A stretch of 64,000 bases of DNA, from the NCBI RefSeq assembly GCF_032854445.1, contig NC_088297.1, positions 3,843,991 to 3,907,990 of the forward strand. The letters run 5' to 3'. Of the stretch, positions 1 to 64,000 are shown one piece after another. Position 1 is the stretch's first letter, and each line of letters starts with the position of its first letter. Position numbers and translations under genes: made by a program. Source of the DNA: Liolophura sinensis. Taxonomy: Eukaryota > Mollusca > Polyplacophora > Chitonida > Chitonidae. Below the pieces are notes generated by a model. That model did not search any database and was not told the origin of the DNA. It saw only the letters and a program-made list of their open reading frames with translations.

Positions 1-295
1 GTGGGCAATTTCATAAACCTGACTGGTGTCAAAGTGAAAATTTAATGAGCACCACATTAAACACCAAACAAACAAATAAATAACAGGAACTTGGAGAATG
101 GCAGAAGACTTCCCACGACACGGTTTCTCGTAAGTTTGGACGCGTCCAGGATTCTCCTTTTAGAATACTGGCCTTGTGTCGGCACTAATATGTATGGACT
201 GAAGTGTTTAGTGACAATGAAATAAAACAATGATTAGTATTCTGTAGCTATTGCAGCTTGGTGCTGAACAATCCCGAATTGTATTCGACTGTCCG
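1..295. other. non-coding, nothing recognised
   Basis: AT-rich sequence with no long open frame, splice-bounded exon or recognisable repeat. Confidence 0.5.
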
Positions 296-556
296 GCTCC
301 TTAACTCCTTGTATGTGACCATCTGCTCCCTTCCCCCATATCTGTGACCATCGTCTCCTTCACTCCTTGTCTTTGACCATCGACTCCTTCACTCCTTGTC
401 TGTGACCAGAGGGCTCCTTCACTCCTTGTCTGTAACCATCAGCCCTCCACTCCTTGTCTGTGACTATTGGCTCCTTCACTCCTCCTCTGTCACCATCCGC
501 TCCTCCACTCCTTGTCTGTGGCTATCGGCTCCTTCGTTCCTCGTCTGTGACTCTCC
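296..556. repeat. tandem array, ~29-bp unit (CTCCTTCACTCCTTGTCTGTGACCATC-like)
   Basis: About nine imperfect units built on a CTCC-TTCACTCC-TTGTCTGTGACCATCGG theme follow each other from 296 to 556. Units differ by small indels and substitutions, so the open frame of 70 codons across them is a by-product of the repeat and not a gene. Confidence 0.8.
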
Positions 557-1579
557 ACCCAGTCGAACCCTCAAAACAAATCTTTCGTTAAATCTTTTCC
601 TCGAGTGATGACGTATTACATTTTCGTGAATCAAACAGTTTAACCCGTTCTCGAGTAAGGATTAGCTCGTTATCAAGAATGTATTAATTCGTTATCAGGA
701 TAGACCGATGAAAATGCAATAAATCACCATCCGGAAGGGGTTTAACGACAGAATTGTTTTTACGTAGGTATGTTTTTCCATCTAATGGACTAATCCTTTC
801 CTGATGACAGATAAATTCGTTATCTGGAAAGGATTACTTCGTTATATAGATCGATGAAAACGCAACCAGACGTCACTCGGGGAACGGATTTTAATTAAAG
901 GTATCTGTTGAGGGAAGTTTGTCTGTCAGTGGGTAGTTGAGAAAACAATGGTCTTGTCCCTTTGCATTGTTTTGAAAGAAAAGACGACAGTAGGCCAAAT
1001 GTATACTTTATTCGATGAAGTATACCCTGGGACTAATGTAACTTATAGTAGTCCCAGGTATATCACAGGATGTTCAAAAAGCATATTTTTTTTATATTTT
1101 GTGATCTTTGCTTAGCCGAGATTGGTGGTAGTTCTCAAAACAAAACCATGCACATTAAGACAATCGAAAGGGCCGCCATGTTGTCAGTTTTATCCAGTCA
1201 GGCACTAGTTATTTACATCAGCTGAGAACGCAGCTGCTTCCGTTTACGTCACCTGTGCTCGATTTTGCCTTATAACCATATGGGGTACGAGTCCCGCAAC
1301 ACGGTGTCTTCGGCTGCTCCGACATTCGACAGACAAAAACCCTCTGGAACCGTATAGCTTTGTTTCCGCTCCTCTTCGGAAATAACAGTAATATTATTTA
1401 CTGTCTTTTCTTTTAATGTAATTGCATGTAAGCATTCTTGACAAGTGGCGTCTAATACTTTGCAACTACTACCCCTGCAGTTTGTTTTATGCCTTATTCT
1501 GATTAAGTCAGGGTACTAAGGGACGTATATGTTGTTGCTTTTAGACATATACATGAACGGTTGCCATAAAACCTATCGG
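557..1579. other. non-coding, dispersed repeat segment
   Basis: No gene seen. The segment 1205-1290 is similar, in reverse complement, to 8986-9075 (shared CCATATGG, GACGTAA and GCAGCTGCGTTCTC blocks), so an old dispersed repeat is present. The remainder is AT-rich and unrecognised. Confidence 0.45.
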
Positions 1580-1735
1580 GGCCTCGTGCTGGCTTCCACC
1601 ACGGAGTCGTCGAGGGCGCAATGACCCAGGCACCTCTCACCAATGGGGTCGATGTGAGTTCAAGTCCAGCTCATGCTGGCTTCCTCTTCGGCCATACGTG
1701 GGAAGATCTAGCAGCAACCTGCGGGTGTATGGCGA
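1580..1735 (+). mobile_element. SINE family 1, degenerate 5' part
   Basis: A decayed tRNA-like head with the downstream GTTCAAGTCCAGCTCATGCT block is followed by TGGCTTCCTCTTCGGCCATACGTGGGAAG and AGCAACCTGCGGG, the body of SINE family 1 seen intact at 14020-14297. The 3' tail is missing. Confidence 0.7.
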
Positions 1736-1850
1736 TACCATCTGCACTAAAACATCTGCTGCACGGTGCCTAGTACCGCCAGTCCATGCGCACTAAAACA
1801 TCTGCTGCGCGGTGCCTAGTACCGGCGGTCCATGCGCACTAAAATGTAGT
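1736..1850. repeat. two-copy direct repeat, ~54 bp
   Basis: The block ATCTGC.GCACTAAAACATCTGCTGC.CGGTGCCTAGTACCG occurs twice in tandem, with GCACTAAAA starting a third partial copy at the right edge. It abuts the truncated SINE at 1580-1735. Confidence 0.7.
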
Positions 1851-3393
1851 CAACAGTTACCAGCATTTATTTTAAATCATATACATGCTGTATCTATATC
1901 ACTGTACTAACATCACTAGCTGTATTTTCTATCTATTCTGTTGATTATTAACACTTCAGACTCCTGAGACCATCCATCCTATAGACCTTCCTTGTAGACC
2001 ATCTTCACCATTTCTACGGATTCAGTCTTATTTATACTTTTCTGACAATGTAGGTGGAGCTAACCATAAATTCTAGGCTTCTCATTGGTTACAACACAGA
2101 TGTAGACAGTCATGCACTCCTGAGATCAGCATGGTGTAAAAACTGTACAACAATTATACAAAGTTTCTTTAAAATTTAATTGGACACAGAATACTTCACA
2201 TCTGTCAAAGTTCAGCCAACAAAGACTGTCTATGCTTTTCTACGTCGACATGTAAAATTTGTCGTATTGACCCACAGAATTACAATGGGAGTTCTTCAGG
2301 GATTAATGAAAGGTCCGGTTGCAGACAAGATGGCGGCACGGGAAACACTCGTCTAAATAGTGGATTTATTCTGTCTAAAGCGATTACAGAAGGAAATTTA
2401 CGACTGCAGATAAGTAAAACCTATTCGAGAGCTGTGGAAACTAAGTTATATATCCTGGGTTTCGACTTCATACTGGTAGTAAATGAAGCTCACTGAAAAC
2501 ATTGTGGACTGCTAGAGATCACGTGATCTCCTTAGTAACAAACGGCGCGACTGAAGCAAACGGCCACCCCAACCTTATTGAATAGGAAAATGCCTATTTT
2601 TGAATCGCTGTCAGTGATCTTGTATCCGTTGGATTTGTATAATTTCCAGATATCCTGAGTATTTCTGCAGAGCTTTCGTGATGTTATTTTGTACAACTAG
2701 GCCTTACTGGTCGCTAGCGAAGTGGCAAAAAGTGGCCTTTCCCCAATGCTTTAACATTGGGCAACCATTTTGTTTTCAACACGAAAGGGTGGTCACATGA
2801 CCTCCAATTTCCGACCCGTCTTACAAAACTTATTCACCTTTAGCATTTTCCCTGTGCTAAACCCGAGCGAATTAAAACTCCATAGTCGCTTTAAATATAC
2901 TTCAATATGTTTAACAACACTGTCTAATTGGCCACAGACCCCCATTAATTTTCCACAAGCGGCAATGTTAACGTCTATCGCTGTAACATTCCGTGGCCAG
3001 TAAGCTTTGGTGCATATCTGCCCTAGCCTGTGAGAAAGAAGCCAATAAAGTATTGACAAAGGTTGACCGTCAAAACCTGAACCTTTCTATGCCGGCCGCT
3101 GGGAGGGGTGCCGAGCAACGCCAAGGGGACGTCGCTCGCAGCCTCATGACACCTATCTCCTTGTGTCCTACCGCCCAGAATTTCAAACTTTCATCAGTAA
3201 AACTCATACCTGCCCAAAGCTTAGACAATTTCCACCATTTTGATACCAAGCATGCACCTGTACACCAAAAACGGCAGGCTGGCAGCAAAAAAAAGACTTT
3301 ACACCCTAAAATACACAGAATTACATTCGTCCCTCCCAAAAAACGAACGTTGTAATGGGGGGTCTGCGTCCAGGTAGTTTTGTAGACACTTAA
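1851..3393. other. non-coding, old dispersed repeat
   Basis: No gene supported. The stretch 2505-2650 (GAGATCACGTGATCTCCTTAGTAAC onwards) matches the reverse complement of 9375-9530 in the SLCO intron, so a dispersed element is shared. Short open frames near 2770-3355 overlap on both strands without splice sites or domain signatures. Confidence 0.45.
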
Positions 3394-3440
3394 GGTCCGT
3401 TTATACAGAGCGCGAACGTGAACGCGAACGCGAACGCGGT
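3394..3440 (+). repeat. left terminal inverted repeat of Harbinger element
   Basis: Starts GGTCCGTTTATACAGAGCG and runs into about five tandem GCGAAC/GCGAACGT hexamers. The first 25 bp are a perfect inverted match to 7252-7276. GCGAAC runs are a likely binding site for the MADF partner or the nuclease (inference). Confidence 0.93.
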
Positions 3441-3478
3441 TTTTCGTCCTGGAATGGTATAGTCATTTTATAATGGAA

Positions 3479-3496
3479 CCGTTCAAATAGAGTGCG
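3479..3496 (+). repeat. subterminal inverted repeat (left)
   Basis: CCGTTCAAATAGAGTGCG at 3479-3496 matches the reverse complement of 7182-7199 at 17 of 18 positions. It lies about 85 bp inside the left end and is again followed by GCGAACGCGAAAGCGAAC. Confidence 0.85.
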
Positions 3497-3714
3497 AACG
3501 CGAAAGCGAACAAATATTTGTTCGCGCGAACGACCGCCGAGATTGCCCCCAGAGCGAATTTTTCAGAACGCCGCGGCGGATTTCTTGCTATCAGGTTGTA
3601 TCAACCAATCAGGAAGTACCACCTCCCATTGCATCATTTCCAAAAATAGAAACTTGTAGGCATGGCTTTTCCAAGAAAACGCTACTCATAACCAGTCTAC
3701 GTTGCTTGTAGGGT

Positions 3715-6169
3715 ATGGCCGATGCCGAGAAGATGGATAAAAAGGAAGTCATGATTTTAGAAGTGGCAAAAAATACGGTTTTGTTCGACAAATCTGATAA
3801 AGCTTACAAAGAGACAGTCAAAAAGAAAGATATTTGGAAGGCAATTGGAGAGAAAATTGGACTGACAGGTCTGTGATTGAAATTAATTTCAATTTATTTT
3901 GCCTCTGTCAACAATGGTATGAAACTAACATAATTGTATGTACCAATTCAATTATTAAACACGTTTTAACTTTCATGTTAGCAGTCATCATAATGACACC
4001 ATTTTAGCTCTGAGAGAACTACAGGTACGTCGAAAAAAAATAGAATATGATGGAAATGCTTAATATTTTTTTAGATAATATTTTTTTCTGATTTCAATGA
4101 CAATGTCCTACCAATTAGCAAAATTTCAAGAACAACTGTTTGAAATATTTAACACTTTATGTAATAAATCCTCAAAATGTATGATTTATACTTTCTGAAC
4201 CAACTGACAAAAATATTGACCATTTTCATAATATTCTAATTTTATGAGACGTACCTGTATATGAAGGAATTACGATATTATAAAGCCTGCGTCTCACACT
4301 GACAGATCTGATACACAGGAATACAATAAACACAGGCAATCTGTTTGTCTGTCTGTTCTCGTTATTGTCTAGACAGAGCTGTGAATGATATTATCTTCTT
4401 TGGGGAAATTGACTGTTGTCACACTTTGTTTAAAACGTCCTCTGAATGTGTGGATGCATGTCTATGTCCTAATTGGCATGTCCAAAGCATTCTTCCATTT
4501 GCCATGTGACTGTTCCTGCTGGGGAACCGAAATAGTTTTTGAACTGTTCTCGCACCTCAATGGCTGCATCCCTAGGTCGATGGCCTTCTCGCCTGAAAGG
4601 CCTCAATACACCATCGTGGATGTCTGTTTCCATGGCCTCCACGTCAGCCCCGTGTGCACCGACCTCCAGTTCACCACACAGCATGTTATGTAAAACTATG
4701 CTTGCTTTCACTGCACACTCCACATTTTCAGGTGACAGAGAGAGTTTTCTGTGATACATTCTCCACCGATTTGCCAGTATGCCAAACGTGTTTTCAGAGA
4801 TTCTCCTTGCTCGCGATAGTCTGTAATTATAAATCCGCCTTGCATCATTCAGATGAGAACCTGGGTACGGGCGCATCAAATTGGTCATGAGCGGGAAGGC
4901 TTCATCTCCTACTATTACATGAGGACAGGGTTGATCATCCACGATTAATGGTTTGTCATCCGGTAGGGCAAGCGTTTTGTTTTGCATCTTTCGAAACAAT
5001 GCAGTGTTTTTGAAAACGCCAGAATCACTGTTTGACCCGTATGAACCAATATCCACAAATGTAAAACGATACCGATAATCCACGAGGGCCAGAAGAACGA
5101 TTGAGAAAGATTTTTTGTAATTGAAGTATTTACTTCCTGAACAGGGAGGCGCCTGAATCAATACGTGCTTTCCATCTAAAGCACCTATGCAGTTTGGGAA
5201 CTGCCATCTTTCACGAAATCCCCTTTCAGTTTGCCGCCACATTTCTTGAGTTGGCTGAGGTAGATGAATTCGTTGTAGTTGATTCCAAATCGACTCGCAT
5301 ACTTCACGTACGATTGCTGCCACTGTCGCAACCCCCACACGGTAACTCGATGCTATGGTGTGGTAGGAATCCCCAGTTGTCAAGAACCTGAAAGCAAACA
5401 AAAGATATTAATAGAGATCTGCATTTCTGTTTCAGGTAAAGAAGTGGAAACTCGTTGGAAGAATGTGCGTGATGGCTTTTCTAAATATAAAAGGAAGCTG
5501 AAATGCCAGAGCGGGGATGCAGCTAAACCAGTCAAGGAATACAAGTACGCAAAAGCTCTGTCCTTTCTAACCCCCTACTTGGGTGACAGACCCACCAGCA
5601 GCAACTTGACAGAGGGATCAGATGAGGACCCATTGCCACCAGACACCTTCTCTGACGAAGAAGATGATGCAAGTCAAATATCTGACATCCAGCCACGACA
5701 TGATCGACCAGTTACACCACTGAGCACCAGTGTTGCCTCCTCAAGTCAGTCCAAGCGAAAACAAAGGCGCACTCAGGATGATTTGGACGCCACCTTATGT
5801 CACTATTTGAAGAAGAAGTCACGTACTCCTGAGAAAAGAGAGGAAAAGCAAGATGATGTGGATCTGTTCCTTCTGTCAATGGCCGGAACAATCAGAAAGC
5901 TCCCTGCACGTAAACGGACCGAGGTTAAGTTTAAAATACATAGCGTCGTACATCAAGCGGAAATGCAGTGCTGCTTCCCTGAAATGTCGACACCAGTTGA
6001 TATGCAGCCCATGAGTGAACTTCCGAATTTGACCTACACCCGATGCATGACATCTCCTGCGCATGACATGCAGCCAATGGGCAGCCAGCCCACCGTCAGA
6101 AGCAACTTGGAATCAACCTTTCAGGGCTTCCAGTCGTACTCCCAGTTTCTGGACTCTCAGGGATCGTGA
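3715..6169 (+). CDS. MADF/BESS-domain DNA-binding protein of Harbinger element
   Basis: Two exons, 3715-3868 and 5436-6169, give 295 residues. The donor is CAG|GTCTGT and the acceptor TTTCTGTTTCAG|G, and both join in phase (codon GGT split 1+2). The start ATG has an in-frame TAG two codons upstream. Residues about 12-90 form a MADF (Myb/SANT-like) domain with the aromatic marks DIWKAIGEKIG and ETRWKNVRDGFSKYKRK. An acidic, Ser-rich linker follows, then near residues 195-230 a BESS-like segment (DVDLFLLSMAGTIRKLPARK). In known PIF/Harbinger elements the Myb-like partner brings the nuclease to the nucleus and binds the termini; that role is assigned by family. AATAAA signals occur near 6520 and 6580. 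No break seen. Confidence 0.9.
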
Positions 6170-7107
6170 TGACCACAAGGGCATCTTTGTTTCTTTGAGT
6201 TATTATAATTTTAAATTGCAGATGACAATTTCAAGGAAATATTTAGATTTAGGAAAATATTGCTAAACAAAATGAGAAACACATAACAGTGTTTATGCTA
6301 ATTTTGAACATTTGAACTGTTTTCATCAAGATGCGATGGAAAGGAAATGTTATTGTTTTCATTTTGAACTGTTTCAGTCAAGATTCGATGGAACAAACTG
6401 TAATTATTTTCATTTTGGGCATTTGAATCGATAATACAATAATTACGATTATTTTTACTACTGCTTCTTTTTCACTCGAACCTGTTATAAAGATTTACTG
6501 CACTGAACACAAGCATACATAATAAATGTTTGAAATGCTATTCAAGTATTGTTTTAGTTAACGAATGCATTGTATAAATAAAATCTTTTAATTATAATTT
6601 TACACGTTTTTTTTGGTTTTGTTTTTTTGTTTTGTTTTTTTTTTGTTTTGTTTTGTTTTTTGTTGTTTTTTTTGTTTTTTTTCTTTTTTTAATTATTTTT
6701 CCATCCTTGTCAGTGCGTGTCCTGCTACAGTATTTCCCACTGAAATATAAACATTGCAGATCCAAAATTAACTTATTATAGGGAAAACACTGAAACTTTA
6801 CTTACCTCAAACAAATGGCCAGCCGTTCTCTTGGGGTGATGGCCTTCTTCCAGTTAGTATCTTGTTTGCAAATGTCGCCTCGAATTAATTCCAAAATGTA
6901 GTCAAATTGCTCCTCAGTCATTCGAAAATATTGCTGAAATTTTGCAGGATGAAAATACAGTTCTTGGACGAGGTGGTGGTACTCTCCATATTCACTTCTT
7001 CTCTGTAAAATTTCATGCACGGACACACGCCTCTTTCTCTTTCTACGCTGTTTTGTGTATAAATACAGAGCTATGATCTCCTCCGTGTCTGACTCTGCCT
7101 GTGCCAT
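4469..7107 (-). CDS. Harbinger transposase (DDE_Tnp_4 / HARBI1-like nuclease)
   Basis: Two exons on the minus strand, 7107-6806 and 5387-4469, encode 406 residues. The junction TTTGAG|GTAAGT ... TTTGCTTTCAG|G restores the family motif LAICLRFLTTGDSY. Residues 60-130 carry the N-terminal helix-turn-helix region (MTEEQFDYILELI, then HTIASSYRVG). The catalytic core has D172 in GALDGKHV, D213/D222 in VDIGSYGSNSDSGVF, D262 in VIVGDEAFP and E299 in RARRISENTFGIL, the pattern of PF13359 nucleases. Its length is close to HARBI1 (about 350) plus a basic N-terminal extension (KQRRKRKRR) that may localise it to the nucleus. The reading frame is intact. Exon 2 lies inside the intron of the MADF gene and vice versa. 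Confidence 0.93.
6602..6690. repeat. T-rich low-complexity tract
   Basis: About 90 bp of T runs broken by single G (TTTTGTTTTG pattern) inside the transposase intron, downstream of the MADF gene. Confidence 0.9.
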
Positions 7108-7181
7108 GATCCAGAATGACAAAATTTTAACTCTCACAACAAGAAAAAGGCGAGCCGCCTGGAAAGCTGTCGATGGTTTTC

Positions 7182-7199
7182 CGCGCTCTATTTGAACGG
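7182..7199 (-). repeat. subterminal inverted repeat (right)
   Basis: Partner of 3479-3496, about 78 bp inside the right end. A second pair of inverted motifs inside the TIRs is what a transposase-complex binding site would look like (inference). Confidence 0.85.
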
Positions 7200-7209
7200 C
7201 CAAACTGCT

Positions 7210-7276
7210 AAAAAGTCGCGTTCGCGTTCGCGTTCGCTTTGGCCGCGTTCGCGTTCGCGCTCTGTATAAACGGACC
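7210..7276 (-). repeat. right terminal inverted repeat of Harbinger element
   Basis: Mirror of the left end. Read inward on the minus strand it is GGTCCGTTTATACAGAGCG followed by GCGAAC repeats, a GGCCAAA interruption, then more GCGAAC repeats. It is longer than the left repeat block. Confidence 0.93.
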
Positions 7277-8502
7277 TTAACTTCGACGCTATGTAAAGAT
7301 TCGACGTGGAGATATTCCAGAGGCGCACGAGTGGTGGTTCTGTTAAATGGAAAACGTTCAGCGTGAGGCTCCATACGGTAACAAGTATATAATGAAAATA
7401 CAAGCGAACGGCCTCCTGCCACAGCATCTACATTTGAGTATGTACTTTGGTGTATCTCTTTAGTGTCCTCGAGATGTGTCTTCCTCCACACGCACACACA
7501 CACACACGCGCGCGCGCGCACGGAACTCTTCGGAGATTTCCGGTTGGCCGAGTGGGTAACGCTGCTAATTCTGAGCCACGTGACGCAAGAAGACTCCGGA
7601 GCAAATTTGTGATCACGGAGTGTTCCCGGTGTCTGACACACATACCTACAGACCTATAAGCGCCGACACAATAGTGATCGAAATGCTCAGTTAGCATTTA
7701 GATGATAAATAAAAAAGTTAGCCTAAACACGAATGCTCATTTTCGTCATATGGTTAGATTTATTTTACGAGCACAAAGTACAAACCACAAATAAACCATG
7801 CACTCAGTGTTACAAAAGCGATGACACCAATAATGACGGCAAAAGCATGCAATGTTGAAAGTATTTATGAACACGATGGCCAAACTGTACATGTAAAAGC
7901 AGCTTCACGATATGAAAATAATTGTCCGAATCGTTCTCATTGAACGACAGTGCACTACGCGGTGCACCCAGAGAAAGAATTCCGTTACAAATAACACAGT
8001 ATATACCCACCCATGTACACTTGTGTATGGCAAAGGTGAAAAGAGTATATCGTTTTTTCCCTTCATTATGAAAAATCGGAAGAAATATCTTTTGCTATGA
8101 CAGACTATATTCTGTTAACTTTACCAAAACATGTGTTAATAATACAATTGATGGAGAAAGAAAGCCCCAGAGTGCTTTGTGTACATCACCACCCTGAATT
8201 CACTAGGTAGTCTACCCTACAAAACAATGACGTGGACGAATTATCGAGAGCTGGATTCGAACCTGGGACGCCAGTGTCCGGAGTTCGACCGGAATGGGCG
8301 AGAGGAACGTTGACAGTATAGCTGAATGAGCTAGTAAAGACCTTATGTCTGTGTATGTACGCATGGGTTTTACGTCGTACTTGAAGGCCTTACAAGACTA
8401 CAAGAGAAAAATGCCTAACTGGATGGAGTCTAGCTGAGATTTTTTCTCTCAGTGGATTAGCTTTCTAATTGTTTCTGGATCCTGATCGGAGGGTTCTCAG
8501 TT
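7277..8502. other. SLCO 3' flank, intergenic
   Basis: Contains a CA/CG dinucleotide tract at 7488-7519. A minus-strand AATAAA (plus-strand TTTATT near 7756) could serve the SLCO gene. A B-box-like GGTTCGAATCC on the minus strand near 8253-8263 marks a decayed tRNA-derived repeat. No coding region seen. Confidence 0.45.
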
Positions 8503-11500
8503 TCACAATTGTTGTTCTGCGTCTGGTGCCAAGTTCACGGCTTTGTACTCGGCCTTTTGTGGATTTTCCCGAAGTTTCTTTTGATGATGCATCAAAGCGA
8601 GGAACGCGCAGATTCCCGAGAATACGAACATCACCATATTTGTCCCGAATATTTTGAACCGGAGACCAGCTAGGTTGTACAGAGCGCATGCGCCTCTACC
8701 AGAGCAACTTCCTTGCCAGAGAATGCAGTTTGTGTCGACGATGTATCCGTAGAGTATTGGACCGGGGAAGTGACCTGGAACAACGACAACATTGGCTCAT
8801 GAAGACCACATACTATTCCAAACTCAATGAATGGGGCACTTTAAAAAAACAACAAATAATGGACCCTAGCGTTTAGGGAGAGGCCCAAACGGTCTGATTT
8901 GCTCGGTAACTCAATAAATCAATTCTATATCTGAAATTCTTTCGAGGCTATGGAATGCGCCAGGGTGAAGCAACACTATGTCACGTGACTTGTACCGCAC
9001 GCACATATGGTTAATGGCACACCAGGGTTCCTGTGACGTAAGAGGAAACAGCTGCGTTCTCGGGTTATAGAAATACCTCGCGTCTGATTGATCAGAATTT
9101 ATAACATTGTGATACTTTCAGTTTTCCCAATATTTGCTATTTTGCTTACTTTGTACTGCTATATCTCGATTATGCGACACGCTCAAAATGTTCTGCTTCT
9201 TGAACTTCATGTGGGATACTTTATCATGCGTACATGTGTATACATTTAGCCTGAGTTGTCCTTCCTTTAAAATTATTTCTGCCTCGAGTCCAAGCAGTTA
9301 GCTTATTTACAATGTGTCCATTAAACCTGGATCTCCTTAATTTATTCATATCTTATTTATTGGCTCAGAAAATCACGTGATCGATCCAGCTTGGGCGGAA
9401 ACAAAATCCAACGAATACACTATCGCAACGATTCAAAACTATGCATTTCCCTATGCTATAACATGGCAATTTTCTTCGACCGAGCCGTCAGTTACTAAGG
9501 AGATCACGTGGTCTCTAACTTCCGTGCTGTCGTACAGAATTGTAAAACTTACCTAGAAGTGTGGACATGAAAGCCGAAAGCCCCAGCGCTAAAGCCTTAT
9601 CGTTTTCCGAAACACTCCTATAACAAGGAAACAAACAACCAATGAGTCATATACCCCAAGCGAGTGAGTGAGTGAGTGAGTGCTTGGGAGTGAGTGCTTG
9701 GGGTTTAACGTCGTACTCAACAATTTTTCAGTCATATGACGACGAAGGAATCATTAGGGTGCATGTACGTGTAATGTGCCTCCTTGTTACAGGACGGATT
9801 TCCACCGCTCTTTTATTTAGTGCTGCTTCACTGAGACGACTTACTGAAGGTAAGTAAGCCGCCCCGCCCGAGCCATTATACTGATACGGGTCAACCAGTC
9901 GTTGCACTATCCCCTTCATGCTGAACGCCAAGCGAGGAAGTTACAACTTCCTCTTTTTTAAAGTCTTACGTGTGACTCGATCAAGGATTGATCCTGGATC
10001 TACCGGTCCCGAAGCGGACGCTCTACCAACTGTGCTATCCGGGCCGGTTCCAATGTATGACAAAATAGTTCACATCCCCTACGGTGAATTTGCCGAAATT
10101 TGTTTCTGAATCTTAATGAAAAGGAAAGTTGTATCAAACAGGTTGCTTCAGTGGCCCAAGTAAGCAATACATAATTTAACCGGTTGAATTCACAATTTGC
10201 TGCTGTGACGTCATATAAAACCTTTACAACTCTGCAAGTATTTCCCACATTTTCAGCCCAATGATTCTGTTCGACAAGAATTTATTTATTTATTTATTTA
10301 TTTATTTGTTTGATTGGTGTTTTACGCCGTACTCAAGAATATTTCACTTATACGACGGCGGCCAGCATTATGGTGGGAGGAAACCGGGCAGAGCCCGGGG
10401 AAAACCCACGACCCACGAACCCATCCGCAGGTTGCTAACAAACCTTCCCACGTACGTTCGACAAGTACATGTATATTTGTATTTGAAGGTCAGAAGTTAG
10501 CCAGTCAAAAATGTAGCGCTTCCCTTCATTCAGTCACGGCCTTTCACGCAAGATTGCGAATCACGTGACGTACCTGACAAATATCATGAAGGTGGGACTG
10601 GCTGTGAACGTGATGACAAATGACGTCAGAGTGAAGTACATCAGAAGCACGTACACCTTCGAATCCTCCGGGGCACAGAAGCCCGCCGTGGCTGTTCCGT
10701 TGGCGCATGCGCAGTCAGAGTAAGTCTGTGAATCAATGAAACAAATATTTTTGTATAGCATATCAATCTAGGCGTCCAATCAGACATTCGCATAGAAGCC
10801 GTGAACCAAAATAGGCGTTCCCGATGAGTTATCGCGAGATCAGTTCCCAAAACGACGTTGAACACAAACTACCACAGAACCAAGAAAATTACGGTATATG
10901 AAGTAAGAATTTAAGACGGATGCATGCAGAGGCCACTTTCGTAACCATGGTGGTTCCAAAGCACTATGTTTCCCAAAATTCTGACAGCCACAAGACAAAG
11001 GAAATAAAAGGCAAAAAATCCGTGTAAAATGTACGTACCCTGTTGGCACGCGAGAAACATCCTGCATGACACGGGGAGTAATACGTGAGCCCATCAGAAC
11101 CGCACACTGGTCTGAATTCATCGTTTAGGCACAGGCAGTTTCCCACACAACTGGAGTTGGAGGCGATTGATTGTCCGGACATCCTGTGTAAACAGAGAAG
11201 CAACACTGATTGGTTGATTGATTGATGGATTGACTAATTGATTCTTTACGTATCTTCGAAAGATGACAATTCACAGGAACCGACATAATATTCATGGAAA
11301 CATCTTCTTGGAATTACTGTTTGAAGAACTGATTAACTGATTGATGGGTGAATTTTGGCCTACGGGTGTTTTGATTGAGTTATTGATTAATTATTATTAA
11401 TATTGATTAAAGTTATCATGAGGTAAGAACACCACATAACAAAACGCTCTAACTGAATTTTCACACAGTTATTTTACTTCCCGGCATGACGCCCTAGGCA

Positions 11501-14500
11501 TATACATGTATGACGTTTCTTATATTAGATGAATATATTTCTAATGGAAAAACATGGGCGGTAGAATTTGTCCGGCGGTACAACTGTTTAGAACTGTCAG
11601 GATCTTCTCCTTTGACATTTTCAAGAGAATCTGCTCCCGATTTCACGAAACTTCATAAAGCAGTAACGTGTTTAAGTCAGTAGTTCTTTGCCTATGTTTG
11701 TCGGGAAAAAAACTTATGTCAAATACTATATAATGACGATAGTTCTTAGGTTTTTAGATTAAGCAGTGAAAACAAGTCTGTGAAACCAGGCTTAGTATTT
11801 TACTCTCTCTGAACTGAGACTTCCAGTTTTTCGTTTTCCGTATCAGCTTACCCCGGCAGGTCGTTACGGACAAGGGTCGTTTGTTTCCCGTTGATGAACA
11901 TGGCGACAGGACACAAGGCCGTCAGAATGACTGACACGACAAGCAGTACGCGGAGATTCCCTGACGTGGTCAACTTAAACCGTGACGTCACAAAACCTCC
12001 GCAGACAGGTCCCAGAGTGCTTCCTAGTAGAGATATGCCGCCTGTTGTAATAGAAAATTTCAAAGAATCGTGTGATTATGGATATTGGCCTATATAAGGT
12101 GACAAGTATAACGTATTAAATTGCCTGGTTTTCCCTTATGTATTGGCCCTGTTGACAAATCGGCTCCGGCCTGCATATTGTCACGTACCAGACAATTTTT
12201 CCGATCTATGACGTTCAAATGAACAAAAATGGTTGGATAACTAACCTAAATGAACACCACTGAAGAAACTGACGAAAAAAAAGTTTTTAACTTTACTAAA
12301 ATTAATTTTTGTTTTTTAAATATTTTTTCTTCTTATAATGCTGAGGTTCTCTTGTCTAAACACAAGAGTACCAAGCTATCTGTCTTTTTGTCGTTTCTAG
12401 TGAATCATCACACTTTTTTGTACGTGTGCCCATAAAGCAGTGACGTGGTACACAAGCACTAAATTATAGGCTTGTCGTCGGGCATCTTGTACATAGCCTG
12501 GTACCGACTTCATTCAGCATCAACTCACCAAGCATAAGATTTGTCTTGTAAGCCGGAATATAAAACTGTGTCTCGATGTACTTGGTTGCGAAGGAGGCAC
12601 TGCCCAGGAATGCACATGTGTTGAACGTGCCTCCCAAGGCGACGGCCAAGAAAACAGGTTTCTTCAAAAGACGGAATGCACCAAAAAACGGACCTGTTGG
12701 AGAAAAAGGTGGAAGAAAAACATGTAAAAGGTGATAACAGACTTGTTTGAATGTGCCGTGGCTTGGAGTACCGACCATTCAAATTGCTCACGCCAATTAG
12801 CTATGTGGACTTAAAGGACTGCTTTCAACAGAAACGAATTGAAATATACCACAAAATTTAAGTTAACTTCCTTTTTGAAAAATATGTAACTTCATTGGCT
12901 CTGTAATATAAGGCATTGATAAGGCTCTGCAAGCATTCCCTCACCCTTCTACCCCCTCCCTCCATCCCCTCTGAACTATTATTAATTGTGTAAATGTTCC
13001 CACGTTACGGTGTGAAATACGACCTCTTGTCAACTTACCTGCGTTATGGTTTTATTCTAACTGTTCGTGTAAATGTGTTTACCACCAATTAACAATTTGC
13101 GAAAATAGAAAGATTTTGTATCCTTGCAAACCTTTAAGATTGTTTTTCACGCTCTCCACCCAGCCCTGTGGTTTCTCAGACTTTGCACCCTCTTTCTTCC
13201 TTTCCTCGCCCAGTCGCTCCTCTTTCTTCTTGACGATGTGTGTTTTCAGCTTTTGTGGGAAACAGTAGACGAAAGATGCAGTGATGATGGAGAGAATCCC
13301 GAGCACGATAAAGCCTAGCCACCAGGCCCCGATCCATCTGGGGTCACGGGGGCCCAGTTCCGTCGCTGAAACACGTGAACAAGCATTGATTGATTGATTG
13401 ATTGATTTATCGATTGATTACCCATTTTTAACGGTTATATGACGTAAGTAAGAATTGGTTCTTTGGTCAGTTTTTGCATGGATTGAATAGGTGGACGAAT
13501 GTATGGATGAATACATGAATAGATGGACAGTATAATGGACAGACTGATTCAGCTAGTCAAATTCCATGAATAGATGGATAGACGAATGGATGAACAGATG
13601 GTGTGGATGGATAGATGGATGGATGAACAGATGGCTCAATAGATGGGTGGATGAACAGATGGTGTGGATGAATAGATGGATGAATGAACAGATGGTTAGA
13701 TAGATGAGTGGATGAATGGATGTAGCTTGTCAAATTGCAGATAAGTAAAAAGTGATTGACGGTTCAATGGTAGGTGGGTGAATAAATTGGTGACTAGATG
13801 GATTAACGGCTGGTTGAATGGGTGGATGAACAGGGGATGAATGAACTGGTAGTCGATTGGGTGGATGGAAAGATGGTTGGATGGGTGGATGGAAAGATGG
13901 TTGAACGGCTTGCTGGAAGGGTAATTGTATGGGTGGAGGGTTTATCCAGATGGATGACTGAGCTCCGCAGTTTAAATTGTCACAACAAGTGTATTAATTA
14001 ATATGATTTGAATAAAACCGGTGGCCTCCGCGGCTCAGTTGGTTAGCTCGCTAACGCAGCGTAATGACCAAGGAGCCTCTCACCAATGCGGTCGCTGTGA
14101 GTTCGAGTCTAGCCCATGCTGGCTTCCTCTCCGGGCGTACGTGGGAAAGTCTTCCAGCAACCTGCGGATGGACGTGGGTTTTCCCCCAGGTTCTGCCCGG
14201 TTTCCTCCCACCATAATGCTGGCCGCCGTCGTATAGATGAAATATTCTTGATTACGGCGTAAAACACCAATCGAATAAATAAATAAATAAATAAAACTGA
14301 ATAAAACCAATCCAGAGTGAAGGCCCGAATACTCACGTTCGAGGGTATGGAAAATACCGCTGGAGATGGCACCCATGCCGAATGATAAGACAGGAGCTAA
14401 AGTGAGGATCCCCATCATTATGCCTGAAAGACAAGGGATTGATGTAAGAAAGTGTTCACCAAAAAGGACATCGCCACCCCCCCCCCCCCCCCCGCTATAA

Positions 14501-15648
14501 ATTTGAGTACAACACATGTTGTTGGCAAACTTAAGGACAAGTGAGGCAAGTTTTTACACATCGTTTGGTGAATTTTTGACGCGATTTTAATCCAAGTGGA
14601 ATAAAAATCTTCTGAAATCAAGACGTTTATATATTCTGTGATAATTAATTAATGATCATAAGAGTTTGACAGACTTGTAAACCCTTAATTTTCAGAGCCA
14701 GTGAATGATGAACTTCCTGTACACCATATAATTAACAATGCACTAATTAGACGAAATGTTACAAGCAATCTGGTTTGAAGGCTCCACTTTCACAAAATTT
14801 CGTAGATCTATTTCCGAATCTTTCGCTCGTAAAAGTCACTTTTTTGACATCATAACGCATACAACGTCATTTGCGTAAATAGGCCTCGGTCTACTCTAAC
14901 CTCTGTTTATATACCTTTCGTCAAACAAATACTTACCGACATATTTTCCACTGTTTACTGGAACGGGGTTGTTATCGTCCAAGTAAGTGCCACCCAGCGG
15001 AGCACGCGGTGCGGTTACTGCCCCTTGAATTAACATGGCGATCAGAAATATCGCCATGGCAACTGTACTAGTGTACGAGCTTTCATCAGCCTGTGCATCG
15101 CAAGTAGATTTCATATTCACGCCAGAGTCAAACTTAGTGGCAAATTCGCAAGTTCCACTGGAAACATTTGCGGCCTTCGACTGAAGGCTCTGGTTCTGCA
15201 CCGCCATGACGCTCTGCTTTTCCATGGGTAGGAACTGAGCGGAGCTAAAAAGTAATCCGGTGAGACCGACAATGGACGCCGTCACGGAAAGAATTTTAGG
15301 GATGTTAGAATGACGCCCATAATGTGAGAAAAACAGGATGCAGATGACAAACGAGACTTGAGACGAGCTCAGAATGAAACCAGTCTGGGAACTGCTGAAA
15401 CCGAAACGTTTCTCCAACGTAGTGACTTGCGAAATCAGATACATCCGCAGCGAAAACGTGACCAGGTTGGACAAAGCACCGAATCCGACAAAACCTTGGA
15501 CAGTTGCAAATTTCTGCAGCCATCTTGGCTTGCATCCCCCAATTCCACATCTGGTGTCCACGGGGTCATCTTCGTAGGTGTCCTCTGTCGAATTTACCAT
15601 CCTCTCCGAATCGTCAGTGGTTTTGACCGGCTCCATTTTGCTGTCCAT
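8503..15648 (-). CDS. organic anion transporter, SLCO/OATP family (9 coding exons)
   Basis: Coding exons on the minus strand: 15648-14937, 14423-14337, 13365-13132, 12693-12529, 12041-11852, 11183-11039, 10725-10574, 9617-9553, 8774-8503. All introns are GT-AG, every junction keeps phase, and the sum is 2,022 nt, i.e. 673 residues plus TGA, normal for OATPs. An in-frame TAA precedes the ATG. The protein has a charged N-terminus, twelve-helix MFS architecture, N-glycosylation sites in the first large loop (NQS, NVS), the OATP signature [11 protein letters not shown] at residues 274-284 opening exon 3, and a Cys-rich Kazal-like loop at about 475-535 ([36 protein letters not shown]) before the last helices. 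The final exon reads [18 protein letters not shown], then GACALYNL and the last helix. The family imports amphipathic organic anions (bile salts, steroid conjugates, eicosanoids) at the plasma membrane; the substrate here is unknown. Orthology to a particular SLCO member cannot be fixed by eye. Confidence 0.95.
8986..9530. repeat. dispersed repeat in SLCO intron 8
   Basis: Two blocks, 8986-9075 and 9375-9530, are similar in reverse complement to 1205-1290 and 2505-2650. The order of the blocks is not collinear between the two places, so they may be separate old elements. Confidence 0.5.
9661..10048 (-). mobile_element. SINE family 2 (tRNA-headed, CACT-tailed), full length
   Basis: Read on the minus strand it starts with a tRNA-like head (GGATAGCACAGTTGGTAGAGCG A-box region; GATCAATCC B-box region). 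A unique body follows, and the tail GAGTACGACGTTAAACCCCAAGCACTCACTC ends it. It is nearly identical to 42850-43215. It lies in SLCO intron 7, in the same orientation as the gene. Confidence 0.88.
10277..10460 (-). mobile_element. SINE family 1, 5'-truncated
   Basis: Tail ATTTATTTATTTGATTGGTGTTTTACGCC and body as in the intact copy at 14020-14297; the tRNA head is missing. Located in SLCO intron 7, sense to SLCO. Confidence 0.88.
11200..11400. repeat. TTGATTGA simple-repeat-rich intron
   Basis: Scattered GATTGATTGATGG runs in SLCO intron 5. A similar TTGATTGATTGA tract is at 13387-13410 next to exon 3. Confidence 0.7.
13480..13960. repeat. GGATGAATAGATGGATGGAT minisatellite
   Basis: Degenerate array of GATG/GATA tetranucleotide-derived units (GGATGAACAGATGGTGTGGATGG and variants) in SLCO intron 2. 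Confidence 0.85.
14020..14297 (+). mobile_element. SINE family 1, full length with target-site duplication
   Basis: Head GGCCTCCGCGGCTCAGTTGG (A-box region) and GGTCGCTGTGAGTTCGAGTC (B-box region), then a conserved body and an (ATAA)n tail. The 11-bp direct repeat TGAATAAAACC flanks it exactly (14009-14019 and 14298-14308). It lies antisense in SLCO intron 2. Best reference copy of family 1 in this window. Confidence 0.94.
14481..14495. repeat. C homopolymer in SLCO intron 1
   Basis: A run of about 15 C interrupted little, just upstream (gene sense) of SLCO exon 2; likely to vary in length. Confidence 0.9.
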
Positions 15649-16958
15649 GTTTTTTCGTAATCTATCGATCAAAGCGAATTAAGGCCTGGAAAAAAAATTT
15701 TAAAAAATGCAATTAGTTGATGGAGCATATGTTTTGTCACCTTTTCTTTCAGATAGGCCACATGTATCTCGCTTTTAGTGGCAAATACAAGAGCTTGTGT
15801 TAATATGGTCAATGCTTTTCATTCTTCGTCATAACTCTTTTATTAACCACATTAGGTCAAGAGTTTTTTGTCATTGACTTCTATACTCCTTTTGAAGTTT
15901 TTTTGCGCTTTGTCCAAAAAATCTATTTATTTATTTGATTTGTGCTTTACGCTTTACTCAAGAATATTTCACTTGTACGACAACGACCAGTATTATGGTG
16001 GGAGGAAACCGGGCAGAGCTCAGGGAAAACCAACGATCATTGTCTAAAAAATTTAGAGATTGTTACCAGCTTTTCCTACTTCACTTTAAATCGGTTTGGC
16101 AGCCTTTATTAACATCCTATTTCTAACAGAGCCACAGTTTCCCCAAACGCGCGTGGAGTTGGCGTAAGGGAAAGCTAACCGCTGGCGCATAACTAAAATA
16201 TTCTTCAATATACCTCATATAAAAAAAGAACAATCAGTTTGATGAAGGATGAATGAAAAGATATAATGTTTGAACTCGAATTACATGTTCGTCACTCAGG
16301 GCGGGGAAAGTCCATCATGCTCTTCTTTATGGAAGAAGGGATAAAATTAAAGACAGATACGGAAAATTTTTGACTACTTCTTTGAGGCCTAGAATTATCG
16401 TTGAAATTCTATGCTATTCCTTTTGAATAAATTGTATAAAATATTCGATATATTTAATATGTCAGAATTAGACTAATTTAAGATTTCAGAATCTGTGTGA
16501 AACTTTATGCTAGGTATTTTCAACAATAGAAATTCTTAGAGTTTCTCTTAGTATTCTTTGAAGAGAAATGCTAGCAAAAGCAATTCCCTGTCATTCAGAT
16601 CTTACCTGTACATTTCTCGGACTGATTCTGCTATCTCAGATTTAATATAATCTTGGTTTGATATCCCGACGACGTCAGAGAATACAGACTGGTTACAGGA
16701 AGTGTCCAAAATCCCGCCCAAGTCTAATGAAGAATCTGATGTCCAAAATAGATCAGGTGTTTAAACCTGGGCGTTTTTTTTCTGTAGTCAAATGTGTATC
16801 ACTTCAGTCTTTTTTGGACGGTATCAGTATTGGTGCGACTGTGCCGCTGTGAAGTCGAGTGTCGCTTCTGAAGAACTGCACGGGAGCAGTATACTAATAT
16901 ACTCGGCGGAGAACCCTTGCAAGCGGACCGCCCAGCCTTTGATGGCAGTAAAACAAAT
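15649..16958 (-). promoter_or_regulatory. SLCO 5'-UTR intron, untranslated exon and likely divergent promoter
   Basis: Immediately 5' of the SLCO start is a good acceptor (TTTTTTTTCCAG|GCC, near 15685). A donor on the same strand, TACAG|GTAAG, ends a candidate untranslated exon at 16606. This suggests a leader intron of about 0.9 kb. A plus-strand signal-peptide exon starts at 16959, so 16607-16958 could be a shared promoter. No TATA box was recognised. Transcription starts are inference. Confidence 0.45.
15924..16040 (-). mobile_element. SINE family 1 tail fragment
   Basis: TTTATTTATTTGATTTGTGC through GGGAGGAAACCGGGCAGAGC, diverged and 5'-truncated, inside the proposed SLCO leader intron. 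Confidence 0.8.
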
Positions 16959-17069
16959 ATGGCGACAGATGTAGTGACACCGAGTCCCAAATCTGTGTTT
17001 GGCAGTTTGGTATTGTTGTTGTTGCTTGTGTTATCTTGTCCCAGGCGCCTCGGTGGTAGCAGAAGTCAG
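16959..17069 (+). CDS. candidate first exon with signal peptide, gene unidentified
   Basis: An ATG with A at -3 opens 37 codons that end exactly at CAG|GTGAGG, phase 0. The peptide MATDVVTPSPKSVFGS is followed by LVLLLLLVLSCPRR, a typical hydrophobic signal or anchor segment of about 12 residues, then a basic stretch. It lies head-to-head with SLCO. No downstream exon could be joined with confidence; the splice-bounded exon at 24399-24494 does not continue its phase directly. It might encode the start of a secreted or membrane protein. The alternative is a chance open stretch in a GC-richer promoter region. Confidence 0.45.
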
Positions 17070-17913
17070 GTGAGGGAGGGAAAAGTCAACTAATACAATC
17101 AATTCGAAAAATTCGGTACAACTAAAACCCAGATGTGGTAAAATAACAAATCATAATATTTGATAAAAAAAAAATCCAGGTCACAGACAAAACATAAAAA
17201 TGATATTACTACTGCCACGTCATGCAAGAGCTTAGTAAGCCAAAACTTAGTAAGTCATATTTCTCGTTCTTAAACGACATGGTCTACTGGTTATGGCACA
17301 AAGCCAAGTGACTTACGAGGAAACTTACGAAAAACGTGTTTATGGACTGTTGTAAAAGTGGTCCCTCATAAAATCTATCATGATTTCATATGATAGTGTT
17401 CGAATTTAACGGGAAAAAACACATCGTGTGGCGGTATATTGTAAATTGCTAGATTCGAGATCTGTCTTGACCTCCCACAAAGAAAGTTACGAGTTCAAAT
17501 CAACGAACTGCCTATTTGTTTGTGGAGCTCTGTTTTACACTAAAGGTTTGCTATACCTTACCTTGCTGGACACATGTGTGAACACTCCATATTAGCAATT
17601 AAATGTCGATTCAGATACTTTTAAATATATTCAAGAAAGTTTTAAGACAATATTTTGCAAGTATTATTGGATGCTGTTCAGTTCTGTCTAGTGATGACGA
17701 CTTTTCTTGGGGGGTTTGCTGTGAGTAGTTTTTCAAGGAATTTAAGTAAGTTTGTTTAGCTTGTGTTGTTTCTGTTTGCTAAATGTTTACTTTTAGTCGT
17801 AATTCAAGTCTTATATTTCAAGGATATAATGAGTGAATGCCATTTTAAAGCGGTTGGAGAAAACATACATGTACGGGTACCAAGATGACAACTCGGATAA
17901 GTTCTAGTTTGAG
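17070..17913. other. non-coding, nothing recognised
   Basis: AT-rich; if the exon at 16959-17069 is real this is intron. No repeat family identified. Confidence 0.5.
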
Positions 17914-18268
17914 TGAGTGAGTGCGTGAGTGCGTGAGTGAGTGAGTGTTTGGGGTTAAACGTCATACTTAACAATTTTTCAGTTATGTGACGCAGTAGGA
18001 GTCTTTAGAGTGCATGACATGTGCCTCCGTGTTACAGAACGGATTTGCACTGCATTTTTATCCAGGGCTGCTTCAATGAGACGACTTAGCGAAGGCAAGT
18101 GAGGCGCCCAGCCCGAACCATTATATTGATACGGGTCAACCATTCGTTCACTATCCCCTTAATGCAACTTCCTCTTTTAAAGTCTTACGTGTGACTCGAC
18201 CCAGGATTGACCCTGGATCTACAGCCCCCCGAAGGGGACACTCTACCAAGTGGGCTATCGGGGCCGGC
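17914..18268 (-). mobile_element. SINE family 2, diverged
   Basis: Tail repeats AGTGAGTGAGTG, then GGGGTTAAACGTCATACTTAACAATTTTTCAG, body, and tRNA-like head ending ...CTACCAAGTGGGCTATCGGGGCCGG. Same order as 9661-10048 but more diverged. Confidence 0.85.
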
Positions 18269-18402
18269 TGTTTTACTTCAAAACTCGCGGCCCTGTAGGT
18301 TTGGGCTAGCTTGTTTTTGGCTTAATTAATACTTCACAATTTGGCCAAATAATCCGTGAAAATGCCTCAAGTTTAATATCGCTATCTTTAAGCCAACAGA
18401 TA

Positions 18403-18640
18403 TGCATGCATTCATACGTCGGATTGGGAGTTTGGCGTCGTACTATATAGCTGACATCTGGCTGAATGCGAACACGCGTCCTTACTGGTGGAGGCCATGT
18501 CCGTCATCTGTAGAGAGGGCGGGGCCTCAGGCGACAGAGCCAGCGTGAGGCCCAGCAGCTACAAGGAAGCGCGCAGATCTGAGGTAACAATTGTGACTAT
18601 GTACCATCCACTCCCACAAGGTAAATCTAAACATTTGTTT
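18403..18640 (+). other. possible exon(s), frame ambiguous
   Basis: A GC-richer block. One frame begins ATG near 18403 and reads ADIWLNANTRPYWWRPCPSS before ending at a donor CCAGC|GTGAGG (phase 2, which would fit the exon at 24399). Another frame has ATG at 18497 reading MSVICREGGASGDRASVRPS and can end at GAG|GTAACA or CAAG|GTAAAT. I cannot choose between them and no family is recognised. Confidence 0.28.
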
Positions 18641-18979
18641 TGCAACGGCTTGCGTAATAAATTTGATTCAATGCGTTTTTGTTACATATCAATCGTAGGT
18701 GTCAGCACGAGGATTTGTTTGGACGAGGATGGGTGATGGTGACGGGGTGTCTGCGTACGTGTGTGTGTGTGCGTGTGTCGTGGTAGCGAAGAGGTGTTGG
18801 AGGAACACAATCATGCCACATGCAAGGTCAAGGGTCAAGGTGCTATGTGAAACTACAAAAAGAACAATAAATGAAAAGTTCTTTGTGGATATTACATGTT
18901 GTAAAACTTTCAAGTGTGTTTTCGGTTGTATGTCTTACTGCGCAAATCAGTACAATTGTTATAAACAGTGTTGGACACA

Positions 18980-19150
18980 ATATTTAATTATTTATTTGAT
19001 TTGCATTTTACGCCGTACTCAAGAATATTTCACTTATACGACGCTGGCCTGCATTATGGTGGGAGGAAACCGGGTAGAACCCGGGGGAAACACACGACCA
19101 CCCGCAGGTTGCTGCAGACCTTCCCACTTACGGCCGGAGAGGAGATGTGC
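18980..19150 (-). mobile_element. SINE family 1, 5'-truncated
   Basis: TTATTTGATTTGCATTTTACGCCGTACTC tail and body up to GGCCGGAGAGGAG; head absent. Confidence 0.85.
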
Positions 19151-20518
19151 GCAATTGCTTTCCATTTTTTTTACTATAAGCATGCATAGTACGTTGGTTC
19201 AAAGCTGTGTAACAGCTTGAACACTACTTTGACTACTTCTGTGGGGAATTTTAAACATTTCCTGGTTTCTTTGGCCTCGTCTCCATGTTCTTGCCTATTA
19301 AATGTGATGACACCACAACGTTTTGAGTTATACTAGATCAATGACGTCTACTAAATTCTGCTTAAGTCACGGTGCTAAGAGGTGTGTCATTTGCAACTGT
19401 TCAGGTATTTACATGAAGAGGTAGAATAATTACTTGAGGAAAATTGACAAGAGGACATATTTCACCGATTGCGTGTGACAATTTAAATTGCCATCTACAT
19501 GTATCTATAGATGCTCTGGTTTTATTGTCTTTGCCTTTAGCCTTGCGAAACCTTGGGATACCAAGGCTTCTTTATAAAGCCCATTCCAACCACCTATCCC
19601 CTATTCGCTCATGTCGATTGCAGATTTAAGTCACGAGGTGTGTCAGGTACCTGCCGGAAATCAGTGGTTTCCTTAGGTTTCCCCATTTATAAACCTGGTC
19701 GACCTCATCAGTGAAACATTCAGTGGTAAACATCAAAGTTCTGACTTGTACATATCGCTTACTAGATATTTAGGAATAGCATGAATAATTTGTGAAATTT
19801 AACAGAAAGAACTATTGTTAGAGTGATGCTAGAACGTAATCTGTTATTGTAGCAGACTGTTATTCTGTTAAATAAAGAACAACATTAATCAGAAAACGGA
19901 TTTTCTGTTCAAATGAACCATTATTTTTAGTATTTTATATTAGGTGACAAAACCATTTACAGTTGTCGTTTCAAAGTACAACTGAGTGAAGTGAAATCAA
20001 GAAATGACACGATGTCACGTCCCAATATACTCAAACAATTAGAATTTAATTGGACGACTTAACAGTGGTCGGGTTGAGATCAGGAGATACCTGCATTTCA
20101 CATCTTGGGATCAAAAGGTCTGTATTTGAAACGACAATTAAACAGATCCGATTTTGTCTCCTAGATATTTCAAAAAAGCTTGGCTTTTGACCAATGGCGT
20201 AGCGTGTTACAAGCTCGTTATCGCAGCCATGGCTGCTACTTTAGGTCATGAGGTTTGTCTGGTATCTGGCTATGGGCGGTGGTTTATTTCGACGAAAACC
20301 TCGGTTTCCGTTACCAGCCAAACATAACCACTGTAAAAACAAGTGAAAGGTTCTTTAAACGCCAGTCTTCAAAAATACGTACTAAAATACATAGGCCTAA
20401 GCCAAATACACTAAAAAGATATTGTTGTTTGAGTAAAGCTAGAATATACTCTGTTATTATAACATATAGTACTGTGTCCTGTTCGTCATAATACCCAGTT
20501 AGTTCAATATAATCTGTA
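19151..20518. other. non-coding with SINE family 4 fragments
   Basis: Two short stretches (about 19620-19720 and 20215-20340) share the AGTCA(C/T)GAGGT.TGTCAGGTA.CTG...GGTGGTTT block of a fourth tRNA-derived SINE family. Otherwise AT-rich without coding signals. Confidence 0.5.
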
Positions 20519-20755
20519 TGCCTCCGTGGCTCAGTTGATTAGCGCGCTAGCGCAGCGTAATGACCCAGGAGCCTCTATCCAATGCGGTCGCTGTGAGTTG
20601 AAGTCCTGCTCATGCTGGCTGCCTCTCCGGCCGTACGTTCGAAGATCTGTCAGCAATCTGCGGATGGTCGTGGGTTTTCCCCGGGATCTGCCCGGTTCCC
20701 TCCCACCTTAATGCTGGCCGTTGTCGTATAAGTGAAATATTCTTGCGCACGGCGA
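20519..20755 (+). mobile_element. SINE family 1, near full length
   Basis: Head GCCTCCGTGGCTCAGTTGATTAGCGCG, body, and start of the tail GTATAAGTGAAATATTCTTGCGCACGGCG, where it abruptly joins an inverted fragment. Confidence 0.88.
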
Positions 20756-20806
20756 AACCCACGACCATCCACAGGTTGCTGCAGACCTTCCCACGTACGG
20801 CCGGCA
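20756..20806 (-). mobile_element. inverted SINE family 1 fragment
   Basis: AACCCACGACCATCCACAGGTTGCTGCAGACCTTCCCACGTACGGCCGG is the mid-body of family 1 in opposite orientation, fused to the copy at 20519-20755. Confidence 0.82.
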
Positions 20807-21489
20807 TGATTTTATATAATGTATTTATTGTGATTATATACTTATATTAAGACTTCTAATTATCATATAATGTTCTAAAATAAAAATTAAAATAAATATT
20901 TATTTCCTGTAGTAAATATTATTTTCTGTCACATATAAATTAGCTCTGAGATCGGTTGGCCATGTTCCCAGCTTAGCTTTCAGAAATAATGTGGAAGCTA
21001 AGCTGGGAAGGATGAAACAGATATCAGATCTAGCTATACCTATACTACATAGACATAAAACAAATATTTCTCCAAGGTTCGCGGTATAATGAATGGATAT
21101 TGATACCACGTCTATGAACTACGTATACTTAGCATATGAAAGGAAATATGTACCTACCTTGTATATTTTTATATACACGTAGTGTACGATAATAAATACT
21201 GTAGCAAAATCACAAATCATATCCAGCAGTTGCCAGAGTCAACATTTGACTTCACCTGTGCCACAAAAACACAACGCGGTATACCACAAATGTTTCTACT
21301 CGCGGAGGTTGTATGTCGCCCTATTGAATATGAAATATATTGCTAACGATCTGATTATTGTCAACAAGCATTCGTCCCGGGTTCCCCATGATGCCAGTGC
21401 CGATATTGTTCGTTTGTTTGTTTGTTATTTTCGGTCATATCACGATTATGTCTTTGTATATATAGCAGACAAGTCTAAATGCCCATGCG
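20807..21489. other. non-coding, nothing recognised
   Basis: AT-rich sequence. A small inverted pair, AGCTGGGAA / TTCCCAGCTT with AGCTAAG flanks, lies near 20965-21010. Confidence 0.45.
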
Positions 21490-21655
21490 TATTTATTTGG
21501 TGTTTTACGCCGATACCAATATTTCTCTTGGCTACTACGGCAGCCAGCGGTAACCTAGACCGCGGCTTGCTGCCTGGTAGATCGTCCTCCGTACAACCAG
21601 AGAACTCAAAGCGACCTGATTGGTGAGAGGTTCCTGAGCTACTGTGCTGTGCCAC
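21490..21655 (-). mobile_element. SINE family 1, highly diverged
   Basis: ATTTGGTGTTTTACGCCGATACC tail and GATTGGTGAGAGGTTCCTGAGC near-head block are retained; the middle is poorly conserved. Confidence 0.65.
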
Positions 21656-21868
21656 GGTGGCCCCTCTGTACCGATATAAGACGGTTAAAGCTCGCGTGTT
21701 CGAATCCAGCTCTTTTCGACTCGACTGGAGCTGTAAGACAGTAGGGTTTTCAGGTACCTGGCGAAAGGCGGTTTATGGCTCACCCCGGGTCACGCCCGTA
21801 TCCTCCACCTATATGCCTCACCGCCGTCATACAACTGGAAAAATCTCGAGTGTCCATCTCGAGGAATG
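21656..21868 (+). mobile_element. SINE family 4 (GTTCGAATCCAGCTC head)
   Basis: A GGTTAAAGCTCGCGTGTTCGAATCCAGC block (B-box region) is followed by TTTTCAGGTACCTGGCGAAAGGCGGTTTATGG and a tail with ACCGCCGTCATACAACTGGAAAAA. Related blocks recur near 19650, 20250, 27770, 28950 and 33750. Confidence 0.6.
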
Positions 21869-22030
21869 ATTGTTAAACAAACCTGTCAATGATTTCATAT
21901 TTACAGAGAAATGTGCAGAACAGTTATATAAATGGCCAAAACTATTATGAGAAGATGAAAAAGAAGAAAACAACAACAAAATGCAACTGTGAAATACAAT
22001 CAGACACCCATGTGCTCAACCCGTCCATAA

Positions 22031-22052
22031 CGGGGGGGGTGGGGGGGGGGGA
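22031..22052. repeat. G homopolymer-rich tract
   Basis: Two long G runs separated by T; on this strand a possible quadruplex-forming tract. Confidence 0.9.
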
Positions 22053-22197
22053 GGGCAGAACCCAGAAGAACCCACGGTCATCCGCTGACAGACTATTCAT
22101 ACCTGAACTTGAGCTGGACTTGAACTCACAGTGATCGCATTGGTGAGAAGCCCCTGGGCAATTGTGCTGCGCTAGCACGCTAATACTATGCCCCTGT
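22053..22197 (-). mobile_element. SINE family 1, tail-truncated
   Basis: Body from AGAACCCACGGTCATCCGC to the head region CTGCGCTAGCACGCTAA on the minus strand; the ATTTA tail is replaced by the G-rich tract. Confidence 0.75.
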
Positions 22198-22211
22198 CCA
22201 TTACAAATCGC

Positions 22212-22272
22212 CCACAATACAAAAACAGTTCATTCTGTATATAAACAGTTCATTCTGTATATAAACAGTTCA
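22212..22272. repeat. 22-bp tandem repeat, ~2.7 copies
   Basis: AACAGTTCATTCTGTATATA repeated in direct tandem. Confidence 0.9.
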
Positions 22273-22399
22273 AGCATTATTTTGAAAAAGGTGGCATATA
22301 TGACAAGCGGTGAAGATTGTGCGACGTCCTACTATAGGCAATGAAGGCTCCTACATCTATAAGAAAACAATATTTGTGCTTTTAGCAGGTCGTAAATTT

Positions 22400-22765
22400 T
22401 GACGAAAAATTGGAGTTTCACGTCATACTCAAGAATATTTCACAATATTTCATATTGGGCCACGCTAAACACATCGGCCACGGAAACACAGCATTTCGTA
22501 AATGGAAATTAACATATTGCTAACGATCTGTCGGCCTTTATTAAATAAATATGGCAAAACGTAGGCTGGGTATGTCTAGAATACTTTATTGTCCGAGGTT
22601 TTACCTAAGGATCAACAGTATATCCATCGTATCACGACGGTGGCGCTTTACAGAGGGGCACTCTCAATGCCGACATATTTATAGTGCACCCGAACTGAGA
22701 TGCCATGTTGAATACATCAGACACGATGCTTCACCCAGTCACTGCTCGCTGACGCCGAGTTCATT
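22400..22765. mobile_element. degenerate SINE fragments (families 1 and 3)
   Basis: TTTCACGTCATACTCAAGAATATTTCAC near 22415 recalls the family 1 tail. The stretch near 22660-22765 (TGAGATGCCATGTTGAATACATCAGACACGATGCTTCACCCAGTCAC) matches the body of family 3 at 49711-50014. Confidence 0.55.
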
Positions 22766-22811
22766 AGGTATCATCACGACACCTTTGTGAAAACTTCACT
22801 TAAGTCATGTC

Positions 22812-23900
22812 ATGATATTTATAGTGCTACATGCAACTCTTCATATTGGTAGTGTTGTCTCGTGATATTGACAGTGCTACACGTACCTCTTCATATTGGT
22901 AGTGTTGTCTCATGATATTGCTGGAGCTACATGTACCTTTTCATGTGGATAGTGTTGTCTTGTGATATTGACAGTGCTACATTTACCTTTTCATATTGAT
23001 AGTGTTGCCTGATGATATTGGTAGTGCTACATGTACCTCATCATATTGATACTGTTGCCTCGTATACTGATAGTGCTACATATACTTTTTCATGTTGACA
23101 GTGCTGCCTCGTGATATTGATAGTGCTACATGCATATTTTTATGTTGATACTGTTGCCTGGTGATATTAATAGTGGTACATATACTTTTTCATGTTGAAA
23201 ATTGTTGTCTCGTGATATTGATAGTGCTACATTTACCTTTGCATGTTGATAGTGTTGTCGGGTGATGTTGCTGGAACTACACGTACCTTTTTAATGTTGA
23301 TAGTGTTGCCTTGTGATATTAATAGTGGTACATACACTTTTTCATGTTGATAGTGTTGTTCCGGTGATATTGATAGTGCTACATTTACCTTTTCATATTG
23401 ACAGTGTTGCCTCGTGGTATTCCTTTTCATATTGATACTGTTGCCTCCTGATATTGATAGTGTTGCCTCGTGATATTAATAGTGATAGATGTACCTCTTC
23501 ATATTGATAGTGTTGTCTCGTGATATTGATAGCTCTACATGCACCTTTTCATACTGATAGTGTTGCTTCTTGACATTGATTGCTACATGTACCTTTTTAT
23601 ACTGATAGTGTTGCCTCATGATATTAATAGTGCTAGATGTACCTTCTTCATATTGATAGTGTTACCTCGTGACATTGATAGTGCTACATATACCTTTTTA
23701 TATTGATAGTGTTGCCTCGTGATATTAATAGTGCTAGATGTACCTCTTCATATTGGTAGTGTTGCCTCGTGACATTGGCCTGCTTTCTCGCGATATTACT
23801 GTGCTTTTTCGAGATACTGTATAATTATGTCTTGTGATAATATGCTGTCTTTCAGTATTGATAGTTCCAATTCGTGATGTTGATAGAACTGCATGTTGGT
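22812..23900. repeat. tandem array, ~50-bp unit, ~19-20 copies
   Basis: Unit of the form GTGTTGCCTCGTGATATTGATAG + TGCTACATGTACCTTTTCATATTGATA, period 50 bp in the left part. The two halves resemble each other (ATATTGATAGTG), so the unit is probably a dimer of an older ~25-bp repeat. Units become irregular after about 23400. Not coding in any frame. Confidence 0.92.
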
Positions 23901-24398
23901 ACTGATAGTGTAGAATACCTGAAAACATAAATCCGCGGCTGAATCAACTGGAGCTGGATTCGAACTTGTGGACTCACTGATCAGATTGCTTGCTAGAAGC
24001 TTTGTTACACAATTTTCTTAATGCACGTGCTTTCGCCCAGGCTGAATTCGCAAGAAGCCGATTAATAATTAAAAGCTTAGCTGGGTCTTTGTTTACTTAT
24101 ATCATTGTATTATTCGCCCACTCTCTATCCGGCTTTGTCTAAGAACTAGTGGCTTACACAGGCCTACACCAATCCCGGGGATCAGAACTGGCTTTCTAAG
24201 AGGTACAGGTAGGTTAAATCAATGATATATAGATCTGCAAAAAACACCCAATAGAATCGCGGCTTTTAAATCACGTGATAATTCACCAAGACCCAAGAGT
24301 ATAATACATACGCCATAGTCTACGAGTTACTGCCCTTACATATGGTCCAACGGCCCTTCCATATATTCAGTACATTTACAAGCAGTCTATTATTTCAG
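23901..24398. other. non-coding, tRNA-like B-box remnant
   Basis: CTGGAGCTGGATTCGAACTTGTGG near 23950 is a B-box-like remnant on the minus strand, like SINE family 4. Nothing else recognised. Confidence 0.4.
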
Positions 24399-24494
24399 GC
24401 ACAAGTACCTACAGCGCCGGGCTCGGTTGACAGTTCGTGTAATTGGACTGCACGAGGGACATACCATTAGCGACAGGCGTGTGACGAACATAAG
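24399..24494 (+). CDS. isolated internal exon, gene unidentified
   Basis: A 96-bp block bounded by a strong acceptor (CAGTCTATTATTTCAG|G) and a perfect donor (ATAAG|GTAAGT). Only one phase is open (1 nt to finish a codon, 31 codons, 2 nt left), reading HKYLQRRARLTVRVIGLHEG and then HTISDRRVTNIR. The other two phases contain stops. It is GC-richer than the flanks. It could belong to the plus-strand gene suggested at 16959 or 18403; the donor at 18547 has the matching phase. Product not recognised. Confidence 0.5.
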
Positions 24495-25740
24495 GTAAGT
24501 CCTCTTTACTCTCCATACTTTACCATCTAAAAAAAAACCAAAAAAACTAAAATGTCAATGTTCGCAGTATGGATTTATATACACGAGAATATTACATCTG
24601 ATTTTATTTAGGATACTGTGTGTTCTAAACTTCCCAAAACTGTCATGTTTACATAAATGTAGAATGTATATATCTGTGCTGTATAATACGTAAGTAGTTA
24701 TAACTCCGAAACAAAAGTCACACTTCCTTGGGACACAACCTTTGGGCATTCTCCATTGCCATCCCTTGATGATGTGATGATGGAGTCATGATGAGGTGTC
24801 TGTAGTCAATATTTCTTCATATTTTACCTGAGTGTTTGTATAATTCACGATTAAGTACTCGTAGGCAATATTTCTCTTTTTTTTTATACCTCACTGTTTG
24901 TCGTGTTTTACCTGAGTGCTTGTATATATCATAATTTCTTCCTGTTTTACTCGAGTGGTTGCGAAGTCAGGATTATAATTGTCCGTAGGCGATATCTCTT
25001 CGAGTTTTACCCCAAGCATTGACTTAAGTCATGATATCAGTATCCGATGTGATTCAGTATCTGTAAGTGATATTTCTTTGTGTTTTACCCTAACGATACG
25101 GGCAATTTCCTTCTCATCCACGTTTTTTTCAATGATCAACGAATAGTTCACATTTTTGTCTAGAAATGTAGACCTTGCCGAACTGTCAATCAAGTTCACG
25201 CATTTGACCAATCATAATCAGTATTGTTTGCTAGTAGGACAACCAGATGTCCCACACATTGGTTACAAATGTTTGATTGTTCTGGGACATTGGATGTGGG
25301 TGGATCCATTCATAGACGTACCGAATGTTTCTTCAGCCAATAAGAGTATACATGTATATATTTCCGAGGCTACCTCGAGGTTTAATATTCCTGCAATATC
25401 ATTGTTGTTTCAGTATTCCAGTTTTCAACAAACATTTCACAGTGAACATTTAACAAAATGTATCTTATCGTTAAATCCGTCAGCAATTTCATTTTCATTT
25501 CTGGCTTAACGTTTTATTTGAAGCTCGGCCCTCTATTTCTGGAAGGTGTTGGTAGATACATCAAAGTGATTCGAAAAAAATAATATATAAATACTGACTG
25601 CCGAAATTTTGTTTTCCTGGATGGGATTTCTTCGCGTTGAACTGTTAGCGTACACCATCAAAGAACTAGAAAAATACCGGTATAGGAAGTAAGAGGAAGT
25701 ACACTGTGAGAAGCAGCCAACAGTTATTTGTGATAACGGA
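24495..25740. other. non-coding, nothing recognised
   Basis: AT-rich sequence containing a loose repetition of TTTTACC.GAGTG.TTGTAT / CAATATTTCTTC between about 24800 and 25100. An open frame of 117 codons at 25156-25509 has no splice sites, domain or compositional signal. Confidence 0.4.
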
Positions 25741-25741
25741 A

Positions 25742-25828
25742 TTTATTCATTTATTTATTTGAATGGAGTTTCACCCCATCTTAAGAATTTTCACTTACGT
25801 GACGGCGGTAAGGAATATGGTGGAAGTA
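25742..25828 (-). mobile_element. SINE family 1 tail, diverged
   Basis: TTTATTCATTTATTTATTTGAATGG then TTTCACCCCATCTTAAGAATTTTCACTTACGTGACGGCGG, the tail and first body block. Confidence 0.7.
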
Positions 25829-26879
25829 AAAGAAGTGCATGAATGTTGCAGTGATGACGTTAAGACGCTATATTCTATAGTAATGAATTAAAACAGTATG
25901 CATATCGTTTGGCATACTGCCTAGTGTATAAGATGTCGTTAACGAAAACATGTTTCTGAGTTGTGCTGTGATTGCAACTGTCCTGGTATCTAACGTGACG
26001 AATGTATGCAAAGCACCTAGCCCAATGGGAATTAGACACAATGGAACAGAGTGCCACAGATTCTAGACATTGTTAGTATTGGCTTGCCAGAGAACTACAG
26101 TCATCGTAAACTTTAAGAGTTAAGGATAATATGTTATGTCGAAAAACTGCAATGACCACTTAGATACTATGCCATGTGTTTTTATTTTGTTATTACACTC
26201 AAACAATTAATCTGTTCATTTTAAAGGAGAATCTATTGTCTGAGTAATGCTAGAGTATGTTCTTCTATTGCAGCAGATTGTTCTGTTAAATATAACACAT
26301 GTAGTCTACTCATTCTACTCATTCAAAGAGTCTATTAGTTCAGCAGGGTATTATGTTGAATATGACACAGTATAGTGTTATAATAACAGAATATATTCTA
26401 GCAACACTCAGACAACAGACTATCCGTTAAAATTAACAGATTAGTTTTTTGAGTGTATATATTTATTTCTACGACGAAATCCTCGTCTCAATCCCTAGTG
26501 TAAATCAATGTATGTCATCAGCTTTTCACGGCGTTTGCGCAGATTTTCATGTAAAAAGATCTTACCAGAAGCCAATCTTGCCCAAGCCTGCGTGGCATAA
26601 CCACTGTAGCGTGACCATGCTTGCAAGAATAAGGTTTTATACCCAAACAAAGCCGAACTAAGCTTCGGCTTATATTTATTTAGTGTAACTACCTTGCGAC
26701 ACATCGGTCAGCTACCATGCCCAGTCAGCGTGTTATGTTACTCTGAGTTCAAGTGCAGCTCATACGTGGTGTTTGGCTGTACTTACAAAGAGTGGTATTA
26801 TTAAAAGCTTAGCGCCTTTGCTGTTCAACAGAATTGTAACATAGCGCATACATGCGTGGTTTTAGATTTTTTTTTATAT
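25829..26879. other. non-coding, nothing recognised
   Basis: AT-rich. A loosely inverted pair of segments (TCTGAGTAATGCTAGAGTATGTTCT near 26240 and the complement-like AGAATATATTCTAGCAACACTCAGAC near 26388) could be an old foldback element. Confidence 0.4.
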
Positions 26880-27035
26880 TATTGCTGCTTTACCCCGCAC
26901 TAGAATAATCGCTTATACGGCTGCTACTAGCAGGTTGCTGACAGACCATCCCATATACGGCCGGAGAGGAAGCCAGCATAAGCTTGACTTGACCAGAGAA
27001 TGCTGGGTCATTGCGCCGCGCCGGCGTGCACATTC
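26880..27035 (-). mobile_element. SINE family 1, degenerate
   Basis: CAGGTTGCTGACAGACCATCCCATATACGGCCGGAGAGGAAGCCAGC and ATGCTGGGTCATTGCGCC blocks remain in order. Confidence 0.7.
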
Positions 27036-27357
27036 TCTTGGCCACGGAATATGTGTGTCATATTTAGCAGGTTAATCTCTTGCAATGGCAAAATACATTC
27101 TAACATCACTCAGATAACAGATTTTCCTTTAAAAATTTACATTTTTTGAGTATACGTTATCACTTTCAAAATCAAAAAAAGACTTTTTGTGAAATTCACA
27201 GACAGCATGGTTAGTTTCAATATCAAGAGGACACCTTTTATGCCGCTTTTCGGAATCTGGAAATTTGCAGAGGATTCCCAGGCCAAAATATCTGAACGAA
27301 GTTCTTAGAAGGCAAGAAGTGTCTTTCCTTGACTGAATGACTAACCTTCGTGTTCTC

Positions 27358-27718
27358 TACCGGTCCCAATAGCACAATTCTTAGAGCGTCCGCATCGGAA
27401 ACGGTAGATCCAGGGTCAATCCTTGATCGAGTCACACCTAAGACCAATAAAGAGGAAGTTGTAACTTCCTCGCTTGGCGTTCGGTATGAAGGGGGATTGT
27501 GCCACGACTGGTTGACCCGTATCAGTATAATGGCCTGGGCGGGAGCAGCTGACCAGCCTTCGGTAAGGACGTCTCAGTGAAGCAGCACTAGATAGGATGG
27601 AAATCCATCCTGCAATAAGGAGGCACATTACATGCACTCAAATGACTCCTTCGTCGCCATATGGACTGAAAAATTGTAAAGTACGACGTCAAGGACCCAA
27701 GCACCTCCACTCACTCGT
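27358..27718 (+). mobile_element. SINE family 2, full length but mutated
   Basis: Head CCGGTCCCAATAGCACAATTCTTAGAGCG, B-box GGGTCAATCC, body with GAGGAAGTTGTAACTTCCTCGC, tail ending CAAGCACCTCCACTCACTCG. Confidence 0.87.
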
Positions 27719-27744
27719 GTTCATTTAGCGTGTATCTATGGGCG

Positions 27745-27935
27745 GGTTGTTCCATTTTCCACCTTTCACTTCTTCGGCTGCGCCTTTTAGTCAGTAGGTT
27801 TGTCAGGTTCATGTTGTAGAGCGGTGGTTTATTACTATTCCTATGGAGCCACATGCACCCAGTTTTTCCCGGTCATTCACCTGGTCACCAACGTGTATAG
27901 CGGAATTGTTTTCAATACCGCGTTAAACACACAAT
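27745..27935 (+). mobile_element. SINE family 4 fragment
   Basis: TTTAGTCAGTAGGTTTGTCAGGTTCATGT and GAGCGGTGGTTTATTACTATTCC then a degenerate tail. Confidence 0.5.
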
Positions 27936-28930
27936 GAACAATTGATAAATAGATATGTGTCAGCACTTTAAGTCAGTAATCACAAAGCCAGCAAGTTTCT
28001 ACGAAATTAACAAAGTAAAAAAGCTAAGAATATTGTTTTATTGTTAGGGGAAAACTATATATGTAGAAGTTAATTCTTGAGTGTATGAATTTGAAATGTG
28101 AATCTTTGTTCGTCAGGGAAGTCCTAAATAGAAAAACATAAGGATATTGTTTCATTGGAATTTCTGAATCAAATGATTATACCTCAGTACATTGGGGAAA
28201 GTCTTTCTTATGGATATACAACTTCTTGGTTTATTAACACGGCGTTTCGATGTAGTTACTACATCGTTATCAAGCACTTCTTAACGATGTTAGTAACTAC
28301 ATCGAAACGTCGTGTTAATAAACCAAGAAGATTCGTTAGAAAGCCTTCCCAGTGTACTTCAACTTTTAAATGCCACTCAAACATTTTAACCACAATACAT
28401 GACTAGATGACGTTTTCAGGCTTTTCTATATGAGTGTATTGACATATAGTTAATGAGGGCACGGAGGGACCCTCTGGGAGGTATGCTTATATATATACAG
28501 GGGACTTATAACAATTGTACACAATGAGGTATGCAAGGGGTGTAAATATCTCAACAGTTCAAGTTTAATTAGAGCCGATAAGCTGGAGCTTGTCCAACAA
28601 ATCCTTTGCGCAAGTGCGAAGCGATCTAGAACTGAGCTATATCCTATGGATTACCCGAAGTTTAACCTGGTACTGCAGTTCTCCCCATGCATGTAATAAA
28701 GCCGATGATTTGATAGCGCGATTTGATAATATAAAGGTTTGGGCGTTATAGAGGAAGAAAGAGCGCAAATTGCACGTCTATGCTCGACATTATATAAGGT
28801 TTGCAGGGAAGTTTACCCTATATACAAGGTCAACCGAAGTCCCCAAATTAATAAATAAATTGTCTCTATAGAATCAGTGAGCACTTATTTCAGCTTGTAG
28901 GTCCTCGCTGGGATAGATAGTGTAACCACT
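27936..28930. other. non-coding; holds a long hairpin
   Basis: Apart from the hairpin at 28222-28330 nothing is recognised. No splice-bounded exon seen. Confidence 0.45.
28222..28330. repeat. near-perfect inverted repeat, 48-bp arms
   Basis: Arm 28222-28269 (CTTCTTGGTTTATTAACACG...) and arm 28282-28330 are reverse complements with one substitution and one single-base indel, separated by a 12-nt loop. The motif CATCGAAACG.CGTGTTAATAAA recalls 3' ends of some retroelements, so two short 3' ends may be joined head to head (inference). Confidence 0.93.
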
Positions 28931-28934
28931 GGCT

Positions 28935-29075
28935 TGCTGCGACTGTCAGGTCCTTGACCAATGAGGTCGCGTGATCGAATCCAGGTCTCGCTGTTTCGAC
29001 TGCGGCTTTGAATCAGGAAGTTTGTCTGGTACCGGGCGAATGTCCACGAGCTTCATTCACTTATAGAACTGATCA
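28935..29075 (+). mobile_element. SINE family 4 fragment
   Basis: TTGACCAATGAGGTCGCGTGATCGAATCCAGGTC (B-box region), then TGCGGCTTTGAATCAGGAAGTTTGTCTGGTACCGGGCGAATG. Confidence 0.6.
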
Positions 29076-29186
29076 CAGTCGTATAGAATTCTTCAGTACC
29101 GGTTTACAGTTGACCGTCAAGTAAATAAATGATAGGATAAGTTGTTGCTGCATGCGAGTCGATCTTTGAAAATAATACATGCATAA

Positions 29187-29453
29187 TTATTTATTTATTT
29201 ATTTATTTATTTGATTGGTGTTTTACGCCGTACTCAAGAATATTTCACTTATACGACGGCGGCCAGCATTATGGTGGGTGGAAACCGGGCACAGCCCCAC
29301 GACCATCCGCAGGTTGCTGAAAGACCTTCCACACACGCCCGTAGAGGAAGCCAGCATGAGATGGACTTGAACTCACAGCGACCGCATTGGTGAGAGACTC
29401 CTGGGTCATTACGCTGCGCTAGCGCGCCAACCAACTGAGCCACGGAGGGCCCC
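29187..29453 (-). mobile_element. SINE family 1, full length
   Basis: (ATTT)n tail at the left, body, and tRNA-like head ending GCGCCAACCAACTGAGCCACGGAGGGCCCC at the right. It lacks about 13 bp in the GCCCGGGGGAAAC block. Confidence 0.92.
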
Positions 29454-29907
29454 TACTACACGCATATACCACAGCATAAGAAGCCCCTATTTGTAATAAC
29501 ACCTCATACCGATAAAATGTCACTTGGCGTTATTTGTCGGTCTAAATACAGTCGTATTAATTATGAAAGTCATCCGTAAAAGCTGGCCGAGGGTTAAAGT
29601 GGGATCAGGAGAGCCTAAAATAAGACCAATATGTTGGAGGTACTCCAATGTGCATGTATACGACGACCAAATTAGAGTCGATATCGTTGAGGCAGCACAT
29701 GAATATTCAAACCGGTCACACTATAACGGGACTGACTTCTGTCTATAAATAATTAAACCGATCGTGTTTCAGAAGTTGGTTTGCTGCTGTTGATTGTATA
29801 TTTTAGCTACGATGGTGCATTTTCACCATAATAGCCGAAACCACTAAGTTTATTTATTTACATGTATTCATTTATTTGGTCTTTAATGTCTTCCATTGTT
29901 TTCTACC
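29454..29907. other. possible small coding end, otherwise unrecognised
   Basis: From the ATG at 29563 a plus-strand frame stays open to the TAA at 29746-29748 and reads, in part, YSNVHVYDDQIRVDIVEAAH. It has no clear acceptor and no recognised family, so I do not call a gene. Confidence 0.25.
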
Positions 29908-30048
29908 GTTGTCGGTCCGGTGTCAGTATAATGTGATTAGGTGGAGTGTCATGTCTGGTGTCTTCGGCATGATACTTCAATGATGCCAGCACTTTGGTGG
30001 CATAGACTCGCTCTGCCACAAGGAAGACACAGTGTATACAGTGTATCC
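29908..30048 (+). mobile_element. SINE family 3, 3' part, degenerate
   Basis: GTCAGTATAATGTGATTAGGTGGAGTGTCATGTCTGGTGTCTTC and GCACTTTGGTGGCATAGACTCGC match the reverse complement of the family 3 copy at 49711-50014. Confidence 0.7.
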
Positions 30049-30062
30049 CTACTTAGAGGTCC

Positions 30063-30298
30063 GGGGGCCTCCGTGGCTCAGTTGTTTAGCGCGCTAGCGT
30101 AGCGTAATGACCCAGGAGCCTCTCACCTGTGCGGTCGCCGGGAAGTCCAGCTCATGCTGGCTTCCTCTCCGGCCGTACGTGGGAAGGTCCTGCAGCAGCC
30201 CGCGGATGGTCGTGTGTTTCTTCCCACCACAATGCTGTCCGCCATCGTATAAGTGAAATATTCTTCAGTATGGCGTAAAACACCAATGAAATAAAAAA
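30063..30298 (+). mobile_element. SINE family 1, nearly full length
   Basis: GGGGCCTCCGTGGCTCAGTTGTTTAGCGCG head to AAAACACCAATGAAATAAAA tail; it lacks the GGGCTCTGCCCGG block. Confidence 0.9.
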
Positions 30299-31404
30299 AA
30301 TAGCTTGAAGGTCAGTTCTTAATGTCCAAATGCTGTTTTCCTGGCTTCTGCAGATGTTAGTGTCCGTGTGAACTTTCTTGGAACGCTGTTCCATTATACT
30401 CTTTCGAGTCCAGATAATTGTTAGTTTTGTCCAAGTCCCTTGTTAATGGTTCCAGTGTCTCTTTAAAGAGGCGGGTTTTCGCATCCATCTTCATGTACAT
30501 GTATTCTATATGAGAGAAACCTATAGTTTCGCGCCCATGGGCCAGTTTCATGAAACATACTTAATGTTAAGTATATCCCTTAGTTAAGTGCACTTCATAA
30601 TTATATAACATAAGTTGTCATGGTAATTAAGGATTTACTTATCTAAATGAAATGGGGCGGCTTCTTTCACGTGGTCTTAAGCTTCTGTATTCTCTGTGAG
30701 AAAATCGTGTCCAATTTCTGTTTTCATATACATTGTTTCTGACTTTCTGGTCAGATAACTGGTTCAGGCGATGAGCATGGTTACTTCAGTCTGTCGGTGA
30801 AAGTATTTAATGGTCCAAACTTTAGATTAAAGAGTTCCTCTCACTTGAGGTGGCTGATACGAACTCAACTGTGGCTGTTTTGGACGAAACTTTAAATTGG
30901 AAGGTTTGAAAAGTTTGCCAAACGAAAGGTGGTGTTTTACAGCGAGCAGTCCTGGACTCCGTTTTCTGTGGAGAAACAGACAGGCAGCGGGTAAACTTTG
31001 CGCAAAAATACATTCATTTACCTTTTTAGATGCTTTTTGAAGACTGTAAAAACATTTAAATAACTAAATTCAACGCTGCGTATTACGGGCCATACTGACA
31101 TAGTTCCGCAACTCTGACGTCATGCGCGTCACTTTGTTTGCTTATGTTCACCAGAAGGAAGAATATTTCAACAGATTATTTGAGTAATCTTTTACTCATG
31201 GGTAAAAGAGCGATCCCCAACTGGTAGTATGGTCCACCCGAGAATTCAAACATGTGAACACATTTAACCCTCTCCCAAAGAATCTTCAAGAAATGAATGA
31301 AAGTATTTTGTGCAAAGTTTTCAGTGCTTTCAACTCAAGAATCCCTAATATTAGATGGCGATTATACCGGTCATGGTCATGGCGGTTGTGGCGGTTATAG
31401 CGGT
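30299..31404. other. non-coding; one weak exon candidate
   Basis: At 30755-30802 an acceptor (GACTTTCTGGTCAG) is followed by 16 open codons ITGSGDEHGYFSLSVK and a GTATTT donor. The peptide resembles cadherin-repeat text, but one short exon is not enough for a call. Otherwise unrecognised. Confidence 0.3.
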
Positions 31405-31720
31405 TTTTTTTTTTTTTTTTTTTGATTGGTGTTTTACGCCGTACTCAAGAATATTTCACTTATACGACGGCGGCAGCATTATGGTGGGTGGAAAACAGGA
31501 CAGAGCCCGGGGGAAACCCACGACCATCCGCAGGTTGCTGGCAGACCTTCCCACGTACGGCCGGAGAGGAAGCCAGCATGAGCTGGACTTGAACTCACAG
31601 CGACCGCATTGGTGAGAGACTCCTAGGTCATAAGGCTGCGCTAGCGCGCTAACCAACTGAGCCACGGAGGCCCCCGGTTATGGCGGTTGTTGCGGTTATA
31701 GCGGTTATGGCGGTCATAGC
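31362..31720. repeat. (GGCGGTTAT)n microsatellite interrupted by a SINE
   Basis: GGTCATGGCGGTTGTGGCGGTTATAGCGGTT lies left of the SINE and GGTTATGGCGGTTGTTGCGGTTATAGCGG right of it, so the array existed before the insertion. Confidence 0.88.
31405..31675 (-). mobile_element. SINE family 1, full length, poly-T (poly-A) tail
   Basis: A run of about 18 T replaces the usual (ATTT)n tail. Complete body and head follow, ending CAACTGAGCCACGGAGGCCCCC. It splits a GGTTATGGC-type microsatellite. Confidence 0.93.
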
Positions 31721-32043
31721 AATGAGAGACGATTCTTGCATTCTCGCTGCACCGGCGGCCATTCCTTCATGATTTACTCCTGCATGCCATCTTTGATGGA
31801 TAAGAAGAAATATATGCAATCCAAAATATACTATGTGCATATGGACATATCTGAAGGAGGTGATAAAAAATTTACATATCAAAACCACTGTCAGGGAATA
31901 TTTTTATACACACACATATTACATCGCCGACCATGCTGTCAAACAGAAAAATATAGAGCCAACTGTGTACGTCCTTTGCTGAATATGGGATAAGTCTGTA
32001 CAACATAAACCAGATGCCTCACATGGAACATGCTTGATATAAA
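31721..32043. other. non-coding, nothing recognised
   Basis: AT-rich; no gene or repeat recognised. Confidence 0.45.
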
Positions 32044-32783
32044 CAGCGCAACAAAAGTAAGTTTCCCCCAAAACGTTGTTTGATATCTCCCTTAATATGT
32101 ACCAGATCGGAATGAAATTTTGCACACACCACCCCAGTAATCCGGCGGACGTGGTATATCAAGGATTAACGTGCAGGTGCAATTGTGCGCTAATGGGCAT
32201 GCACAAACTGAAAATCGGTCGATTTTGAACATTTCACAAAAGGAGTCAGACAGATTTTTTACCGCCAAAGTTTGATTTCATCAGAGAATTCGTGTCACCA
32301 GTCCTGAAATATACATGTGGGTGGGCATTAAGGACATGACACACACCACAAGAAATTCATTCGGTTAAACATTACCTGCATTAGGTCTGAGACGCCACCT
32401 TCAGGAAGAGTGGTCAGCCATCCAGCAACGTCAGATCTCACGCCTCATCAACACAATGCCAGCGCGTTGTCGAAATGTGATACAATCTGGTGGCGGCTAC
32501 ACATGATATTGATAATTACATCGAGTGAAAATGATCGAATTCTGTGATAAAATAAAGCATTGCCGTTGAAAAATCTGGTTGACTCCTTTTATGAAATTTT
32601 CAAAATCGACTGATTTTCAGTTTGCGCATGCCCATTACCGCATAACTGCACCTGCACGCTAATCCTTGATATGCAATATCCGCCGGATTACTGGGATGGT
32701 GTGTGCAGAATTTCAAAGCGATCTGGTACATACCACTGAAGATATCAAACAACGTTTTGGGGGAACTTACTTTTGTTACACTG
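32044..32783. mobile_element. Tc1/mariner-derived element with ~216-bp inverted repeats
   Basis: The 740-bp element starts CAGCGCAACAAAAGTAAG and ends with the inverted CAGTGTAACAAAAGTAAG. The arms 32044-32260 and 32568-32783 are long imperfect inverted repeats. The right flank is TA and the left flank is AA, consistent with a TA target with one mutation. A transposase C-terminal remnant lies in the middle. Confidence 0.85.
32387..32506 (+). pseudogene. Tc1/mariner transposase remnant (C-terminus)
   Basis: 39 codons and a TGA read LRRHLQEEWSAIQQRQISRL and then INTMPARCRNVIQSGGGYT. This is the C-terminal end of a Tc1-type DDE transposase (the segment before the usual RGGHTRY end). The N-terminal DNA-binding and most of the catalytic region are deleted. 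It sits centrally between the two inverted repeats, as expected for an internally deleted, non-autonomous copy. Confidence 0.82.
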
Positions 32784-33111
32784 TATATATGGAAAGTGAA
32801 CACAGTTCAATTCCAATTTAAAATTATATTGTTTATAAACAATTGACCTCTCGTGCCACCAGGTTTGACTGGTTTTGGAGTGAATAAATAACTTGAAAAT
32901 TGCACGTATAGAAAGTGAATATAGACAGTTCTGGACCAAGCTTGTTCTATATCTGACTGATGGGTACCACGGTATATATCCTGCATGTACAACCACGCCG
33001 GACTAGTTTTGGCACGAACACGCCGGTGTAATCGCGTTTCATTTTTCTTTGCAGTTAGTAAACCATTGTTCTTCTACAATCACGAACGATGCCAGCACAA
33101 ACGTGGTTAAA
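32784..33111. other. non-coding, nothing recognised
   Basis: AT-rich spacer between the mariner-type element and the next SINE. Confidence 0.5.
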
Positions 33112-33279
33112 GTTATTTATTTGATTGGTGTTTTGCGCCGTACTCAAGAATATTTTCACTTATACGAAGGCGGCCAGCATTATGTTGGGAGGAAAACGGG
33201 CAGAGCCCGGGGGAAACTTACGACCATCCGCATGTTGCTGGAAGACCTTCTCACTTACGGCTGGAGAGGAAGCCAGCAT
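33112..33279 (-). mobile_element. SINE family 1, 5'-truncated, with 11-bp TSD
   Basis: TTATTTATTTGATTGGTGTTTTGCGCC tail through GGAGAGGAAGCCAGC. The direct repeat ACGTGGTTAAA flanks it (33101-33111 and 33280-33290), showing that the truncation happened at insertion. Confidence 0.93.
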
Positions 33280-33290
33280 ACGTGGTTAAA

Positions 33291-33724
33291 TGTATAGGCT
33301 GCGTGTACATATATATGGCGCTTCATAACTATATTTGCCACTTTAGAACAGATGGACCCATGCTACAGACGGAGTAATTATAATTCCTCAGGGTCTTAAT
33401 AATAAATTATCATACTTGCTTTAGAAAATCTATAAACCTAATCACCGCCAAGTTAAAGAATTAATCCAGGGTATGCTGTGTGACGCCTGAAGTCGAATGC
33501 ATAGACCATTGAGAGGGTTTATTCCCAAGCCAATGGAGTTAAAGGTTAATAGCTATAGCTATAACGAGTCATTTGTCAGCAGGAGGTGATAAATTCCTTT
33601 ATATCACAGCAGGCTGTATAGTTGTATTGATCGGATATATATATACGTATGCAATGCACAGAAAAAAGAATGCATGTACTGAGTATATGAAAAGCTTGTC
33701 AAGAGCCCCTAATGGGTGAGACAG
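33291..33724. other. non-coding, nothing recognised
   Basis: AT-rich; no gene recognised. Confidence 0.45.
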
Positions 33725-33809
33725 ATAAAGTGATGACTCGTTGCAATAGTCACGCTGGACTTTGGCCGTGCAGTGAGGTCGCGGGTTTGAATCCAGTCCT
33801 GGCTCGTGA
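33725..33809 (+). mobile_element. SINE family 4 tRNA-like head
   Basis: CAGTGAGGTCGCGGGTTTGAATCCAGTCCTGGCTCGTGAC carries a B-box-like GGTTTGAATCC. The rest of the SINE is absent, and the 38-bp minisatellite begins directly after it. Confidence 0.65.
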
Positions 33810-36800
33810 CGGACCCTTTTTGTTTTAATGTGTTTGAGTGTGTTTAGACAACAGAGCCTTTTGGTTTTAATGTGTTTGAGTGTGTTTAGACAACGGAGGA
33901 TTTTGTTTTTATGTGATTGGGTGTGTTTAGACAACAGGCCCTTTTTGTTTTAATGTGTTTGAATGTGTTTAAACAACCGAGCCTTTTGGTTTTAATGTGT
34001 TTGAATGTGTCTAGACAACCGAGCCTTTTTGTTTTAATGTGTTTGAGTGTGTTTACACAACGGAGCCTTTTGGTTTTAATGTGTTTGTGTGTATTTAGAC
34101 AACGGAGCCTTTTGGTTTTAATGTAATTGAGAGCATTTAGACAACGGAGCCTTTTGGTTTTAATGTGTTTGTGCTATGACAACGGAGCTTTTTGGTCTTA
34201 ATGTGTTTGTGTTATGACAACGAAGCCCCTTTTTTAATGTGTTTGTGTGTGTTTAGACAACGGAGCCTTTTTGTTTTAATGTGTTTGTGTTATGACAACG
34301 GAGACTTTTGGTTTTAATGTGTTTGTGTTCTGACAACGGAGCCTTTTTGGTTTAAATGTGTTTGTGCTATGACAACGGAGAGCCTTTTCGTTTTAATGTG
34401 TTTGTGTTATGACAACGGAGCCTTTTGGTTTAATGTGTTTGTGTTCTGACAACGCAGCCTTTTTGTTTTAATGTGTTTGTGTTATGACAACAGAGCCATT
34501 TTGGTTTAATGTGTTCGTGTTATGACAACGCAGCCTTTTTGTTTTAATGTGTTTGTGTTCTGACAACGGAGCCTTTTGGTTTAATGTGTTTGTGTTCTGA
34601 CAACAGAGCCTTTTGGTTTAATGTGTTTGTGTTATGACAACAGGGCCTTTTTGGTTTAATGTGTTTGTGTTATGACAACGGAGCCTTTTTGGTTTAATGT
34701 GTTTGTGTTCTGACAACGGAGCCTTTTTGGTTTAATGTGTTTGTGTTCTGACAACAGAGCCTTTTTGGTTTAATGTGTTTGTGTTATGACAACAGAGCCT
34801 TTTTGGTTTAATGTGTTTGTGTTATGACAACGGAGCCTTTTTGGTTTAATGTGTTTGTGTTATGACAACGGAGCCTTTTTGGTTTAATGTGTTTGTGTTC
34901 TGACAACGGAGCCTTTTGGTTTATGTGTTTGTGTTCTGACAACGGAGCCTTTTGGTTTAATGTGTTTGTGTTCTGACAACGCAGCCTTTTGTTTTAATGT
35001 GTTTGTGTTATGACAACGGAGCCTTTTTGGTTAATGTGTTTGTGTTCTGACAACGCAGCCTTTTTGTTTTAATGTGTTTGTGTTCTGACAACGGAGCCTT
35101 TTTGGTTTAATGTGTTTGTGTTATGACAACAGAGCCTTTTTGGTTTAATGTGTTTGTGTTATGACAACAGAGCCTTTTTGGTTTAATGTGTTTGTGTTCT
35201 GACAACGGAGCCTTTTTGGTTTAATGTGTTTGTGTTATGACAACAGAGCCTTTTTGGTTTAATGTGTTTGTGTTATGACAACGCAGCCTTTTTGGTTTAA
35301 TGTGTTTGTGTTATGACAACGGAGCCTTTTTGGTTTTAATGTGTTTGTGTTCTGACAACGGAGCCTTTTGGTTTAATGTGTTTGTGTTCTGACAACGCAA
35401 CCTTTTTGTTTAATGTGTTTGTGTTATGACAACAGAGCCTTTTTGTTTTAATGTGTTTGTGTTTATGACAACGGAGCCTTTTGGTTTTAATGTGTTTGTG
35501 TTCTGACAACGGAGCCTTTTTGGTTTTAATGTGTTTGTGTGTATTTAGACAACGGAGCCTTTTGGTTTTAATGTGTTTGTGCTATGACGACGGAGCCTTT
35601 TGGTTTTAATGTGTTTGTGTTATGACATCGGAGCTTTTTGGTTTTAATGTGTTTGTGTTATGACAACAGAGCCTTTTTGGTTTAATGTGTTTGTGTTATG
35701 ACAACGGAGCCTTTTTGTTTAATGTGTTTGTGTTATGACAACGGAGCCTTTTTGGTTTAATGTGTTTGTGTTCTGACAACGGAGCCTTTTGGTTTAATGT
35801 GTTTGTGTTCTGACAACGCAACCTTTTTGGTTTAATGTGTTTGTGTTATGACAACAGAGCCTTTTTGGTTTAATGTGTTTGTGTTATGACAACGGAGCCT
35901 TTTTGGTTTAATGTGTTTGTGTTATGACAACGGAGCCTTTTTGGTTTAATGTGTTTGTGTTCTGACAACGCAACCTTTTTGGTTTAATGTGTTTGTGTTA
36001 TGACAACGAAGCCCTTTTTTAATGTGTTTGGGTGTGTTTAGACAACGGAGCCTTTTGGTTTTAATGTGTTTGTGTTATGACAACAGAGCCTTTTTGGTTT
36101 GATGTATTTGTGTTATGACAACGGAGCCTTTTTGGTTTAATGTGTTTGTGTTATGACAACGGAGCCTTTTGGTTTTAATGTGTTTGTGTTATGACAACGG
36201 AGCTTTTGGTTTTAATGTGTTTCTGTTATGACAACGGAGCCTTTTTGTTTTAATGTGTTTGTGTTCTGACAACGGAGCCTTTTTGTTTTAATGTGTTTGT
36301 GTTATGACAACGGAGCCTTTTGGTGTTAATGTGTTTGTGTTATGACAACAGAGCCTTTTTGGTTCAATGTGTTTGTGCTATGACAACGGAGCCTTTGGTT
36401 TTAATGTGTTTGTGCTATGACAACGGAGCCTTTTGGTTTTGATGTGTTTGTATTATGACAACGGAGCCTTTTGGCTTTAATGTGTTTGTGTTATGACAAC
36501 GGAGTCTTTTGGTTTTAATGTGTTTGTGTTATGACAACAGAGCCTTTTTGGTTTTAAATGTGTTTGTGTTCTGACAACGAGCCTTTTGGTTTAATGTGTT
36601 TGTGTTCTGACAACGCAACCTTTTTGGTTTAATGTGTTTGTGTTATGACAACAGAGCCTTTTTGTTTTAATGTGTTTGTGTTATGACAACGGAGCCTTTT
36701 GGTTTTAATGTGTTTGTGTTCTGACAACGGAGCCTTTTTGGTTTTAATGTGTTTGTGTGTATTTAGACAACGGAGCCTTTTGGTTTTAATGTGTTTGTGC

Positions 36801-39800
36801 TATGACGACGGAGCCTTTTGGTTTTAATGTGTTTGTGTTATGACATCGGAGCTTTTTGTTTTAATGTGTTTGTGTTATGACAACAGAGCCTTTTTGGTTT
36901 AATGTGTTTGTGTTATGACAACGGAGCCTTTTTGGTTTAATGTGTTTGTGTTATGACAACGGAGCCTTTTTGGTTTAATGTGTTTGTGTTCTGACAACGG
37001 AGCCTTTTGGTTTAATGTGTTTGTGTTCTGACAACGCAACCTTTTTGGTTTAATGTGTTTGTGTTATGACAACAGAGCCTTTTGGTTTAATGTGAATGTG
37101 TTTGTGTTATGACAACGGAGCCTTTTTGGTTTAATGTGATTTTGTGTTATGACAACGGAGCCTTTTTGGTTTAATGTGTTTGTGTTCTGACAACGCAACC
37201 TTTTTGTTTAATGTGTTTGTGTTATGACAACGAAGCCCTTTTTTAATGTGTTTGGTGTGTTTAGACAACGGAGCCTTTTGGGTTTAATGTGTTTGTGTTA
37301 TGACAACAGAGCCTTTTTGGTTTGATGTATTTGTGTTATGACAACGGAGCCTTTTTGGTTTAATGTGTTTGTGTTATGACAACGGAGCCTTTTGGTTTTA
37401 ATGTGTTTGTGTATGACAACGGAGCCTTTTGGTTTTAATGGTATTTTCTGTTATGACAACGGAGCCTTTTTGTTTTAATGTGTTTGTGTTCTGACAACGG
37501 AGCCTTTTTGTTTTAATGTGTTTGTGTTATGACAACGGAGCCTTTTGGTGTTAATGTGTTTGTGTTATGACAACAGAGCCTTTTTGGTTCAATGTGTTTG
37601 TGCTATGACAACGGAGCCTTTTGGTTTTAATGTGTTTGTGCTATGACAACGGAGCCTTTTGGTTTTAATGTGTTTGTGCTATGACAACAGAGCCTTTTTG
37701 GTGTAATGTGTTTGTGTTATGACAACGGAGCCTTTTAGCTTAATGTGTTTGTGTTATGACAACGGAGCCTTTTGGTTTTATTGTGTTTGTGTTCTGACAA
37801 CGGAGCCTTTTGGTTTTAATGTGTTGTGTGTATTTAGACAACGGAGCCTTTTGGTTTTAATGTGTTTGTGCTATGACGACGGAGCCTTTTGGTTTTATGT
37901 GTTTGTGTTATGACATCGGAGCTTTTTGGTTTTAATGTGTTTGTGTTCTGACAACGGAGCCTTTTTGGTTTTAATGTGTTTGTGTGTATTTAGACAACGG
38001 AGCCTTTTGGTTTTAATGTGTTTGTGCTATGACGACGGAGCCTTTGGTTTTAATGTGTTTGTGTTATGACATCGGAGCTTTTTGGTTTTAATGTGTTTGT
38101 GTTATGACAACAGAGCCTTTTTGGTTTAATGTGTTTGTGGTTATGGACAACGGAGCCTTTTTGGTTTAATGTGTTTGTGTTAGGACAACGGGAGCCTTTT
38201 TGGTTTAATGTGTTTGTGTTCTGACAACGGAGCGTTTTGGTTTAATGTGTTTGTGTTCTGACAACGCAACCTTTTTGGTTTTAATGTGTTTGTGTTATGA
38301 CAACAGAGCCTTTTTGGTTTAATGTGTTTGTGTTATGACAACGGAGCCTTTTTGGTTTAATGTGTTTGTGTTATGACAACGAGCCTTTTGGTTTAATGTG
38401 TTTGTGTTCTGACAACGCAACCTTTTTGGTTTAATGTGTTTGTGTTTGAACAACGAAGCCCTTTTTAATGTGTTTGGGTGTGTTTAGGACACGGAGCCTT
38501 TTGGGTTTAATGTGTTTGTGTTATGACAACAGAGCCTTTTTGGTTTGATGTATTTGTGTTATGACAACGGAGCCTTTTTGGTTTAATGTGTTTGTGTTAT
38601 GACAACGGAGCTTTGGTTTTAATGTGTTTGTGTTATGACAAACGGAGCCTTTTGGTTTTAATGTGTTTCTGTTATGACAACGGAGCCTTTTGTTTTAATG
38701 TGTTTTGTGCTATGACAACAGAGCCTTTTTGGTGTTAATGTGTTTGTGTTATGACAACGGAGCCTTTTAGCTTTAATAGTGTTTTGTGTTATGACCAACG
38801 GAGCCTTTTGATTTTGATGTGTTTGTGTTATGACAACGGAGAGTTTTGGTTTTAATGTGTTATGACAACGGAGCCTTTTTGGTGTTAATGTGTTTGTGTT
38901 TGACAACAGAGCCTTTTTGGTTCATGTGTTTGTGCTATGACAACGGAGCCTTTTGGTTTTAATGTGTTTGTGCTATGACAACGGAGCCTTTTGGTTTTAA
39001 TGTGTTTGTGCTAGGACAACAGAGCCTTTTGGTGTTAATGTGTTTTGTGTTATGACAACGGAGCCTTTTAGCTTTAATGTGTTTAGCTTAATGTGTTATG
39101 ACAACGGAGCCTTTTTGGTGTTAATGTGTTTGTGTTATGACAACAGAGCTTTTTGGTTCAATGTTTTGTGCTATGACAACGGAGCCTTTTGGTTTTAATG
39201 TGTTTGTGCTAGACAACGGAGCCTTTTGGTTTTTAATGTGTTTGTGCTATGACAACAGAGCCTTTTTGGTGTTAATGTGTTTGTGTTATGACAACGGAGC
39301 CTTTTAGCTTTAATGTGTTTGTGTTATGACAACGGTGCCTTTTGATTTTGATGTGTTTGTGTTATGACAACGGAGAGTTTTGGTTTTAATGTGTTTGTGT
39401 TCTGACAACGGAGCCTTTTTGGTTTAAATGTGTTTGTGCTATGACAACGGAGAGCCTTTTCGTTTTAATGTGTTTGTGTTATGACAACGGAGCCTTTTGG
39501 TTTAATGTGTTTGTGTTCTGACAACGCAGCCTTTTTGTTTTAATGTGTTTGTGTTATGACAACAGAGCCTTTTTGGTTTAATGTGTTTGTGTTATGACAA
39601 CGCAGCCTTTTTGTTTTAATGTGTTTGTGTTCTGACAACGGAGCCTTTTGGTTTAATGTGTTTGTGTTCTGACAACAGAGCCTTTTTGGTTTAATGTGTT
39701 TGTGTTATGACAACAGGGCCTTTTTGGTTTAATGTGTTTGTGTTATGACAACGGAGCCTTTTTGGTTTAATGTGCTTGTGTTCTGACAACGGAGCCTTTT

Positions 39801-41170
39801 TGGTTTAATGTGTTTGTGTTCTGACAACAGAGCCTTTTTGGTTTAATGTGTTTGTGTTATGACAACGGAGCCTTTTTGGTTTAATGTGTTTGTGTTATGA
39901 CAACGGAGCCTTTTTGGTTTAATGTGTTTGTGTTATGACAACGGAGCCTTTTTGGTTTAATGTGTTTGTGTTCTGACAACGGAGCCTTTTGGTTTAATGT
40001 GTTTGTGTTCTGACAACGCAACCTTTTTGGTTTAATGTGTTTGTGTTCTGACAACGCAGCCTTTTTGTTTTAATGTGTTTGTGTTATGACAACGGAGCCT
40101 TTTTGGTTTAATGTGTTTGTGTTCTGACAACGCAGCCTTTTTGTTTTAATGTGTTTGTGTTGTGACAACGGAGCCTTTTTGGTTTAATGTGTTTGTGTTC
40201 TGACAACGGAGCCTTTTGGTTTAATGTGTTTGTGTTATGACAACAGAGCCTTTTTGGTTTAATGTGTTTGTGTTATGACAACGGAGCCTTTTTGGTTTAA
40301 TGTGTTTGTGTTATGACAACGGAGCCTTTTTGGTTTAATGTGTTTGTGTTCTGACAACGGAGCCTTTTTGGTTTAATGTGTTTGTGTTATGACAACAGAG
40401 CCTTATTGGTTTAATGTGTTTGTGTTATGACAACGCAGCCTTTTTGGTTTAATGTGTTTGTGTTATGACAACGGAGCCTTTTTGGTTTTAATGTGTTTGT
40501 GTTCTGACAACGGAGCCTTTTGGTTTAATGTGTTTGTGTTCTGACAACGCAACCTTTTTGGTTTAATGTGTTTGTGTTATGACAACAGAGCCTTTTGGTT
40601 TTAATGTGTTTGTGTTATGACAACGGAGCCTTTTGGTTTTAATGTGTTTGTGTTCTGACAACGGAGCCTTTTTGGTTTTAATGTGTTTGTGTTATGACAA
40701 CGGAGCCTTTTAGCTTTAATGTGTTTGTGTTCTGACAACAGAGCCGTTTGGTTTAATGTATTTGTGTTATGACAACAGAGCCTTTTTGTTTTAATGTGTT
40801 TGTGCTATGACAATGGAGCCTTTTGGTTTAATGTGTTTGTGTTATGACAACGGAGCCTTTTGGTGTTAATGTGTTTGTGTTATGACAACAGAGCCTTTTG
40901 GTTTTAATGTGTTTGTGTTATGACAACGGAGTCTTTTGGTTTTAATGTGTTTGTGTTATGACAACGGAGCTTTTTGGTTTAAATGTGTTTGTGTTATGAC
41001 AACGGAGCCTTTTGGTTTTAATGTGTTTGTGTGTATTTAGACAACGGAGCCTTTTGGTTTAATGTGTTTGTGTTATGACAACGGAGCATTTTGGTTTTAA
41101 TGTGTTTGTGTTCTGACAACGGAACCTTTTGGTTTTAATGTGTTTGTGTTATGACAACAGAGCCTTTTGG
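33810..41170. repeat. 7.4-kb minisatellite, ~38-bp unit, ~190 copies
   Basis: Consensus ACAACGGAGCCTTTTTGGTT + TAATGTGTTTGTGTTATG (38 bp, range about 36-42). The main variants are TTATG/TTCTG before the junction, CGGAGCC/CAGAGCC/CGCAGCC/CGCAACC, and a T-run of 4-5. The first few units at the left edge are a 42-bp form with GTGTGTTTAGACAAC. Because 38 is not divisible by 3, all open frames here drift and are not genes. Higher-order duplications are described under findings. Confidence 0.97.
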
Positions 41171-41627
41171 ATAATTCTACATCAAATCTGATATATTACA
41201 TTTAACATCACTGTATTTTTTTAAGCAAGGTCTACATTTGCCATGGTACTTGGGAGCGTTGAGTTGCTATTGTTTAAGCATTTACATGAAAAGTTAGAAG
41301 AAAACCCTACAGAGGTAAACTGACAAGATGCCAAGTTTCAGATAATATGTGTGACCATTAGTCAACAATCACACTGTCGTCACTGCTCTGGTTTTATATG
41401 TGATGTAGTTTTTGTTATTTTACTTTATCCAAATCCAGTTTTTTAAAATAATACAAGACGTACAAGCAATCGTGATGTATAGGAGGGGAGGGGCGGGGGA
41501 GGCAGGTACATGCCAAAATATATTATACTTGATATGATTATATCAACAATATATGCTTATAAATGCCTTAAATGTGTGCTCATTTCATTAAGGTGGCCAT
41601 TCACTGGAACGGTTTTCTATCGATAGC
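41171..41627. other. non-coding flank of the minisatellite
   Basis: AT-rich with a G-rich tract at about 41481-41501; no gene recognised. Confidence 0.5.
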
Positions 41628-41865
41628 ACCTATCAGGAGCTTTGACGTGTCGTCTGCCGGAACGCTGCTCTTACCTGTCAGGGTCTTTGACGTGTCGTCT
41701 GCCGGAACGCTGTTCTTACCTATCAGGAGCTTTGACGTGTCGTCTGCCGGAACGCTGTTCTTACCTGTCAGGGGCTTAACTGACGTGACGTTTCTTCGGA
41801 ACGCTGTTCTTCCCTGTCAGGGGCTTAACTGAGGTGACGTTTCTTCGGAACGCTGTTCTTCCCTT
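41628..41865. repeat. tandem array, 45-50-bp unit, 5 copies
   Basis: Three 45-bp units ACC.(T/G)TCAGG..CTTTGACGTGTCGTCTGCCGG-AACGCTGTTCTT are followed by two longer units with GGGGCTTAACTGACGTGACGTTTCTTCGGAACGC. It produces an open frame of 86 codons that is repeat-derived. Confidence 0.9.
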
Positions 41866-42309
41866 CTATTTGGAGAGTTGTGCCCAACGAAATGACAAGG
41901 AGCCGATTATTCCCAAACTTTGAGCTTTGAAAAAGGGATTCAACATTGGTTTGGGAGGGGCACGAAGACAAATTTCAAGAAATGGCGAGCTACATGCTAT
42001 CAACAATCAAAAGGTAATTGGCTTTACATTAATATGCATGTTCTTGGGAAGTGAATTTGTTTAGCCTTTTACGCAGTGTTAAACTCGTTAATTGAAGATT
42101 GAACTTGTTTTCCACCAATATGATGAGCAAATCTGTGCGTCACATGGACGTGGGATGGTTCACCAGTAACTTGCCATGAATCGGAGGTTTATGCCGTGCA
42201 CTTGGGATTCCACCATCCATAAAAAAATACGGCATCGTGTGTAAGTGAAAAAAATTTTAGTGTGGCATGAAACAACCATCAAATAAGTAAATACATCTCC
42301 ACCCCTGCA
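41866..42309. other. non-coding, nothing recognised
   Basis: No coding signal or repeat recognised. Confidence 0.45.
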
Positions 42310-42650
42310 TTTTGTGATGTCGACCAATACGGGTTCCAAATCGGCCAATACGATTTTCAACTCCACCAATACATCTCGGCCAATACGGCTTCCAGCTCGG
42401 CCAAAACGGTTTTCAACTCGGTCAATACGACTTTCAACTCGACCAATACAACTCTATCAATACGGCTTTTAGGTCGGCCAATACGGCTTTTATGTCAGCC
42501 AATACGGCTTTGAACTCAGCCAATACGGCTTTGAACTCGGACAAAAAGGGCTTTCAATGCGACAAATACATCTCGGCTAATAACGGCTTTCAACTCACCC
42601 AATCCGGCTTTTAACACGGCCAATACAACTCGGCCAATACAGCCTTAATT
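42310..42650. repeat. tandem array, ~19-21-bp unit (CGGCCAATACGGCTTT-CAACT)
   Basis: About 16 imperfect units of (T)CGGCCAATACGGCTTTCAAC with variation in length. Confidence 0.9.
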
Positions 42651-42849
42651 GCTCTGGGTTTCTGTAAAACCCGGTCGTATTGACTGTATTCAGGCATTGG
42701 AATCCATAGCCAAATAATAAAATAGGGCGCATAATCACATGTATAAGCATATAGGTTCATTTCTGTGGGCTTTATATAGAAAGAGCTGCAAATTACGCAA
42801 TAGTATGCCATTAGCAATTACAATGAGCGTTTACTTTTCTCCAACCTAC
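42651..42849. other. non-coding spacer
   Basis: Nothing recognised. Confidence 0.45.
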
Positions 42850-43215
42850 GAGACCGGCCCGGATAGCACAGTTGGTAGAGCGTCCGCTTCGGGACCGGTA
42901 GATCCAGGATCAATCCTTGATCGAGTCACACCTAAGACTTTAAAAGAGGAAGTTGTAACTTCCTCGCTTGGCGTTCAGCATGAAGGGGATAGTGCAACGA
43001 CTAGTTGACCCGTATTAGTATAATGGCTCGGGCGGGGCGGCTTACTTGCCTTCGGTAAGTCGTCTCAGTGAAGCAGCACTAAATAAAAGAGCGGTGGAAA
43101 TCTGTCCTGCAACAAGGGGGCACATTATACGTACATGCACCCTAATGATTCCTTCGTCGTCATATGACTGAAAAATTGTTGAGTACGACGTTAAACCCCA
43201 AGCACTCACTCACTC
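42850..43215 (+). mobile_element. SINE family 2, full length with 11-bp TSD
   Basis: Head GGCCCGGATAGCACAGTTGGTAGAGCG and B-box GGATCAATCC, body, and tail AGTACGACGTTAAACCCCAAGCACTCACTCACTC. The direct repeat CTCCAACCTAC lies at 42839-42849 and 43216-43226. The head folds like a tRNA acceptor/D-arm by eye. This is the reference copy of family 2 here and looks young. Confidence 0.95.
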
Positions 43216-43607
43216 CTCCAACCTACACTATCAGTTTATCAACAAAGGATCAAGGATTCAAAATATTATATGTAACTTTACATATTTAGTTTCGTCGTCT
43301 TGATTAAAACATTAAGAAGGCATACATTTGACAAACTGTAAATACATGTACTATTTTCTCCGCTATTAGCATGGAGCTGTAAAATTTAGCTTTACTCGTG
43401 GGCCCTATGCAGGATGGCGTACGTGAGTTTCGTCCCTTGTGTCAGCAGGTACGCGTTGGTCTGCTATTTACATGCCTGTGCAGCCTTTAATTGCCATGCA
43501 CCTGCCACTGCATAGGTGTAACTTTCACCCAGTTTGCTCGCCGTGCCTCACAGTTTGACACGTGAGCTGTTTCTGACGGTGTGTGGTCACTTGCCACATT
43601 ACACAAG

Positions 43608-43657
43608 ATGAGCCGCGATGTGGGACGGGGAGTATTGTTACCATACACTAGCCAAAG
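43608..43657 (+). CDS. candidate short first exon, unidentified
   Basis: ATG at 43608 (context ACAAGATGA) opens 16 codons, MSRDVGRGVLLPYTSQ, ending at AAAG|GTGGGT in phase 2. The flanks 43420-43650 are GC-richer than the surroundings. It cannot be joined in frame to the CIMIP5-like exon at 44758. Possibly the first exon of a small gene whose other exons I could not find, or chance. Confidence 0.28.
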
Positions 43658-44409
43658 GTGGGTGCAAATGTATAGGCTAGTGGAAAGACAGATTTTGTCT
43701 TTTCTTTGTGTATGAATAAATAATTTATAGGCCTGAATGCCTATACGCTACGCATCGGATCACTTAGTCTTCATACATGTTTCTGACCCTTTAAGTCTTT
43801 GTGTTCAGCTTATATCTGTTTAGTCAATATCCAGGACCCCCCACACAGTATGGCGAGTAATTAAGGACATACATGCATTGCTCAACAATTAAGTCGTCAT
43901 TTGCCGGTACAAATAACCTGGTAGGACTACATATGCGTACACCCTTCAGTGACACATCTAAAATGCGTGTATGAACATATCTCCAGTACCATGGTGCATT
44001 TCATGTAGGCCTACCACATATATGGTGAAATAGCGGCTACCGGTATATATTTTGTCTAGCGTGTTGTAGCTCTAATATACATTGCATTATACAATTAAGC
44101 TAGGAAAGCAATTTAGTCAAAAGACATGGTAGCGTATATAGGTCTATAGACTTGTCTATAAGGGTACATCATGGCCATTTAATTGCGGGCATTAAAACTG
44201 GCTTACAAAAAGCTTTGTATTGTCATTAACTATGAAGATCAACACTGTTTAGTCTGCGAGAAGCAAATCTTTACATAAAACATTCATCACAAACAAAGAG
44301 CACTGACGTGTTGGTGAGTTTATTGCGCATGATCTATCGGACGACACGCAATGGTGACATTCTATCTCCCAACACGCACGTGTCTTGTCTCTCAAGAGAT
44401 GTCAATATG
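43658..44409. other. non-coding, upstream of the CIMIP5-like gene
   Basis: AT-rich, no repeat recognised. From about 44300 GC content rises and open frames occur on both strands, typical of promoter-proximal DNA. Confidence 0.4.
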
Positions 44410-44424
44410 GTAACCAATGGCAAC
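44410..44424 (+). promoter_or_regulatory. RFX X-box-like site
   Basis: GTAACCAATGGCAAC is two inverted RFX half-sites with a 3-nt spacer; the right half GGCAAC is perfect and the left has one mismatch. It lies 334 bp upstream of the start of the CIMIP5-like gene. RFX factors drive ciliary genes in animals (established); function at this site is inference. Confidence 0.5.
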
Positions 44425-44757
44425 GCGTACACAAAAATATCGACGTCACCAAACTCCACGTGCAAATGTGAAAAGACACTGGGTCGAAAATTGATTTTCG
44501 GATCGATTTTGACGGTAGTCTTTTCACTGACATTGCCTGATTTTGGGGCGGATAGATGTCGACTTGTCATAACTGTCTCTGGAAGCATTGAGATTGCAAT
44601 TAGCAGAGATTCCTTCCTTTTGTGCGCGTTTTGTGTGCACTTGACTATAAATCGACATGACGCTTGCTCGCGACATTTTGTCTTGAAAATATGACAGCCC
44701 AGCAGTCCCTCTCTGTCTCCGTGCATTCATTGTGTCTGTAAACTGTTAGGAGACAAA

Positions 44758-46468
44758 ATGGATGGGCTGCCGTGGTCAGATCGGACTGTTTCAGCTGGGT
44801 ATCGTGCTCCAGGTTCTAATTCTTTTCGATCATTTCGTCCCCGCAGTGCTTACCACGACAACTGCATCCCTAAGCACAAGAAAGAACAACAACAACAGAT
44901 TAACACACAAGACAACAAAAACTACACCAACGGTGATTACAGCAATTGCGATGAGGTGACAACCAACAAAATCTGGAAGCAGAGTGTAGAGTCGGAGAAA
45001 AGATGTATCAAAAGCTGGTAAGTCCGCTTTTCACGTGTTCATTTGTTTAAATATATATATATATATATATTTGGACAAACTTGAATGAACACCTACGCCA
45101 GACCTGCATAAAGTATTCACGTGTACATGGCACCAGAACTGATGCCATTTCTTTTGGGGATGGGGGTATTTCTTTTTAAAATTACTTTCTTAAGCCTTTA
45201 ATAAAAATTAATTTTTTTTCCTGAAGAAGGGGGAGAATTGATATTACAGGAAAGTTATTCTAGAGATTGTTAGCATAGTAAAGAATTTCTTTTTTAAGAC
45301 CTGATGCAGGTTACAATCTAATTACAAGTTAATTGATACAGATTTACATACACATTTACTTTATTGTAACATGTGCAACCTGTAAATGGAAAAAAGTGTA
45401 AAAAATTAATCTTCTTTCATAATGTTAATTTTAGTCAAATAAAATAATATTCCTGTTTGAGTTAGTGGGTATAGGTATATGGTTACCCACTTTTTCCAGC
45501 TTGACAATCAGTATTAGCAGATACCAGGCTGTGGTCAGTGAGGCAGCGCCGAAAACGGTTAAAATTGATATTACATGGCTTGTCATGCTTGCTAAGTACA
45601 TGTAGTTTCTGTCAAAAGATACGGAAGTGATCGAATGCATGGTCAGTCTCCAAACATGTGCGTTTTAATCCATTCCTACCTTGAATGCAGTATAACATGT
45701 AGCTAGGACTGTCACAGTAATCAATGTAAACTCTCAGAATTCACTACATGTATTTGACAGGGAGGAGAATTGGGGATTTTTGGCAGAGTTTGATCCAAAG
45801 GTAAGGTTAACATGAAAATATAACATATTGCATGTAGTTAATTATCAGAATAGACCTCCTCTGGTTTACCTCCCTTCATACACAAACAGCTCCTATGATA
45901 TAATGCAAGACTAGGTTTTGAGGCGCGAAACTATGAGATCACACTGAAGTATGTAGTATATAAGTTATTCCACAATAGTGAGATTCTAGCCAACAGGATG
46001 TGGAAAAACATGACATGGAGAGATGCAGAAATGTTGAGAAATCTTAAATGAAGTCAAAGTTTTTCAGCTTAAGCTGGTTTGTTTTACTTATACATGCATT
46101 TCAGTAGAGGACTTTAGATTTCCCCCGAATAGTGAAAGAAGAAAAAATCTCGCCTTTGGGTGGGCTGTCCAAATCAGTTTACAAAATTAAAAGCCTGTAT
46201 CGTTTTTGATACAGGTATATGATACGCAACAAATCTGTTTATTTTTTATCTTGTTTCTCAAAAAAAAAAACAGGGACGGCCCAAAACACCTCAGGAATTA
46301 CCTGAGAAAGCCTCCATCTATTCAGAAGGACCAGTGCCAAATACGAATGCTGGCAATTACGGAGGGCGACTGAACACAGATGTGGCCAATCAGATGCAAG
46401 CGTTGGAGTTCCGATTTTACAGTGAGAGGCGACGGCGGAAGATTGGCGATGACCTCATTTGTTACTAG
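44758..46468 (+). CDS. CIMIP5: ciliary microtubule inner protein 5-like (C2orf50 family)
   Basis: Three exons, 44758-45017, 45761-45800 and 46274-46468, give 164 residues and TAG. Splice sites are CTG|GTAAGT ... TTTGACAG|G and AAAG|GTAAGG ... AACAG|GGA; phases are 2 and 0. An N-terminal TVSAGYRAPGS is followed by a polar linker, a helical KIWKQSVESEKRCIKSW, then WEENWGFLAEFDPKGRPKTP and QELPEKASIYSEGPVPNTNA, and a basic C-terminus. Spacing and the SAGYR, NW-FL--(F/Y)DP-G and ELP--(A/V)--(Y/F)S--VP-(S/T)N motifs fit the C2orf50/CIMIP5 family, and the length is close to the human protein. By family it lies in the lumen of axonemal doublet microtubules. No membrane segment. Assignment is by remembered motifs, not a search. 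Confidence 0.8.
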
Positions 46469-46926
46469 CTGTCGTAGCAGCTGGGTCTGTACCTGTGACT
46501 GAATGTGTACATATTCATTCTGAAATTATCACGTATCAGGATTTTCCGCGTTTTAGCTCAAGCTGTGAAATGGACAGTGTATAAGACATATGTAGCTAGA
46601 TGACAGTTTTAGGCACATCCATGACTTACGTAGCCGTTTTGTAAGATATTGTAGATATGTACACGTGTAGGTTGTTGTCGTACAATGTCACTGTCAAACA
46701 AGTACTTCATACATTATGTGATATGTTAACATAGACGACAAAGTTACGGCAAGGCTTTCCAATTTGTTCAGAATATCCTAAGATATGAAACAAGCAGAAA
46801 GCAATTTTTTTTTTTTTTTGTTTAGGCAAGAAGTTTCCGTTTTGCAATTAGCTGGTGAGGAGAGCAATCAGTAGAAAGCTGTCAAGTGCTATGTTTGTCA
46901 CTTGCACGTGTTAAGCGCAGTGGCAG
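46469..46926. other. 3' flank of the CIMIP5-like gene
   Basis: Probable 3'-UTR and intergenic AT-rich DNA with a T run near 46807-46818; no clear single polyadenylation site chosen. Confidence 0.4.
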
Positions 46927-47051
46927 TGTTAGAGGCTTACTGTAGTTATGTGAACAGTGTTAGAGGCTTACTATGGTTATATGAACAGTGTTAGAGGCTT
47001 ACTGTAGTAATATGAACAGTGTTAGAGGCTTACTGTAGTTATATGAACAGT
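46927..47051. repeat. 31-bp tandem repeat, 4 copies
   Basis: GTGTTAGAGGCTTACTGTAG + TTATATGAACA in direct tandem, nearly identical copies. Confidence 0.93.
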
Positions 47052-48083
47052 GTAACTTCTCCAGACAGACAAAATCAAGCGTCTGTTTTATGCAGGTTGC
47101 TTCGTACAGAAAAATATTACAAGCCAGTGAGAATACCAAAGTATTACTACCATGTGAATGAACACGAGTCAGGATTTTCTTCACACATGAAAGTGATATT
47201 AAAAAATGTAAAACAGATGTATTATTATAATTTTTATTTCATTATTCTTAGTACATGTACATTGAATATTGCTAGAATATATAGATTACAGTATTATTTA
47301 CAGGTGTTATTGGATGTGTTTCTACCTATTTGATATATTCGGCTTGCTTTAAATGGCCTGCTGGGTTTCTTTAAGAGTCAGGCATGGAAATAATGCATGC
47401 TGGTTTGTCCACCTGTCCAAGACAGATAATTTTCCAGAGTGATGGGAAAAATCAAAACTTAGGTGTGTTATGCTGTGTTTCCATGGACATGCGATTGCGT
47501 TTTCGATTACTAATCCAATAGAATTACACCAATATAGGTATTTCCACACAGTCCATGCTATTGTTTAACGCGCGTGTTAATGCGTTCCATTTTTTTTTAT
47601 GCATCAGACGAGAACTCATTGCTTGGGTAGACTGTGGGAGTACATGTGTTGTAGAGGTCATGGAAAATCTTTGGCAAATGCGTCAAATAATCATACAAGG
47701 TAATTGCTGCTCCGTGGAAACACAACATCAGAACTAAACATTTTTATATCACCAGTCTTGTGTTGGTTTTCATGTCATGTTTATCATGCTGTTTAGTCCA
47801 CATGTACTTACAGATGTAATTATGTTTTTGAAGTTTGTGAAAGTGTTTGAGTCTATTTTACTTGTTCCTAATCTACAAACGTCCACAAACCAGTGATAAT
47901 ATCGTCTGATGTGCACAGGTGTACCCTAACACTTATATTCTTGTTCAATCTTATTGTAATAGTTTCTTATTTCCCCCAGGACATTGAAAATGTATTATTC
48001 CTTTGCTACCATGGTTGCTGTTCTTTGCTGTTCTCAAAACAGATAACTAGAGCTTGCTTAACAAGATGAGACTATTAAATTTG
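47052..48083. other. non-coding, nothing recognised
   Basis: AT-rich; open frames of 60-104 codons on both strands lack splice sites or domain signatures. Confidence 0.45.
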
Positions 48084-48282
48084 ATACGGTCACTGTGAGT
48101 TCAAGTCCAGCTCATGCTGGCTTCCTCTCCGGCCGTAAGTGAGAAGGTCTGTCAGCAACCTGTGGATGGTCGTGGGTTTCCCCCGGGCTCTGCCCGGTTT
48201 CCACCCACCATAATGCTGGCTGCCATCGTGTAAGTGAAATATTCTTGAGTACGGTGTAAAACACCAATCTAATAAATAAATC
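48084..48282 (+). mobile_element. SINE family 1, head-truncated
   Basis: Starts within the B-box block (CGGTCACTGTGAGTTCAAGTCC) and is then complete to the CACCAATCTAATAAATAAAT tail. Confidence 0.9.
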
Positions 48283-48467
48283 AGTTTAATTTGATAAAAT
48301 GTTTCATCCATGACAAAGTTATTCGTTTTACCTGATAGTTTCATTGACCATAGAAAAATGGTTTGAGGATGGCTTGCAAGGATTGTGGGTTCAGTCCTGA
48401 CCTTGGAAATGGATACTCTAGATTGCCTCGCTCTCTCGTGGGCCTTGGTGACAACAAAGTGGTTGAT

Positions 48468-48568
48468 GGTGCCCATGTTTGGTTGAAGACGATGGTGCCC
48501 ATGTTTGGTTGGAGACGATGGTGCCCATGTTTGGTTGAAGACAATGGTGCCCATGTTTGGTTGAAGAT
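48468..48568. repeat. ~30-bp tandem repeat, 4 copies
   Basis: GGTGCCCATGTTTGGTTGAAGACGAT repeated with small changes. Confidence 0.92.
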
Positions 48569-48775
48569 GACTTGTCTTCCGCCAGTGGCTAAACCCATAA
48601 AACTCAGACCACCATCAGATAAATGTAAAACTGTTCAGTATGGTGTTTAAAAAACAAAGACTAATTTTTTTTGACATTTTTTATCAAATTCATTCTGCGG
48701 AACGAGAGGAGAAAATTTAAGAGGGCTGAAAAGAAAAAAAAGTTGCCTGAGCAAGATATGATGTAATTGATGCTG

Positions 48776-49100
48776 ATATGTAATGACAAACATTTTGAAA
48801 GATATGTAACGACAAACATTTTGAAAGATATGTAACAACCAACATTTTGAAAGATATGTAACAGCAAACTGTAACAACAAACATTTTGAAAGATGTAACA
48901 AACTGTAACAAACATTTTGAAAGATATGTAACAACAAACATTTTGAAAGATGTGTATCAACAAATATTGTAAAAGATATGTAAAAACCAATATTTTGAAA
49001 GATATGTAACAAACATTTTGAAAACCAACATTTTGAAAGATATGTAACAGCAAACTGTAACAATATTTTGAAAGATATGTAACAACAAACATTTTGAAAC
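48776..49100. repeat. ~26-bp tandem array, ~12 copies
   Basis: AACATTTTGAAAGATATGTAACAAC and shortened variants (some AACTGTAAC spacers). It ends 12 bp before the left boundary of the large duplication at 49112. Long minus-strand open frames over it are repeat-derived. Confidence 0.92.
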
Positions 49101-49710
49101 ATAGTGAATGTAATGTAGCTGCATCTGATCTACTTGAAATAATACAACCAGTATACAGAGCTACTGTATTTTAAGAGCTGACAGTGTATACATATTTGTT
49201 AAGCTTTCCTAATGTGTGCCTTTATTCCATTATTAACTTCTCATGACTAAGGTATACATGTATTTATGCGTTTGTATATGTCATTTTGTTGCTGTAATGA
49301 CATGAATATTGTTATTTACAACTTCTGAATATTATTGATTGTTATAGATTTTCTCAAATATATTTATGTAAAACATTTTTCTCTTGTTATAGGCTTTTTT
49401 AGCACAAAGTAAAGGTTTGTGGAAATATGTGAATGCAAAGTTTTAATGTTGAATGTACAGGTATATGTATATGCATGATGTGTTACATAGTACCAGTACT
49501 TACAGTAATTCTTCCACCTTTTTCATGTTTGTAAGATGTTTATTCAAGCATATTCTGAAGGCAATTTTTCTGTGTTGACTGCTAAAATTATACTTTTTGT
49601 GCAGCCCTGAAATTGACCAATCCAATGTATTGTCTCCAATATCGTATTAAAGATTTGCATAAATTGCACTGAAATTAGCTCTTTCACATGCGAAATGGTT
49701 GAGGGATTAG

Positions 49711-50014
49711 GGTAACAATTTATCAGTCATATGACAAAGAGTCATTAGGTGTGTGTAGATATACCGTGTCTTCTAGTGACAGGGCGATTCCATGCTGCCA
49801 AAGTGTTGTCGCCACTGAAGTATCATGTGGAAGACACCAGACATGACACCTCACCCAGTCACATTTTACTGACAACCAGTCCTGTTTCCTTGCTCTAACC
49901 TCTCAGTGCTGAGCGCAAAACAAGGCAGCAACAAGTCTTAGGAATGACCTGACCAAGATTTGATCCCGGTCTCCTGACTCTTGGGTGGACATTCAAACCA
50001 TTAAGCCACCAAAG
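49711..50014 (-). mobile_element. SINE family 3 (tRNA-headed), full length
   Basis: On the minus strand the head GGTGGCTTAATGGTTTGAATGTCC (A-box region) and GGGATCAAATCTTGG (B-box region) are followed by a body and an end TCATATGACTGATAAATTGTTACC. Duplicated at 57825-58135; degenerate copies near 22700 and 29950. Confidence 0.8.
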
Positions 50015-50431
50015 CAATCTTTCCAATGTTTAATATCTATCTTAAATTTGCTTCCTGTTATGTGCATTGGTTACTCCATTCTGTTTCAGCCACATGTAAC
50101 GTGTGATATTGCGTTGAAGATTATAAATTTGCTATGCTTACTGACAAATTTTCTGGGTCCAGTTGTTCAAAAATGTATTAGCACTTAATCCTGATATTAA
50201 ATGTAGTCTGGACTTGAATCAAATCAAATTTATACCGAGACTGGTATTAAGATTTAAGTCTGGCTTAATTTTTAATACACTTTAGAACAACAGGACCGTG
50301 AACATCCTTCACTATAAAGGGGAGTTAAATTGAGTTGACTGATAGGTTGATATGACAAACCACGAGCATATATGCCTGGTTAAGCGATTGATTGAAATTC
50401 TCCCCCACTGTTTTTACTTACTTGATACTGT

Positions 50432-50679
50432 TTAATTTATTTTTTTATTTGATTGGTCTTTTACGCCGTACTCAAGAATATTTCACTTTTATGATGGCAG
50501 CCAGCATTATGGTGGGAGGAACCCACAACCATCTGCAGGTTGCTGGCAGGCCTTCCCACATACGGCCGGAGAGGAAGCCAGCATAAGCTGGACTTGAGCT
50601 CACAGCGACCGCATTGGTGCGAGACTCCTGGGTCATTACGCTGCGCTAGCGCGCTAACCAACTGAGCCACAGAGGCCCC
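50432..50679 (-). mobile_element. SINE family 1 in copy A
   Basis: Complete tail, head and most of the body; the CGGGCAGAGCCCGGGG block is deleted. The same deletion is in the copy B element, so the insertion predates the duplication. Confidence 0.93.
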
Positions 50680-51114
50680 AATTATGTTTAAACGCTGCAC
50701 TGAAGTGTTTTTCGCTGTTTATGATGAAGGTCAGGAAACTGGGTGGATCTAGTGGAATTCAGCGCCCAGGGCAACGTATATAGTGTTAAGTGGCAACGTA
50801 TATTCCATGGCAACAAGTAGTCTGTAGGTATTACGTTGCCATGGAAATTACGTGGTGGATGAACAACAGCTACACAAGCGTCACCCACCAACTGTTGTCC
50901 CCACGCATGCTGCCAAGGCCTCACATGTAGGAACAAATTTCATAACGCATGGCTCAATCACGCAAATCCGTGCATCACAATTAAGACACAGGAATGGTGC
51001 AAAAATATTTCATTTCTGTGAATTGGCTTTTTAAAGATCAACCACATAAACATCAGCCAGCTATTCATCATTAAGCACGTCATCATTAAGCTGCGGTGAA
51101 CGGGGCATTTAGAA

Positions 51115-51980
51115 GTGCAACCACAAAAACCAGTTATCACCATGTTCACAATGAACCTTGGTGAATAGGGGTTTTAGACGTACAACCACAAAAACCAGTT
51201 ATCACCATGTTCACAATGAACCTTGGTGAATAGGGGTTTTAGAAGTACAACCACAAAAACCAGCTATCACCACGTTAACAATGAATCTTGGTGAATAGGG
51301 GTTTTAGACGTACAACCACAAAAACCAGTTATCACCACGTTAACAATGAACCTTGGTGAATAGGGGTTTTAGAAGTGCAACCACAAAAACCAGCTATCAC
51401 CACGTTAACAATGAACCTTGGTGAATAGGGGTTTTAGACGTACAACCACAAAAACCAGCTATCACCACGTTAACAATGAACCTTGGTGAATAGGGGTTTT
51501 AGACGTGCAACCACAAAAACCAGCTATCACCACGTTAACAATGAGCCTTGGTGAATAGGGGTTTTAGAAGTACAACCACAAAAACCAGCTATCACCACGT
51601 TAACAATGAACCTTGGTGAATAGGGGTTTTAGAAGTGCAACCACAAAAACCAGCTATCACCACATTAACAATGAACCTTGGTGAATAGGGGTTTTAGACG
51701 TACAACCACAAAAACCAGCTATCACCACGTTAACAATGAACCTTGGTGAATAGGGGTTTTAGACGTGCAACCACAAAAACCAGCTATCACCACGTTAACA
51801 ATGAACCTTGGTGAATAGGGGTTTTAGAAGTGCAACCACAAAAACCAGCTATCACCACGTTAACAATGAACCTTGGTGAATAGGGGTTTTAGAAGTGCAA
51901 CCACAAAAACCAGTTATCACCACGTTAACAATGAACCTTGGTGAATAGGGGTTTTAGAAGTGCAACCTCAAAAACCAGCT
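51115..51980. repeat. 65-bp tandem array, ~13 copies (copy A)
   Basis: Unit AGAAGTGCAACCACAAAAAC + CAGCTATCACCACGTTAACA + ATGAACCTTGGTGAATAGGG + GTTTT. Two unit types, GACGTAC and GAAGTGC (with intermediates), are interspersed. The first units carry CATGTTCAC instead of CACGTTAAC. Confidence 0.97.
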
Positions 51981-52110
51981 ATAAGCCAAATAGACCTACA
52001 TACATTCAGTAATAGCTAGGTCAGCATCAGGAACCATATATTCAAAAAGAGCTGTGACATCCCCCAAAAAGTCCATGCATGTCGTCTTGCACTAAAGGCC
52101 CCTCGATAAG

Positions 52111-52192
52111 TTCATTTATTTATTTCTTTGTTGCTTTACGCCATACTCTAGAATATTTCAGACACATCTGCCAGCAATATGCTGGGAGGAAA
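52111..52192 (-). mobile_element. SINE family 1 tail fragment, old
   Basis: TCATTTATTTATTTCTTTGTTGCTTTACGCCATACTC and CAATATGCTGGGAGGAAACC; duplicate at about 60873-60955. Confidence 0.75.
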
Positions 52193-52477
52193 CCTAAGGC
52201 CAATTTAACAACGCTATTTCTGACTCAAGTCAGAAACGTGATCTTAAAGCTTATTTTTTCGGCCGTAGAAATTAAAAATTTTATCCACTTCACCAATGTT
52301 ATCTTAACAAAAATGTGTCCAAATTTCAACTTCGTGTACTAAAAACTAAGCTTTGCGAAGGAGTTTTCAATTTTGATTTAAGTCTGTCCCTCGATAAGTG
52401 AGCGGCCCATGCTAAAAGACACAAGGGAAAGAATTTGCCCGAAGAATTAGAGTAATTGATCAATCAAATATGTGACA

Positions 52478-52635
52478 GACAGACGGAACATACAGACAGA
52501 CAGATGGAATAGACAGACAGACAGATGGAATAGACAGACAGACAGATGGAATAGACAGACAGACAGACAGACAGACGGAACATACAGACAGACAGACAGA
52601 CAGATGGAATAGACAGACAGACAGACAGACGGAAC
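52478..52635. repeat. (CAGA)n with GATGGAATAGA interruptions
   Basis: CAGACAGACAGATGGAATAGA motif repeated; shorter in copy B (61234-61322). Confidence 0.93.
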
Positions 52636-52757
52636 AGACTTTATACAGACCTGCTTGTCGCATCTTACATGTCTAACAATGACAAAACACACATCTTAAG
52701 AGTGAATCTAAAATTTTATTCATATCTGCGTCCCATTATACATACATGCATACGTAC

Positions 52758-52839
52758 CTTTGGACTTCCCCAATTCCTCAACCTTTTCACATCTGAAAGA
52801 ACAACTTTCAGCGCAATTTATGCACATTTTGAAAGTTGA
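52758..52839 (-). CDS. candidate exon, Cys-rich peptide (copy A)
   Basis: Minus-strand block bounded by CTCTCCACAG| and CCAAAG|GTACGT. Only one frame is open: STFKMCINCAESCSFRCEKV then EELGKSK, ending in phase 1. The internal ATG (52827-52825) could instead be the start of a first exon. The equivalent block in copy B differs at a single synonymous site (TTG/TTA leucine) and keeps the donor GT. An RFX X-box lies about 160 bp upstream. Product unknown. Confidence 0.45.
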
Positions 52840-52998
52840 CTGTGGAGAGAAAACTACGTTGGTTGGATTGATCAAATTCAGGGCTTCACAAAAAGTGTAA
52901 CTTTATCAGATCAATGCTTTCAGACTAGGCTAAAATGAACACCTTGGAAACACACAAAAAGGCTGAAGAATCAAAATAGTCCATGTGCTGATACTCAA

Positions 52999-53012
52999 GT
53001 CACCATGGCAAC
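52999..53012. promoter_or_regulatory. RFX X-box (copy A)
   Basis: GTCACCATGGCAAC fits the ciliary X-box consensus GTHNYYATRRNAAC at all positions. It lies upstream of the minus-strand exon at 52758-52839 and is repeated at 61667-61680. Confidence 0.5.
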
Positions 53013-54580
53013 CCATGTCACCAAACAATAAAAACAATTTTGTTCCATCACTCAAATATTTTTCGACCTTTCATTTCCGTGTGTTTTAATTTTTATATTA
53101 TCTTTTTTTTTTTAAATAACTTTTCTTTCGGTTTCTTTTAAACATTTATTTTTTTTTTCAATTTTTACTATTATTTTTTTTTTTCAGTTTTTTTACTAAT
53201 GTATGTGTACATTTTTTTTCTTTCGTAGTTTGATTGACATTAGTAATGAGGAGAAATACCTGTGAGTAAAACAAGGTAAGAAGAAAAAACAAACTTAATT
53301 TCATCATATTGTGCTATTTAATATAACAATAATTAAACCTGTGACAGACGGACAGACAAACAGACTGAAACTAATTCATAATACGTACAATTGAATGTAT
53401 ATGCTGTGTTATAAATATATGTGTACAAAAGTTATTGTAAATTCTGCATGAAGTATCAAAACTGTAGTTGAACACTGGGCTTGTATAATGTGAATATTTG
53501 TAATAAGGGCAAATGAAGACAAATTGCACCATTAAAACATATCTAAACTGTGTTCTTTTTTTTTTTTTTTTTAACACATAATTTGAAATCTATTTTAGTG
53601 TTTATTTTACTATCTCTATTCTCTGTCTACGGAAAACAAGTGCATTCTCACTTGCACAATTCCTGATTGATATTTCACGCATATTAAAAGACATGTGCGT
53701 AAAAAAGTGTAATCTGGCACAAATATGTGAAAAATGATTCAAGACGGTGCTATAAAAAAACTTAAGGAAAACAGAAAGATCTGCATATAAACAGTAAAAA
53801 ATTGTATTAAAGCTTAAACAGATGCATCTGCGGCATTAAAGCTGCACCAACTCAATATACAAATACTGGGATTATGTATCCAGTACCAGACACACATCAT
53901 GTGAAGTACCAGGACCCCATACCACAAAGTGATTCCTTATTTTTGCTTCAGTCAAAACTCAAAATCTTGATATAATAACAAATTTATGGTCTCAGGGTAT
54001 CAAATTTTGGTATCTTTGTCTTCATACCATCAAGTGTCCTGAATCTCAACTTACATGGTCTAAAAGATAAATCTGTATATAACATGTTAAATCCAGACTG
54101 AAGTTTTGGGGAATTCCAGCCCCCACCCCCCAACCCTCCCACTACCCCTTGTCATTGTACATGTCTATATCAACTACTAGTGACTAATTAATGCACACCT
54201 GGCTTTCTGTGTGTCACTAAAAACTTTCTATGTTATTTTTTTTCAAGGATACTTTGTTTCCATCTACAGATACAGAATAACAGTGTAGTCTACAATACAT
54301 TTGAAAGGTTTCCAAAAAAAAAAAAAATTGAAATAATTATTAATTACGTTACACCTGTTTTTGGCTAAGATATGGGCTAATTATAATTTAACTTCATGGA
54401 ATATCAATTGGAATTCTGGGAAGACTTAACTTGCCACCTTATATTTTACATGCCACACCTAATAATCTTCTACAACACTGCTATGATTAACCCACAATTC
54501 TGTAAGGAGATGCTAAATAGATACATCAAAGGAATTACCTTTTTACCTATCTTGTATACAAATGTACATCATACAATTCA
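53013..54580. other. non-coding, T-rich and AT-rich
   Basis: Poly-T stretches at 53100-53230 and 53556-53572. The segment 53365-53775 is repeated at 55948-56300 and in copy B. No gene seen. Confidence 0.5.
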
Positions 54581-54584
54581 CTTT

Positions 54585-55005
54585 CCACCAATGAAAACAT
54601 TACAAATATCTCCACAACTGAGAACATCACAAATGTCCGCACTCATGAGAGCATAACTGCTGTCACCACCAATGAGAACTCCACAACTGTATTCACCAAT
54701 GAAAACATCACGAATGTCTCCACCAATGAGAACATCATAAATGTCTCCACAACTGAGAACTTCAAATGTCTCCACAAACTGAGAACTTCAAAGGTCTCCA
54801 CCACTGAGAACTTCAAAGGTCTCCACCACTGAGAAAATCACAAATCTCTCCACCACTGACAGCATAACAGTTGCCTCCACCAATAAGAACTTCACAAATG
54901 TCTCCATCCACATCAGTTAAAAAGTCACAAATGTCTGCACCAATAAGAACAGTACAAATATCTTCACCAATAAGAATATCACAAATATTTTCACCACATT
55001 TTGAT
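54585..55005. repeat. 27-bp tandem array (ACCAATGAGAACATCACAAATGTCTCC)
   Basis: About 15 imperfect units, with ACCACTGAGAACTTCAAAGGTCTCC and ACCAATAAGAATATCACAAATATCTTC variants. It is in-frame by length (27 = 9 codons) and gives a minus-strand frame repeating GDI-DV-IGG-, but there is no start or splice context. Confidence 0.88.
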
Positions 55006-55273
55006 CAGTGCCAAACTGGCAAAGGCTCACAGGTATTTATTGTTTGTTAAAATATTATTAAAATGTCACCAAAAATTGATGATATTATCAAAAAGATGAA
55101 TTTCCAAATTCTTTATCTGAAGATTTTACAAACCAAATATGATTATTTCGTGAAACTTCCAAATTAATTATCCTACAAATGATGTTATCTTAGAGCTGAT
55201 GAGCTTTTTTTAAAAAGCAAATTTATACACGCACGTATTAAATTAGGTCATTTAAACTGTACAGCTGCAGCAT

Positions 55274-55947
55274 GCCAGTTCTATAATATTCTATAATCAG
55301 GCAGACAACAGAGTTGAGAGCCTATTTCAAGGGGATTGCAACAGATGATCTGTGCTATCGGTGGAAAGCATATAGACGACAGATTGGCTATCGATGGTGT
55401 TTTCAGCCAATCACAGGCTTTAATTCCAAAGTACTTATTGAGGAAGAAAACGTCATATGAAGACAGTAGGGGCGGAGCCAAAGAAACCATGCGCCGAGTG
55501 AGCAGACATTGATTGACAGGTCACCGACCATGTGACATAACAACGGCTGTTGGGTTGAGACACTGACAGACCAGTGACAGGAAGAGAGGGCGTGGCTTTG
55601 TATGAAATATCCAATCACTCGTCTAAAACAGATAGCGGTCATAATGAAAAGTCTTCATGATTATGACGGGGCGGAGCGAATTATATCTATCCTATACGAG
55701 GCAATATGACTGGCCAAAAATAAGATGTCAACTGAGAGAATGGAGGTAGCCTTTTATGGTTGTCTTACACATGTTAACTTAATATTTCAAAAACTCCTTT
55801 TGCCTATATTACGAAAAAACAATTTTCGACAAGAAACAAATAATAAGTCATTTTCAATAATGCAAAGACACAAACCTACACTTATGTTTTCCTATAACCA
55901 ACTCCTACGCCATACTTAAGCCCTATCCATACGCACTCTAAATTTTG
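55274..55947. other. unique spacer to the right of copy A
   Basis: AT-rich, no gene. GC-richer stretch 55430-55680 without recognised content. Whether it is also duplicated beyond 64000 cannot be seen. Confidence 0.4.
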
Positions 55948-56300
55948 CAACTGAAACTAATTCATAATAGGTACAACTGAATGTATATGCTGTGTAATAA
56001 ATATATGTGTACAAAAGTTATTGTAAATTCTGCATTAAGTATCAAAACTGTAGTTGAACACTGTGCTTGTATAATGTGAAAATTTGTAATCAGAACAAAT
56101 GAAGACAAATTGCACTATTAAAACATATCTACACTGTGTTCTTTTTTTTTTTTAACACATAATTTGAAATCTATTTTAGTGTTTATTTTACTATCTCTAT
56201 TCTCTGTCTACAGAAAACAAGTACATTCTTAGTTACACAATTCCTGATGTGCATAAAAAATTGTAATCTGGTTACAAGCATGTCAAAATGATTCAAGACT
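55948..56300 (+). repeat. third partial copy of the 53365-53775 block
   Basis: AACTGAAACTAATTCATAATAGGTACAACTGAATGTATATGCTG and the following poly-T and CTATCTCTATTCTCTGTCTAC blocks match 53365-53775 and 62035-62410, with more divergence than A versus B. Confidence 0.9.
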
Positions 56301-56886
56301 GTGCTATGAAAAAAACTTAAGAAAAACAGAAAATATTGTTTATTCATGACAGTGTATGCCTCTGACTAGATGAGAAACCTTAGGTTTGAACCGTGACAAA
56401 AAAGTGCTTTTGACAGCTTCTCTTCTTGCAGACTAGAGACAAAGGAAAATCAAAACCACAAAAATATCAATCAAACTGAAGTCCTCAGCTTCATATATCT
56501 ATGGTGTTGCAAAATGTATTTCACTGTTAAAAATTATCACTTCATTTTAAATTCTAATTCATAATTAGGTATGAATATTATTTTTCCATATAAATTATTT
56601 ATGATATTGTATATCTTGTTACGGTTAAAAAAAAACAGTTCAAAATACTCACGTTTATACGTGTACTTGTAAAACCACCGTGTTTAATCTGTAAAGCTAC
56701 ATGTATTTATACAACATGTTAAAGTTCAAAAATACAAAAAAAAAAAACAACATATAAATCACATTTGTGCCACCACAAAAAACAATTGTATCACCACTAC
56801 TTTAAATATTGAAAATTGCTGTACTATACTAATATACAGAAATGTGCTTGATACTGAATATATTTAATTTTCAACATATATATCTT
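56301..56886. other. probable 3' flank of the exon at 56887
   Basis: AT-rich; minus-strand AATAAA-like signals occur but none is singled out. Confidence 0.4.
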
Positions 56887-57029
56887 TTATAACTCATATA
56901 ACATATATTTGCTCTTTTCATTAATGCTATGATGACTGCAGTTCCTGTCCATTTCAAAAATCGCCCTTGAGAATTGACGGAACATCTTATCCAGGAAGGT
57001 GGGATTTGTAAAGGGATTCAACCCTTCCA
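56887..57029 (-). CDS. terminal exon fragment, cut by the assembly gap
   Basis: From the gap edge the minus strand is open for 46 codons to TAA: EGLNPFTNPTFLDKMFRQFS, RAIFEMDRNCSHHSINEKSK, YMLYEL. The other frames hold stops, and composition is unlike the AT-rich repeats nearby. It looks like the C-terminus of a real protein, but I do not recognise the family. Upstream exons would lie in or beyond the gap (higher coordinates). The candidate exon at 61446-61527 on the same strand may belong to it, unproven. Confidence 0.5.
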
Positions 57030-57229
57030 NNNNNNNNNNNNNNNNNNNNNNNNNNNNNNNNNNNNNNNNNNNNNNNNNNNNNNNNNNNNNNNNNNNNNNN
57101 NNNNNNNNNNNNNNNNNNNNNNNNNNNNNNNNNNNNNNNNNNNNNNNNNNNNNNNNNNNNNNNNNNNNNNNNNNNNNNNNNNNNNNNNNNNNNNNNNNNN
57201 NNNNNNNNNNNNNNNNNNNNNNNNNNNNN
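57030..57229. other. assembly gap, 200 N
   Basis: Exactly 200 N, a standard placeholder size. It coincides with the left edge of duplication copy B and truncates the coding fragment at 56887-57029. Confidence 0.99.
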
Positions 57230-57824
57230 TAATGTAGCTGCATCTGATCTATTTGAAATAATACAACCAGTAGACAGAGCTACTGTATTTTAAGAGCTGA
57301 CAGTGTATACATATTTGTTAAGCTTTCCTAATGTGTGCTTTTATTCCATTATTAACTTGTCATGACTAAGGTATACATGTATTTATGCCTTTGTATATGT
57401 CATTTTTTTTGCTGTAATGACATGAATATTGTTATTTACAACTTCTGATATTATTGATTGTTATAGATTTTCTCAAATATATTTATGTAAAACATTTTTC
57501 TCTTGTTATAGGCTTTTTTAGCACAGAGTAAAGGTTTGTGGAAATATGTGAATGCAAAGTTTTAATGGTGAATGTACAGGTATATTTATATGCATGTGTT
57601 ACATGGTACCAGTACTTACAGTAATTCTTCCACCTTTTTTCATGTTTGTAAGATGTTTATTCAAGCATATTCTGAAGGCAATTTTTCTGTGTTGACTGCT
57701 AAAATTATACTTTTTGTGCAGCCCTGAAATTGACCAATCCAATGTATTGTCTCCAATATTGTATTAAAGATTGCATAAATTGCACTGAAATTAGCTCTTT
57801 CACATGCGAAATGGTTGAGGAATT

Positions 57825-58135
57825 AGGGTAACAATTTATCAGTCATATGACAAAGAGTCATTAGGTGTGTGCAGATATACAATGTCTTCTAGTCACAGGG
57901 CGATTCCGTGCTGCCAAAGTGTTGTCGCCACTGAAGTATCATGTGGAAGACAACCAGACATGACACCTCACCCAGTCCACATTTTACTGACAACCAGTCC
58001 TGTTTCCTTGCTCTAACCTCTCAGTGCTGAGTGCAAAACAAGGCAGCAACAAGTCTTTGGAATGACCTGACCAAGATTTGATCCCGGTCTCCTGACTCCT
58101 GGTGGACATTCAAACCATTAAAGCCACCAAAGCAA
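57825..58135 (-). mobile_element. SINE family 3 in copy B
   Basis: Same element as 49711-50014 with a few substitutions and single-base indels. Confidence 0.8.
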
Positions 58136-58561
58136 TCTTTCCAGTGTTTAATATCTATCTTAAATTTGCTTCCTGGTATGTGCATTGGTTACTCCATTCT
58201 GCTTCAGCCACATGTAACACGTGATATTGCTTGAAGATTATAAATTTGGGATGCTAACTGAAAAATTTTCTGGGTCCAGTTCAAAAGTGTATTAGCACTT
58301 AATCCTGATATTAAATGTAGTCTGGACTTACATGACATCAAATTTATATAGCACCAAGACTGGTATTAAGATTTAAGTCTGGCTTAATTTTTAATACACT
58401 TTAGAACAACAGGACTATGAACTTCCTTTACTATAAAGGGGAGTTAAATTGAGTTGACTGATAGGTTGATATGACAAACCACGAGCATATATGCCTGGTT
58501 AAGGGACTGATTAAAATTCTCCCCCACAAAATTTTACTGTTTTTACTTACTTGATACTGTT

Positions 58562-58808
58562 TAATTTATTTTTTTATTTGATTGGTCTTTTACGCCGTAC
58601 TCAAGAATATTTCACTTTTATGATGGCGGCCAGCATTATGGTGGGAGGAACCCACAACCATCCGCAGGTTGCTGGCAGGCCTTCCCACATACGGCCGGAG
58701 AGGAAATCAGCATAAACTGGACTTGAGCTCACAGCGACCGCATTGGTGCGAGACTCCTGGGTCATTACGCTGCGCTAGCGCGCTAACCAAGTGAGCCACG
58801 GAGGCCCC
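58562..58808 (-). mobile_element. SINE family 1 in copy B
   Basis: Counterpart of 50432-50679 with the same internal deletion. Confidence 0.93.
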
Positions 58809-59214
58809 AATAATGTTTAAACGCTGCACTGAAGTGTTTTTCGCTGTTTATGATGAAGGTCAGGAAACTGGGTGGATATAGTGGAATTCAGCGCCCAGGG
58901 CAACGTATATAGTGTTAAGTGGCAACGTATATTCCATGGCAACAAGTAGTCTGTAGGTATTACGTTGCCATGGAAATTACGTGTGGATGAAACAACAGCT
59001 GCACAAGCGTCACCCACCGACTGTCCCCCACGCATGCTGCCAAGGCCTCACATGTAGGAACAAATTTCATAACGCATGGCTCAATCACGCAAATCCGTGC
59101 ATCACAATTAAGACACAGGAATGTGCAAAAATATTTCATTTCTGTGAATTGGCTTTTTAAAGATCAACCACATAAACATCAGCCAGCTATTCATCAGTAA
59201 GCTGCGGTGAACCG

Positions 59215-60745
59215 GGCATTTAGAAGTGCAACCACAAAAACCAGCTATCACCACGTTAACAATGAACCTTGGTGGAATAGGGGTTTTAGAAGTACAACCA
59301 CAAAAACCAGCTATCACCACGTTAACAATGAACCTTGGTGAATAGGGGTTTTAGACGTACAACCACAAAAACCAGCTATCACCACGTTAACAATGAACCT
59401 TGGTGAATAGGGGTTTTAGAAGTGCAACCACAAAAACCAGCTATCACCACGTTAACAATGGACCTTGGTGAATAGGGGTTTTAGACGTACAACCACAAAA
59501 ACCAGCTATCACCACGTTAACAATGAACCTTGGTGAATAGGGTTTTAGAAGTGCAACCACAAAAACCAGCTATCACCACGTTAACAATGAATCTTGGTGA
59601 ATAGGGGTTTTAGAAGTGCAACCACAAAAACCAGCTATCACCACGTTAACAATGAATCTTGGTGAATAGGGGTTTTAGAAGTGCAACCACAAAAACCAGC
59701 TATCACCACGTTAACAATGAATCTTGGTGAATAGGGGTTTTAGAAGTGCAACCACAAAAACCAGCTATCACCATGTTAACAATGACCTTGGTGAATAGGG
59801 GTTTTAGAAGTGCAACCACAAAAACCAGCTATCACCACGTTAACAATGAACCTTGGTGAATAGGGGTTTTAGAAGTGCAACCACAAAAAACCAGCTATCA
59901 CCACGTTAACAATGAACCTTGGTGAATAGGGGTTTTAGAAGTGCAACCACAAAAACCAGCTATCACCACGTTAACAATGAACCTTGGTGAATAGGGGTTT
60001 TAGACGTACAACCACAAAAACCAGCTATCACCACGTTAACAATGAACCTCGGTGAATAGGGGTTTTTAGAAGTGCAACCACAAAAACCAGCTATCACACG
60101 TTAACAATGAATCTCGGTGAATAGGGGTTTTAGAAGTGCAACCACAAAAACCAGCTATCACCACGTTAACAATGAATCTTGGTGAATAGGGGTTTTAGAA
60201 GTGCAACCACAAAAACCAGCTATCACCACGTTAACAATGAATCTTGGTGAATAGGGGTTTTAGACGTACAACCACAAAAACCAGCTATCACCACGTTAAC
60301 AATGAACCTTGGTGAATAGGGGTTTTAGACGTACAACCACAAAAACCAGCTATCACCACGTTAACAATGAACCTTGGTGAATAGGGGTTTTAGACGTACA
60401 ACCACAAAAACCAGCTATCACCACGTTTAACAATGAACCTTGGTGAATAGGGGTTTTTAGACGTACAACCACAAAAACCAGCTATCACCACGTTAACAAT
60501 GAACCTTGGTGAATAGGGGTTTTAGACGTACAACCACAAAAACCAGCTATCACCACGTTAACAATGAACCTTGGTGAATAGGGGTTTTAGACGTACAACC
60601 ACAAAACCAGCTATCACCACGTTAACAATGAACCTTGGTGAATAGGGGTTTTAGACGTACAACCACAAAAACCAGCTATCACCACGTTAACAATGAACCT
60701 TGGTGAATAGGGGTTTTAGAAGTGCAACCACAAAAACCAGCTATA
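59215..60745. repeat. 65-bp tandem array, ~23 copies (copy B)
   Basis: Same unit as 51115-51980 but ten or so units longer. The GACGTAC type forms a homogeneous block of about eight units at the right side (60260-60715), while GAAGTGC units dominate the left and middle. Confidence 0.97.
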
Positions 60746-60872
60746 AGCCAAATAGACCTACATACATTCGGTAATAGCTAGGTCAGCATCAGGATCCATA
60801 TATTCAAAAAGAGCCGTGACATCCACCAAAAAGTCCATGCGTGTCGTCTTGCACTAAAGGCCCCTCGATAAG

Positions 60873-60955
60873 TTCATTTATTTATTTGTTTGTTGTTTTA
60901 CGCCATACTCGCGAATATTTCAGACACATCTGCCAGCAATATGCTGGGAGGAAAC
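60873..60955 (-). mobile_element. SINE family 1 tail fragment in copy B
   Basis: Counterpart of 52111-52192. Confidence 0.75.
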
Positions 60956-61233
60956 CTAAGGCCAATTTAACAACGCTATTTCTGACTCAAGTCAGAAACG
61001 TGATCTTAAAGCTTATTTTTTCGGCCGTAGAAATTAAAAATTTTATCCACTTCACCCATGTTATATTAACAAAAATGTGTCCAAATTTCAACTTCGTGTA
61101 CTAAAAACTAAGCTTTGTGAAGGAGTTTTAAATTTTGATTTAAGTCTGTCCCTCGATAAGTGCCCTTGCTAAAAGACACAACGGAAAGAATTTGCCTGAA
61201 GAAATAGAGTAACTGACCAATCAAATATGTGAC

Positions 61234-61322
61234 GGACAGACGGAACATACAGACAGACAGACAGACAGATGGAATAGACAGACAGACATGGAATAGACAG
61301 ACAGACAGACAGATAGACGGAA
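61234..61322. repeat. (CAGA)n tract, copy B
   Basis: Shorter counterpart of 52478-52635. Confidence 0.93.
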
Positions 61323-61445
61323 CAGACTTTATACAGACCTGCTTGTTGCATCTTACACGTTTAACAATGACAAAACACACATCTTAAGAGTGAATCTAAA
61401 ATTTTATTCATATCTGCGTCCCATTATACATACATGCATCTGTAC

Positions 61446-61527
61446 CTTTGGACTTCCCTAATTCCTCAACCTTTTCACATCTGAAAGAACAACTTTCAGC
61501 GCAATTTATGCACATTTTGAAAGTTGA
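61446..61527 (-). CDS. candidate exon, Cys-rich peptide (copy B)
   Basis: Same 82-bp block as 52758-52839, with acceptor CTCTCCACAG|, the same predicted peptide and donor AAAG|GTACAG. The only internal difference is synonymous. It is on the same strand as, and upstream of, the terminal exon fragment at 56887-57029. Confidence 0.45.
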
Positions 61528-61666
61528 CTGTGGAGAGAAAACTACGTTGGTTGGATTGGCCAATTTCAGGGCTTCACAAAAAGTGTAACTTTATCAGATC
61601 AATGCTTTCAGACTATGCTAAAATGAACACCTTGGAAACACGCAAAAAGGCTGAAGAATCAAAATA

Positions 61667-61680
61667 GTCACCATGGCAAC
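61667..61680. promoter_or_regulatory. RFX X-box (copy B)
   Basis: GTCACCATGGCAAC retained unchanged, although about 16 bp immediately beside it are deleted relative to copy A. Confidence 0.5.
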
Positions 61681-63250
61681 CCATGTCACCAAACAATAAA
61701 AACAATTTTGTTCCATCACTCAAATATTCTTCGACCTTTCATTTTAGTGTGTTTTACTTTTTATATTATCTTTTTTTTTTTTAAATAACTTTTCTTTCGG
61801 TTTCTTTTAAACATTTATTTTTTTTTTCAATTTTTACTATTATTTTTTTTTTTCAGTTTTTTTATTAATGTCTGTGTACATTTTTTTTCTTTCGTAGTTT
61901 GATTGACATTAGTAATGAGGAGAAATACCTGTGAGTAAAACAAGGTAAGAAGAAAAAACAAACTGAATTTCATCATATTGTGCTATTTAATATAACAATA
62001 ATTAAACCTGTGACAGACGGACAGACAAACAGACTGAAACTAATTCATAATATGTACAATTGAATGTATATGCTGTGTAATAAATATATGTGTACAAAAG
62101 TTATTGTAAATTCTGCATGAAGTATCAAAACTGTAGTTGAACACTGCGCTTGTATAATGCAAACACGAAGACAAATTGCACTATTACAACATATCTAAAC
62201 TGTGTTCTTTTTTTTTTTTTAACACATAATTTGAAATCTATTTTAGTCTTTATTTTACTATCTCTATTCTCTGTCTACGGAAAACAAGTGCATTCTCACT
62301 TGCACAATTCCTGATTGATATTTCACGCATATTAAAAGACATGTGCGTAAAAAAGTGTAATCTGGCACAAATATGTGAAAATGATTCAAGACGGTGCTAT
62401 AAAAAAACTTAAGGAAAACAGTAAGATCTGTATATAAACAGTAAAAAATTGTATTAAAGCTTAAACAGATGCATCTGCGGCATTAAAGCTGCACCAACTC
62501 AATATACAAATACTGGGATTATGTATCCAGTACCAGACACACATCATGTGAAGTACCAGGACCCCATACCACAAAGTGATTCATTATTTTTTGCTTCAGT
62601 CAAAACTCAAAACCTTAATATAACAAATAATACCAAATTTATGGTCTCAGGGTATCAAATTTTGGTACCTTTGTCTTCATACCATCAAGTGTCCTGAATC
62701 TCAACTTACATGGTCTAAAAGATAAATCTGTATATAACATGTTAAATCCCAGACTGAAGTCAAACTCGGTTTGGGGAATTCCACCCCCCACCCCCCAACC
62801 CTCCCACTACCCCTTGTCATTGTACATGTCTATATCAACTACTAGTGACTAATTAATGCACACCTGGCTTTCTGTGTGTCACTAAAAACTTTCTATGGTA
62901 TTTTTTTTCAAGAATACTTTGTTTCCATCTACAGATACAGTATAACAGTGTAGTTTACAATACATTTGAAACTACGAAGATTTTTCAAAAAAAAAAAAAA
63001 TTGAAATAATTATTAATTACGTTACACCTGTTTTTGGCTAAGATATGGGCTAATTATAATTTGACTTCATGGAATATCAATTGGAATTCTGGGAAGACTT
63101 AACTTGCCACCTTATATTTTACATGCACACCTAATAATCTTCTACAACACTGCTATGATTAACCCACAATTTTGTAAGGAGATGCTAAATAGATACATCA
63201 AGGAATTTACCTATTTACCTATCTTGTATACAAATGTACATCATACAATT
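61681..63250. other. non-coding, AT- and T-rich (copy B)
   Basis: Counterpart of 53013-54580, with poly-T tracts and the block repeated at 55948-56300. No gene seen. Confidence 0.5.
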
Positions 63251-63251
63251 C

Positions 63252-63722
63252 ACTTTCCACCAATGAAAACATTACAAATATCTCCACAACTGAGAACATC
63301 ACAAATGTCTGCACTCATGAGAGCATAACTACTGTCTCCACCAATGAGAACTCCACAACTGTATTCACCAATGAAAACATCACGAATGTCTCCACCAATG
63401 AGAACATCATAAATGTCTCCACAACTGAGAACTTCAAATGTCTCCACAACTGAGAACTTCAAAGGTCTCCACCACTGAGAACTTCAAAGGTCTCCACCAC
63501 TGAGAAAATCACAAATCTCTCCACCACTGAGAAAATCACAAATCTCTCCACCACTGAGAAAATCACAAATCTCTCCACCACTGACAGCATAACAGTTGCC
63601 TCCACCAATAAGAACTTCACAAATGTCTCCATCCACATCAGTTAAAAAGTCACAAATGTCTGCACCAATAAGAACAGTACAAATATCTTCACCAATAAGA
63701 ATATCACAAATATTTTCGCCAC
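63252..63722. repeat. 27-bp tandem array (copy B)
   Basis: As 54585-55005 but with two extra ACCACTGAGAAAATCACAAATCTCTCC units. Confidence 0.88.
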
Positions 63723-64000
63723 ATTTTGATCCGTGTCAAACTGGCAAAGACTCACAGGTATTTATTGTTTGTTAAACTATTATTAAAATGTCACCAAAAA
63801 TTGATGATATTATCAAAAAGATGAATTTCCAAATTCTTTATCTGAAGATTTTACAAACCAAATATGATTATTTCGTGAAATAAATTCCAAATTAATTATC
63901 CTACAAATAATGTTATCTTAGAGCTGATGAGCTTTTTTAAAAAGCAAATTTATACACGCACGTATTAAATTAGGTCATTTAAACCGTACAGCTGCAGCAT

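Follow-up and report, generated by a model that had tools for sequence, protein, structure and literature searches.

Transposons of the PIF/Harbinger group usually have terminal inverted repeats (TIRs) shorter than 60 bp that start with A or G, and duplicate a TWA target on insertion, according to the available portions of Han et al. (2015; PMC4482050). The same portions list 88 potentially active families, defined by two intact ORFs, beside 214 PIF/Harbinger families, and state a mean element size of about 4.1 kb. The second gene encodes a Myb-like partner that binds the TIRs and acts in nuclear import (PMC9179366, in the text available). Also reported, from insects, are domesticated pairs of PIF transposase and MADF genes; in the excerpts of PMC9710019 at hand these pairs are without TIRs and target duplications, and their two-exon transposase genes have introns of ~0.9–1.5 kb.

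We analyzed a window of 64,000 nt from Liolophura sinensis (Polyplacophora; Chitonidae; assembly GCF_032854445.1, contig NC_088297.1, positions 3,843,991–3,907,990, forward strand). Window positions 3394–7276 (~3.9 kb) very probably hold a PIF/Harbinger transposon of the cut-and-paste type that is structurally complete and possibly autonomous, and for which present activity is, on sequence evidence, only possible. The element shares with two-gene PIF/Harbinger families a DDE_Tnp_4 transposase, a Myb/SANT-type partner (here MADF), short TIRs with an A/G start and TWA-compatible flanks, and its size is close to the mean given above. Its two-gene plan, putative TWA duplication and the predicted role of the partner match published descriptions, as far as the available text of PMC4482050, PMC9179366 and PMC9710019 extends. 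The locus, with its MADF-BESS partner, adds another member to this known kind of element. What sets it apart from the two-gene families, as described in the text available, is the interlocking of its coding exons, which belong to genes on opposite strands. This layout is the most interesting and the one unusual feature of an element that is otherwise ordinary for PIF/Harbinger. Complete two-gene copies could serve to study the cooperation of transposase and MADF/Myb partner, and are candidates for development as gene-transfer tools. A preliminary description had called the element structurally intact, with a perfectly matched outer 25 bp, TTAA on both sides, two uninterrupted genes with canonical splicing and an intact MADF partner. 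These claims are upheld by the ends, flanks, open spliced frames and domain matches described below (Table 1); recent activity, which the same description suggested, is a possibility only.

Table 1. Features of the transposon and its flanks, in window coordinates.
Feature	Position	Strand	Basis and remarks
TTAA left flank	3390..3393		read directly; target duplication 3 or 4 bp; part of 37-bp inverted arm
Left terminal inverted repeat, 33 bp	3394..3426	+	one mismatch to right end, at 3419
18-bp end motif, outer left	3397..3414	+	motif search
18-bp end motif, inner left	3479..3496	+	motif search
Perfect 20-bp palindrome, left subterminal	3506..3525		20 letters identical on both strands
MADF-BESS coding exon 1	3715..3868	+	splice model, Pfam
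MITE-like inverted repeat, 240 bp	4020..4259		in MADF intron; arms 43/51 complementary
Transposase coding exon 2, with DDE domain	4469..5387	-	splice model, Pfam, junction scoring; inside MADF intron
Intron overlap, 48 bp	5388..5435		both 3' splice acceptors, opposite strands
MADF-BESS coding exon 2	5436..6169	+	splice model, Pfam; inside transposase intron
Transposase coding exon 1	6806..7107	-	splice model, junction scoring
18-bp end motif, inner right	7182..7199	-	motif search
Right terminal inverted repeat, 33 bp	7244..7276	-	inverted-repeat comparison
18-bp end motif, outer right	7256..7273	-	motif search
TTAA right flank	7277..7280		read directly

The 25-mer at 3394–3418 recurs inverted at 7252–7276. 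These are its only occurrences in the window with up to three mismatches allowed, and it had no match in 100 shuffles. With TTAA included, the inverted arms are 37 bp long (3390–3426 and 7244–7280) and have a single T/C mismatch at 3419; it falls on a CpG and is the only position at which the 33-bp ends differ. In a single copy, TTAA on both sides is compatible with duplication of 3 bp (TTA or TAA) or of 4 bp (TTAA). As both yield identical flanks, the element begins at 3393 or 3394 and ends at 7276 or 7277. The first bases of the TIRs are GG, or AGG under a 3-bp duplication, and both start and length fit the rule for the group.

The transposase is encoded on the minus strand by two exons that join to a frame of 406 aa (stop TAG, GT-AG intron, donor GTAAGT). 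It matches Pfam DDE_Tnp_4 over the whole profile (positions 1–158 of 158) with E 5.5e-31 and 107.8 bits, relative to a cut-off of 24.8. The longest stop-to-stop frames in 60 random Markov-1 sequences of 64 kb averaged 178.5 codons and reached a maximum of 415. Frame length is thus weak evidence alone, and the family matches carry the case. A relative, here called L002, was identified on a 3.5-kb contig labelled as an Arenicella MAG (CALINO010000055.1, 316–1521, minus strand). Its 401-aa frame matches DDE_Tnp_4 with E 7.4e-30 and is 38% identical to the window transposase over 325 aligned columns. In the stretches chosen, 18 donors and 17 acceptors were combined, which left six joins whose first exon is open and whose frame runs for 250 residues or more before a stop; among these, the 6806/5387 junction scored best against L002 (587; next best 538). 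At the site that corresponds to the window's transposase intron, L002 lacks one, which means that not all such transposases carry it. A partner gene was not identified on the L002 contig. The eukaryote-type transposase on a bacterial contig is probably due to contamination of the MAG.

The acidic residues listed in the preliminary description for the nuclease (D172, D213, D222, D262 and E299) are all present. D172, D222, D262 and E299 are identical in L002, whereas D213 is replaced there by serine. We therefore rejected D213 as a conserved residue, and on this one comparison D222 appears the better catalytic candidate. AlphaFold2 models of exon 2, alone or aligned with L002, had mean pLDDT values of 36.7 and 35.9, which is too poor, and were not used. 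The part of the MADF intron downstream of the transposase stop has a single minus-strand AATAAA, at 3898, ~30 bases away from the MADF donor.

The partner gene, on the plus strand, encodes a protein of 295 aa (stop TGA, GT-AG intron). The protein matches MADF_DNA_bdg (E 2.5e-16, profile positions 2–84 of 84) and BESS (E 2.8e-7), both above the curated cut-offs. The MADF match spans the proposed splice junction, which is supported by this match together with the GT-AG sites. The donor, GTCTGT, is weaker than that of the transposase when compared with the consensus; like the lone AATAAA downstream of the transposase stop, this counts against the reading as a complete, possibly autonomous element. 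In the stretches searched, AATAAA is present on the plus strand at 6521 and 6577. The MITE-like repeat in the intron appears to be flanked by a TA duplication.

Both genes point inward, each from its own element end. The MADF intron (3869–5435) holds the large exon of the transposase, and the transposase intron (5388–6805) holds the large exon of the MADF gene. The coding exons of the two genes do not overlap, and the spliced coding sequences have no bases in common. By this layout, transcripts that have not been spliced would be complementary to each other over the central part of the element. We found no description of such an arrangement in the available portions of PMC9710019, PMC9179366 and PMC4482050. 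None was named in the titles and abstract openings retrieved from the literature searched, which included few subscription papers and did not extend to Repbase, so that the arrangement may be known. If family-wide, it would be a Harbinger gene organization for which no description has been found so far. It also provides a pair of genes on opposite strands, both predicted to splice through the 48 bp they share, in which such splicing can be tested.

It seems unlikely, although conceivable, that selection has favored the interlocked layout as a means of keeping the partners linked and possibly of damping expression through double-stranded RNA. With the large exons in each other's introns and both acceptors in the shared stretch, internal deletions would tend to hit both genes; if the layout is selected, the transposase and its partner would in this way stay linked. 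The complementarity of convergent unspliced transcripts could allow the element or its host to damp expression via double-stranded RNA.

Each end also carries two direct copies of a degenerate 18-bp motif, spaced 82 bp apart on the left and 74 bp apart on the right. The motif was composed from these four sites after they had been inspected, and exact matches there are by construction. No fifth site was found in the window with three mismatches allowed. None of 100 shuffles had four sites (mean 0.27, largest 3). Of 16 copies of the hexamer GCGAAC in the window, 12 lie within the element ends. The Myb-like partner is reported to bind Harbinger TIRs and to take part in nuclear import, which makes it plausible that the MADF protein or the transposase binds the 18-bp motifs. 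Separately, the palindrome, which follows the inner left motif and precedes the MADF start, is possibly a regulatory site.

Sleeping Beauty-type transposons have IR/DR ends. The arrangement here is similar in having two direct motif copies per end, inverted between the ends. It differs in that the transposase belongs to an unrelated family and in that the motif is only a candidate binding site.

If the element functions as predicted, each gene would be transcribed inward from its own element end. The MADF-BESS protein would bind the paired end motifs and help to bring the transposase into the nucleus. The transposase would cut the ends via its D/D/E residues and insert the element at TTAA or TWA targets.

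Both frames are open across 2109 coding bases. In a simple model of neutral decay, transitions were given more weight than transversions, 80% of indels were taken as disabling and the indel/substitution ratio was set to 0.05–0.15. The modelled chance of no stop or frameshift is 0.03–0.19 at 1% divergence and 0.001–0.034 at 2%. The open frames are better evidence of youth than the perfect outer repeat, and indicate that the copy is young or that selection acted on it until recently, neither of which amounts to present activity. The CpG observed/expected ratio is 2.25 in the left end (3394–3560) and 1.86 in the right end (7110–7276), as compared to 0.77 for the window, and the undepleted CpG together with the open frames fits such a copy. 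The MITE-like insertion argues against a brand-new copy, unless the family as a whole carries it. The C/T mismatch at a CpG, as expected of decay, points the same way. When a cut-and-paste element inserts, neither end serves as the template for the other, and the perfect outer repeat is therefore weak evidence of youth. For this reason, end identity was rejected as an age clock, being invalid for an element of this type. The 64-kb window yielded neither a further copy of the element or of one of its ends nor the 28-base joined-flank sequence (up to three mismatches, both strands). The preliminary description states that most animal Harbinger copies are broken. Counted by family, intact ORF pairs are nothing exceptional in the available text of PMC4482050.

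The same kind of element could have been recently inactivated or silenced, with mobility lost through amino acid changes, damaged regulation or insertion into the intron. We consider this possible, with odds somewhat below even. The identity of the element would be the same as in the reading of a complete, possibly autonomous transposon; the difference lies solely in activity. The MITE-like repeat within the MADF intron and the CpG-type mismatch in the ends favor inactivation, and open frames are no proof of function. There is, however, no visible lesion: the acidic residues common to L002 are retained, the splice sites are canonical and CpG is not depleted in the ends.

Host selection could also have kept both frames open if the locus were a co-domesticated transposase-MADF gene pair, as reported in insects in the excerpts of PMC9710019. 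Those pairs encode both protein types found here, but they are described without TIRs or target duplications, whereas this locus has matched ends and TTAA flanks. For this reason domestication was rejected as the main reading, and we regard it as extremely improbable. Very little probability also falls to assignment to another group. Kolobok and piggyBac are superfamilies that duplicate TTAA, and the TTAA flanks here might represent a duplication of 4 bp; a further candidate would be a different PHIS group, such as ISL2EU. Against these stands the combination of a DDE_Tnp_4 transposase with a MADF partner. In addition, a TTA or TAA duplication fits the TWA rule (PMC4482050, text available), and no YqaJ or THAP Pfam match was found in the element at E values up to 0.1, which argues against ISL2EU.

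No relative other than L002 was recovered from the collections searched. The conserved-block transposase pattern had no hit in viral_contigs, and a laxer form hit one contig in genome_contigs, that of L002. Transposase exon 2 gave 13 pattern stretches in genome_contigs, none of which was confirmed. The transposase had no match in viral_contigs, plasmids or phages, and the element end patterns had none in viral_contigs. Among PDB sequences the best E values, 0.53 (transposase) and 0.18 (MADF protein), are not meaningful. There was no match to Rfam, and a scan for bacterial promoters and terminators gave nothing informative.

Other repeats are present elsewhere in the window. Two regions, 49111–55273 and 57230–64000, are long direct copies, ~92–95% identical in the aligned pieces listed, and each contains a 65-bp tandem array. 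A 7.4-kb tandem array at 33809–41170 consists of ~192 copies of a 38-bp unit. A dispersed repeat of ~360 bp is present, among the matches listed, at 9688–10048, 42853–43211, 27359–27716 and 17911–18267. The copies at 9688–10048 and 42853–43211 are 97% identical and in opposite orientation, indicating that something in the region moved or was copied recently. Also encoded, on the minus strand at 14899–15678, is an open frame that matches the OATP organic anion transporter family (E 1.7e-27) and is part of a host gene.
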